Origin: an uncultured Lachnospiraceae bacterium
GTDB lineage: Bacteria > Bacillota > Clostridia > Lachnospirales > Lachnospiraceae
Reading direction: 5' to 3'
Assembly: GCA_944381575.1 (NCBI GenBank)
Contig: CALWLS010000013.1
Location: 1-43,241, forward strand
Length of the DNA stretch: 43,241 bases
The notes under the pieces are model-generated. The model ran no database searches. It was not told the DNA's origin and worked only from the letters and a program-made list of their open reading frames with translations. The position numbers and the translations under genes were made by a program. Of the stretch, positions 1-43,241 are shown one piece after another; within the stretch, counting starts at the first letter, position 1; every line of letters starts with the position of its first letter.

Positions 1-32
1 GGGCCAGGGGCGCGGGAAAGGAGGTGCGCGCC

Positions 33-344
33 ATGCCTGAGCGTAAGACCGTGGGCCAGCTGATGGAGGAAATGCGGATCAAAGCCGGGGCGCAGAACTA
101 CCACGGGCACGAGTACATGGATTTGCAGCGTTTTGCTGAGGACACCCGGCACATGATTATTTTTGATGTGCTGACCTACGATTCCCCGGTGGGCTGGAAG
201 GGCGAACGGACCCGCCTATTTCTGACGGAGGCCGGATACCAGAAAAGCCTGGAGAGCCAGGAAAAAGGCCACATCGAGATTCTCAGCCATGCCAAGGTCC
301 GGCAGGGCCACCTGTACTATGATCGTTCCGACCAACTGCGCTGA
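33..344 (+). CDS. Small conserved conjugative-element protein
   Basis: A 103-residue protein beginning MPERKTVGQLMEEM. The ATG at 33 is preferred over an upstream in-frame GTG at 24, because AAAGGAGG (17-24) lies 8 bases before the ATG and would overlap the GTG. The protein is soluble, with no membrane segment or catalytic motif I can name. Small proteins of this look (acidic, with a GHEYMDLQ...TRHMIIFDVLTYDSPVGW core) recur next to pcfB in clostridial conjugative elements; from memory this may be the family filed as DUF5720, which I cannot verify. Its role in transfer is unknown. It lies 101 bases upstream of the PcfB gene on the same strand. Confidence 0.6.
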   Translation: MPERKTVGQLMEEMRIKAGAQNYHGHEYMDLQRFAEDTRHMIIFDVLTYDSPVGWKGERTRLFLTEAGYQKSLESQEKGHIEILSHAKVRQGHLYYDRSDQLR

Positions 345-359
345 AAGGAGGTTCCAATC

Positions 360-398
360 GTGAAATATCTGCTGCGGCGGCTGGTGGTCCCGCCCTAG
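360..398 (+). CDS. Possible 12-codon peptide or gene stub
   Basis: An AAAGGAGG (344-351 region) is followed by GTG at 360 and an open frame reading VKYLLRRLVVPP, then TAG. The strong ribosome binding site is out of proportion to such a short frame. It could be a leader peptide, a stub left by a deletion between the two element genes, or chance. Nothing supports a function beyond the RBS and spacing. Confidence 0.2.
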   Translation: MKYLLRRLVVPP

Positions 399-445
399 TA
401 TCAAGCGCCACCCCTGCAAAACCCGGAGAAAGGAGGCGATGACCT

Positions 446-946
446 ATGCAGGAGGAAGTGGAAAACAGAACTTTGACGCTGGTAGTCAGCGGCACAAAGC
501 TCACAGGGCGGCTGTTTAAGGCCGCTATTGCCAAGTACATGGCTTACCGCAAGGAAAAGAAGCTGCAAAAGCAAAGAAGCCGGGACGCTCCCGTGATTCC
601 GCACGGTAAGCAGACCGTGAAGCAGCTGATCGGCCAGAACCAGGGCGTATCCAACATCGAGATCACCGATCCCTCCATCAGGGAGTTTGAGAAGATTGCC
701 CGGAAGTACGGCGTGGATTATGCCGTAAAAAAAGACCGCAGCAGCTCTCCGCCCAAGTACCTGATTTTCTTCAAAGGGCGGGATGCGGATGCGCTGACCG
801 CTGCCTTTACCGAATACACCAGCAAAAAGGTGAAAAAGGCGCAGAAAACGGAACGCCCGTCCATACTGAAGAAACTGGGTAAGTTCAAGGAACTGCTTCA
901 GAATACGGTTATGGATCGGCACAAGCGGAAGGAGCTGGAACGATGA
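446..946 (+). CDS. PcfB-family conjugative transfer protein
   Basis: A 166-residue basic cytosolic protein. It matches the PcfB/DUF3801 family of conjugative elements: an N-terminal TGRLFKAAIAKYMAYRK helix, a linker with GKQTVKQLIGQNQGV, then a small alpha/beta domain (FEKIARKYGVDYAVKKD...YLIFFKGRDADALTAAF) and a lysine-rich tail. PcfB of plasmid pCF10 helps bring the relaxase/oriT complex to the coupling protein PcfC; the same role is inferred here. AAAGGAGG (about 430-437) precedes the ATG. The stop overlaps the ATG of the next gene by 4 bases (943-946, ATGA), so it is translationally coupled to virD4. Family assignment is firm; the role is by analogy. Confidence 0.85.
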   Translation: MQEEVENRTLTLVVSGTKLTGRLFKAAIAKYMAYRKEKKLQKQRSRDAPVIPHGKQTVKQLIGQNQGVSNIEITDPSIREFEKIARKYGVDYAVKKDRSSSPPKYLIFFKGRDADALTAAFTEYTSKKVKKAQKTERPSILKKLGKFKELLQNTVMDRHKRKELER

Positions 947-1245
947 AAAAGCAGTTGGACATCAAAAAGCTCGTTCTGCTGAACCTGCCTTATTTCCTGA
1001 TGGGGCTATTCGCTACCAATTTGGGAGAAGGCTGGCGAATGGCCACAGGTGCGGACGCTTCGGCAAAAATGCTCTCGTTCTTTTCCACGCTGCCAGTGGC
1101 GCTGGCCAGCTGGTGGCCCAGTCTGCACCCGCTGGACCTGCTGGTGGGCCTATGCTGCGGCGCTGGCCTGCGGTTGGCCGTCTATCTCAAAAGCAAGAAC
1201 GCCAAAAAATACAGGCATGGCATGGAGTACGGTTCCGCCCGCTGA
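943..1245 (+). pseudogene. VirD4-type coupling protein, N-terminal 100 residues only
   Basis: Begins MKKQLDIKKLVLLNLPYFLMGLF and has two hydrophobic segments (about residues 10-26 and 50-75), then a short basic stretch ending HGMEYGSAR before TGA at 1243-1245. This is the membrane-anchoring N-terminus of VirD4/TraG-like coupling proteins of clostridial conjugative elements, which normally run to about 600 residues with an ATPase domain. In intact members the ...GSAR stretch is followed by a tryptophan-glycine and the rest of the protein; here the match stops at the sequence junction. No Walker motifs remain, so the product cannot act as a coupling ATPase. The cause is a deletion or rearrangement, or an assembly join. 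Confidence 0.8.
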
Positions 1246-2047
1246 GGTGCCTGATATAGAGGATTCAAAGGTCAATATAGACAGTGTGGCAGACGGCGAC
1301 ATAGTTTTTGAAAATGTCAGCTTCAGCTATGCGGGAGACCCGGATAAGCTTTGCCTTACAGGGATAGACCTGCATATAAGGTCCGGAGAGACCATAGGCA
1401 TAATAGGAGGCACAGGTTCAGGAAAGACCTCCTTGGTCCAGCTTATCCCGAGGCTGTATGACGCGACGCTTGGAAGAGTGCTGGTGGGAGGCCGCGACGT
1501 AAGGGATTATGAGCTTGATACCTTAAGGAACGCCGTGGCGGTGGTACTGCAGAAAAACGTCCTGTTCCAGGGCACTATAAAGGAAAATTTAAGGTGGGGA
1601 GATGAAAACGCCACGGATGAGGAGCTTGTGGAGGTATGTAAGCTTGCCCAGGCTGATCCATTTATAAGTACCTTCCCTGATGGCTACGATACATTTATAG
1701 AGCAGGGCGGAACTAACGTATCCGGAGGACAGAAGCAGAGGCTCTGCATTGCGAGGGCGCTGCTTAAAAAACCTAAAATACTGATACTTGACGATTCGAC
1801 TTCCGCAGTGGATACCAGGACGGACGCCCTTATAAGGGAAGGCCTTAAGACCTATATACCGTCCACCACAAAGATAATAATAGCCCAGAGGATCTCTTCC
1901 GTGCAGGACGCCGACAGGATAATAGTAATGGACGGAGGCAGGATAGACGCTGTGGGGACCCATGAGGAGCTGCTTAAAAATAATGCCATCTACCGTGAGG
2001 TATATGATTCGCAGCAGAAGGGAGGCAATGAGGATGAACAAGCTTAA
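1241..2047 (+). pseudogene. ABC half-exporter, C-terminal nucleotide-binding domain only
   Basis: From AEVPDIEDSKVN (1241) the frame encodes an ABC nucleotide-binding domain: Walker A GGTGSGKTS, Q-loop VLQKN, signature VSGGQKQR, Walker B ILILDDSTS, D-loop SAVD, and IAQRIS in the switch position. The transmembrane domain (about 300 residues) is missing. The frame extends upstream to 1049, but that part only overlaps virD4 in another frame. Walker B ends in Asp-Asp instead of Asp-Glu and the switch histidine is Gln, the degenerate-site pattern of the non-catalytic half of heterodimeric exporters (TM287/288, BmrCD type). Its 3' end overlaps the partner gene at 2034. No credible start or RBS remains at the junction, so it is called broken. 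Confidence 0.85.
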
Positions 2048-3896
2048 AAAAGGCGTTATGGCAAGGCTTTTGGATTACATTGCCGGAAGACATAAAAGGG
2101 AATTTACCGTAGTTATAGCCTGCATCCTTTTGAGCGGCGTTGCGGGCATGGCGGGAAATATTTTCATGCAGGTCATCATAGATGACTATATATTGAAGAT
2201 GGTTAAGACCGGGGAAGACCTTTTCGGAGGGCTTTTAGCAGTCCTCCTTATTATGGGCGCGGTATATCTCATTGGAGCTTTGGGAACTCTGTTCTATAAC
2301 AGGACGATAGGCGTGATCGGACAGAAGGTCTTAAAGGAGATAAGGGATGATCTGTTTGTGAAAATGCAGAAGCTTCCCATAAGCTTTTTTGACAGCCACA
2401 CAAACGGTGATATCATGAGCGTGTATACCAACGATACCGATACTCTGCGCCAGTTCATAGTACAGAGCCTTCCGATGATGGTATCCTCCTTTGTCACGAT
2501 CATATTTTCTTTTTGTGTTATGCTGCACTACAGCCTGCCCCTTACGGGAATAGTGCTGCTGGTGACAGTGATAATGCTTATAGTTGCCAAATGCATGGTA
2601 TCCTACAGCGGAAGATATTTTAAAAGGCAGCAGGATTCCATGGGAAAGGTCAACGGCTATATAGAGGAGATGTTCGGAGGCTTGAAGGTCATAAAGGTCT
2701 TCTGTCATGGAAGGGCCGCCGTTGATGACTTCAAAAAGATCAATGAGGAACTTTACGACAATGCTTTAAGAGCAGGAGGGGCATCGAACATAATGATGCC
2801 GGTAATGGCAGGCTTTGGAAATTTAGAATACCTGTTGGCAGCTGTCGCGGGAGGCGCCATGGCCCTCTTTGGGGATGGGATGTTTTCTACTACCATAGGT
2901 ACGCTTATCTCATTCCTCGGACTTATAAGGCAGTTTTCCAATTCCATAACCCAGTCGGCCCAGCAGATGAACAGCGCCATCATGGGCTTTGCCGGAGCGA
3001 GCCGTATATTTGCCCTTATGGATAACGAGCCAGAGGCGGATGAAGGATTTGTTACGCTCGTGCACGCGAAGGAGGAAAACGGCCTGATCAGAGAGGACGC
3101 TGCCGGAAATATCTATGCATGGAAATATCCGCACGAGGATGGAAGCGTAACTTATACAAAGGTAGAGGGAAATGTGGTATTTGACCATGTGGACTTCTCA
3201 TACGACGGCAAAAATACCATACTACATGACATTTCACTTTACGCTAAGCCGGGGCAGAAGATAGCCTTTGTGGGCGCCACGGGAGCCGGAAAGACTACGA
3301 TAACCAACCTGATAAATCGTTTTTACGATATAGCCGACGGCAAGATACGTTACGACGGCATAAATATCAATAAGATAAGGAAGCCTGACCTGAGGCGTTC
3401 CATGAGCCTGATACTTCAGGATGTCAACCTTTTTACCGGGACCATACTTGATAACATACGTTACGGCAGGCTGGACGCCACTGATGAGGAATGCATAGAG
3501 GCGGCAAAGCTTGCGGGAGCGGATTCATTCATAACGAGGCTTCCGGAAGGCTATTACACCGTCATCAACGGTGATGAAAACAATCTCTCCCAGGGCCAGT
3601 GCCAGCTGATATCCATAGCAAGGGCTGCTGTGGCGGATCCTCCGGTCATGATAATGGACGAGGCTACATCCTCCATAGATACGAGAACGGAAGCAATTGT
3701 CCAGGCAGGTATGGACAGGCTTATGGAGGGCAGGACGGTATTTGTCATAGCCCACAGGCTGTCTACCGTAAGGAATTCCAAGGCTATCATGGTTCTGGAT
3801 CACGGCCGCATCATAGAGCGCGGCAGCCATGAGCAGCTCATAGAGGAGAAAGGTCAGTACTATCAGTTATATACGGGTGCATTTGAGCTTGAATAA
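2034..3896 (+). CDS. Heterodimeric ABC exporter subunit (catalytic half)
   Basis: A 620-residue membrane-domain/ATPase fusion of the ABC exporter type (six transmembrane segments to about residue 310, then the ATPase). The ATG at 2034 is chosen because AAGGGAGG (2018-2025) stands 8 bases before it; in-frame ATGs at 1962 and 2028 lack spacing. Walker A is GATGAGKTT, Walker B VMIMDEATS with the catalytic Glu, and the switch is IAHRLS. The signature is LSQGQ instead of LSGGQ. This is the complement of the upstream partner: the partner supplies a good signature and this chain a good Walker A/B, so one competent ATP site forms between them. An insertion of about 45 residues between the two domains (around DEGFVTLVHAKEENG...WKYPHEDGS) is a known trait of this subgroup. 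With the partner truncated, function is doubtful here. Substrate unknown. Confidence 0.9.
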   Translation: MNKLKKGVMARLLDYIAGRHKREFTVVIACILLSGVAGMAGNIFMQVIIDDYILKMVKTGEDLFGGLLAVLLIMGAVYLIGALGTLFYNRTIGVIGQKVLKEIRDDLFVKMQKLPISFFDSHTNGDIMSVYTNDTDTLRQFIVQSLPMMVSSFVTIIFSFCVMLHYSLPLTGIVLLVTVIMLIVAKCMVSYSGRYFKRQQDSMGKVNGYIEEMFGGLKVIKVFCHGRAAVDDFKKINEELYDNALRAGGASNIMMPVMAGFGNLEYLLAAVAGGAMALFGDGMFSTTIGTLISFLGLIRQFSNSITQSAQQMNSAIMGFAGASRIFALMDNEPEADEGFVTLVHAKEENGLIREDAAGNIYAWKYPHEDGSVTYTKVEGNVVFDHVDFSYDGKNTILHDISLYAKPGQKIAFVGATGAGKTTITNLINRFYDIADGKIRYDGININKIRKPDLRRSMSLILQDVNLFTGTILDNIRYGRLDATDEECIEAAKLAGADSFITRLPEGYYTVINGDENNLSQGQCQLISIARAAVADPPVMIMDEATSSIDTRTEAIVQAGMDRLMEGRTVFVIAHRLSTVRNSKAIMVLDHGRIIERGSHEQLIEEKGQYYQLYTGAFELE

Positions 3897-3914
3897 AAAT
3901 CTCAGGTGTCTTTG

Positions 3915-4025
3915 AGTTATACAGAACAAAAATTGGGAGATAAGGCGAACTATGATCTGTGTATTAATACGACTAATACTGAGATCAGGAAGCTCGTCTT
4001 AGCCATAGAGAAATTTATTGCATAG
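3915..4025 (+). pseudogene. Relic of a cytidylate-kinase-like gene (last ~36 codons)
   Basis: Just after the ABC gene an open stretch ending in TAG (4023-4025) reads SYTEQKLGDKANYDLCINT followed by about 17 residues rich in Ile, Leu and Lys. The pattern YT-x-x-K-x-G-D-x-x-NYDLCINT is the C-terminal signature of the cytidylate-kinase-like family common in Clostridia. No start codon, P-loop or upstream part of such a protein is present; the preceding bases are the ABC gene. I read it as the tail of a gene whose front was deleted. The identification rests on a short motif. Confidence 0.6.
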
Positions 4026-4051
4026 CTGTATTGACAATTAATAAAAAACAG

Positions 4052-4107
4052 GGGCCGGAACATCCTGAAAAACCTCAAAGGTTTTATACTAATGGATGCT
4101 CCGGCCC
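4052..4107 (-). terminator. Intrinsic terminator of pckA (nested hairpin)
   Basis: Arms at 4052-4065 and 4094-4107 pair over 14 positions with one mismatch. A second stem, AAAACCT (4069-4075) with AGGTTTT (4079-4085), sits inside. Read leftwards, the GC stem is followed by TGTTTTTTAT, a good U-tract, so it ends pckA. Read rightwards the tract is only CCCTTTATAAT, so it may weakly serve the ABC genes too. Confidence 0.8.
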
Positions 4108-4140
4108 TTTATAATATCAGCCTTATAGGTCTATATCGGT

Positions 4141-5727
4141 TCAGCCCTTAGGGCCTGCCTCGGATATTTCCTTCGGCATGTCAGGATATTTCTTTTTAAA
4201 GTTCTCGCTGAACATTCCGGCAAGCTTCTTTGCCTGTACGTTGTAAGCCTCCTTGTCAGCCCAGGTCTCCTTTGGATCAAGGATCCCTGCAGGCACCTCA
4301 GGGCAGGAAAGCGGGATGTCAAGGTTAAAGAGATCGTCGTGCTTATACTCCACATCCTCGAGCTTACCGTTTAATGCAGCCGTTACCATGGCCCTCGTGA
4401 ACTTCAGCTTCATCCTTGAGCCTACGCCGTAAGGGCCTCCGGTCCAGCCGGTGTTTACGAGATATACCTTTGTGCCGTATTTTTCAATACGCTCCCCCAG
4501 CATGCCTGCGTAAACCGATGCGTTCAACGGCATGAACGGCTCTCCAAAAAGCGTTGAGAATGTCGGCTGCGGCTCGGTGATACCTCTCTCGGTACCTGCA
4601 AGCTTGGAAGTGAATCCGGTAACGAAATGATACATGGCAGCTTCCTTTGAGAGTTTTGAGATAGGAGGAAGCACACCGAAGGCATCGGCGGTAAGGAATA
4701 TGACTACCTTAGGGATGCCGCCCTTACCCGGGATCTCGGCGTTAGGTATATAGTCCACAGGATATCCGACACGGGTATTTTCAGTGATGCTCTTATCCGA
4801 ATAATCAGGGATGCGGGTATCAGGGTCTATGATAACGTTCTCGCAGAGAGCTCCGAACTTAATGGCGTGGAATATCTCGGGCTCGTTTTCTTCCTTTAGG
4901 TCTATGCATTTTGCGTAGCATCCGCCCTCGATATTGAAGATGCCGTCAGAGGTCCAGCAGTGCTCGTCGTCTCCGATGAGCCTTCTGTTAGGATCTGCGG
5001 AAAGGGTGGTCTTGCCGGTGCCTGAAAGACCGAAGAAAACAGCGGTTTCATGGGTTTCAGGATCCATATTTGCGGAGCTGTGCATAGGAAGGACATTTTC
5101 CTCCACAGGCATTATGTAGTTCATGACGGAGAATATGGTCTTTTTGATCTCTCCAGCGTACTGGCTGCCTGCAATGATGGCTTCGTGAGCCTCATAGTCG
5201 ATCATTATGGCTGCTTCTGAGTTGATGCCGAAGCGCTCAGGGTCGCACTTATATCCAGGTGCTACGATTATGGTGAAATCAGCGCTGCCAAAGCTCTCAA
5301 GCTCCTCAAAGGTAGGGCGTATGAGCAGCTGGTGAATGAACAGGTTCTGTGATGCAAGCTCATTTACCACACGGAACTTTCTTGTGTATTTCTTATCTGC
5401 TCCGGCAAAGCCGTCAAATATATAGACCTCTTTACCGTTAAGATAATTTACCATCTCGCTGCGGATCGCGTTATAGACCTCTCTTGTGGTCGGTACGTTT
5501 ACGCTGCCCCAGGCGATCCTGTCGTGTACTCCCTCAGAGTCAACGATAAACTTGTCTTTAGGTGAGCGGCCGGTGTATTTGCCTGTAAGTACGGCAAGTG
5601 CTCCGGCATGCGTGAGCTGTCCCTCTCCCCTCATAAGGGCCTTTTCGGTAAGGACAGCCGGCTCAAGATTCCTGTAGACGGCTGAAGGTGCTGTGATGCC
5701 TAAGCTTTCGATCCCATAGGTGTTCAT
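4141..5727 (-). CDS. pckA: Phosphoenolpyruvate carboxykinase (ATP)
   Basis: A 528-residue cytosolic enzyme converting oxaloacetate and ATP to PEP, CO2 and ADP, or the reverse in fermenters that fix CO2 to make succinate. Visible family motifs are GRSPKDKF (53-60), the P-loop GLSGTGKT (233-240) followed by [14 protein letters not shown], and the C-terminal [22 protein letters not shown]. Length is normal for the ATP type. GGGAGG lies 7 bases before the ATG. It is transcribed alone, convergent with the ABC genes and divergent from the radical SAM gene, with its own terminator (4052-4107). The direction of flux cannot be told from sequence. Confidence 0.97.
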
Positions 5728-5739
5728 TGGAAATCCTCC

Positions 5740-5860
5740 CGTTTTATCATCTGTCCCGGCCTGCGCTTACGGCTTTTTAGGCCTTATGCGGTTGCAGTCG
5801 ACCGGGCACATAAAAAAACTACTTATTCAGTATATATGATATCATGTATGGCTCTACTTT
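5740..5860 (-). promoter_or_regulatory. pckA promoter and leader (tentative)
   Basis: On the minus strand a TATACT (5829-5834) could be a -10 box; I see no good -35. It would give a leader of about 95 bases with short GC-rich self-complementary stretches between about 5755 and 5805. I recognise no riboswitch class in it. Confidence 0.3.
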
Positions 5861-5907
5861 ACATGTTTTTTAAAATACAAAATAAAATCTTTTTTTTAAT
5901 TATTATG

Positions 5908-5916
5908 TGGTATAAT
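5908..5916 (+). promoter_or_regulatory. Extended -10 promoter of the radical SAM gene
   Basis: TGG-TATAAT at 5908-5916 is a perfect extended -10. The region upstream is a T-run with no -35 match, which is acceptable for extended -10 promoters. It lies about 75 bases before the radical SAM start, inside the 5728-5994 spacer shared with divergent pckA. Confidence 0.6.
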
Positions 5917-5994
5917 ATTTTCCGTGTGTGTTTATACATATTAAAATGATATGTTTTAAAACAGCGACAAAATTTGTTTACGAATGGAGTAATT

Positions 5995-6888
5995 ATGGCC
6001 AATCCATATAAGACCAGAGAGGGCGGAGCGACAGTCACCATATTTGTGCCTTACGATTGTAAGAATAACTGCCCGTTCTGCATCAATAAACAGGAGTATT
6101 CTGATATGTCAGGCTTCAGCCTTGACAGGATCATGGAAAGCATACGCATCATGGACTCCATAACGCCCAAGTGTGATTTTGTATTTACAGGCGGCGAGCC
6201 GATGGCTAACCTTGAGTCCCTCCAGAAGATGCTGGACATCATACCGACGACTCACAGGGTATTTATCAATACTACATTTCCGGTACAGAACGATTATTCA
6301 GCCGACGAAATGATAGCGTTCACGGAGAAAAATAAAGACAAGATAACCTGCTTTAACATTTCCCGCCATATGCAGAAATATGTGGAGGAGTCTCCGGATG
6401 AGGTGCTTGCGCGCATCGCTACGCCAAAGAGAGTGAACTGCGTGCTTTATAAGCATTATCCTACGGACCAGCTCCCGGCTTACGCTGACCGCTTCGGGGC
6501 ATATAACATCCCGATACAGTTCAGGTATGATTATACGGAGACCACGCCTGAAAACCTCTATGAGGAGGAGCATGACAATATCCTGAAGGACCTTAAGCAT
6601 TATTTTAATTATAAGGGACTGGACGGCTGCCGCATGCGCTGCGGATATCATTTTGAGCATAAGGGCAATCATCTCACCTATCACAAGACCCTTCCATACT
6701 CAACAATAGTTGAAAAGGGCGACGACGGGGTGACCTACGATATCCTTTACGATATCCTCATTAAGCAGACCGGAAAGATCGTTTCCGACTGGACTGACGA
6801 TTATCCGGAGCTGGATATCGAAGCCTACAGGAATGTTACCTTTGAGCCAAATGACAATGTGGTAAGGGAAGGTATAGTTGAGTTCTGA
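5995..6888 (+). CDS. Orphan radical SAM protein
   Basis: A 297-residue protein with the radical SAM cluster motif C22-x3-C26-x2-C29 (DCKNNCPFC) and the SAM-contact motif FTGGEP (64-69), so it should bind a [4Fe-4S] cluster and cleave SAM. Two further cysteines, C212 and C216 (CRMRC), lie late in the chain, but no full SPASM or twitch pattern is visible. The ATG at 5995 is chosen over an in-frame ATG at 5974 because GGAG lies just before it and the downstream start fits the conserved beginning of the fold. It is a single gene flanked by its own promoter and a strong terminator (6960-7011); neither neighbour suggests a substrate. I do not recognise the subfamily. Confidence 0.85.
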   Translation: MANPYKTREGGATVTIFVPYDCKNNCPFCINKQEYSDMSGFSLDRIMESIRIMDSITPKCDFVFTGGEPMANLESLQKMLDIIPTTHRVFINTTFPVQNDYSADEMIAFTEKNKDKITCFNISRHMQKYVEESPDEVLARIATPKRVNCVLYKHYPTDQLPAYADRFGAYNIPIQFRYDYTETTPENLYEEEHDNILKDLKHYFNYKGLDGCRMRCGYHFEHKGNHLTYHKTLPYSTIVEKGDDGVTYDILYDILIKQTGKIVSDWTDDYPELDIEAYRNVTFEPNDNVVREGIVEF

Positions 6889-6959
6889 CCCTTACATCCT
6901 GCAGTGCCGGGACAACACGGTTCATTACATAAAACTGAATGACACTGATATGTAAAACA

Positions 6960-7011
6960 CCCCTCGGCATCACATGTACAGCTAATATGTGATGCTGAGG
7001 GGTATATTTTT
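6960..7011 (+). terminator. Strong intrinsic terminator after the radical SAM gene
   Basis: Arms 6960-6975 and 6987-7002 form a 16-bp stem with a single G-U pair, followed by TATATTTTT. It ends the radical SAM transcript and faces the convergent Rpn-like gene. Confidence 0.9.
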
Positions 7012-7053
7012 GTCCGTGAATATGATTCTTTTTTATCAGTTTATAAATCCATT

Positions 7054-7866
7054 TTATTTAATAAGTATATCGTTTTCTCTGGCAAGCTTCATTATCTCTG
7101 AAAGCGAAAGCTCCGTACATTCAGCAATATCATCCAAAGAAAGTTTGCCAAGCCTGAGCATCTTTATAGCTGTTTGTCTGCTGGTTTCAAGCTTGCCCTC
7201 TACTCTGCCTTCTTCTCTGATTTCATCAACTACACTGTTCATATCCCTTATTCCTTTCCTATTTTCCTTAAACTGTCTTGTTCTGTCCGCGAGTATTTTA
7301 TAGTTCATCTTGCCAGGTTCCTCACAGAAAAAATCCTCCATGAGTTTTCCAAGAGCATCCTCTCCTTTAATGCTGCCGTTTACGTATATGATGTGCGAGC
7401 CGTCTCCGAAACTGTCTCCACTTTCCTTTATAATGCGATCTATATGGTATATAGGCAGTCCATGCTTTAACACGTCATGTTCTGTAATGAATATGACAAA
7501 TGTCTCCGGGAGTTTCTCTGCATCGTTCCCTTTCTTCAGCAGATTTGTGTCTATCATGCTTGAATGATATCTTGCCCTTTTAGCACCTGCTCCGGCATCA
7601 GTCTTCTGTATCTCTATATTATACCGCTTATTGTCTGCATCCACAGCATAAATATCCAGAGTTACAGACCTTCCTTGGAGGTTCTTCAGTTGGTGCTGTA
7701 CATGAACTTCATTTACTCTTATATCTTTGCGATCAAGTATAATCCTAACCACCAGCTCGGTACACTCAATATTATCCTTAAAACATACGGACATAAATTC
7801 ATCGTCAATAAGCCTGAAACGTTTTATACGTTCAAGATTCTTAGCAGTAGTATTTCCAGTATTCAA
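7054..7866 (-). CDS. Rpn / PD-(D/E)XK nuclease-family protein
   Basis: A 270-residue protein of the group annotated as Rpn-family recombination-promoting nuclease or PD-(D/E)XK transposase-like. It begins with the usual FRLIDDEFMSVCFKDN and carries the core D71...E85-I-Q87 (LDIYAV...NIEIQK), the expected metal-binding residues. Then come SSMIDTNLLKKG and a C-terminal charged helix with a helix-turn-helix-like end (LRLGKLSLDDIAECTELSLSEIMKLA). The start is TTG at 7866 with AAGGAGG 6 bases before it; no better ATG exists. It stands alone, convergent with the radical SAM gene. Many such genes are mobile or multicopy in Clostridia; their cellular role is poorly defined. Confidence 0.8.
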   Translation of the reverse strand: MNTGNTTAKNLERIKRFRLIDDEFMSVCFKDNIECTELVVRIILDRKDIRVNEVHVQHQLKNLQGRSVTLDIYAVDADNKRYNIEIQKTDAGAGAKRARYHSSMIDTNLLKKGNDAEKLPETFVIFITEHDVLKHGLPIYHIDRIIKESGDSFGDGSHIIYVNGSIKGEDALGKLMEDFFCEEPGKMNYKILADRTRQFKENRKGIRDMNSVVDEIREEGRVEGKLETSRQTAIKMLRLGKLSLDDIAECTELSLSEIMKLARENDILIK

Positions 7867-8065
7867 TTTTACCTCCTTATGGAATAGAAAAAATTAGATT
7901 TGAATTTGAAATGATCAGGTCAAAAAAGAATGGATTTAGAATTTGCATTTATATAAAGGCTACAGATACAGATATGATAATACCATTATTTGACGAATTT
8001 GTCTTCAGAAATAAGAATTGGCATCATATTAATTTCATACAGATTTTGTTATTCTGAAATAATAA

Positions 8066-8112
8066 AATAACTGGACATCTGTATAAATATCAATTACAGG
8101 TGTCCGGTTATT
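8066..8112 (-). terminator. Terminator of the YfcC-type carrier gene
   Basis: Arms 8066-8082 and 8096-8112 pair over 17 positions with two G-U pairs. Read leftwards the stem runs into a T-rich tract (TTATTTTATTATTT), so it ends the minus-strand carrier gene. The rest of the 7867-8149 spacer shows only the TTG start signals of the Rpn gene and nothing else I can name. Confidence 0.75.
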
Positions 8113-8149
8113 TTATTAAGAACTATTTGAATGAGTTTAATAACAAATT

Positions 8150-9562
8150 TTAGAAAGGTCCAAGTTTTATCATTTGAGCGATTATTACAAATGCAACAGC
8201 CGCAACATACCACATGGCTAATAGAGGGAGATAAAATTTAGCCCATTTGTTCCAAGGTATATTGACCATGCCAAGACAAGCCATAAGGATACCGCCGGTT
8301 GGATAGAAGTAATTGGTAAATCCGTCACCGAGCTGGTATGCTACGACCGCCGTCTGTCTGGTGATGCCGCAAATATCGGCTAAAGGTGTAAGTATCGGGA
8401 ATAAGACAACGGCTTTTCCACTTCCTGAAATAATGAAAAAGTTGATAATGGAAACGCATATCAAAACTCCCACTATAGTTATGTGCGCAGGAAGATTTAC
8501 CAGCAATCCCTGCATTGCGTGCACTATGGTATCGGTTATTGCTCCATCTGTCATTATGACAGATATGGCTCTCGCAAGACAGATGTATATGCCGGCTGAA
8601 AGGCAGCTCTCAGCACCCTTTATCATTTCATCACACATTTTTCTGCTGTCAAGTCCGGCTATGAGGCCTGCGCCTACTCCAAGAACAACGAATAAACCAG
8701 CCATCTCATTCATGTCCCATCCGAGATTAATTATTCCGCCTATCATTACCACGAATATCAGTATAGAATAGATACCGGCAATTTTCAGACGGCCGGACAT
8801 TTCTTTTGGAGCAGCGGATTCATTCCGCATAACGATTTCGCGTCTTTCACGATCTTCTTCGTATGTTAAAGATTTTGTAGGATCGGCAAGAACTTTTCTT
8901 GCATATAGCGATACATAGGTAATACCGATAGAAAGCACGACAATGAAAACAAATACCCTGAACTGCCATCCTGAATAAAGAGGTAGGCCGCAAAGTTTTT
9001 GGGCAACGGCTACGGTAAATGGGTTTGTAAAAGCTGCTGTAAATCCAGAGATGGTGCCAAGTATGACTGTTCCGATGGCAGTCATGGAGTCAAAGCCAAG
9101 CTTTAACATTAACGGGAGTATTATAGGCACATAAATGAGGTTCAGCTCATCCATACCGATAAAAGCGTTTATGGTGGCAAATATTATCATAAGCATCGGT
9201 ATCGCAAGCACACGTTTGTCTTGGAATTTCGCGGCGATGTTACTTATGAGTATATCGATAAGGCCTATCGTTGTCAGTATCTGGAATCCGGCGCCTAAAA
9301 ACAGCGACATGGCTATGATTTGAGCAGATTCTACGAAGCCACGAGGAAAAGCTGTTATAAACCCTAAGAATCCTACTGGAGATGGTTCAATGTAATGAAA
9401 GCTATCAGGATCGACAACAGTTGTGCCTTGAGCATTAACAATCCTGTCATATTCACCGGCAGGGACTACATGAGTAAGTATGACCATGAATAATGCGACT
9501 CCAGCCAAGATTATTACTGTATGCGGCAGTTGAAACTGTCTGTTTTTATTTTTTTGGCTCAT
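8150..9562 (-). CDS. YfcC/DcuC-family membrane carrier
   Basis: A 470-residue integral membrane protein with about 12 hydrophobic segments, starting MSQKNKNRQFQLPHTVIILAG. It has the features of the YfcC branch of the C4-dicarboxylate/basic amino acid carrier family (DcuC, PF03606): an early THVVPAGEYDR loop, GFTAAFTNPFTVAVAQ mid-chain, a cytosolic loop near residues 220-255, and a late ISGSGKAVVLFPIL...GDGFTNYFYPTGG pair of re-entrant motifs. Members move amino acids, peptides or dicarboxylates. It is divergent from an M20 amidohydrolase across a 348-base control region, and a PucR regulator follows that gene, so import of the amidohydrolase substrate or export of its product is inferred. 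ATG with AAGGAG upstream. Confidence 0.85.
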   Translation of the reverse strand: MSQKNKNRQFQLPHTVIILAGVALFMVILTHVVPAGEYDRIVNAQGTTVVDPDSFHYIEPSPVGFLGFITAFPRGFVESAQIIAMSLFLGAGFQILTTIGLIDILISNIAAKFQDKRVLAIPMLMIIFATINAFIGMDELNLIYVPIILPLMLKLGFDSMTAIGTVILGTISGFTAAFTNPFTVAVAQKLCGLPLYSGWQFRVFVFIVVLSIGITYVSLYARKVLADPTKSLTYEEDRERREIVMRNESAAPKEMSGRLKIAGIYSILIFVVMIGGIINLGWDMNEMAGLFVVLGVGAGLIAGLDSRKMCDEMIKGAESCLSAGIYICLARAISVIMTDGAITDTIVHAMQGLLVNLPAHITIVGVLICVSIINFFIISGSGKAVVLFPILTPLADICGITRQTAVVAYQLGDGFTNYFYPTGGILMACLGMVNIPWNKWAKFYLPLLAMWYVAAVAFVIIAQMIKLGPF

Positions 9563-9910
9563 GATGTTCTCCTTGTTAATAATTTGTTGCGGGATATGTG
9601 AGCATAATATCAGCGGTGATTTTTATTTATAATTTATTTGATTTATCATGAATGGCACAACATATAAAATATCTGATAGAATATGGAAATTCTTCTTATA
9701 TTTTGTAGTAGCGAGTTATGTGCTCGACAGAAATTATTTGATCTTAAGGTATATAACTCAATCTGACTTATATTGTGTATGATGAAAATCCGCAGTCTAT
9801 CCATCAGTATGTAGGTTGAGACAGAGAAAATCATTAGTTAGGATAAATACAGATATGTATAATGCGTGTGTATGGGCAGGAAATTTTGCGGTGGAAAGAT
9901 GGAGGAGCGC
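9563..9910. promoter_or_regulatory. Divergent control region between YfcC carrier and M20 hydrolase
   Basis: A 348-base AT-rich spacer without a gene. It contains TATAAT at 9858-9863 as a candidate -10 for the amidohydrolase and a TATTAT on the minus strand near 9607-9612 for the carrier. An inverted pair, GAGTTAT (9713-9719) and ATAACTC (9753-9759), is spaced 33 bases apart and is a candidate site for the nearby PucR protein. Nothing else is recognised. Confidence 0.4.
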
Positions 9911-11083
9911 ATGAACATCAACTATAAAGAATATGAAAAGGAAGTAATTGAATTACGCAGATACTTTCACGAAAATCCCGAGTTGGGATTTAAAGAATAC
10001 AATACATCTGAACATATAAAAGAGTATCTGAAAAAGCTTGGGCTTGATCCTTATACAGTAGCTGGAACAGGAGTTGTAGCCGTTATTAAAGGCGGGTATC
10101 CGGGCAAAACGGTACTGCTGAGGGCGGATATGGACGCACTTCCAATACAGGAGGAAAACGACGTTTCCTATGCGTCAAAGAATCCGGGAGTAATGCATGC
10201 CTGCGGGCATGATGGACATATGGCAATGTTGTTGGTCGCTGCCAGAGTTTTAGTTCAGTTGAGAGATGAGCTGCATGGCAATGTGAAACTTGTTTTTCAG
10301 CCTAACGAGGAGATAGCAGGTGCATGTTATATGGTTGATGAAGGGGTTTTAGAAAACCCTCATGTCGACGCTTCATTCGGAGTGCATCTATGGACGCCTA
10401 TAGAGAGTGGTAAAATAGGATTAAAAAGCGGGCCTGTGATGGCGGAGATGTTTAATTTTAAAATAAATGTCATGGGAGTAAGCTGCCATTCCTCCGCACC
10501 TCAGGATGGCGTCGATGCGATTTTATGCGCTTCCAACATAGTACAGGTACTGCAGTCGATTCCGGTAAGAGAAATAAATCCAATGGATACTACCATAATA
10601 TCTGTATGTAGTATACATGGAGGTTCTTCGACAAATATAATATCGGATAAGGTCGTTCTTGAAGGAAGTATAAGATACCTGTATGACGGACGTGACGACG
10701 GCATGGAACAGCCGAGAAAACGTATGGAACGCATAGTGAACGGCATATGCGCAGCTTACAGGGCAAAGGCTGAGATAAGTTTTGAGCCAAGTAATTATAT
10801 ACTCATAAATGATGAAGAGAGCGTAGCGTTTTTAAAGGAAAAAGTTATGCCGGAAATAGTTCCTGACAGCGAAATAATCCCATACTGCACCATGGGAGGA
10901 GAGGATTTTTCCGAGTTCACCAATAGAAATAATGTGCCGGGAGCGTTTATTTTTATAGGGACGGGCAACAGGGAGAAAGGGACCGATCACCCTCATCACT
11001 GCAATACGTTCAATATTGATGAAGAAACCCTTATAACCGGTGTGAAGCTGCATGTGGAGACAGCGCGTAAGTATCTTCAATAA
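9911..11083 (+). CDS. M20-family amidohydrolase / metallopeptidase
   Basis: A 390-residue cytosolic zinc hydrolase of the M20D type (N-acyl-amino acid amidohydrolase, AbgB/HipO-like). It shows MHACGHDGH (95-103, metal-binding Cys/His), RADMDALPIQE (71-81), PNEE (131-134, catalytic Glu region), and late GGEDFSEF and HPHHCNTFNID. The ATG at 9911 is chosen over an earlier frame start at 9866 because GGAGGAG (9901-9907) stands just before it and the conserved fold begins there. It should cleave an amide bond, freeing an amino acid from an acyl or aryl group. It is divergent from the YfcC carrier and convergent with PucR, which supports a small uptake-and-hydrolysis unit. The exact substrate cannot be read. 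Confidence 0.88.
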   Translation: MNINYKEYEKEVIELRRYFHENPELGFKEYNTSEHIKEYLKKLGLDPYTVAGTGVVAVIKGGYPGKTVLLRADMDALPIQEENDVSYASKNPGVMHACGHDGHMAMLLVAARVLVQLRDELHGNVKLVFQPNEEIAGACYMVDEGVLENPHVDASFGVHLWTPIESGKIGLKSGPVMAEMFNFKINVMGVSCHSSAPQDGVDAILCASNIVQVLQSIPVREINPMDTTIISVCSIHGGSSTNIISDKVVLEGSIRYLYDGRDDGMEQPRKRMERIVNGICAAYRAKAEISFEPSNYILINDEESVAFLKEKVMPEIVPDSEIIPYCTMGGEDFSEFTNRNNVPGAFIFIGTGNREKGTDHPHHCNTFNIDEETLITGVKLHVETARKYLQ

Positions 11084-11116
11084 AGAATCTTTTGATCTGT
11101 AACATAATATATAAAG

Positions 11117-11147
11117 GCCCCTTGTGTTTTATTCTGCCACAAGGGGC
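11117..11147 (-). terminator. Terminator between M20 hydrolase and PucR (serves pucR)
   Basis: A perfect 10-bp GC stem (11117-11126 with 11138-11147). Read leftwards it is followed by CTTTATATATTATG, a passable U-tract for the minus-strand PucR gene. Read rightwards the tract is weak, but the stem may also protect the 3' end of the M20 transcript. Confidence 0.7.
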
Positions 11148-11176
11148 GTTGCTATATCTGTATATAGATCATGATA

Positions 11177-12760
11177 TTAATAATATGAAAGCACCCTCAG
11201 GCTCAGTTCCATCAGAAAAAGATCTTGATGGCTGCTCAGGGATATATGTGAAAGACTTTCTATTTTTTCAAGCCTGTACAGGAGCGACTGACGGTGGATA
11301 TTAAGCTTGCGGGCCGTGAGACTGGTATTGTAATTGGTTTTTATGTAGGTACACATGGTTTCGATAAGATTGATACCGGGGTTATGTTCGACTGTAAGTG
11401 GACTTATTAGCTCTGAGGCTATTTTCAGCATGTCTTTATTATCAGAGAGGAGCTTTATGATGCGGGACTCCCTCGTATCCTCATATGTGAAACGATGAAT
11501 GTTGCCGCTTAAATGCATGCAGTAGTTTAAAGCCTGCAATGCGTTTTTATAAAGTTCTGAAAAAACAGGCATCGCATCGCTCTTATTGCTTATGCCGAAA
11601 TAAAACTCATATGCCCTGAAACGGTGTATAAACTTATCATAAAGTTTGTCTATCCATCCGCCCGTATTTTTGTAGAGAGCCTGAGAAACCTGTAAATATA
11701 TAATAAATTCGAGGTCACGGCCTGATACCATTGCTGCACCAGGCCAGGAGCGGCCCTCCTTAATGAGCATATTTTCAAATTCATTGCTCAGTGCTGCGGC
11801 GTTGGACACAGAGTAGTTTTCTATGTATATATCCATGTCCCTTGGCACCGCTTTCATTACGATGCATACATAAGACTTGGTGATGTCAAAGCCAAGCATC
11901 TTTCCCTGCCGTACCATTTCCGTAAGGGATTCAAAATTGTCTGTTGACAGATTCCACAGGAAATCGTTTTTCAGCTTTAGTTTTGTCAGATATTCTATAT
12001 TACGCTTGTTGAACCAGAGAGACAGCGGGAAGCATATGTATTTTTCAGTCTCGTTGGCTCCTAGGCTTGTTATCATATTGTATTCATCGCTTTCGTCGGT
12101 AAATTTAATATTGATATATCCATATGAAGTACGGCTCAGTTTGATATCGAATTTTCTCTCGCTCAGATATCCGTATCCTGCATCCTCCACTGGCCTGTCA
12201 GTTTTCCTGTCATTGGAAGTATATAAAGACATGCATAACTGTTCGTCATCAGGATCATAGATCCCGATATCGGCTTTAAGTGAAGTGGAAATATAAGCAG
12301 CGGCATCCTCCAGAGGCTTAGATTCGAAAAAAGCATTGAAGAGCTGGCTTTGGAGCTGTTCAAGCTTGAAGTGAAGTTTATTATTGATTGCAGCGTTCAC
12401 CGCTGACTGTATGGAAGAAAATCTTATGTCCCATGGTATGGTGAATACAGGAAGCTTTACCTTTAGGGCATATGACAGGACTGAATCATCGATGATGTAA
12501 TCGGGATCTTCAAACGACAGTAACAATGCCGAGCCTTTTGAGTCATGTACCCACTTTATCAGTGATTTAAAGGCTTTGGGGTCATCGAGACATCCTGAAG
12601 CCGTGGAAAGCACGGCCTCATCTTTTCTTATAAAATCTCCCGCGGGCAATTCCTGGATGCAGACTGAGGAAACATTTGTCTGTGACAGATTATAACAATT
12701 TGTTATCTGCTTTATCCCGGGCACTATGCCTGAATCCATCATTTCAGCCAGTGTATACAT
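11177..12760 (-). CDS. PucR-family transcriptional regulator
   Basis: A 527-residue regulator. The N-terminal part (about 1-120, beginning MYTLAEMMDSGIVPG) matches the PucR ligand-sensing domain (purine catabolism regulator N-terminal family). The middle is a GGDEF-like/CdaR-type region, and the C-terminus (about 465-525, TARKLNIHRQSLLYRLEKIE) is the PucR helix-turn-helix. Such proteins activate nearby catabolic genes in response to a small nitrogen-containing metabolite. It lies next to the M20 hydrolase/YfcC pair and is the obvious candidate to control them. It starts with ATG behind GGGAGG. Divergent from a Cys/Met lyase, which it could also influence. Confidence 0.85.
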   Translation of the reverse strand: MYTLAEMMDSGIVPGIKQITNCYNLSQTNVSSVCIQELPAGDFIRKDEAVLSTASGCLDDPKAFKSLIKWVHDSKGSALLLSFEDPDYIIDDSVLSYALKVKLPVFTIPWDIRFSSIQSAVNAAINNKLHFKLEQLQSQLFNAFFESKPLEDAAAYISTSLKADIGIYDPDDEQLCMSLYTSNDRKTDRPVEDAGYGYLSERKFDIKLSRTSYGYINIKFTDESDEYNMITSLGANETEKYICFPLSLWFNKRNIEYLTKLKLKNDFLWNLSTDNFESLTEMVRQGKMLGFDITKSYVCIVMKAVPRDMDIYIENYSVSNAAALSNEFENMLIKEGRSWPGAAMVSGRDLEFIIYLQVSQALYKNTGGWIDKLYDKFIHRFRAYEFYFGISNKSDAMPVFSELYKNALQALNYCMHLSGNIHRFTYEDTRESRIIKLLSDNKDMLKIASELISPLTVEHNPGINLIETMCTYIKTNYNTSLTARKLNIHRQSLLYRLEKIESLSHISLSSHQDLFLMELSLRVLSYY

Positions 12761-13018
12761 TATTCCTCCCTGATACTGCCTCTATTGGCAGCAGATGTTT
12801 GTGAATCGAAAGACTTTACATATTATTAGTACAGATATTATATGATATGTAAGATAAAAACAAGTGTACTGACTTATAATTTGTATATTGTTTTGATTTT
12901 ATACTGTTGATAACATACAGATATAAAAACAAACGGGATAAAAAGCGATAAGTCAAATACGGTGTTACAGCGCACGATATAATCAACCTGAAAATACCAT
13001 TTAAAAGGAGAGTAAATA
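12761..13018. promoter_or_regulatory. Divergent spacer pucR / Cys-Met lyase
   Basis: AT-rich, 258 bases. TATAAT at 12978-12983 is a good -10 for the lyase, with no clear -35. On the minus strand TATAAT (12837-12842) with TTGTTT (12858-12863), spacer 15, is a possible promoter for pucR. No riboswitch (SAM, T-box) that I can recognise is present. Confidence 0.4.
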
Positions 13019-14221
13019 ATGAAATTCAACACTGACGTAATCCATGCGGAGCAGCTTCACGCAGAGCTTACCGGATCATATAAGCCTGTGGCCATGGCCC
13101 ATGTGAGTCCTATATACCAGACCAGCACATATGTGCTTAAGGATTTTGATACCGCGGTGTATCTTAACCAGCATGTGGACGAGGGCTTTGTCTACAGCCG
13201 TTTTGGAAGCCCGAATGCGGATGAGCTGGAGAAAAAGATAGCTTACCTTGAGCATGCGGAGGCGGGGCTTGCCCTTGCCAGTGGACTTGGAGCAATTTCC
13301 ACTGCCATCATAAGCCTTGTAAAGGCCGGCGATCATATAGTGTTCGGCGATGTCATTTACGGATGCTCCTATACCCTTATCTCACAGGTGCTTGCAAAGT
13401 TCGGAGTGACCTATACAAGAGTCGATACTACAAAGGTGGAAAATATCGAGGCGGCTATCCAGCCGAACACAACCCTGGTATATGTGGAAACGCCAGCCAA
13501 TCCTACTCTCAAGATCTCTGATATCAGGGCGATCTCTGATATGTTAAAGACAAAGAACGGCGGAAACATCAGGATGATAGTTGACTCCACCTTTGCATCG
13601 CCGTATCTGCAGAATGCTCTGGACCTTGGAGCAGACCTGGTCGTGCATTCCGCTACGAAATACTTAAGCGGACACGGATTTGGAACAGCGGGAGTGATAG
13701 CCGGGCCGAAGGAGCTTATAGATAAATGCCGCATGCCTTACTTACAGTGCCTCGGAGCGGTCATCGATCCCTTTGACGCATGGCTCATCATGCAGGGCAT
13801 GAAGACTCTCGGGGTACGCATGGAGCGTCATTGCCAGAATGCCATGGCGGTAGCGGAGCATCTGGAAAAGCATCCTAAGGTGGACAGGGTCTATTATCCG
13901 GGATTGAAGAGCCATCCGACCCACGACATAGCGGTCAAACAGATGCACGGCGGCTTTGGAGGAATGATGAGCGTGGATATCAAGGGCGGTATGGATGCGG
14001 TACGTACCGTGATGAATAATGTAAAGGTATTCAGCCTTGCCACCAGTCTTGGAAACGTGGATTCCCTTATCCAGCACTCTCCGTCCATGAGCCATTTTGA
14101 CATGACGCCGGAGGAGCGCTACGCAGCAGAGATATATGACGGACAGGTAAGGCTCTCCATAGGTATAGAGGACGTGGAAGACCTCATTAACGATCTTGAC
14201 CAGGCTCTTGACATGATCTAA
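13019..14221 (+). CDS. PLP-dependent Cys/Met-metabolism lyase (methionine gamma-lyase type)
   Basis: A 400-residue enzyme of the trans-sulfuration PLP family. The PLP lysine is K214 in SATKYLSGHG, with the phosphate/cofactor residues YSRFGSPNADELEKKIAYLE, ASGLGAIS and VDSTFASPYLQ before it and SLGNVDSLIQHSPSMSH after. Family members act as cystathionine gamma-synthase, cystathionine beta/gamma-lyase or methionine gamma-lyase. The absence of met or cys biosynthetic neighbours and the single-gene layout lean towards a catabolic lyase that yields a thiol, ammonia and a 2-oxo acid, but this is inference. AAAGGAGAG lies 7 bases before the ATG, and a strong terminator follows at 14258-14292. Confidence 0.88.
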   Translation: MKFNTDVIHAEQLHAELTGSYKPVAMAHVSPIYQTSTYVLKDFDTAVYLNQHVDEGFVYSRFGSPNADELEKKIAYLEHAEAGLALASGLGAISTAIISLVKAGDHIVFGDVIYGCSYTLISQVLAKFGVTYTRVDTTKVENIEAAIQPNTTLVYVETPANPTLKISDIRAISDMLKTKNGGNIRMIVDSTFASPYLQNALDLGADLVVHSATKYLSGHGFGTAGVIAGPKELIDKCRMPYLQCLGAVIDPFDAWLIMQGMKTLGVRMERHCQNAMAVAEHLEKHPKVDRVYYPGLKSHPTHDIAVKQMHGGFGGMMSVDIKGGMDAVRTVMNNVKVFSLATSLGNVDSLIQHSPSMSHFDMTPEERYAAEIYDGQVRLSIGIEDVEDLINDLDQALDMI

Positions 14222-14257
14222 TTGACTAAACCTTTACTTAAAATTATGATAATAATG

Positions 14258-14299
14258 CGGGCTAAGCTGAACTTTTCAGGCAGCTTAGCCCGTGTTTCT
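14258..14299 (+). terminator. Intrinsic terminator after the Cys/Met lyase
   Basis: A perfect 12-bp stem (14258-14269 with 14281-14292), loop of 11, followed by TGTTTCTTTA. It insulates the following prmA block from the lyase. Confidence 0.88.
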
Positions 14300-14352
14300 T
14301 TATTGAAAATGATGCCAGTCAGAAAATGGCATGTGACGGAGGCAATGTCTAT

Positions 14353-15666
14353 ATGAAATGGAGAAAATATACGATACACACCACGACTGAGGCTGAGGAC
14401 CTGGTAAGCATGATGCTTATGGAGCTTGGAGTGGAGGGCGTTGAGATAGAGGATAACGTCCCGCTTTCAGAGGCGGACACAAAGGGTATGTTCATAGATA
14501 TACTTCCGGAGACAGGGCCTGACGACGGCACCTCAAGGCTCAGCTTTTATCTTCATATCAGGGAGGATGAGAATGCCGGAGATGTCGGGGACGGTCCGAG
14601 CGACGGGACCGGGCAGGTTAAAAGCGGTCAGGCTGATGCAGCGGCTGAAACGGAAGACTTAAGTCAGGATGCCTCCGAGGACAGATCCTACAGCATAGCC
14701 GACAGGCTTTGGACAGAGGCGGAAATATCCGTTCTTATGCAGAGCGTCAGGGATAACCTTGAGGAAATGAGAAATTATATGGATGTAGGCGAAGCCCGCA
14801 TAGAGGAGGGCATAACGGAGGAAACCGACTGGAGGGATAACTGGAAGGCCTTTTTCAAGCCTGTAAAGGCCGGCTCCTTCCTTATAAAGCCGACCTGGGA
14901 GACCGTTCCGGAGGAATATGTTAAGGAAATGGAAGACGGAAGCCTTAAGGTCATAGAGATAGACCCGGGCACTGCCTTCGGCACAGGCTCCCATGAAACG
15001 ACCCAGCTCTGCCTGAAGGCCGTGGAACGATATTTGCAGTCAGGGGATAAGGTGCTGGATATAGGTACGGGAAGCGGTATACTCGGCATCGCCGCCCTTA
15101 AGGCCGGCGCCGGATATGTGGCGGCTACCGAGCTGGACGAGCAGTGCGAGCCGTCAATAATGGATAACACCGGGTTCAATAATATAACGGAAGAAGAGTT
15201 CAGGCTGTTTATAGGAAACATAATAGGAGATGACATTTTTAAGGAAAATGTACTAAGCTCCCTTGAAGCTTCCGGACATGCCGGGAACTCTGTAAATGCT
15301 GAATATGCCGGGAAGGTCTGGAACGACGGGAACACTGGGAATGCCGGTAACACTGGAAATGCCGGAAATAACGGGAACGCCGGACAGGAAAGCTCCGGCT
15401 GCAGCTGCGGCATAAAGAATGATACGCCGGGCGGCAGGAAGTTCGATATCGTCATCGCCAATATCCTTGCTCCCGTAATATGCATGCTGGCAGGAAGGGG
15501 AGAAGCCGACAGTCTTATAAAAACAGGCGGCATTTTCATAACCTCAGGCATAATAGACGAAAAGCTTGGGGACGTGCTCAATGCGTTTAAGTCCAACCCT
15601 GCCTGGGAGATACTTGAGGTAAATGAACAGGGCGAGTGGAGGTCCGTCATAGCAGAGCGAAGGTAA
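14353..15666 (+). CDS. prmA: Ribosomal protein L11 methyltransferase with two low-complexity insertions
   Basis: A 437-residue protein; the family is usually near 300. Conserved parts are all present: N-terminal substrate domain (MKWRKYTIHT...), DWRDNWKAFFKPVKAG (159-174), the IEIDPGTAFGTGSHETTQ loop (201-218), SAM motif VLDIGTGSGILG (234-245) and FDIVIANILAPVI (364-376). Two segments are extra: an acidic Gly/Asp/Ala stretch at about 71-116, and an Asn/Gly-rich stretch at about 296-361 with repeated GNTGNAG units, ending CSCGIKND. Both sit between recognised secondary-structure blocks, so the enzyme may still fold. The ATG at 14353 has GGAGG 10 bases upstream. It trimethylates L11 in the cytosol. 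Its stop is one base from the next ATG. Confidence 0.92.
   Translation: MKWRKYTIHTTTEAEDLVSMMLMELGVEGVEIEDNVPLSEADTKGMFIDILPETGPDDGTSRLSFYLHIREDENAGDVGDGPSDGTGQVKSGQADAAAETEDLSQDASEDRSYSIADRLWTEAEISVLMQSVRDNLEEMRNYMDVGEARIEEGITEETDWRDNWKAFFKPVKAGSFLIKPTWETVPEEYVKEMEDGSLKVIEIDPGTAFGTGSHETTQLCLKAVERYLQSGDKVLDIGTGSGILGIAALKAGAGYVAATELDEQCEPSIMDNTGFNNITEEEFRLFIGNIIGDDIFKENVLSSLEASGHAGNSVNAEYAGKVWNDGNTGNAGNTGNAGNNGNAGQESSGCSCGIKNDTPGGRKFDIVIANILAPVICMLAGRGEADSLIKTGGIFITSGIIDEKLGDVLNAFKSNPAWEILEVNEQGEWRSVIAERR
15305..15383 (+). repeat. Degenerate short tandem repeat inside prmA
   Basis: Imperfect units of about 9-12 bases (forms such as GGGAACACTGG, GGAAATGCC) repeat through this stretch and encode the Asn/Gly-rich insertion (GNTGNAGNTGNAGNNGNAG). 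Length is a multiple of three and the frame stays open. Confidence 0.75.
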
Positions 15667-15667
15667 A

Positions 15668-16741
15668 ATGTTCATTTTCAGTAAGATAAATCCGGAAAAT
15701 AACATGCCGGGAGGCATAAGATCAGGACACATGGGGAAGGAAACGGTCGTAAAAGCGAAAGGCGTAAAAGCAGCAGGAGTAAAATCAGCGGGCTGTTCCA
15801 TAAGGAACATAGAGGATATCCTTGATAAGCATGGTGGAGAGCTTGTAAAAAGAGATATAAATGCCAACAAGGGGACCTATGGAAGGCTCCTGATAATTGC
15901 CGGAAGTAAAGGCATGGCGGGAGCGGCGTATCTTTGCGGCCTTGCGGCGTTTAAGACGGGCGTCGGCATGGTCAAGTATCTGGGGCCTGAAGAAAACCGG
16001 GCGATACTTCAGACCCTGCTCCCGGAAGCCATGTATGAGAGCATTTCATATGCGGAGGAAAAATTTTCAGGCCGTATAAGTAATATCAGTGACTGCCTTT
16101 CCTGGGCGGACGCACTGATACTTGGGCCAGGGCTTTCAAAGTCAGACGAAGCAAGAAACCTGATGCGGCAGATATTTACGGGAAAGAACGCGGACATCAT
16201 AAAAAGGCTCAGACTTGCGGTGATAGATGCGGACGCTCTTAATATCATTGCTGAAGAAGGGCTTGATCTTTCCATGCTGACGGAAAGATCCCGTTCAAAT
16301 GTGGTGATCACGCCGCATGCGGCGGAGATGGCGAGGCTCGTAAATGCATTTTCGGGAAAAAACGCCCTGAAAGTTAAGGACATAAAAAATGATCCGGAAG
16401 GCTGTGCGGCAGATTTTTCCATGAGGTTTAATGTGACGGTTGTCCTTAAGGATGCGAAAACGACTATTGCTGAAGCTGCTTTAAGATCGGAAATAATACG
16501 CATAAGCTCAGGTTCTCCTGCCATGGCGAAGGCAGGGAGCGGGGATGTGCTCTGCGGATTTATAGCCGGAGTATCGGCGGTGCTGTTATGGGATCTTAAA
16601 GACAGTGTCCCGCTTGCGGTCTATATGCATGGCAGGGCCGGTAGCATGGCGGCTCAAAAAAAGGGAGTCCACAGTATACTCGCAAGGGATATCGCGGAGC
16701 ATGCGAATGAGGCGTTTTTGAGTGCTTCATCAGGTAAGTAA
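15668..16741 (+). CDS. nnrD: ADP-dependent NAD(P)H-hydrate dehydratase (YjeF C-terminal domain)
   Basis: A 357-residue member of the ribokinase-like NnrD family, which repairs hydrated NADH/NADPH by dehydration. Motifs are KGTYGRLLIIAGSKGMAGAA (near 67-86), ADALILGPGLS, VIDADALN, VVITPHAAEMARL and the phosphate loop AMAKAGSGDVLCG (about 283-295). The N-terminal epimerase domain (NnrE) often fused to it is absent. Instead there are about 45 poorly conserved residues with a VKAKGVKAAGVKSAG repeat. ATG 15668 follows the prmA stop by one base, so it is coupled, although an internal start would remove the odd extension. The likely operon is prmA-nnrD. Confidence 0.88.
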   Translation: MFIFSKINPENNMPGGIRSGHMGKETVVKAKGVKAAGVKSAGCSIRNIEDILDKHGGELVKRDINANKGTYGRLLIIAGSKGMAGAAYLCGLAAFKTGVGMVKYLGPEENRAILQTLLPEAMYESISYAEEKFSGRISNISDCLSWADALILGPGLSKSDEARNLMRQIFTGKNADIIKRLRLAVIDADALNIIAEEGLDLSMLTERSRSNVVITPHAAEMARLVNAFSGKNALKVKDIKNDPEGCAADFSMRFNVTVVLKDAKTTIAEAALRSEIIRISSGSPAMAKAGSGDVLCGFIAGVSAVLLWDLKDSVPLAVYMHGRAGSMAAQKKGVHSILARDIAEHANEAFLSASSGK

Positions 16742-16804
16742 GCTTGAAAACCGTGCCGGAAAACACATTTATATTAGGCCTTGGCAAGGGACGGCAATAT
16801 AAAC

Positions 16805-16833
16805 TTGATTAATATCAGGGCTGGTTGTATATT
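16805..16833 (+). promoter_or_regulatory. Candidate promoter for serC
   Basis: TTGATT (16805-16810), a 17-base spacer and TATATT (16828-16833) lie 74 bases before the serC ATG. Just upstream TTATATT (16769-16775) pairs with AATATAA (16796-16802), a hairpin without a T-tract. Confidence 0.5.
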
Positions 16834-16906
16834 TGAATCCTAAGCCGTTATACAAATTATTTGGATATAAGTATTGAAGATAGGGATATCGGAAAGGGAG
16901 GAGATT

Positions 16907-17989
16907 ATGGGCAGAGTTTATAACTTCAGCGCGGGCCCGGCATGCATGCCTGAGGAAGTTTTAAGAGAGATCCAGGGAGAGCTTTTAGAGTACGGATCAT
17001 CCGGGATGAGCGTTATGGAGATGAGCCACAGATCAAAGGACTTCGAGGATATCCTGCATGGTACTGAGGACAGTTTAAGAAAGCTCATGTCCATACCCGA
17101 TAACTATAAGGTGCTGTTCGTTCAGGGAGGCGGCTCGCAGCAGTTTGCGGCGGTGCCGATGAACCTTATGAAGAACAGGGTGGCAGACTATATCAATACC
17201 GGAGCGTGGACAAAGAAGGCCATAAAAGAAGCGAAGCTCTACGGAAAGGTCAATGTAATAGCCTCCTCTGAGGACGAGACTTTTACATATATACCGGATA
17301 TGAGCTCCCTAAAGATATCCGAGGATGCCGATTACGTATATATCTGTCAGAATAACACCATTTACGGCACCAGATACAGCGAGCTTCCGGATACCGGGGA
17401 TAAGCCTTTAGTATCCGATATTTCATCCATGTTCGTGTCTGAGCCTCTAAATGTTTCGAAGTACGGCGTGCTCTATGCCGGAGCGCAGAAAAATGCCGGC
17501 CCGGCAGGTTTAGTGGTGGTCATAGCGAGGGAGGACCTCATAACCGATGACGTGCTCCCGGGAACTCCGACCATGTTAAAGTGGAAGACTCAGGCTGATA
17601 ACGACTCCATGTACAATACTCCGAACACCTGGGGAATATATGTTACGGGCAAGATATTCAAATGGATACTTGACCTCGGCGGACTTGAGGCCATGAAGGC
17701 AAGAAATGAGAAAAAGGCCGCGCTGCTCTATGATTATCTTGATAATTCAAAGCTGTTTAAGGGCACGGTAAGAAAGGATTCCAGATCCCTGATGAATATA
17801 CCTTTTGTTACGGGAAATGAGGAGCTGGATAAGAAATTCATCTCCGAGTGCGGAGAAAACGGCATAAAGAATATCAAGGGACACAGGAGCGTAGGCGGAA
17901 TGAGGGCTTCCCTCTATAACGCAATGCCGTATGAGGGCGTGGAAGCACTTGTAGCCGTAATGGAAAAGTTTGAAAGGGAAAACGGGTGA
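16907..17989 (+). CDS. serC: Phosphoserine aminotransferase
   Basis: A 360-residue class V aminotransferase, the usual length. It starts MGRVYNFSAGPACMPEEVL, with the PLP lysine K195 in GAQKNAGPAG and the substrate residues of SerC (MSHRSKDF, QGGGSQQF, HRSVGGMRASLYNA). It converts 3-phosphohydroxypyruvate and glutamate to phosphoserine and 2-oxoglutarate in serine synthesis, and can act in pyridoxal synthesis. AAAGGGAGGAG stands before ATG 16907; an in-frame ATG at 16874 is discarded because it lies before the SD. serA follows 7 bases after its stop. Confidence 0.96.
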   Translation: MGRVYNFSAGPACMPEEVLREIQGELLEYGSSGMSVMEMSHRSKDFEDILHGTEDSLRKLMSIPDNYKVLFVQGGGSQQFAAVPMNLMKNRVADYINTGAWTKKAIKEAKLYGKVNVIASSEDETFTYIPDMSSLKISEDADYVYICQNNTIYGTRYSELPDTGDKPLVSDISSMFVSEPLNVSKYGVLYAGAQKNAGPAGLVVVIAREDLITDDVLPGTPTMLKWKTQADNDSMYNTPNTWGIYVTGKIFKWILDLGGLEAMKARNEKKAALLYDYLDNSKLFKGTVRKDSRSLMNIPFVTGNEELDKKFISECGENGIKNIKGHRSVGGMRASLYNAMPYEGVEALVAVMEKFERENG

Positions 17990-17996
17990 TCGGGCC

Positions 17997-19166
17997 ATGA
18001 AAAACAGGAAGATTTTTTTATTAAATAATATAAGCGACGAAGGCTTAAAGGCCTTCAGGGACGGATATAATACCACGGGCAGCCTGGATGACGCCCACGG
18101 CGCTTTGGTCAGGAGCGCTGACATGAAGGCGATGAAATTCCCACCTTCATTAAGGGCCATTGCAAGGGCCGGCGTCGGGGTAAACAACATACCGCTTGAA
18201 AGATGTGCCGACGAGGGAATAGTGGTGCTCAATACTCCGGGAGCCAACGCCAACGCCGTTAAGGAGATGGTGATCGCCGGACTCATGCTTGCCTCAAGGG
18301 ATATAGTGGGCGGAATAGAATGGGTAAGGGCCAACGCCAACGACCCTGAGATCGAGGAGCACGCCGAAAAGGCCAAGAAGGCATTTTCAGGCTGCGAGGT
18401 GATCGGTAAAAAGATCGGCGTCATCGGCCTTGGAGCCATAGGAGTGCTGGTGGCCAATATCTGCGCCTATCTCGGCATGGAGGTCTACGGATATGATCCT
18501 TATATCTCCGTAGGCTCTGCCTGGAGGTTAAAGAGGGAGGTAAGGCACGAGGAGAGCATAGACGAGCTCTTTGAGCAGTGCGATTACCTTACTGTGCATG
18601 TTCCAGCGGTGGAATCCAACAGGGACATGATAAATAAGCTTTCCTTCGCCAAGATGAAGGACGGCGTAAGGATACTTAATTTCTCAAGGGGATTTATAAT
18701 CAACGAGGACGATATCACTGAAGCCTTAAAGAGCGGAAAGGTTGCAAAGTATGTAACGGATTTTGCAACGCCGAAGTCCGTACTTATGCCTAACACCGTA
18801 GTGACGCCGCATTTAGGGGCTTCGACGGAAGAGGCGGAGGAAAACTGCGCAAGGATGGCGGTGCAGGAAATACAGGACTATCTTGATAACGGAAATATAC
18901 ACCATTCTGTCAATTACCCTGATATAGATGCGGGGGTATGCAAGGTGGAGTCCAGGATAGCCTGCCTTCACAGGAACGCTCCCGGCATGCTGGGCAAGCT
19001 TACAGCCATAATGGGCGAGGCTGAGATAAATATTGCCAACATGCAGAATGCAAGCCGTGATAAGTACGCCTATACCCTCATGGATATAGATACGAGGATA
19101 ACGGACGAGGCCCTTGACAAGATCAGGGCCATAGAGGGGATGCTGAGAGTAAGGATAGTAAAATAA
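17997..19166 (+). CDS. serA: D-3-phosphoglycerate dehydrogenase
   Basis: A 389-residue NAD-dependent dehydrogenase: GVGVNNIP substrate loop (59-66), Rossmann motif GLGAIG (144-149), catalytic VVTPHLGAST-x-EAEENCA region, and a C-terminal ACT domain (about 315-389, beginning RIACLHRNAPGMLGKL). It catalyses the first step of serine synthesis; the ACT domain suggests control by serine. The ATG at 17997 lies 7 bases after the serC stop; the frame also opens at 17970, inside serC, which is rejected. The SD is weak, so coupling to serC is likely. Confidence 0.96.
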   Translation: MKNRKIFLLNNISDEGLKAFRDGYNTTGSLDDAHGALVRSADMKAMKFPPSLRAIARAGVGVNNIPLERCADEGIVVLNTPGANANAVKEMVIAGLMLASRDIVGGIEWVRANANDPEIEEHAEKAKKAFSGCEVIGKKIGVIGLGAIGVLVANICAYLGMEVYGYDPYISVGSAWRLKREVRHEESIDELFEQCDYLTVHVPAVESNRDMINKLSFAKMKDGVRILNFSRGFIINEDDITEALKSGKVAKYVTDFATPKSVLMPNTVVTPHLGASTEEAEENCARMAVQEIQDYLDNGNIHHSVNYPDIDAGVCKVESRIACLHRNAPGMLGKLTAIMGEAEINIANMQNASRDKYAYTLMDIDTRITDEALDKIRAIEGMLRVRIVK

Positions 19167-19211
19167 TTTCAAATATATGGCAGATAAAACACTGACTTAT
19201 CCATGATGGCT

Positions 19212-19282
19212 GCCCTCCTTAACGGGCCGGATACCGCTAAGGAGGGCATGTATTATCAGGCGCTTAAGGTTAGTGCTTTTTT
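19212..19282 (+). promoter_or_regulatory. Hairpins between serA and DUF1015 (possible attenuator)
   Basis: A perfect 10-bp stem (19212-19221 with 19238-19247) has no T-tract. It is followed by a short stem GCGCT/AGTGC (19260-19264 with 19272-19276) that does have one (TTTTTT, 19277-19282). Together they could give partial termination before the DUF1015 gene. No leader peptide or T-box pattern seen. Confidence 0.35.
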
Positions 19283-19307
19283 ATTTGATCCTAAGAGGAG
19301 GTATGGG

Positions 19308-20633
19308 ATGGCGGTAGTAAGGCCGTTTAAGGCGGTAAGACCTGCTCCGGAAGCGGTAAGCAGAGTGGCTTCTCTTCCTTATGACGTGTATTCAAGAGAG
19401 GAGGCTGCCGCAGCCGTAAAGGGAAAGCCCTTAAGCTTTCTTAATATAGACAGGCCCGAGACCATGTTTGAGCCGGGCCACGACATGTATGCGCCGGAGG
19501 TCTACGAGGCGGCGGCAGAAAGATTTAAGTCCCAGAAAAGGGAAGGTATATATATCACCGAAAACAAGGCCTGCTATTATATCTATGAGCTTACCATGGA
19601 GGGGAGGACCCAGACCGGCATAGCAGCTCTTTCCTCGGCGGATGATTATCTTAACGGCGTGTGCCGTAAGCATGAAAAAACGGTGGAGTCAAAGGAACTT
19701 GACAGGATACGCCATGTGGACGTGATGAGCGCCCAGACCGGTCCGATATTTTTGGCCTACCACGGCCGTGATGATATAAATGTTATAGTGACGGGCTGGA
19801 AGGAGGCCAAAGATCCCGTATATGATTTTGTGAGTGAGGACGGGATCAGGCACAGGGTCTGGGTCATCGACAGCGATGAGGCCATATCGAAGCTTAATAA
19901 GCTGTTTGAAGGCCTTGAGGCCACGTATATCGCGGACGGGCACCACAGGGCGGCGTCTGCCGTAAAGGTCGCATTAAAACGCAGGAAAGAAGCCCTTGAT
20001 AACGGCAGGCCGGATGAAAATGCGGAATACAATTATTTTCTTTCGGTACTGTTCCCTGACAGCGAGCTTAAGATATATGACTATAACAGGGTCGTAAGGG
20101 ATCTTAACGGACTTACTAAAGAAGGATTTTTAGAGGCGCTGTCGGATATATATGATATAAGGAGGCTGGTATCGGGGCAGGAAGTATTAAAAGATGATGC
20201 CGGGGTGCTTCGTCCGGTAAGGAAATATGACGTGGGCCTGTACCTTGCGGGGGAGGCGTATATGCTTAGCCTTAAGGACGGGATCAAAAGGCAGGCGTCA
20301 GCAGATCCGGTAAAGAGCCTTGATGTTTCGGTACTGCAGGATCATGTGCTTTCGCCCATCCTTGGCATCAGGGATCCCCGCACAGATAAGCGTATTGAGC
20401 TTATCGGCGGGATCAGAGGCATGGGCGAGCTTATCGCAAGGGCTGATAAGTATACTGAGGAAAATGCCGGAAACGCGGAGCTTTGCGATAAAGGCCCTGC
20501 GGCGGCCTTTGCCATGTATCCTACGTCAATAGACGAGCTGTTTACGGTGGCTGATGCGGGGCTGCTCATGCCTCCAAAGTCTACCTGGTTTGAGCCGAAG
20601 CTCAGGAGCGGGCTCTTTATTCATGAATTTTAA
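19308..20633 (+). CDS. DUF1015-family protein of the serine operon
   Basis: A 441-residue cytosolic protein matching DUF1015: MAVVRPFKAVRP...SLPYDVYSREEA at the start and the conserved histidine motif YIADGHHRAASA near 240, with LSVLFPDSELKIYDYNR after it. The ATG at 19308 follows AGGAGG (19296-19301) at 6 bases; the frame opens further upstream without an SD. The biochemical role of DUF1015 is not established to my knowledge. Its position directly after serC-serA on the same strand, and the lack of serB in the window, make a link to serine or phosphoserine metabolism likely but unproven. Confidence 0.88.
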   Translation: MAVVRPFKAVRPAPEAVSRVASLPYDVYSREEAAAAVKGKPLSFLNIDRPETMFEPGHDMYAPEVYEAAAERFKSQKREGIYITENKACYYIYELTMEGRTQTGIAALSSADDYLNGVCRKHEKTVESKELDRIRHVDVMSAQTGPIFLAYHGRDDINVIVTGWKEAKDPVYDFVSEDGIRHRVWVIDSDEAISKLNKLFEGLEATYIADGHHRAASAVKVALKRRKEALDNGRPDENAEYNYFLSVLFPDSELKIYDYNRVVRDLNGLTKEGFLEALSDIYDIRRLVSGQEVLKDDAGVLRPVRKYDVGLYLAGEAYMLSLKDGIKRQASADPVKSLDVSVLQDHVLSPILGIRDPRTDKRIELIGGIRGMGELIARADKYTEENAGNAELCDKGPAAAFAMYPTSIDELFTVADAGLLMPPKSTWFEPKLRSGLFIHEF

Positions 20634-20640
20634 TTAGGCT

Positions 20641-21417
20641 ATGCATCATTTTTTTGTTGAAAAGGAAAATTTTACGGACGGCAGGGTCTGCATATCAGGC
20701 GAGGATTATAACCACGCCGTGAACGTACTGCGCCTGAATACGGGAGAAAGGGTTCTTATAAGCGACCATGATGGACGGGATTTTATCTGTTTAGTTGAGG
20801 AAAAGAAAGAGACTGACGGGGAGTCCGGTCTGTGGCTTAAGATAGAGAAGGAGGCTGAAGAAAATCATGAGCTTCCGGCGAAGGTGGTGCTATTTCAGTG
20901 TCTCCCAAAGTCCGATAAGCTGGAATTCATAATCCAGAAGGCCGTCGAACTCGGGGTAAGCAGTATAGTTCCGGTGGCTTCAAAAAACTGCGTTGTAAAG
21001 CTTGACGATAAAAAGACCGGATCAAAGTTAAAGAGATGGCGTACGATAGCAGAAAGCGCGGCAAAACAGAGCCTGAGATCAGTGGTGCCGGCCATACATG
21101 AGCCTGTAAGCTTTAAAGAGGCGGTAGGGCTTATGGAGGATTATGACGTGAGGCTTATACCTTATGAAAATGAAAAGGGCATTGATTCCATATGCGAGGC
21201 TATAGTTAATTTCGTGCCTGGCAGGAGTATAGCTGTCATCATAGGGCCTGAGGGAGGATTTGACCGGCTTGAGGTAAGCATGGCTGAGAGGCACGGCATT
21301 ATGCCTGTCTCCCTTGGAAAACGCATACTCAGGACGGAAACGGCGGCGATAAGCATTTTAAGCCTTATAATGATACGCCTTGAGATAGCTGCCGGTATGG
21401 ATTTGGAAGCGGAATAA
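20641..21417 (+). CDS. rsmE: 16S rRNA (uracil-1498-N3)-methyltransferase
   Basis: A 258-residue SPOUT-class methyltransferase. It begins MHHFFVEKENF and shows the RsmE signature: LPKSDKLEFIIQKAVELGV, KRWRTIAESAAKQS, IIGPEGGFDRLE and LGKRILRTETAAI forming the SAM knot. It methylates U1498 of 16S rRNA. In most Firmicutes rsmE directly follows prmA; here nnrD and three serine genes lie between them on the same strand. Its ATG is 7 bases after the DUF1015 stop, and no separate promoter is seen. Confidence 0.95.
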   Translation: MHHFFVEKENFTDGRVCISGEDYNHAVNVLRLNTGERVLISDHDGRDFICLVEEKKETDGESGLWLKIEKEAEENHELPAKVVLFQCLPKSDKLEFIIQKAVELGVSSIVPVASKNCVVKLDDKKTGSKLKRWRTIAESAAKQSLRSVVPAIHEPVSFKEAVGLMEDYDVRLIPYENEKGIDSICEAIVNFVPGRSIAVIIGPEGGFDRLEVSMAERHGIMPVSLGKRILRTETAAISILSLIMIRLEIAAGMDLEAE

Positions 21418-21426
21418 TGGTATAAT
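21418..21426 (+). promoter_or_regulatory. Extended -10 promoter of fba
   Basis: TGG-TATAAT at 21418-21426, overlapping the rsmE stop codon region, with no good -35. It is the same arrangement as at 5908-5916 and lies 84 bases before the aldolase start. Confidence 0.6.
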
Positions 21427-21509
21427 TAAAAATAACCTGCAAGGGCAGGATCAGAACAGGATTTGATCGAAGATCATATATTTAGTATACAGTATTAAGG
21501 AGTTTTATT

Positions 21510-22448
21510 ATGCCACTTGTAACTACTACCGAGATGTTCAAAAAGGCCTATGACGGAGGATATGCCATAGGCGCGTTCAATGTCAACAACATGGAGATAG
21601 TGCAGGGTATAACCGAGGCCTGCAGGGAGACAAAGTCCCCGGTGATACTGCAGGTGTCCAAGGGAGCGAGAGCCTACGCCAACCACACATATCTTGTTAA
21701 GTTAGTGGAGGCTGCGCTTTTGGAGTGCCCTGAGATACCTATTGCGCTCCATCTTGATCATGGACCTGATTTTGAGACCTGCAAGGCCTGCATCGACGGA
21801 GGATTTACTTCAGTCATGATAGACGGCTCCAGCAAGTCCTTCGAGGACAATATAGCCCTGACAAGGCAGGTGGTGGATTACGCCCACGATCATGGAGTAG
21901 TAGTCGAGGCGGAGCTTGGAGTGCTGGCAGGCATAGAGGATGACGTAAGGGTCAGCGCTGAGGATTCCTCCTACACAAAGCCTGAGGAGGTTGAGGAATT
22001 CGTATCCCGTACGGGCTGCGATTCACTTGCGATAGCCATAGGTACAAGCCATGGCGCTTATAAGTTCAAGCCTGGAACGGATCCTCATTTAAGATTTGAC
22101 GTGCTGCATGAGATAGAGAAGAAGCTTCCGGGATTCCCTATAGTGCTTCACGGAGCTTCGAGCGTGCCGCAGGAATTTGTGGCGATGATCAATAAGTACG
22201 GCGGAAACATGCCGGGAGCCATAGGCGTTCCGGAGGACCAGCTGAGAGAGGCTGCAAGGAGCGCAGTATGCAAGATAAATATCGATTCGGATATCAGGCT
22301 TGCAATGACGGCAACCATCAGGCAGTTTTTGGCAGAGCATCCTGACAAGTTTGATCCGAGGGAATACTTAAAGCCTGCAAGACAGGCGGTAAAGGATATG
22401 GTACATCACAAGATAGTGGATGTGCTCGGATCGGATAACAGGATCTGA
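21510..22448 (+). CDS. fba: Fructose-bisphosphate aldolase, class II
   Basis: A 312-residue zinc aldolase. Motifs are GAFNVNN (21-27), the metal site IALHLDHGPDFETC, VEAELGVLAGIEDD, AIGTSHGAYKF and VLHGASSVP. It reversibly splits fructose-1,6-bisphosphate to DHAP and glyceraldehyde-3-phosphate. AAGGAG lies 8 bases before the ATG. It has its own promoter and is followed by the phosphofructokinase, so two consecutive glycolytic steps are linked. Confidence 0.95.
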   Translation: MPLVTTTEMFKKAYDGGYAIGAFNVNNMEIVQGITEACRETKSPVILQVSKGARAYANHTYLVKLVEAALLECPEIPIALHLDHGPDFETCKACIDGGFTSVMIDGSSKSFEDNIALTRQVVDYAHDHGVVVEAELGVLAGIEDDVRVSAEDSSYTKPEEVEEFVSRTGCDSLAIAIGTSHGAYKFKPGTDPHLRFDVLHEIEKKLPGFPIVLHGASSVPQEFVAMINKYGGNMPGAIGVPEDQLREAARSAVCKINIDSDIRLAMTATIRQFLAEHPDKFDPREYLKPARQAVKDMVHHKIVDVLGSDNRI

Positions 22449-22462
22449 TCTTTTGTTTAAGC

Positions 22463-22493
22463 ATCAGCCAGCCCTTTTAAAGGACTGGCTGAT
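22463..22493 (+). promoter_or_regulatory. Hairpin between fba and pfk
   Basis: ATCAGCCAG (22463-22471) pairs perfectly with CTGGCTGAT (22485-22493), with a further CCTTT/AAAGG inside. There is no T-tract directly after it, so it is more likely an mRNA processing or stability element, or a leaky terminator, than a full stop. Confidence 0.55.
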
Positions 22494-22530
22494 ATGGTCA
22501 TAAAATATATTTTAAGGAGTTGTTTTAAGT

Positions 22531-23769
22531 ATGGCAGATATGTTAAGGGGAGCCCTGATAATCGGTCAGTCGGGAGGTCCTACCGCAGTCATAAACGCAA
22601 GCGCCTACGGAGTTATCAGGACGGCGCTGGATTCGGACTGCATAACGACGGTATACGGGGCGAATTACGGGATAAAGGGAGTGCTCGACGACAGGCTTTT
22701 CATCATGGATAAGGAGGACAGGGCAGAGCTCGACAAGCTTATGTACACGCCTTCATCGGCTCTTGGTTCCTGCCGCTATAAGATGAAGGATCCGGATGAG
22801 GATGAGACTGATTACAGGCGTATACTTGAGATATTCAAAAAGTACGATGTCAGGTATTTCTGCTATAACGGCGGCAATGATTCCATGGACACCTGCAATA
22901 AGATCTCCAAGTATATGAAGAAAGCTGGGTACGAGTGCCGTATCATGGGAGTCCCTAAGACCATAGACAACGACCTTTATGGCACAGACCACTGTCCGGG
23001 ATACGGATCAGCCGCAAAATACATAGCTACTTCCATCATGGAGGTGGCAAGGGACACGGTGGTATACGATACCGGAGTAGTTACCATTATAGAGTGCATG
23101 GGCAGACACGCCGGCTGGCTTACGGCGGCGGCTGCCCTCGCCAATATACATGTGCGTTCCTGCGACCTTATATATCTGCCGGAAATGGATTTCTCCATGG
23201 AGCAGTTTATTGCGGATGTAAAAAGAGTGTATGAGCAAAACGGCAACTGTATAGCCGCAGTTTCCGAAGGCCTGCACTATGCTGACGGGACCTTTGTATC
23301 AGAGGCAAAGACCTCAGCTACGGACGGCTTCGGGCACGCCCAGCTGGGAGGCCTTGCGGTAAGACTTGCAAATACAGTAAAGAGCGAGCTGGGGGTAAAG
23401 ACCAGGGGCATAGAACTGAGCCTTCTCCAGAGATGCGCGGCCCACTGCGCTTCAGGCACCGATATAAATGAGGCCTTCATGGCGGGAAAAGCCGCAGTAG
23501 AGGCCATGCTTAAAGGTGAAACGGATAAGATGGTCGGTTTCGAGTGTGAGAGGAAGGACGGAGTTTACAGCTGCAGTACAAAGCTGTTTGAACTTTCAGA
23601 CGTGGCCAATTATGAAAACAAGGTCCCGTTAAGCTGGATCAACGATGAGGGCAACGACGTCACGGAGGAATTCGTAAAGTACGCCCTTCCGCTTATCAAC
23701 GGCGAGACGCCTATGGTAAAGAAAGACGGACTTCCTGATTTCGCATCATTAAAAAGGGTGCTTGCATAA
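22531..23769 (+). CDS. pfp: 6-phosphofructokinase, pyrophosphate-type
   Basis: A 412-residue member of the PFK family. The two positions that distinguish phosphoryl donors read as PPi-dependent: GGNDS (114-118, Asp117 where ATP enzymes have Gly) and PKTIDND (142-148, Lys143 where ATP enzymes have Gly). Other motifs are GGPTAVINAS, GYGSAAKYIA and MGRHAGWL. It interconverts fructose-6-phosphate and fructose-1,6-bisphosphate, reversibly when PPi is donor. AAGGAG stands before the ATG. It lies downstream of fba, and the next ATG is 3 bases after its stop. Donor choice is inferred from residues, not tested. Confidence 0.9.
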   Translation: MADMLRGALIIGQSGGPTAVINASAYGVIRTALDSDCITTVYGANYGIKGVLDDRLFIMDKEDRAELDKLMYTPSSALGSCRYKMKDPDEDETDYRRILEIFKKYDVRYFCYNGGNDSMDTCNKISKYMKKAGYECRIMGVPKTIDNDLYGTDHCPGYGSAAKYIATSIMEVARDTVVYDTGVVTIIECMGRHAGWLTAAAALANIHVRSCDLIYLPEMDFSMEQFIADVKRVYEQNGNCIAAVSEGLHYADGTFVSEAKTSATDGFGHAQLGGLAVRLANTVKSELGVKTRGIELSLLQRCAAHCASGTDINEAFMAGKAAVEAMLKGETDKMVGFECERKDGVYSCSTKLFELSDVANYENKVPLSWINDEGNDVTEEFVKYALPLINGETPMVKKDGLPDFASLKRVLA

Positions 23770-23771
23770 GT

Positions 23772-24929
23772 ATGAGACAGGTTTATTTTGATAACGCCGC
23801 CACCACCAGGGTAAGGCCTGAGGTGGCGGAGCTTATGGTAAAAGTTATGGAGGAGGATTACGGAAATCCTTCATCCATGCACGGATTTGGAGTAAGGGCT
23901 GAAAGATACGTTAAAGAGGCGGCGGAAAGGATAGCCGCCTCGCTTAAGGTAAGCCCAAAGGAGATAGTGTTTAATTCCGGCGGAACTGAAGGCAATAACA
24001 ACGTCATAGTCGGTACGGCCCTTAAGAGAAAGGGTCTCGGAAAGCACATTATAAGCACCAGGATAGAGCATGCGGCGGTATATAATCCGCTGATATTTCT
24101 TGAGGGCATGGGCTATGAGGTGACATTCCTTGATGTCGACAGCCGCGGGCATATAGATATCGAAGAGCTTAAGAGATCCGTAAGGCCGGATACCATACTT
24201 GTAAGCTGTATGTTCGTAAATAACGAGATGGGAGCGATAGAGGATATTGCCTCAGTATCGCGGACGGTAAAGGAGATAAATCCGCGCACCTATATCCATA
24301 CTGACGCCATACAGGCTTACGGAAAGCTCATCATCAGGCCGAAGGAGCTTGGAGTGGATATGCTTACGGTGAGCGGACACAAGATTCACGGCCCTAAGGG
24401 AACGGGATTTATATACATCAATGAAAAGGTAAATATCAGCCCCATCATCCTTGGAGGAGGACAGCAGAAAGACAGGCGGTCAGGCACGGAAAATGTTCCG
24501 GGCATAGCCGGCCTTGGGCTTGCTGCAGATATGTACAGACGGGAGCACGAAGAGATCAATAAGAAAATGATCAGTATAAAGGACCGTTTGATGGACAGGC
24601 TAAACGCTATTGAGGGCGTGACGCTTAATTCCGAGAGGGGAGAGCTCTCTGCTCCGCATATAGTAAGCGCGTCCTTCGAGGGAGTAAGAGCGGAGGTGCT
24701 GCTCCATGCGCTGGAGGAAAAGGGGGTATACGTATCCTCAGGCTCTGCCTGCTCCTCGAACCATCCGGCCATAAGCGGGACCTTAAAGGCTATAGGGGTT
24801 AAAAAGGAGCTGTTAGACAGCACCATAAGATTTTCATTCGGCATATATAATGAGCCGGAGGAGGCGGATTATGCGGCAGACTGCATCGAAGAGCTCCTGC
24901 CGGTACTTCGCAGGTTTAAGAGGTATTAA
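23772..24929 (+). CDS. Cysteine desulfurase (NifS/IscS family)
   Basis: A 385-residue PLP enzyme: FDNAATTRVRPEV at the start, NSGGTEGNN, HTDAIQAYGK, PLP lysine in SGHKIHGPKG, and the catalytic cysteine in VSSGSACSSNHPA. It removes sulfur from cysteine and carries it as a persulfide. The gene lies 2 bases before thiI, as nifZ does in Bacillus subtilis, so its main partner is probably ThiI (4-thiouridine in tRNA) rather than Fe-S scaffold proteins; no iscU-like gene is adjacent. Starts 3 bases after pfp without a strong SD, so it is coupled. Confidence 0.93.
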   Translation: MRQVYFDNAATTRVRPEVAELMVKVMEEDYGNPSSMHGFGVRAERYVKEAAERIAASLKVSPKEIVFNSGGTEGNNNVIVGTALKRKGLGKHIISTRIEHAAVYNPLIFLEGMGYEVTFLDVDSRGHIDIEELKRSVRPDTILVSCMFVNNEMGAIEDIASVSRTVKEINPRTYIHTDAIQAYGKLIIRPKELGVDMLTVSGHKIHGPKGTGFIYINEKVNISPIILGGGQQKDRRSGTENVPGIAGLGLAADMYRREHEEINKKMISIKDRLMDRLNAIEGVTLNSERGELSAPHIVSASFEGVRAEVLLHALEEKGVYVSSGSACSSNHPAISGTLKAIGVKKELLDSTIRFSFGIYNEPEEADYAADCIEELLPVLRRFKRY

Positions 24930-24931
24930 TA

Positions 24932-26113
24932 ATGCAATATCAGAGTTTTTTGATAAAGTACGCTGAGATAGGCACCAAGGGCAAGAACAGATATATGTTC
25001 GAGGACGCCCTCATGCATCAGATCAGGGAGCATTTAAAAAGGGTGGACGGAGAGTTTGCCGTACTGAAGGAGCAGGGGCGCATCTATGTAAACGCCAAGT
25101 CCGATTATGATTTTGATGAGACTGTAGAGGCCCTCAAAAAGGTATTCGGGATCACTGCTATCTGTCCGATGATGCAGATAGAAAAATGCGATTACGAGAC
25201 CCTGAGGAAAAAGGTGCTGGAATTCGTAAAGGCCGAGCATCCGGAAGCTGAGTTCTCCTTTAAGGTCAAGGCAAGAAGGGCCGACAAGCACTATCCGGTG
25301 ACATCAGATACCATAAATGAGGACGTGGGATATGATGTCCTTACGGCATACCCTGGATCCCATGTGGATGTACATGATCCGGATTTTATCATCTATATAG
25401 AAGTAAGGCATAATATCAATGTATTTACAAGGGTGATACCGGGAGCCGGGGGAATGCCGATAGGCACCAACGGAAAGGCCATGCTGCTGCTTTCCGGCGG
25501 TATAGATTCGCCGGTGGCAGGCTACATGATAGCAAAAAGGGGCGTCATGATAGAGGCGGTCTATTTCCATGCTCCGCCTTATACCTCTGAGAGGGCTAAA
25601 CAGAAGGTGGTGGATCTGGCCAGGATAGTAGCCTCGTATTCCGGAGTGATCAAGCTGCATGTTGTGAATTTTACAGATATACAGCTTTATATCTATGAGC
25701 AGTGCCCTCACGATGAGCTTACCATCATTATGAGGCGCTACATGATGAGGATAGCGGAACGTCTTGCGGAGGCAAATGACTGCATAGGCCTCATAACCGG
25801 CGAGAGCATAGGACAGGTGGCTTCCCAGACCATGTTCTCCTTAAGGACGACGGACGAGGTCTGCGGACTGCCGGTCTACCGTCCAGTGATAGGCTTTGAT
25901 AAGCAGGAGATAGTGGATCTTGCGGAAAAGATCGGCACCTTCGAGACAAGCATAGAGCCTTATGAGGACTGCTGCACCATATTTGTGGCAAAGCATCCCG
26001 TTACAAAGCCTAATCTTAAGGTAATAGAGCGTTCGGAGAAAAAGCTCTCCGAAAAGATAGACGAGCTTGTGGAAACGGCCATAAGCACTGAGGAGGTCAT
26101 CTGGTGCAGCTGA
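24932..26113 (+). CDS. thiI: tRNA 4-thiouridine synthase ThiI
   Basis: A 393-residue protein: N-terminal ferredoxin-like and THUMP domains (to about 165) and a PP-loop ATPase with LLLSGGIDSPVAGYM (186-200). No C-terminal rhodanese domain is present, the short form common in Firmicutes and archaea. It adenylates U8 of tRNA and accepts sulfur from the upstream cysteine desulfurase; in some bacteria it also feeds thiamine synthesis. The ATG follows the desulfurase stop by 2 bases. Confidence 0.95.
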   Translation: MQYQSFLIKYAEIGTKGKNRYMFEDALMHQIREHLKRVDGEFAVLKEQGRIYVNAKSDYDFDETVEALKKVFGITAICPMMQIEKCDYETLRKKVLEFVKAEHPEAEFSFKVKARRADKHYPVTSDTINEDVGYDVLTAYPGSHVDVHDPDFIIYIEVRHNINVFTRVIPGAGGMPIGTNGKAMLLLSGGIDSPVAGYMIAKRGVMIEAVYFHAPPYTSERAKQKVVDLARIVASYSGVIKLHVVNFTDIQLYIYEQCPHDELTIIMRRYMMRIAERLAEANDCIGLITGESIGQVASQTMFSLRTTDEVCGLPVYRPVIGFDKQEIVDLAEKIGTFETSIEPYEDCCTIFVAKHPVTKPNLKVIERSEKKLSEKIDELVETAISTEEVIWCS

Positions 26114-26235
26114 AGAAGCCGGTTTAAGGCAGGTAATGAGCTTCTCTGAAATATGGCGGGAACGATAAAAATATAGCGGGAGCGGCAAAAGCCGCTGATA
26201 AGCCTCCGGAGAGGAAGAAAGGGAAGGCAGAGAGC

Positions 26236-28059
26236 ATGTACAGAAAACAGATATCAAAAAATGTAATCAAATGCGCCGCAGCTGCGGCCTTCAGCCTGTT
26301 TTTCCCACTGACCGCACTGGCGGCAGATAAGGATATAGTTATACTTACCACCAATGACGTTCACTGCGGAGTGGACGATAATATAGGATATGCGGGACTT
26401 AAGCTCTATGAAAAGGAAGTGGAGGCAGAAACTCCATACGTGCTGTTAGCGGATGCCGGAGACGCCATACAGGGAGCTCCCATAGGGACCCTTTCTGAAG
26501 GAGAGTATCTTGTCGATATCATGAACGAGATGGGATACGATTTTGCCATACCGGGAAATCATGAATTTGATTACGGGATGGACAGATTCCTAAAGCTTTC
26601 CAAAGAGCTTGACTGCGCCTATACCTCCTGTAATTTTATTGATCTTAGGACGGGAGAGACCGTATTTGAGCCTTACAGGATGTTTACCTTTGACGATACG
26701 GATGTAGCTCTTATAGGGGTGACTACGCCTGAGACATTTACAAAATCCTCGCCTAAGTATTTTCAGGACGAGTCGGGTGAATACATATACGGCTTTTCCG
26801 AGGATGATACTGGAGAGGCGCTCTATGAGGCCGTACAGTCTGCGGCGGATGAGGCGAGGGCTGAGGGAGCCGAATATGTGATACTCGTGGGGCATCTCGG
26901 CAAGGCCGGCATAACTGAGAAATGGACCTCCGAGGCGGTGATAGCCGGTACCAGCAGCATTGACGCCATGATTGACGGCCACAGCCACGAGCAGTACGCA
27001 AAAGAGTTTAAAAATAAGGAAGGCAAGACCGTTCCGGTACTGCAGGCAGGAACAAAGCTCCAGGCCATCGGACGGCTTACCATAGGGACTGAAGGCTACA
27101 TCAGCACTGAGCTCATAGATAACGTGACCGGAGACGGAGTGGCGGAGAGCACCTATATCGTTAAAAAGGGAGACAGCCTGTGCCGCATTGCCGACAGGCT
27201 TTTCGGTTCGCAGGATTTCTGGAGCGACATATATAATGCCAATACGGATATAATAGAGGATCCGGATCTTATAATGCCGGACATGGAGCTCATACTTCCG
27301 GGAGGCACGGCGGTCAATGAGGCCGGAAAAAATGTTGATGAATATATGGATGCATATATAAGAGGTATAGAGGCAGAGTTTGATAAGGAACTTAAAACTG
27401 TCATAGGGCATACGGAGGTGGAACTTACTACTTTGGATCCGGATACTAAGGAACGCAGGGTGAGGAGCGGAGAGACCAACCTTGGAGATCTCTGCGCCGA
27501 TGCGGTAAGGATAAGGACCGGAGCCGACATAGGTCTTATGAACGGCGGAGGCATAAGGGCTGACATCGCAAAGGGGGATATAACCTATGACGACGCTTTA
27601 AGCGTGTTCCCTTATGGAAATATGATCTGCGTGGCCAGGGTCACGGGACAGCAGATACTGGACTGCCTTGAGATGGGAGTCAAAAACTATCCTGAGGAAA
27701 GCGGAGGCTTCCAGCAGGTATCTGGCATTACCTTTACGGTGGATACTGGCATAGAGAGCTCAGTGACCACTGACACCCAGCGTAATTTTACAGGAGTTTC
27801 AGGAAAATACAGGGTTCGCGATGTTATGGTTAGCGGCGAACCTCTCGATCCTGAAAAAACCTATACGCTGGCCTCGCATAACTACCTCTTAAAATCCGGA
27901 GGAGACGGCATGACCATGTTTGACGGAGCTGAGATCATCGGAGATGAGATATCAGCCGATGTGGACATGCTTGCCGCCTATATAAGGGAGGACCTTGGAG
28001 GTACCGTGGGAGCGGAGTATGCGGAGGCAAAGGGCCAGGGCAGGATAACGATAAAGTGA
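26236..28059 (+). CDS. Secreted 5'-nucleotidase/phosphoesterase with inserted LysM domain
   Basis: A 607-residue exported protein. A signal peptide (about 1-30, cleavage near LTALAA) is followed by a UshA-like metallophosphatase domain (VILTTNDVHCG 35-45, ADAGDAIQGAP, GNHEFDYG 107-114, VGHLG, IDGHSHEQ 247-253). A LysM domain follows at about 306-355 (STYIVKKGDSLCRIADRLFG...IMPDMELILP), and then the 5'-nucleotidase C-terminal domain (from about 366; NLGDLCADAVR, GLMNGGGIRADI, FPYGN). LysM binds peptidoglycan, so the enzyme is probably held in the wall while it dephosphorylates nucleotides outside the cell. GGAAGG precedes ATG 26236; a 6-bp hairpin (26181-26196) lies in the leader. The in-between LysM position is unusual. 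Confidence 0.92.
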   Translation: MYRKQISKNVIKCAAAAAFSLFFPLTALAADKDIVILTTNDVHCGVDDNIGYAGLKLYEKEVEAETPYVLLADAGDAIQGAPIGTLSEGEYLVDIMNEMGYDFAIPGNHEFDYGMDRFLKLSKELDCAYTSCNFIDLRTGETVFEPYRMFTFDDTDVALIGVTTPETFTKSSPKYFQDESGEYIYGFSEDDTGEALYEAVQSAADEARAEGAEYVILVGHLGKAGITEKWTSEAVIAGTSSIDAMIDGHSHEQYAKEFKNKEGKTVPVLQAGTKLQAIGRLTIGTEGYISTELIDNVTGDGVAESTYIVKKGDSLCRIADRLFGSQDFWSDIYNANTDIIEDPDLIMPDMELILPGGTAVNEAGKNVDEYMDAYIRGIEAEFDKELKTVIGHTEVELTTLDPDTKERRVRSGETNLGDLCADAVRIRTGADIGLMNGGGIRADIAKGDITYDDALSVFPYGNMICVARVTGQQILDCLEMGVKNYPEESGGFQQVSGITFTVDTGIESSVTTDTQRNFTGVSGKYRVRDVMVSGEPLDPEKTYTLASHNYLLKSGGDGMTMFDGAEIIGDEISADVDMLAAYIREDLGGTVGAEYAEAKGQGRITIK

Positions 28060-28125
28060 TCCGCCGGCAGATCTAAATTTTAAATCGGGGCAGAGAAATC
28101 TGCCAATGGAGAATTTATAGAAATC

Positions 28126-29127
28126 ATGGGATCAGATAAAGCTGTGATATACATGGAAACTGGTTCAAGGGATCCATATTACAATCTTGCCTTTGAGGAA
28201 TATGTACTGACCCACAGGACAAAGGGGGATCATCTTATCCTCTGGCAGAACAGCAATACCATAGTTATAGGCCGTAACCAGAACGCTGAATCTGAGATAA
28301 ACCGGGCATTTGTGGAAGCTCATGACGTAAAGGTCGTAAGGAGAGAAACGGGAGGCGGAGCAGTCTATCATGATCTCGGCAACCTGAATTATTCTTTTAT
28401 CACAGATGCAGGGGAGGCAGGAAAGCTTGATATACATAGGTTTACCCTGCCTGTCGTAAGGGTGCTTAAAGACCTTGGCTTAAATGCCGAGGCTTCAGGC
28501 AGAAACGATATCCTTGTAAACGGCAGTAAGGTCTCAGGTACGGCCCAGAGGCTTTACCATGGACGTATACTGCATCATGGCACTCTGCTCTTTGACTCGG
28601 ATCCTGACGCGGTAGCCGGCGCTTTAAATGCGGATCCGGCCAAGTTTCAGTCCAAAAGCTCAAAGTCGGTAAGGAGCAGGATAGGAAACATCCGGGATTT
28701 TTTGGAAAATGACATGGATATCCTGTCGTTCTGGGAGTATCTTAAGCAAAGCCTTGCAGAAAACGGCTTTGTAAAAGAGGGACTGACCGCTGATGAATTA
28801 AAAGAGGTCGATAACCTTATGAGGTCCAAGTATCAGACCTGGGAATGGAATTTTGGGAGGTCCCCTAAATTCAATGTCACTAATAAGAAACGTTATAATG
28901 CAGGAAGCATAGAATCAAGGATAGAAGTAAAAGAAGGGAAGATAACGGAGGCGGCTTTTTTCGGGGATTTCTTAAGCATAATCCCTATTAAGCCGCTTAC
29001 GGACGCCATGGCGGGACTTCCTTTCAGAAGAGGCGATATTGCTGACGTTTTAAAGCATTTCGATATTGAAGCCATGTTCGGCGGCATAACCAAAGAGGAG
29101 ATCCTTGATCTCATGTTCAATACCTGA
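28126..29127 (+). CDS. lplA: Lipoate-protein ligase
   Basis: A 333-residue cytosolic ligase of the LplA type: large domain with IVIGRNQNAESEIN, VVRRETGGGAVYHDLGNLNYSF, GRNDILVNGSKVSGTAQR and the lysine-containing loop after it, then a small C-terminal accessory domain (from about 250). It activates free lipoate with ATP and joins it to lipoyl-domain lysines. It converges on an operon that encodes two lipoyl-domain proteins (E2 and E3 of an oxo-acid dehydrogenase), its obvious clients. A GGCAGAT/ATCTGCC pair (28066-28072, 28098-28104) lies in its leader. ATG 28126, SD weak (GGAG). Confidence 0.94.
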   Translation: MGSDKAVIYMETGSRDPYYNLAFEEYVLTHRTKGDHLILWQNSNTIVIGRNQNAESEINRAFVEAHDVKVVRRETGGGAVYHDLGNLNYSFITDAGEAGKLDIHRFTLPVVRVLKDLGLNAEASGRNDILVNGSKVSGTAQRLYHGRILHHGTLLFDSDPDAVAGALNADPAKFQSKSSKSVRSRIGNIRDFLENDMDILSFWEYLKQSLAENGFVKEGLTADELKEVDNLMRSKYQTWEWNFGRSPKFNVTNKKRYNAGSIESRIEVKEGKITEAAFFGDFLSIIPIKPLTDAMAGLPFRRGDIADVLKHFDIEAMFGGITKEEILDLMFNT

Positions 29128-29210
29128 CAGCTTAAGTGCCGGGCAAAATATCAGCGCCGGACGAAACATTAGTACCGGAAAAACACTTGGCTCATTAAAT
29201 AAACTTAATA

Positions 29211-29250
29211 AAAACCTGCGCCGATCAGTTATGGTCACGGCGCAGGTTTT
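29211..29250. terminator. Bidirectional terminator between lplA and the dehydrogenase operon
   Basis: A perfect 13-bp stem whose outer part is AAAA/TTTT (29211-29223 with 29238-29250), loop of 14. The A/T ends supply a U-tract in both directions, as expected between two convergent units. Confidence 0.88.
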
Positions 29251-29290
29251 CTGTATGATTAGCAGTTTTTGATCTGTTGGATCGGCGGGA

Positions 29291-30169
29291 TTATTTTATT
29301 TCCACTCCCATGGAATTCTCATAGTATTTAGCCAGTGCGCACTGATCCTCGTCGATCATGCCGTGGTCGTACATCCAGTCCATCTGGTCCTTGACTACCT
29401 TTGTGGCAGGGATCTCTATGCCGAGATGCTCAGCCACGTCCATGGCGTTATTGATATCCTTTAAATGTACCGCTATACGGGCGCTGGCAGTGAAATCACG
29501 GCTTAAGAGCTTAGGCACCTTTACATCCATTACTGTGCTTTGGGCAAAGCCGTCCTTGATGGCGTTGAAAAGTGTTTCAGGATCAAGGCCAGCCTTTGTG
29601 GCGAATGCAAATGCTTCTCCCATTGCGATAAGGTGAATGCCGACCATCATGTTGTTGGCTACCTTTGCAGTGCTGCCGCAGCCTGACTTGCCCATGTAGG
29701 TCACTGTCTTTCCCATCATTTCAAGGTAAGGCTTTACCTCGTCAAATACTTCTTTTTCACCGCCGCACATAATAACGAGGGTTCCGCCGTTGGCACCTAT
29801 CTCCCCTCCGCTTACAGGTGAGTCAAGCAGATTGAAGCCCTTTTCAACGGCTGTGGCGTGAAGCTCCTGTATTACATAAGGGGAGGTGGAGCCCATGTCC
29901 ACGATGGTGGTTCCAGGCTTTGCAATCTCCATTATCTCGGTGATGGTCTGCTTTACGATAGCATTCGTAGGCAGGCACATAAAGATTATGTCGCAGGTCT
30001 CATAGAGCTCTTTTCCGCTCTCAAGGGCCTTTCCTCCGCGGGCTGCAAAACGCTCGCGGAGCGCAGGAACAGGATCATAGCCGTAAACGGTGGTGCCGCT
30101 TTTGTCTATGAGATTTGAAGTCATTCCGTAGCCCATGATCCCGAGTCCGAGATATCCGATTTTTTTCAT
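29291..30169 (-). CDS. Beta-hydroxyacid dehydrogenase (GarR / 3-hydroxyisobutyrate dehydrogenase family)
   Basis: A 292-residue NAD(P)-dependent dehydrogenase. It has the family's IGYLGLGIMGYGMTSNLI Rossmann start, DSPVSGGEIGANGGTL (about 118-133) and the catalytic lysine motif GSTAKVANNM (about 168-177), then an all-helical C-terminal domain. Relatives oxidise or reduce tartronate semialdehyde/glycerate, 3-hydroxyisobutyrate or other 3-hydroxy acids. It is the last gene of the operon, 39 bases after E3. AGGAGG stands before the ATG. In this setting I infer oxidation of a 3-hydroxy acid imported by the GntP-type permease; specificity cannot be read. Confidence 0.88.
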   Translation of the reverse strand: MKKIGYLGLGIMGYGMTSNLIDKSGTTVYGYDPVPALRERFAARGGKALESGKELYETCDIIFMCLPTNAIVKQTITEIMEIAKPGTTIVDMGSTSPYVIQELHATAVEKGFNLLDSPVSGGEIGANGGTLVIMCGGEKEVFDEVKPYLEMMGKTVTYMGKSGCGSTAKVANNMMVGIHLIAMGEAFAFATKAGLDPETLFNAIKDGFAQSTVMDVKVPKLLSRDFTASARIAVHLKDINNAMDVAEHLGIEIPATKVVKDQMDWMYDHGMIDEDQCALAKYYENSMGVEIK

Positions 30170-30208
30170 ATGATTATGCCTCCTGATGAGTCTTAAATTT
30201 CAAACAGA

Positions 30209-31963
30209 TTATTTCTTTTTCTTAGGCGGGATGTGTACGGGACGGCCGAGAGCGTCCAAAGCACATTCGCGCATGGCTTCAGTAACCGTAGGATGGGAGT
30301 GTATGGTTGCTACAAGCTCGTCTAATGTGAGCTCCTGGCCGATGGCTAAGGCGCCCTCACATATAAGGTCGGTAGCCCTTGGGCCTATAATGTGCATACC
30401 GAGCACTTCTCCATATTCACTTCCGGCTATGATCTTTACAAGGCCTTCGCCGCCGTTAAGGATAAGGGCCTTACCGTTTGCGCTCATTGGGAATTTTCCT
30501 ACCTTGTAGTCTATTCCCTTTTCTTTGCACTGTTCCTCGGTAAGTCCAACTGAAGCGGCCTCAGGCTCGATATATACGCAGGTCGGATTCGTCGCCTCAT
30601 CGTAGGCGGCGTCCATACCGCAGATATTTTCCGCTGCGACTTCTCCCATTGCGCTTGCTGTGTGGGCAAGCTGCGCGTATCCAAGGACACAGTCGCCTAT
30701 GGCATAGACTCCAGGAATGTTGGTTTCCATGTGATCATTTACCTTTATGCGTCCCCTGTCATTGTCGATGCCTGCTGCATCAAGGTTTAAGGAGGCGGTA
30801 TTAGGTCTGCGGCCTATGGCAACGAGGACTTTTTCGGCTTCAAAGCTTACTTCGTTTCCATTTTTATCCTTACATATCACCTTTGCTCCTACGGGGCTCT
30901 TTTCTATGGCCTGTACCGGGCACTCAAGATTAAAATCCATGCCCATCTGCTTCATATGGGCCACGCCTATTTTAGTGAGGTCCCCGTCAAGCATTGGGAG
31001 CATGTGATCAAGAGCCTCCACTACGGTGATCTTTGTACCGAAACCGGCATAGGCGCATGCAAGCTCAAGACCTATCACGCCTCCGCCTATGACCACCATG
31101 GATGCCGGGAGCTTTTCCAAAGAAAGAGCTCCGGTGGAATCTATGCAGTTCTCATTTTCGGCAAGACCAGGGATAGGAGGTTTTGCATTTACTGAACCCG
31201 TTGCGATTATAACGGCGTCCGGAGTCATGCTTTCGGAGCTTCCGTCAGACTTTTTGATCATTACGCTCTTAGGACCCGTAAAGCTTGCCTCGCCATCTAT
31301 CACCTTTACCCTGTTTGCCTTAAGCAGTGCGGCAACGCCGGAGGTGAGCTGGTGGCTGACTGCATTTTTATGGGCTATTACCTGAGGGAAGTTGACGGTG
31401 ACACCCTCAGCCTCGACTCCGATATCGCGGCCCTGTTCCTTTATCTGGGATACAAGCTCTGAGCTGTGGAGCAGGCATTTGGTAGGTATGCATCCTATAT
31501 TGAGGCATGTTCCTCCAAGATACTGCTTTTCTGCTAAAGTTACCTCTGCCCCAAGCTGAGCGGCCCTGATGGCGGCGACATATCCGCCCGGGCCTCCGCC
31601 TATGATAAGGATTTTCTTAGGAGCGGAAGGCCCGGCTGTTTTATCACTGACTGATGCCGTACCCGCAGAAGGAGAAGCCTTGGATACAGGAGCGCTGTTT
31701 CCTGCAGTTCCTGAGATCGTTTCACCGGGCTGGCCTATATAGCCGAGGATACCCTTTACCGGCACGTCGCTTCCTTCTTTTGCCACTATCTTTATCAAGA
31801 CTCCGTCCGTTTCAGCCTCCACCTCGTTTGTGAGCTTATCGGTGGTTATTTCGAGGATGGGTTCTCCGGCCTTGACGGCGTCGCCCTCTGACTTAAGCCA
31901 GCGCTCTACGGTGCCTTCCTCCATGGTAAGTCCCAGCTGGGGCATTTTTATTTCAGTAGCCAT
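30209..31963 (-). CDS. Dihydrolipoyl dehydrogenase (E3) with N-terminal lipoyl domain
   Basis: A 584-residue protein. Residues 1-81 are a lipoyl domain with the acceptor lysine K43 (EITTDKLTNEVEAE). A Ser/Ala/Pro-rich linker (about 85-115) leads to the flavoprotein: FAD motif ILIIGGGPGGYVAA, redox disulfide GGTCLNIGCIPTK, NAD-binding VVIGGGVIGLE, and active histidine in HSHPTVTEA. It reoxidises dihydrolipoyl groups with NAD. E3 enzymes with a fused lipoyl domain occur in acetoin dehydrogenase systems such as that of Clostridium magnum. The lipoyl domain is nearly identical to that of the neighbouring E2. GGAGG precedes ATG; 16 bases after E2. Confidence 0.95.
   Translation of the reverse strand: MATEIKMPQLGLTMEEGTVERWLKSEGDAVKAGEPILEITTDKLTNEVEAETDGVLIKIVAKEGSDVPVKGILGYIGQPGETISGTAGNSAPVSKASPSAGTASVSDKTAGPSAPKKILIIGGGPGGYVAAIRAAQLGAEVTLAEKQYLGGTCLNIGCIPTKCLLHSSELVSQIKEQGRDIGVEAEGVTVNFPQVIAHKNAVSHQLTSGVAALLKANRVKVIDGEASFTGPKSVMIKKSDGSSESMTPDAVIIATGSVNAKPPIPGLAENENCIDSTGALSLEKLPASMVVIGGGVIGLELACAYAGFGTKITVVEALDHMLPMLDGDLTKIGVAHMKQMGMDFNLECPVQAIEKSPVGAKVICKDKNGNEVSFEAEKVLVAIGRRPNTASLNLDAAGIDNDRGRIKVNDHMETNIPGVYAIGDCVLGYAQLAHTASAMGEVAAENICGMDAAYDEATNPTCVYIEPEAASVGLTEEQCKEKGIDYKVGKFPMSANGKALILNGGEGLVKIIAGSEYGEVLGMHIIGPRATDLICEGALAIGQELTLDELVATIHSHPTVTEAMRECALDALGRPVHIPPKKKK
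31721..31963 (-). repeat. Duplicated lipoyl-domain coding segment, copy in E3
   Basis: Encodes 81 residues, of which 75 equal the E2 copy at 33006-33248. DNA differences are mostly at third codon positions. Same orientation, about 1.3 kb apart. Confidence 0.9.
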
Positions 31964-31979
31964 TTATTTTAGTTCCTCC

Positions 31980-33248
31980 TTAAAGCAGGATATCCATAGG
32001 ATTTTCTAACAGATCCCGGATCGTCATTTCAAATTTGGCTGCTACGGCCCCGTCCACAAGGCGATGGTCAAATGTCAGGGAGATCCTCATCACCTGATGC
32101 TTGGTTATCGTGCCGTCGTCCTCCATGACAAGCTCGTCCTCGGTACAGCAGACGCCAAGAATGGCGGCGTCAGGCTGGTTGATGATAGGAGAGAAGCTTT
32201 CTACCCCAAACATTCCCAGATTTGATACGGTAAATGTGGAGCCCTTATATTCGTCGGAGCCAAGCTGGTTGGAACGGGCCCTGTTGGCCAGATCCTTGGC
32301 TTTTGCCGAAAGCGCCTCAAGTCCTAAGGTGTCAGCGTCGCGTATGACAGGAACTATAAGTCCCGCATCCAGGGCGACAGCCATTCCAAGGTTGACATGG
32401 GCACGGTGTATTATTGTTTCTCCGTCAAGGCTTACAAGCATTTCCGGATGCTTTCTCAAGGCCTTTGCGACAGCCTTAAGTATCCAGTCGTTAACGGCGA
32501 AATGCCTTCCTTCTTCCTTAAGCTTCTGGCGCAGTGCCATAAGTTTCGTGACGTCTGCCTTGACTGTCTGTGTAACGGCAGGGATCTCTACGGCGGATGT
32601 ATACATACGCTGTGCTACGACCTTGCGCATGCCGCTGAGTTTTTCAGTAGTGTCGCCGTCCATGAGCTCAAGATTCTTTACAGGGAACATTGAACCTGAT
32701 GCCTGAGCCTTAGGCGCAACTTCGGATGAAGGAGCCTTAGGGGCCTCCTTAACTGCCGCTGCTGGTGCGCTCTCAGCCGCAAGGATATCTCTTTTTATTA
32801 TGCGTCCGCCGGGGCCGGTACCTTTGAGTACTGTATAATCAATACCCTTCTGCATTGCTATTTTACGGGCAAGAGGCGAAATGCGTACCTTTTTACCGGT
32901 TTCTGTTACGGCCGGCGTGATAACGGAAGCTTCAGGCTTAGGAGCTTCTGCAGCCGGAGCAGCTGCCGGAACTTTAACTTCTGAAGCGCCTGCAGCGTCG
33001 ATATTTTCTCCGGGCTGTCCTATATATCCTAAGATACCCTGTACAGGGACGTCGGAACCTTCATCTGCCACGATCTTAAGCAGTACGCCGTCAGTTTCAG
33101 CTTCAACTTCGTTGGTGAGCTTATCGGTGGTGATCTCTAATATTGGCTCTCCGGCTTTGATCTCGTCACCTACTGACTTGAGCCAGCGTTCAACGGTCCC
33201 CTCTTCCATGGTAAGCCCCAGCTGGGGCATCTTGATTTCAGTTGCCAT
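31980..33248 (-). CDS. 2-oxo acid / acetoin dehydrogenase acyltransferase (E2)
   Basis: A 422-residue lipoyl acyltransferase: lipoyl domain 1-81 with K43, an Ala/Pro-rich linker, a peripheral-subunit binding domain (about 118-155, RISPLARKIAMQKGIDYTVL), another linker, and a catalytic core ending with the TFDHRLVDGA motif (catalytic His and Asp). It takes an acyl group from E1 and passes it to CoA. It sits between E1 beta (12 bases upstream) and E3 (16 bases downstream). The single lipoyl domain and the E3 with its own lipoyl domain fit acetoin-type complexes. AGGAGG before ATG. Confidence 0.95.
   Translation of the reverse strand: MATEIKMPQLGLTMEEGTVERWLKSVGDEIKAGEPILEITTDKLTNEVEAETDGVLLKIVADEGSDVPVQGILGYIGQPGENIDAAGASEVKVPAAAPAAEAPKPEASVITPAVTETGKKVRISPLARKIAMQKGIDYTVLKGTGPGGRIIKRDILAAESAPAAAVKEAPKAPSSEVAPKAQASGSMFPVKNLELMDGDTTEKLSGMRKVVAQRMYTSAVEIPAVTQTVKADVTKLMALRQKLKEEGRHFAVNDWILKAVAKALRKHPEMLVSLDGETIIHRAHVNLGMAVALDAGLIVPVIRDADTLGLEALSAKAKDLANRARSNQLGSDEYKGSTFTVSNLGMFGVESFSPIINQPDAAILGVCCTEDELVMEDDGTITKHQVMRISLTFDHRLVDGAVAAKFEMTIRDLLENPMDILL
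33006..33248 (-). repeat. Duplicated lipoyl-domain coding segment, copy in E2
   Basis: Partner of 31721-31963. The six amino-acid differences in 81 are at residues 26, 29, 30, 57, 62 and 70; the surrounding linkers and later domains are unrelated. Confidence 0.9.
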
Positions 33249-33260
33249 CCTTGGACCTCC

Positions 33261-34238
33261 TTATTTTGCAAGCAGCCTGTGTGCGGCGGCCACTATGTCT
33301 TCAGGGTGCGGGAACATGGCATCCTCAAGAGGCGGTGAGAAAGGTGATACCACATTTGCTGCGGCAACACGGGCCACCGGAGCATCCAGGTCATCGAAGA
33401 GCTCTTCCTGAATCTCAGCAGCTATTTCTGCTCCGATGCCTCCACGGCGCGCGCCCTCCTCGACTACCATAACGTTGCCTGTTTTCTGAACTGACGCCCT
33501 GATGGCCTCCCAGTCAAGAGGAACGAGGCTGCGCAAGTCTATGACCTCAGCGTCGATACCCTGTGCGGAAAGCGTCTCGGCTGCTTCCAGTGAGAAGTAT
33601 ACCTGACGTGACCATGTGATTATGGTAAGATCCTTACCCGGACGCTTTATATCAGCCTTTCCCAAAGGTATAAGATACTCTCCGTCAGGGATATCTTCCT
33701 TTTTAGCATATAAGAGCTTATGCTCAAGGAAAACTACAGGATCGTCGGATCTTATGGCTGATTTTAAGAGCCCCTTGGCGTCTGCCGCAGTTGAAGGGCA
33801 TACTACCTTAAGTCCAGGTATATGTGTGAACAATGCCTCAAGGCACTGTGAATGCTGGCCGGCATTGCGGCGTCCTGCGCCTATAGGAGCCCTGAATACG
33901 ATAGGCACCTTCACCTGCCCGCCGGTCATGTAGCGCATCTTTGCAGCCTGATTCATGACAGGATCCAGGCATACGCCGATAAAATCGTCGTACATCCACT
34001 CAACTACCGGACGCAGGCCTCTCATGGCCATACCTACGGCCATGCCTGTAAAGCCTGATTCACTTATAGGCGTATCTATCACCCTGAGCGGACCAAATTC
34101 ATCAAGGAATCCCTGAGTGATGGCAAAAACATTGCCCATCACTGCCATATCCTCGCCAAGGACGATGACATTTTCATCCCTGACCATCTCTTCATGCAGA
34201 CCCTCACGGATCGCTTTACTAACACTCAGTGTACTCAT
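33261..34238 (-). CDS. Acetoin / 2-oxo acid dehydrogenase E1 beta subunit
   Basis: A 325-residue transketolase-like subunit: LSVSKAIREGLHEEM, VIVLGEDMAVMGNVFAITQGF (TPP-facing Glu), IDTPISESGFTGMAVGMAMRGLRPVVE, GRRNAGQHSQCLEAL and a C-terminal domain with VMVVEEGARRGG. It pairs with E1 alpha to bind TPP and transfer an acyl or hydroxyalkyl unit to lipoate. The start at 34238 is chosen because it overlaps the E1 alpha stop as ATGA (34235-34238); the frame also opens at 34250 without reason to start there. AcoB-like in length and motifs. Confidence 0.93.
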   Translation of the reverse strand: MSTLSVSKAIREGLHEEMVRDENVIVLGEDMAVMGNVFAITQGFLDEFGPLRVIDTPISESGFTGMAVGMAMRGLRPVVEWMYDDFIGVCLDPVMNQAAKMRYMTGGQVKVPIVFRAPIGAGRRNAGQHSQCLEALFTHIPGLKVVCPSTAADAKGLLKSAIRSDDPVVFLEHKLLYAKKEDIPDGEYLIPLGKADIKRPGKDLTIITWSRQVYFSLEAAETLSAQGIDAEVIDLRSLVPLDWEAIRASVQKTGNVMVVEEGARRGGIGAEIAAEIQEELFDDLDAPVARVAAANVVSPFSPPLEDAMFPHPEDIVAAAHRLLAK

Positions 34239-35224
34239 CTTGCCACACACTCCTCGTTATCTTCGCAATATACGTCTGTGAACGCCTCGCTGACATCAGG
34301 GTAAGGCGAACTGTCGGCAAACTCATAGGCAGCTTCTATTTCATCGGCCTTTTCCTTATATACGGCGTCAAGTTCAGCCTCAGTAGCCAGACCCTCCTTT
34401 AAAAGCTTTGTCCTGAAATTAAGTATAGGGTCATTTTTATGAGCTTCCTCAAGATAACTCTTAGGACGGTAGACTGCAGGATCTCCGCAGTAGTGGCCCT
34501 GCCAGCGGTAAACGACATTTTCAACCAGATAAGGACCCTTGCCTGATCTTGCGTATTCAACGGCTTCCTTTACGGCTTCATATACTTCAAGTACGTCGCT
34601 GCCGTCCACCGTCACGCCCGGTATGTCGTAGGCCTTGGCGCGTACGGCGATATCCTCGGTGTTTGTCACGCGGTGGATCTCCGTTGAAACTCCGTAATGG
34701 TTGTTCTCGCAGAGATATACTACCGGGAGCTTCCATGCTGCCGCCATGTTGATGGATTCATGGAATGTGCCCTGGTTTGAGGCGCCGTCTCCGAAGAAGC
34801 AGAGGGTGACCTCATCGGTGCCCTTGATCTTGGAGGCAAGCGCTGAACCGGTAGCTATCGGGATCCCGGCGCCGACTATGCCGTTAGCGCCCAGAATACC
34901 TAAGGATACATCCGCAGCGTGCATTGAGCCGCCCTTGCCCTTGCAGTAACCGGTGGATTTGCCGAAGAGCTCTGCCATCATTTTTTTGCTGTCAGCGCCC
35001 TTGCCAAGCAGATGTCCATGTCCGCGGTGAGTTGATGTGATGTAATCGGTAGGCCTAAGCGCAGCGTTGGATCCGACTACGCTGGCCTCCTGTCCGATGC
35101 ACAGATGTATGTTTCCTGCCAGCATGCCTTTTGTAAAGCAGTCGGCGGCTTTTTCCTCAAAAAGGCGTACACGGACCATGCCGCCGTAGAGCTGCAGAAG
35201 AAAATCTTTTTCGTAAGTTGCCAC
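34235..35224 (-). CDS. Acetoin / 2-oxo acid dehydrogenase E1 alpha subunit
   Basis: A 329-residue TPP-dependent subunit. It shows NIHLCIGQEAS, STHRGHGHLLGKG, the KGGSMHAADVSLGILGANG stretch, and the TPP/Mg motif GDGASNQG...CENN (145-175). The short form (about 325 residues) and these motifs are closest to AcoA of acetoin dehydrogenases and to related acyloin or oxo-acid enzymes. The start is GTG at 35224, behind AAGGAAAGG. It overlaps E1 beta by 4 bases. It is the first enzyme gene after the permease, 18 bases downstream. Substrate by homology is acetoin or another acyloin or 2-oxo acid; not fixed by sequence. Confidence 0.93.
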   Translation of the reverse strand: MATYEKDFLLQLYGGMVRVRLFEEKAADCFTKGMLAGNIHLCIGQEASVVGSNAALRPTDYITSTHRGHGHLLGKGADSKKMMAELFGKSTGYCKGKGGSMHAADVSLGILGANGIVGAGIPIATGSALASKIKGTDEVTLCFFGDGASNQGTFHESINMAAAWKLPVVYLCENNHYGVSTEIHRVTNTEDIAVRAKAYDIPGVTVDGSDVLEVYEAVKEAVEYARSGKGPYLVENVVYRWQGHYCGDPAVYRPKSYLEEAHKNDPILNFRTKLLKEGLATEAELDAVYKEKADEIEAAYEFADSSPYPDVSEAFTDVYCEDNEECVAR

Positions 35225-35242
35225 GATTTACACGACCTTTCC

Positions 35243-36559
35243 TTAGTGAACTATTGAATAATAGATTAATGCAGGTATCAGTGAAAGCAGCGGAAGGATG
35301 ACTGTTTCAACAGCCACGTGCTTATATCCCTTTTTGTAGGATACGCCTGAAAGGGCGAAAAGCATAACTACGGTACCGTTCCATGGAAGAGTATCAAGTC
35401 CGCCGCAGGCAATGGAAGCCACTCGATGGATTATATCAGGAGTGAAGCCCCATGATACGAAGGTCTCTCCGAAAAGATTGAGGGCGATCGTAAGTCCGCC
35501 TGAAGCAGAGCCTGTGATACCGGCGATAATGGTGGTTATTGAAGCTACCTTTACAAGTCCCGGAAGCGGAAGGTTGATGATATTCTGCTGAAGGAGCGCG
35601 AAGGCGTCCGTCTTGGAAACGACCTGTCCTACGCCGACTACCGATGCGATTATGATACAAGGGAAGATACCGCTGTTGAATCCTTCGGAAAGGATATCCT
35701 TGAGCGCCTTCATGCCGCCGAGGGCGCTGTTGAATAATATAAGTGATAATACGCATCCGATGGCAAGTCCGTAAAGGAGCTCTATGCCGATTCCGTTGAT
35801 AAGAACGAAGGTAACTACTAAAGGAAGTAATGAAATAATGAAGTTTGGAGCTCTTCCCTCAAGCTCCTCCTCATCAAGGACGCCGCCGTGGACATTATAT
35901 AACTCTATTGATGCCTCAGGGTCGTTCTTGCCCTTTGCCGCCTGCCAGTAGAGATATCCAACTCCGAATACGAGCATGAAAAGCGTTGCAAGCACGCCTT
36001 CTACCGGTGCGGCAGTAAGTGATGTGCCGAGTATCTGGGTAGGGATGATGTTCTGCATCTGAAGGCTGCCAGGCATCTGGCCCATTGCGAATGTAGCGAT
36101 GGCAAGTCCCGTTATGCCAGGGAAAAGATACCAAGGTATGCCGGCCTTAGGGAACAGGATCTTTGCAAATGGAAGGAGGACAAAGATCATTACGGTAACC
36201 TGTATTCCTCCGTAAACTAAAAGGCCGCCTACAAGCACATAGATCAGAAGCGTCCATTTTGCACCTGCTTTATTTATAAGAGTGCTGCTTATGCGCCATG
36301 TAGCTCCGCTCCTGTCATAGAGACCTCCGAGCAGGGCGCCGAGAGCAAAGATAATGAGCCAGCTGCCTACGAAGTTCTTCATACCTACAAGATAAGAACC
36401 TTCGGAGCCGACAAGCTCGGCAGCGATATTCATACCGCCGAACAAAGCTACGATAGCTGCGGCTATGACTGAAGCTAAGAACATGCTGAGTTTTCGGTAT
36501 GCCGCGACGATCAATACTCCGAATGCCAGGAGTATGCCGATTACATTTAAGATAATCAT
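35243..36559 (-). CDS. GntP-family permease
   Basis: A 438-residue membrane protein with about 12 hydrophobic segments, starting MIILNVIGILLAFGVLIVAAYR. GntP-type features are FALGALLGGLYDRSGA, the GQMPGSLQMQNIIPTQ loop and a late GSASGGLTIALNL followed by CGGLDTLPWNGTVV. Family members take up gluconate and other hydroxy acids by proton symport. A hydrophilic loop near residues 208-233 is cytosolic. First gene of the leftward operon and divergent from a LysR regulator, so it is the likely entry step for the operon's substrate. AAAGGA before ATG. Confidence 0.88.
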   Translation of the reverse strand: MIILNVIGILLAFGVLIVAAYRKLSMFLASVIAAAIVALFGGMNIAAELVGSEGSYLVGMKNFVGSWLIIFALGALLGGLYDRSGATWRISSTLINKAGAKWTLLIYVLVGGLLVYGGIQVTVMIFVLLPFAKILFPKAGIPWYLFPGITGLAIATFAMGQMPGSLQMQNIIPTQILGTSLTAAPVEGVLATLFMLVFGVGYLYWQAAKGKNDPEASIELYNVHGGVLDEEELEGRAPNFIISLLPLVVTFVLINGIGIELLYGLAIGCVLSLILFNSALGGMKALKDILSEGFNSGIFPCIIIASVVGVGQVVSKTDAFALLQQNIINLPLPGLVKVASITTIIAGITGSASGGLTIALNLFGETFVSWGFTPDIIHRVASIACGGLDTLPWNGTVVMLFALSGVSYKKGYKHVAVETVILPLLSLIPALIYYSIVH

Positions 36560-36656
36560 TTGCGTATATCCTTTCTTGTTTCGTTATATGCACACCTTAT
36601 GGCCGGGCCCTTTGCCAAAAATACTTTGTGTGCAAACTTATTATTGAAGTTATTAT

Positions 36657-36674
36657 ATTTTGACTAATCAAAAT
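36657..36674. promoter_or_regulatory. Palindromic operator candidate between the operon and LysR gene
   Basis: ATTTTGA (36657-36663) and TCAAAAT (36668-36674) form a perfect inverted repeat around CTAA. It lies in the divergent spacer 36560-36804, 98 bases upstream of the permease start, a fitting place for a LysR activator site. A smaller palindrome, ATGATTATCAT, lies at 36709-36719. Confidence 0.5.
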
Positions 36675-36804
36675 GTAAAAATTTTATTTTTTTATTGAAA
36701 AATAACCAATGATTATCATATTTATGTAAAATAAATTTGATTTTCCGGTTTGCCTGCCGTAAAATTTTTGTTATACTTATATAATTTTTATGGAGCGAAG
36801 GATT

Positions 36805-37716
36805 ATGCTGGATCTGAAACGCATGTGGTATCTTGAGGCGGTCTACCGCTGCAAAAACTTTACAAAGGCAAGTGAAATGCTCCATGTATCGCAGCCGGCC
36901 ATATCAAATGCGATAAATGCACTGGAGTCGGAACTTAATATCAAGCTTATGGTCAGGAATTCCAAGAACGTCACCTTTACCTATGAAGGCGAGCAGATCA
37001 TGGAGAGAGTCACGAAAATACTTGACCTGTGCAATGAAACGGAGATAATGATCAAGGACCTGTCCACATCGGCCTCCAAGAGGCTCAGGTTCGGTATCTC
37101 TTACGCCATGACAAGGCAGATCATGCCTGCCGTCTTTTCAAAATTCATGGAGATCCACCCGGGCCTTCAGATAAGCTGGGACGAGGGATCTATGTATAAG
37201 CATGTGGACATGGTGAGGGAAAAACGCCTGGACATGGCCTACAATGCCCTTCCAAAGGGCGAGGCAGCTGAGGGCTTAAGGCTGATACCGGTCAGTGTCG
37301 CAGAGATATACGTGGTGCTTCATCCGGACAGTCCGCTGGCGCAGATGGACAGGATACCGCTGCAGGCTCTGTCAAATGAACTGCTGGTCATGATGGATAA
37401 GCAGTCGAGAGTATGCGAGCTTATGGACGCGGAGTTTAAAAAGCAGGGCATAGATCCGCGCATAGTATTTAATTACAGCCAGATAGCGTGCATGTCGGAC
37501 ATGGTAAGGACCAGCGGGTATATCGGCATTTTAAGCGTGGCCAACGGAGAGGAGGCTATAGGCTGCGACGGGCTTATACTCAGGCCGCTGTGGGTGCCGC
37601 TGACATTTGACATGGGATTTATATTGAGAGAGGGAGATTATCTCCCGAAGATAGGAAGGGAACTTATACAGTTCATACTTAAGACCGTCAAGTCAGATCT
37701 GAGTGAGATAGTATAA
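36805..37716 (+). CDS. LysR-family transcriptional regulator
   Basis: A 303-residue regulator with the N-terminal winged helix (MLDLKRMWYLEAVYRCKNFTKASEM, VSQPAISNAINALESEL) and a periplasmic-binding-like ligand domain from about residue 90. The ATG at 36805 has GGAGCGAAGG before it; the in-frame ATG at 36790 lies before the SD. It is divergent from the GntP/dehydrogenase operon with operator-like palindromes between them, so control of that operon by an intermediate is the simplest reading. The inducer is unknown. Confidence 0.92.
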   Translation: MLDLKRMWYLEAVYRCKNFTKASEMLHVSQPAISNAINALESELNIKLMVRNSKNVTFTYEGEQIMERVTKILDLCNETEIMIKDLSTSASKRLRFGISYAMTRQIMPAVFSKFMEIHPGLQISWDEGSMYKHVDMVREKRLDMAYNALPKGEAAEGLRLIPVSVAEIYVVLHPDSPLAQMDRIPLQALSNELLVMMDKQSRVCELMDAEFKKQGIDPRIVFNYSQIACMSDMVRTSGYIGILSVANGEEAIGCDGLILRPLWVPLTFDMGFILREGDYLPKIGRELIQFILKTVKSDLSEIV

Positions 37717-37721
37717 CTAAA

Positions 37722-37787
37722 TGTTATCCATGTATAACAAAGACAGACATTGTTATTAAATAGACAAAAATGTTATTATTTTAACAT
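37722..37787 (+). promoter_or_regulatory. Promoter and TGTTA/TAACA operator cluster of the MBL-TetR genes
   Basis: TGTTAT-N6-ATAACA (37722-37739) and ATGTTA-N6-TAACAT (37770-37787) are perfect inverted repeats, and a single TGTTAT lies between them (37751-37756). A promoter TTGTTA (37750-37755), spacer 18, TATTAT (37774-37779) is covered by the second repeat, which suggests repression by a protein binding these sites, most simply the downstream TetR. Confidence 0.6.
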
Positions 37788-37827
37788 ATAGTTTTAGGAG
37801 TTTTGCACATACTTTTTAGGAATTTGT

Positions 37828-38586
37828 ATGGATGAAACCATTCAGGTGACTTTAGCCGCCAACGCCGGCGTACTGCTGTCATATAAGGGTAGAAAACTGC
37901 TCATCGACGGACTTTTTCATGCTGAAAATGTGCCCTACAGCAATCTGCCGGAGGCGTCGCTTAAGGCCATATATGAAAATAAACCTCCCTATGACGGGAT
38001 AGACTATCTTATATTTACCCACAGGCATCCGGATCATTTTTCCCGCAGGATGGTGAAGGAGTATCTGGAGCGAAACAAAGTCAGGGGAGTGCTGCTTCCT
38101 CCTTCGGATCGGCCGGAGCTTACTGAATTTCAAAAGCTTCTTCATTCCATGGGGGTCAGGTGCATGGCCATACCTGTTTCGGGCAGTTCAGTTATTACGC
38201 CGGAGCCGGACATAAGCCTAAAAACCATTCCCACAAAACATCTGGACCGGAGGTTTTATGATGTTCCCCATGCTTCCATACTTATAAAGCTTGGGGAAAA
38301 GAATGTACTTTTTACGGGAGACGCGGATTATACGACCGAGACGTTTGGGGATATGCCGCCTCTTCACGCCGTATTCTTAAATCCCTTATTTTTTCATGCG
38401 TATATGAGCGGCAGGTTTTTTAAGGGCGGCTTTAAGACCGGGGCAGTATGCGTGTACCATGTTCCGTTTCCGGAGGATGATGTATTTCATATACGGGCTT
38501 CCATTGCAAAGGATATGGAAAAATATCATGACAGGGCTGCGGATGTATATGTGCTTGACAGCCCGGACCAGCAGATAATACTATAA
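37828..38586 (+). CDS. MBL-fold metallo-hydrolase
   Basis: A 252-residue metallo-beta-lactamase-fold protein with the metal motif H65-x-H67-x-D69-H70 (THRHPDH), a further HAS near 150, and FTGDADYTTET (metal-bridging Asp). It is compact, with no extra domain or signal peptide, so cytosolic. It resembles the UlaG/RomA-like branch loosely but I cannot assign a substrate. It is the first gene of a pair with TetR (51 bases apart) and its promoter carries the TGTTA/TAACA repeats also found before the ABC genes. It may modify or hydrolyse the compound that the ABC pair moves; that is inference. Confidence 0.85.
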   Translation: MDETIQVTLAANAGVLLSYKGRKLLIDGLFHAENVPYSNLPEASLKAIYENKPPYDGIDYLIFTHRHPDHFSRRMVKEYLERNKVRGVLLPPSDRPELTEFQKLLHSMGVRCMAIPVSGSSVITPEPDISLKTIPTKHLDRRFYDVPHASILIKLGEKNVLFTGDADYTTETFGDMPPLHAVFLNPLFFHAYMSGRFFKGGFKTGAVCVYHVPFPEDDVFHIRASIAKDMEKYHDRAADVYVLDSPDQQIIL

Positions 38587-38637
38587 ATTGGCTTTATAAA
38601 TGAAATTGAATTTTGAACATAGCTTTGGAGCGATCAT

Positions 38638-39258
38638 TTGAAAACAGGAAATTCCACAACATTATACCGTATACATGAGGCGGCTAAGGCCGAGTTTATG
38701 GAAAAGGGCTATGAAAAGGCCTCCCTGCGTAACATTGTGAGATCGCTGGGCATGACTACGGGCGCATTTTACGGATATTATAAAAGTAAAGAGGAGCTTT
38801 TTGAGGCTATAGTCGGAGAGCACTACGATTATTTTTTGAATATATTTAAGGAGGCACAGGAGGATTTTGCCGCATTGCCTTATAATGAGCAGCCTGAAGT
38901 TATGGGACAGTTCTCCGGAAGATGCATGTACGAAATGCTGTATTATTCTTACGGGCATCTTGAGGAATTCAAGCTTATACTTAATCGTTCCGAAGGCACA
39001 CGGTTTTCCGGACTCATAGAAGAGATGGTACGCATAGAAGAGGAAGGAACCGACAGATATATAAGTGTTCTTAAAGAGCTTGGCAGACCTGTGCCTGATA
39101 TAGATAAAAGACTTGAACATATACTTATAACGGGCATGTTCAGTACATTTTTAGAGCTTATCGTCCATGAGATGCCGCTTGAGGAAGCCGAGGTATATCT
39201 CAAGCAGATGAGGGCGTTCTATACTGCAGGCTGGATGAAGATAATGGGGCAGCAGTAA
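38638..39258 (+). CDS. TetR/AcrR-family regulator
   Basis: A 206-residue regulator: N-terminal helix-turn-helix (RIHEAAKAEFMEKGYEKASL, NIVRSLGMTTGAFYGYYKSKEELF, about 8-56) and a helical ligand domain. The start is TTG at 38638, supported by GGAG (38627-38630) 7 bases before it and by the fold beginning there. It lies between the MBL-fold gene and the ABC pair, all on one strand, with palindromes in both spacers, so it is the likely repressor of both. Ligand unknown, probably the substrate of the transporter. Confidence 0.92.
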   Translation: MKTGNSTTLYRIHEAAKAEFMEKGYEKASLRNIVRSLGMTTGAFYGYYKSKEELFEAIVGEHYDYFLNIFKEAQEDFAALPYNEQPEVMGQFSGRCMYEMLYYSYGHLEEFKLILNRSEGTRFSGLIEEMVRIEEEGTDRYISVLKELGRPVPDIDKRLEHILITGMFSTFLELIVHEMPLEEAEVYLKQMRAFYTAGWMKIMGQQ

Positions 39259-39341
39259 TGAATTCAGTTAGAATTTTTTGATTTCGTAAAAAGTGCCTAC
39301 ATCGTAAAACCAGGGAAAATAGGATCAGAAAATAAAATCTG

Positions 39342-39370
39342 TTGACAAGTCTCAATGCCGGAAATAAAAT
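39342..39370 (+). promoter_or_regulatory. Sigma-A promoter of the ABC pair
   Basis: TTGACA (39342-39347) is a perfect -35. After exactly 17 bases comes TAAAAT (39365-39370), five of six to TATAAT. It is the best promoter match in the window. Confidence 0.85.
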
Positions 39371-39379
39371 ATAACAGTG

Positions 39380-39400
39380 ATATATAACGGCGTTATATAT
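39380..39400 (+). promoter_or_regulatory. 21-bp palindromic TetR-type operator
   Basis: ATATATAAC (39380-39388) and GTTATATAT (39392-39400) form a perfect 9-3-9 inverted repeat. It begins 10 bases after the -10 box, at or just after the start of transcription, a classic repressor position. The TetR gene ends 122 bases upstream. Confidence 0.8.
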
Positions 39401-39573
39401 GGCGATGAGTTACGTTACTTTAAATCAGGCAGAAAGCTGCTTTTATTTTTAAACATGTGTTAGCCATAACTAACATACACCATGCCAACCGCGGACAAAA
39501 CTGCAGATAGCATATATGCCGGTTTTTATGCCTGATATTTATAAGTATTTATGCCGGAAAAGGAGGAAAGGAT

Positions 39574-41331
39574 TTGAAGGAACAGTCGGATCTTAAGAGA
39601 CTTATGGGCTATGCGGGAAAGTACAGGTATCTTTCATATGCCTCATGGGTATTAAGTGCGTTCAGCGCTTTTATCATGCTGGTGCCATACTGGTATATAT
39701 GGAAAGTTATGAAGGAGGTACTGGATAATCAGGGAAATATGGCGAATGCGTCAGGGCTTACGCATAACGGGGCTATGGCAGTGATATTTGCAATTTTGGG
39801 AGTGCTTATATATATTGCGGGACTCATGTGTTCGCATATTGCTGCTTTCAGGATAGCTGCCAATTTAAGGATAAAGACCATGGAGCATATTGTCATGCTT
39901 CCATCCGGAGCAGCGGAAAGTTTTGGCAGCGGAAGGCTCAGGAAAATAGTTAATGAGTCCAGCGCTGCCACTGAAACTTATCTTGCCCATCAGCTCCCGG
40001 ATAGAGCGGGAGCCATAGCCACTCCAATAGGACTGCTTCTGATGCTGTTTATATTTGATATAAGACTTGGTCTTTTAAGTCTTATGCCGGTTGTGCTGGG
40101 ATTTGTGATAATGATGACGATGACCGGACAGCGTATGCAGCAGAAGATGAAAGAATATCAGAATGCTTTGGAGGATATGTCAAATGAAGCCGTGGAGTAT
40201 GTGAGAGGAATACCCGTGGTAAAGACATTCGGACAGACGATATTTTCTTTCAAGAAATTCAAAAGTTCCATAGACAGATATGAAAAGTGGGTCATCGCAT
40301 ATACAAAAGAATTAAGGATGCCGATGGTATTTTATACAGCAGCAGTAAACGGTGTTTTTGTGTTTCTTACAGCGGGAGCTTTATTATTTTTCAAAGGTAC
40401 AGGGGACAGCACATTTATAACAGATCTTATTTTCTACGTGATTATCACTCCGATCATTTCGGTCACTCTTACTAAAATCATGTTTATGAGTGAGAATGCG
40501 ATGATAGTCAACGATGCGCTTAAACGTATAGATTCCATATTTGCCATGGAACCGCTTAAAGAAGCAAAGACGTCGTCAGAACCTATGGACAGCTCTGTTG
40601 AGCTTAAAAATGTGTCTTTCAGCTACGATGGAAAAGACAACGTGATAAATGATATATCGCTTAGTATCGCTCCAGGGGAAACAGTTGCTTTCGTAGGTCC
40701 GTCCGGAGGAGGTAAATCGACGCTTGCGGGGCTTATCTCAAGATTTTTTGATGTGAAATCCGGCGGTATATTTATAGGCGGAGTAAATGTAAAGAATATA
40801 CCTAAGAAAAAGCTCATGGATACGGTATCTTTTATATTTCAGGACAGCCGTCTGATAAAGGCTTCAATATTCGAAAATGTCAGAATTGGAAAGCCGGACG
40901 CCGGTAAGGCCGAGGTTATGGAGGCGCTAAAAAACGCGCAGTGCATGGATATAATTGAAAAGCTGCCAATGGGTATGGACACAGTTATAGGCACAAAGGG
41001 AGTATATCTTTCAGGCGGTGAACAGCAGCGTATAGCAATAGCCAGAGCAATGCTGAAAAATGCCCCGGTAATAATCATGGATGAGGCTACGGCGTTTGCG
41101 GACCCGGACAATGAGATGAAAGTCCAGGAGGCGTTCTCAAGGCTGGCCGTGGGAAAGACCGTGATAATGATAGCCCACAGGCTGACTACTGTTGCGGGGG
41201 CAGACAGGATATTCGTTATAAAAGACGGCAGCATAGCAGAGAGCGGGTCCTGTTCAGAGCTCATGAATAAAAACGGGTTGTTTAAGGAAATGTGGGGTGA
41301 TTACGGCAGTTCAGTAAAATGGAGAGTATAA
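39574..41331 (+). CDS. ABC half-transporter (first of pair)
   Basis: A 585-residue half-transporter: six transmembrane segments to about residue 310, then an ATPase with Walker A GPSGGGKST, signature LSGGEQQR, Walker B VIIMDEATAFADPDNE and IAHRLT. Both ATPase motifs are canonical, unlike the exporter at 1241-3896. The FADP-x-NE tail after Walker B recalls siderophore-type pairs such as YbtPQ/IrtAB, which use this fold for uptake, so direction is open. The start is TTG at 39574 with AAAGGAGG 7 bases before; the next ATG (39604) lacks an SD. It is 40 bases upstream of its partner and under a TetR-type operator. Confidence 0.9.
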   Translation: MKEQSDLKRLMGYAGKYRYLSYASWVLSAFSAFIMLVPYWYIWKVMKEVLDNQGNMANASGLTHNGAMAVIFAILGVLIYIAGLMCSHIAAFRIAANLRIKTMEHIVMLPSGAAESFGSGRLRKIVNESSAATETYLAHQLPDRAGAIATPIGLLLMLFIFDIRLGLLSLMPVVLGFVIMMTMTGQRMQQKMKEYQNALEDMSNEAVEYVRGIPVVKTFGQTIFSFKKFKSSIDRYEKWVIAYTKELRMPMVFYTAAVNGVFVFLTAGALLFFKGTGDSTFITDLIFYVIITPIISVTLTKIMFMSENAMIVNDALKRIDSIFAMEPLKEAKTSSEPMDSSVELKNVSFSYDGKDNVINDISLSIAPGETVAFVGPSGGGKSTLAGLISRFFDVKSGGIFIGGVNVKNIPKKKLMDTVSFIFQDSRLIKASIFENVRIGKPDAGKAEVMEALKNAQCMDIIEKLPMGMDTVIGTKGVYLSGGEQQRIAIARAMLKNAPVIIMDEATAFADPDNEMKVQEAFSRLAVGKTVIMIAHRLTTVAGADRIFVIKDGSIAESGSCSELMNKNGLFKEMWGDYGSSVKWRV

Positions 41332-41371
41332 ATATGCATAGTATGATAAGAAACGCATTCGGAGGATGGCT

Positions 41372-43120
41372 ATGATAGAAAAACTTCAGAAAAAATATGC
41401 CCTGTCCGAGCAGGGAGCAAAGGATCTTGTAAAGGGCTGCCTTGCCTGCGTGCTGCAGAACATTTCATTCATGATCCCGGTCAGCATATTATATACACTT
41501 GTCACCTGCATGCTTATGGGAAAGGTGCCTGCTGATCATGCAGTTTTTTTCATGATGGCGTGTATTGCATGCGTATTATTTATAATGCTGGCTACATTCA
41601 TACAGTACAATGCGACGTATTTCGCCACATATGTAGAGAGCGGCGTGCGCAGGGTTACGCTTGCAGAGAGGCTCAGGAAGCTGCCGCTTTCGTTTTTCGG
41701 CAAAAAGGATCTGGCTGATCTCACAAGCACTATCATGGCAGACTGTACTTTCCTTGAGCAGAGCTTTTCACACTTTATACCGGAGCTCGCAGGATCGATA
41801 ATTTCCACAAGCCTCATAGCTGTATGCCTGATTATTATTGACTGGCGTATGGCGATAGCATCGTTGTGGGTACTGCCGGTATCATTTGCAATAGTCTGGC
41901 TTTCCAAAAGTGTGCAGGAAAAGCTTAATAACAAATCCATGGAAGTGAAAATGGCCTGCGCGGATGGTATACAGGAGTGTATAGAAACATTAAAGGATCT
42001 TAAATCAAATAATGCAGAAGAAAGATACCTTGAAGGGCTGAAAGAAAAGATCCGGGCTGTGGAAAAGAGATCGATAATCAATGAATTCGGACTGGCAGTA
42101 TTTGTGGTCAGTGCTTCGCTGATATTAAAGCTCGGAATAGCCACTGCAGTCCTTGCGGGGGCTGCGCTCTTAAAAACATGCAAATTGGATATTTATACAT
42201 TTTTTATGTTCATACTGGTGGTGTCAAGGCTTTACGATCCTCTTCAGGGAGCGCTGCAGAATCTGGCCGCAGTTATAAGCACCCATACTAATATAGATCG
42301 TATGAACGAAATACTTGATGCCAGGGTCCAGGAAGGAGATACAAGACTTACAAATGATGGCTGTGATATAGTCTTCGATCATGTCGGTTTTGCATATAAT
42401 TCAGGAGAGACCATACTTAAGGATGTATCATTTACAGCGAAACAGGGAGAGGTGACTGCCCTTGTGGGGCCATCCGGCGGAGGAAAAACTACGGTATCCC
42501 GGCTTGCGGCAAGGTTTTGGGATATAAACAGAGGAAGGATAACCATAGGCGGAATGGATGTGTCAAAGACAGATCCTGAGGCGCTTATGTCGCTTTATTC
42601 CATAGTATTTCAGGATGTTACTTTATTTGATAATACTATAATGGAAAATATACGTATAGGAAATAAAGAGGCGTCGGACGAGGAAGTGATAAGGGCGGCG
42701 AAGCTTGCAAATGTGGACGAATTTGCTGAAAAACTTCCTGAAAAGTGGGATACCGAAATAGGAGAAAACGGCTGTGAACTTTCAGGCGGTGAACGTCAGC
42801 GAATATCTATTGCAAGAGCATTTTTGAAAAATGCGCCGGTCATACTTTTGGACGAAGCTACCGCTTCCCTGGATGTGGAAAATGAAACACTTATCCAGAC
42901 GGCCATTTCAAGACTTATAAAGGATAAGACTGTTCTTGTCATAGCGCACAGGATGCGTACCATTGCCGGCGCGGATAAGATAGTGGTGCTGAGCGGAGGG
43001 ACCGTGGCTGAAGAAGGGACTCCAGAAACACTTATGGATAAAAACGGCATATATGCCCATATGGTGAAGCTGCAGAGTGAAGGAGCCAGATGGAGTATAG
43101 GCGATGGAAAACGGGATTAA
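41372..43120 (+). CDS. ABC half-transporter (second of pair)
   Basis: A 582-residue half-transporter with six transmembrane segments and a canonical ATPase: Walker A GPSGGGKTT, signature LSGGERQR, Walker B VILLDEATASLD, switch IAHRM. ATG 41372 is preferred to 41366, as GGAGG (41361-41365) touches the latter. With the previous gene it forms a heterodimer with two competent ATP sites. The pair follows an MBL-fold hydrolase and a TetR regulator. Substrate may be a drug-like molecule, a peptide or a siderophore; sequence alone does not decide. No terminator is seen before the window end. Confidence 0.9.
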   Translation: MIEKLQKKYALSEQGAKDLVKGCLACVLQNISFMIPVSILYTLVTCMLMGKVPADHAVFFMMACIACVLFIMLATFIQYNATYFATYVESGVRRVTLAERLRKLPLSFFGKKDLADLTSTIMADCTFLEQSFSHFIPELAGSIISTSLIAVCLIIIDWRMAIASLWVLPVSFAIVWLSKSVQEKLNNKSMEVKMACADGIQECIETLKDLKSNNAEERYLEGLKEKIRAVEKRSIINEFGLAVFVVSASLILKLGIATAVLAGAALLKTCKLDIYTFFMFILVVSRLYDPLQGALQNLAAVISTHTNIDRMNEILDARVQEGDTRLTNDGCDIVFDHVGFAYNSGETILKDVSFTAKQGEVTALVGPSGGGKTTVSRLAARFWDINRGRITIGGMDVSKTDPEALMSLYSIVFQDVTLFDNTIMENIRIGNKEASDEEVIRAAKLANVDEFAEKLPEKWDTEIGENGCELSGGERQRISIARAFLKNAPVILLDEATASLDVENETLIQTAISRLIKDKTVLVIAHRMRTIAGADKIVVLSGGTVAEEGTPETLMDKNGIYAHMVKLQSEGARWSIGDGKRD

Positions 43121-43173
43121 TGTGATAATATTAATAATACATATGACTCTGAAAACATAGAAAGGAAATGCTC

Positions 43174-43241
43174 ATGTACGGTAAGGAAGCAAGCAACCGA
43201 AAACAAGAGATAGACCGCCAGCACTACACTATTCCGAACCA
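43174..43241 (+). CDS. Start of an ORF cut by the window end
   Basis: ATG at 43174 with AAAGGA (43161-43166) 7 bases upstream opens a frame reading MYGKEASNRKQEIDRQHYTIPN, open to the end (an in-frame ATG at 43168 is too close to the SD). The codon style (CGA, CGC, CAC, AAC) differs somewhat from the ABC genes. The HYTIPN stretch faintly recalls small membrane proteins of clostridial conjugative elements, but 22 residues are not enough to name it. Confidence 0.4.
   Translation, partial: MYGKEASNRKQEIDRQHYTIPN

Follow-up and report, generated by a model that had tools for sequence, protein, structure and literature searches.

The operon and its neighbors

The window, a stretch of 43,241 nucleotides from an uncultured Lachnospiraceae bacterium, carries one leftward run of six complete open reading frames from 36559 to 29291. 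In gene order, all on the minus strand, these code for: a permease (35243..36559, 438 aa); E1 alpha (34235..35224, 329 aa) and E1 beta (33261..34250, 329 aa) subunits of the acetoin-dehydrogenase type; an E2 with lipoyl, E3-binding and 2-oxoacid_dh acyltransferase domains (31980..33248, 422 aa; PF00364, PF02817 and PF00198); an E3, a dihydrolipoyl dehydrogenase with an N-terminal lipoyl domain (30209..31963, 584 aa; PF00364); and a β-hydroxyacid dehydrogenase of the HIBADH family (29291..30169, 292 aa). The E1 alpha and E1 beta frames share 16 bases, as read from the coordinates, and the remaining intergenic gaps are, in gene order, 18, 12, 16 and 39 bases. A preliminary description of this DNA had proposed six leftward genes facing a LysR gene, with an acetoin-dehydrogenase-like complex at their center: all frames are present, complete and on one strand, E1 alpha, E1 beta, E2 and E3 stand in the one operon, and Pfam and NCBIfam profile searches bear out the six families. 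The carrier of the set is a gut-type bacterium.

The LysR regulator (36790..37716, plus strand; identified by profile match) is divergent from the operon, as are its homologs in L024, L025 and L026 (70%, 54% and 54% identity). Upstream of the permease lies a sigma-70-like site, TTTACA-16-TATAAT (36652..36679, minus strand), which is a consensus match only (11 of 12 positions); since the 9.65 kb searched holds 21 such sites and its shuffled versions 12.0 (sd 4.2), this single site is weak evidence. Beyond the regulator is a metallo-β-lactamase (MBL)-fold hydrolase identified with Pfam (37828..38586, plus strand), which has no match among PDB sequences at E 0.01 and a single-sequence fold prediction with a mean pLDDT of 51.1. 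On the other side, a lipoate-protein ligase, LplA (28126..29127, plus strand; TIGR00545, 395.7 bits, cut-off 280), is convergent with the operon beyond its 3' end, a HIBADH/LplA layout repeated in one relative (L142).

The E3 passes the dihydrolipoyl dehydrogenase model (TIGR01350, 532.8 bits, cut-off 408.8), and its lipoyl domain and that of E2 are identical at 74 of 80 residues; judging from sequence, LplA likely lipoylates both proteins. A genome search gave no match to GcvH in the window genome and recovered pyruvate:ferredoxin oxidoreductase (PFOR; 1710.6 bits, cut-off 911.35). Because PFOR is present and GcvH absent, the complex looks dedicated, and we dropped a pyruvate dehydrogenase (PDH) of central metabolism as a candidate on account of the PFOR.

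A separate clade of E1 subunits

We studied the best 80 of 88 E1 relatives. The window E1 falls in a clade of its own with 18 loci from five phyla (SH-aLRT 99 for alpha and 100 for beta, in quick trees with SH-aLRT support only and several long branches). As a yardstick for acetoin cleavage we used three operons (L144, L146 and L147), each annotated with a 2,3-butanediol dehydrogenase; these were drawn from annotated plasmids, since model NF011457, for the AcoC family, matched nothing in 56 genomes from the class to which G461 belongs, 14 controls included. All three yardstick E1s fall outside the 18-locus E1 beta clade (SH-aLRT 100, in the same quick tree with long branches).

Pocket and loop residues set this clade apart further. 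Relative to the three acetoin-operon E1s, the E1 alpha pocket has Asn in place of Phe38 and Val in place of Glu179. Both N38 and V179 are clade-specific, and they align with human PDH Phe61 and Met200 (chain numbers less 4), which PMC6168537 gives as catalytic-site residues. His66 of E1 alpha matches all three E1s from butanediol-dehydrogenase operons, and its human PDH counterpart is Tyr89. In E1 beta, the loop ending in the presumed catalytic His reads GRRNAGQH (126-133) throughout the clade (18 of 18 loci), and outside it the one aligned row to share this is L143, a duplicate of L026; in its wider context the window has GAGRRNAGQHS versus GAGxxAAAQHS in the acetoin operons, one of the three sharing R128. 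Counts here refer to 18 clade rows and to 71 (alpha) or 66 (beta) other rows, including 23 and 22 sister rows respectively, with L143 omitted. Taken singly, R127 is also present in all 22 sister-group rows and some others, R128 in the Paracoccus acetoin operon (one of the three yardsticks), and N129 in eight of the 66 non-clade rows. By alignment, then, it is only the Arg pair together, and G131, that mark the clade.

The Arg pair, placed near the active site by alignment, would fit a bound carboxylate, and this suggests that a carboxylate may still be present when E1 acts; as single loop arginines are found outside the clade, the invariance makes the case look stronger than it is. A polar 2-oxo acid would explain the same changes equally well. 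By profile score, E1 alpha falls just short of the PDH model (TIGR03182, 380.8 bits vs 393.85), E1 beta passes a PDH E1 beta model that is of the subfamily type, not an equivalog (NF006667, 410.9 bits vs 321), and among E1s of known structure the closest by sequence belong to pyruvate and 2-oxoisovalerate dehydrogenases.

The dehydrogenase and the permease

The dehydrogenase bears both HIBADH Pfam domains (PF03446, 150.3 bits; PF14833, 113.6 bits), and S120-G121-G122, K169 and N173 are intact when compared with the conserved-residue list in PMC8900737. It belongs to a separate clade (SH-aLRT 100) with Asn173, a residue that is Gln in L124 and L128; these two lie outside the clade, in operons that by eye resemble glucarate operons. 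Its best NCBIfam models are both tartronate semialdehyde reductases, and it stays under the cut-off of each (NF008592, 273.9 bits vs 397; TIGR01505, 261.7 bits vs 340.75), as it does for the L-threonate dehydrogenase model (NF043037, 168.7 bits vs 350). A plain GarR identity was dropped in view of these scores and the separate clade. Counting from the catalytic Lys, Val176 takes the position of Glu190, the general acid of 6-phosphogluconate dehydrogenase (6PGDH), a placement by spacing only; with no Glu190 equivalent at that spacing, we also dropped decarboxylation by the dehydrogenase itself. The window genome has one full-length dehydrogenase of the HIBADH family, with none reserved for glyoxylate.

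The permease passes the GntP Pfam model (PF02447, 41.4 bits, gathering score 22.5) and fails the gluconate:H+ symporter model (TIGR00791, 48.8 bits vs 292.75). The GntP type given in the preliminary description thus holds at the level of the Pfam family, but by sequence the protein is only a distant GntP/ion-transporter relative. Counterparts occupy the same position in L024 (87% identity) and L025 (84%). Across the E1-clade loci the transporter type varies between TRAP, MFS and GntP: the MFS protein is closest to the galactonate family (280.7 bits, below the cut-off of 395), and the TRAP receptors have their best PDB relatives in 4pdd, 4p8b, 4p47 and 4nq8 (L032) and in 4p47, 4p8b and 7bbr (L039). 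Compounds such as erythronate, acetolactate and pantoate are reportedly among the ligands of this group of receptor entries, to which we gave no weight in our verdict. The transporters adjoining the clade E1s are of types that carry carboxylates and would suit acids; together with a β-hydroxyacid dehydrogenase of its own clade, this sustains the hydroxy-acid theme proposed earlier.

Recurrence across genomes

The gene set recurs in other genomes, with close relatives in several phyla, which makes the association more than chance. In the window's own family, sampled with 397 genomes, E1 beta at E <= 1e-120 is found in the window genome only. Viral contigs scanned with E1 beta gave 10 pattern stretches and no relative among them. 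In the neighbor counts, which leave out L143 and the L136 genes of Natronincola, the dehydrogenase at an identity of at least 45%, a threshold chosen after the data were seen, accompanies 9 of 18 clade loci versus 0 of 64 others; lowering the threshold to 25% gives 10 of 18 versus 5 of 64. The 9 of 18 may be low since several clade contigs (L024, L028, L033, L035, L036 and L039) are short or cut; it includes a second, Vescimonas-like paralog in L026 and excludes the L024 copy, which lies by an E3 fragment on a separate contig (L142). At E <= 1e-40 the dehydrogenase is absent from four of the 17 clade genomes or records searched (the ones that hold L034, L036, L037 and L038).

Two further families accompany the clade: a PCC-domain protein (7 of 18 loci vs 0 of 64 others), which a genome search did not find in the window genome, and homologs of the MBL-fold hydrolase (4 of 18, window included, vs 0 of 64). 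The oxidoreductases adjoining clade E1s are of three kinds: HIBADH, a Tdh-like MDR and a FabG-like SDR, all of them families that include β-hydroxy oxidizers; the SDR also scores high enough to pass a glucose 1-dehydrogenase model. In L028, L029, L030 and L032, and in L031 with L136, an MDR or SDR is present as a second oxidoreductase. These partners parallel the acetoin genes of Pelobacter, which include MDR and SDR butanediol dehydrogenases (PMC3543383).

A proposed route and its rivals

Our preferred reading, to which we give a probability of a little over one in three, is that the complex encoded here is a relative of acetoin dehydrogenase adapted to carboxylates, in which a carboxylated acyloin made by C3 oxidation is cleaved directly to acyl-CoA and glyoxylate. 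The permease would import a short monocarboxylic acid with two or more hydroxyls; the dehydrogenase would oxidize its C3 hydroxyl to give a 2-hydroxy-3-oxo acid, in itself a carboxylated acyloin; E1, with its TPP, would attack the C3 carbonyl and cleave directly between C2 and C3; the acyl group, which could be acetyl but is more likely hydroxylated (glycoloyl, for example), would pass to lipoyl-E2 and on to CoA; glyoxylate would be released and E3 would make NADH, with E2 and E3 lipoylated by the local LplA. We infer which way each step runs, that the carboxylate is kept, and what the products are. Counted in favor are: the His66 shared with acetoin operons, though the E1 is in a separate clade; N38 and V179, which align with human catalytic-site residues; the Arg pair; the acid-type transporters; the oxidoreductase families of the clade; and the presence of PFOR with the absence of GcvH. 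Counted against are: the occurrence of R127, R128 and N129 singly outside the clade; the clade genomes or records that lack the dehydrogenase, and its standing as the lone family member in the window genome; the SDR that passes the glucose 1-dehydrogenase cut-off; and the MBL-fold and PCC proteins, which the route leaves unaccounted for, the PCC protein being missing from the window's own genome.

The most serious of the competing explanations, though less likely than our own, has the dehydrogenase oxidize C2 and the E1-E2-E3 complex oxidatively decarboxylate the resulting polar 2-oxo acid to acyl-CoA. L-threonate dehydrogenase, of the same superfamily, acts on C2, the nearest solved E1s handle pyruvate and 2-oxoisovalerate, and N38 with the Arg pair would fit a hydroxylated or dicarboxylic 2-oxo acid; the window enzyme is, however, far below the threonate model, His66 is as in acetoin operons, and the Tdh-like and FabG-like partners suggest β-oxidation. 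It is quite unlikely, in our view, that the dehydrogenase works reductively, with E1 cleaving a keto-hydroxy acid that is imported or made elsewhere and the dehydrogenase using the NADH of E3 on the released glyoxylate or tartronate semialdehyde. A fermenter needs an NADH sink, the top models are tartronate semialdehyde reductases, and the second oxidoreductase of some loci could supply the oxidation; but both scores are well under the cut-offs, the clade is apart from the enzymes in operons that look like glucarate operons, and a second oxidoreductase is missing from the window operon.

The route of the preliminary description, C3 oxidation followed by decarboxylation to an acyloin and cleavage to acyl-CoA and an aldehyde, we consider improbable, its decarboxylation step being unsupported. 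According to PMC8900737, 6PGDH of the same superfamily couples C3 oxidation to decarboxylation. β-Keto acids can also lose CO2 spontaneously, acetoin would arise from a 2-methyl-2,3-dihydroxy acid, and R128 is shared by one acetoin-operon E1, which keeps the Arg pair from proving that the substrate is an acid. Yet the set has no decarboxylase gene, Val176 stands at the Glu190 spacing, and the E1 pocket is unlike that of acetoin E1s; by chemical reasoning, 2,3-dihydroxy acids that carry H at C2 would yield R-CO-CH2OH and, on its cleavage, formaldehyde as the aldehyde. Least probable is an ordinary dehydrogenase for acetoin or pyruvate whose neighbor is there by chance: the near miss of E1 alpha on the PDH model, the pass of E1 beta and the unremarkable E2 and E3 speak for it, but the genome has PFOR, the operon lacks a butanediol dehydrogenase, the E1 clade is separate with other pocket residues, and the HIBADH link is seen again in several phyla. 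On balance the earlier interpretation is partly supported.

Comparison with known systems and implications

With AcoABCL the operon has in common the order E1 alpha-E1 beta-E2 with an E3, the His66 of E1 alpha and lipoate genes nearby, and some clade loci likewise have an AcoR-like activator and MDR/SDR dehydrogenases. It differs in the acid permease, the β-hydroxyacid dehydrogenase and LysR control, and in its E1, which belongs to a clade apart and has N38/V179 in alpha and GRRNAGQH in beta. No gene scanned in its surroundings (28126-39258) codes for a 2,3-butanediol dehydrogenase or acetoin reductase, and no AcoX is seen beside it; the departure from classical acetoin operons noted in the preliminary description is upheld. 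The PDH complex (E1 alpha2 beta2 type) shares the fold, domain set and cofactors, and its E1 beta subfamily model is passed, but the window has Asn, Val and His at human alpha Phe61, Met200 and Tyr89, leaves the PDH E1 alpha models unreached and comes from an organism with PFOR. GarR and LtnD share with the dehydrogenase the superfamily, the Ser-Gly-Gly, the Lys and the N-terminal NAD domain; it stays, however, under both curated cut-offs and in its own clade. 6PGDH, of the same superfamily, oxidizes a 2,3-dihydroxy acid at C3, as we propose here, but the window dehydrogenase has no Glu190- or His186-like residue by spacing from the catalytic Lys.

Neither the gene set nor the chemistry is described among the literature matches listed, which is weak evidence of absence as most subscription journals lie outside their scope. 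In its fullest form, which we regard as unlikely, our preferred reading would amount to an undescribed route for aldonic and deoxyaldonic acids, spread between phyla by horizontal transfer, in which kinase-free C3 oxidation feeds a lipoate-linked E1 acting as an oxidative acyloin-acid lyase that forms acyl-CoA and glyoxylate: for instance, glycoloyl-CoA from tetronate or acetyl-CoA from 4-deoxytetronate. If the reading is true, the 2-oxo acid/acetoin dehydrogenase superfamily would have a branch specialized for carboxylate-bearing acyloins, an activity absent among those listed matches, with the GRRNAGQH of E1 beta as a simple sequence mark for further members, and gut and environmental bacteria would make acyl-CoA from sugar acids without a kinase or an aldolase.

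Organization of the operon and its genomic context

The six complete open reading frames of the operon all run leftward from 36559 to 29291, with a largest gap of 39 bases and a single overlap of 16 bases. By family searches they encode, in order, a permease distantly related to GntP, E1 alpha, E1 beta, E2, an E3 that carries a lipoyl domain, and a β-hydroxyacid dehydrogenase of the HIBADH family (292 aa). The leftward six-gene unit of the preliminary description is thus upheld, and its LysR gene (start 36790) is divergent. A sigma-70-like site, a consensus match only, lies upstream of the permease (36679-36652); at the 3' end a lipoate-protein ligase (LplA) gene is convergent with the operon (28126-29127), and the gene at 37828-38586 encodes an MBL-fold hydrolase. 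The lipoyl domains of E2 and E3 (30209-33248) are identical at 74 of 80 amino acids and 192 of 240 nucleotides, which suggests copying or conversion between the adjoining genes. Elsewhere in the window, inspection by eye revealed a UshA/5'-nucleotidase-like secreted protein with an apparent LysM segment between its two domains (26236-28059). By eye, too, a YfcC/AbgT-like permease, an amidohydrolase-type peptidase and a PucR-like regulator are grouped at 8150-12760, perhaps as an acyl-amino-acid or peptide uptake set.

The parent assembly, in which the window is contig C13, is 2.0 Mb long and 97.4% complete. It contains one further E1 alpha/beta pair (C6:21931-23900; locus L108, 7964-10904), at 43% to the operon in E1 alpha; this adjoins a secA-like gene (named by eye) and an MBL-fold gene, with no adjacent E2 or E3. 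Only one full-length member of the β-hydroxyacid dehydrogenase family is present, the second match being a short stretch inside a SerA-like gene (17970-19166; named by eye). Five biotin/lipoyl domain matches were recovered: two belong to this operon, and the other three, in frames of 195, 1157 and 413 aa, are taken to be biotin carriers or similar. Given that a full-length pyruvate:ferredoxin oxidoreductase is encoded in the genome (1710.6 bits against a cut-off of 911.35) and that the glycine-cleavage H protein gave no match there, the E1-E2-E3 complex is probably dedicated and probably served by LplA.

A distinct E1 clade with diagnostic residues at presumed active-site positions

Relatives were gathered by an E1 alpha search (best 80 of 88). 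The window E1 groups with L024-L039 and a Vescimonas fastidiosa replicon (L109) in a clade of 18 loci, with SH-aLRT support of 99 (alpha) and 100 (beta); in each tree the clade numbers 19 rows, since it also contains L143, which duplicates L026. These loci, many from MAGs, come from Bacillota, Planctomycetota, Elusimicrobiota, Orbaceae (Pseudomonadota) and a Propionibacterium MAG (Actinomycetota). Among 397 sampled genomes of the window's family, the window's own alone has such an E1 beta (E <= 1e-120); hence, the distribution is patchy, which may reflect horizontal transfer.

N38, H66 and V179 of the window E1 alpha align with Phe61, Tyr89 and Met200 of human PDH (chain numbers less 4), which PMC6168537 gives as catalytic-site residues. 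As acetoin yardsticks we used the E1s of three butanediol dehydrogenase-annotated operons from plasmids of Acinetobacter schindleri, Paracoccus pantotrophus and Enterococcus faecium; these share His66 but have Phe38 and Glu179. N38 and V179 occur in all 18 clade E1 alpha proteins, and the sister group (23 rows) has Leu38 and Ile179. H66 is invariant in one alignment (A2) that includes two E1s from outside the clade, and therefore marks a wider group. In E1 beta, the stretch G-[A/S]-G-R-R-N-A-G-Q-H-S is found in 18/18 clade loci; the His closing its GRRNAGQH loop (126-133) is presumably the catalytic one, consistent with the 3duf alignment. The sister group (22 rows) has GR[S/A]SAAQHS, and the three acetoin-operon proteins differ in having GAGFSAAAQHS, GAGFRAAAQHS and GAGASAAAQHS. 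R127 alone is common to the sister group and R128 alone to the Paracoccus acetoin E1; the R127-R128 pair and G131 are restricted to the clade among the E1s compared. In these alignments, the charged arginine pair and the polar-for-hydrophobic change in E1 alpha suggest a negatively charged substrate whose acyl part would be hydroxylated.

Recurring gene neighborhoods

The dehydrogenase is encoded near E1, at 45% identity or more, in 9/18 clade loci, versus 0/64 other loci. At at least 25% the counts are 10/18 and 5/64, those five being a distant subgroup. PCC domains (7/18), MBL-fold proteins (4/18), LysR at at least 40% (4/18), FCD regulators (4/18) and MFS transporters (2/18) are likewise seen beside clade E1s versus none of the 64. 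The remaining neighbors occur in both sets: TRAP receptors (9/18 versus 6/64), Tdh-like MDRs at at least 35% (5/18 versus 2/64), GntP-like transporters (3/18 versus 1/64), SDRs at at least 35% (2/18 versus 4/64), LplA (3/18 versus 9/64) and AcoR-like regulators (6/18 versus 23/64). Thus, what sets the clade apart is the dehydrogenase together with the PCC and MBL proteins, and not LplA, SDR or AcoR. Whole-genome searches at E <= 1e-40 recovered the dehydrogenase from 13 of the 17 genomes or records that represent the clade, the exceptions being those of L034, L036, L037 and L038.

The fullest sets are FCD-DctPQM-HIBADH-MBL-PCC-E1ab-E2-E3-LplA in Vescimonas, MDR-PCC-HIBADH-DctPQM-E1ab-E2 in Planctomycetaceae (L029, L032) and AcoR-E1ab-E2-E3-SDR-HIBADH-LipB-SDR-Tdh-DctPQM-PCC in Natronincola (LipB by eye); the last is followed by a second set, AcoR-E1ab-DctPQM-E2-E3, with an E1 from outside the clade (L136, 1-8976). 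In an Oscillibacter MAG (L025) two clade dehydrogenases flank one E1 operon (82-975 and 9613-10497); one resembles that of the window, and the other, of the Vescimonas type, adjoins an FCD regulator.

Outside the clade, related E1 complexes on Rhizobium and Priestia plasmids (L110, L111, L112) adjoin genes for sugar ABC or glucitol-type PTS systems and for transcriptional regulators of the sugar-binding kind, and represent a further branch of acetoin-like E1s with an apparent link to sugars. A Shinella plasmid (L145) clusters E1ab, E2 and E3 with a transaldolase-family protein, a TIM-barrel protein, triose-phosphate isomerase and a class II aldolase.

The dehydrogenase and the proposed chemistry

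The dehydrogenases form a clade of 12 rows (SH-aLRT 100), including L121, which does not adjoin an E1. In the alignment, S120-G121-G122, K169 and N173 agree with the conserved residues of the superfamily as listed in PMC8900737. The clade is separate from the enzymes of glucarate-like operons (L124, L128), which have Gln at N173, and the window protein differs from 6PGDH in having V176 and N172 at the spacing of Glu190 and His186. The residue that closes the second strand, Asp32, would favor NAD over NADP as the cofactor.

The families of HIBADH, Tdh-like MDR and FabG-like SDR include enzymes that oxidize a β-hydroxyl group of a carboxylic acid or thioester. Of two L-threonine 3-dehydrogenase models, the L037 MDR reaches the cut-off of NF003808 (399.1 over 380) but not that of TIGR00692 (414.2 under 458.35), and the L037 SDR passes both FabG (250.7 over 222) and glucose 1-dehydrogenase (248 over 215) subfamily models; hence, the MDR is likely to act as a β-oxidizing enzyme, and the SDR may do so. 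The clade sets follow the same logic as acetoin clusters, which carry MDR and SDR butanediol dehydrogenases (PMC3543383).

The dehydrogenase would oxidize a 2,3-dihydroxy acid at C3 to a 2-hydroxy-3-oxo acid, already an acyloin, which the E1 would cleave directly to an acyl-CoA and glyoxylate. Because of the arginine pair we tentatively prefer this direct cleavage, at a probability of about 0.36. The preliminary description had instead placed loss of CO2 between C3 oxidation and acyloin cleavage; from an acid with H at C2 this would give R-CO-CH2OH, whose cleavage would release formaldehyde, and we consider that order improbable. A route through a 2-oxo acid is a somewhat better prospect, if still doubtful; a reductive role of the dehydrogenase is unlikely, and an ordinary enzyme quite unlikely.

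The components of the set belong to already known families. Searches of open-access literature aimed at the gene combination or the chemistry gave no description of it; what is new is how these families are combined, in a set that has a separate E1 clade, residues diagnostic of it and partners that recur.
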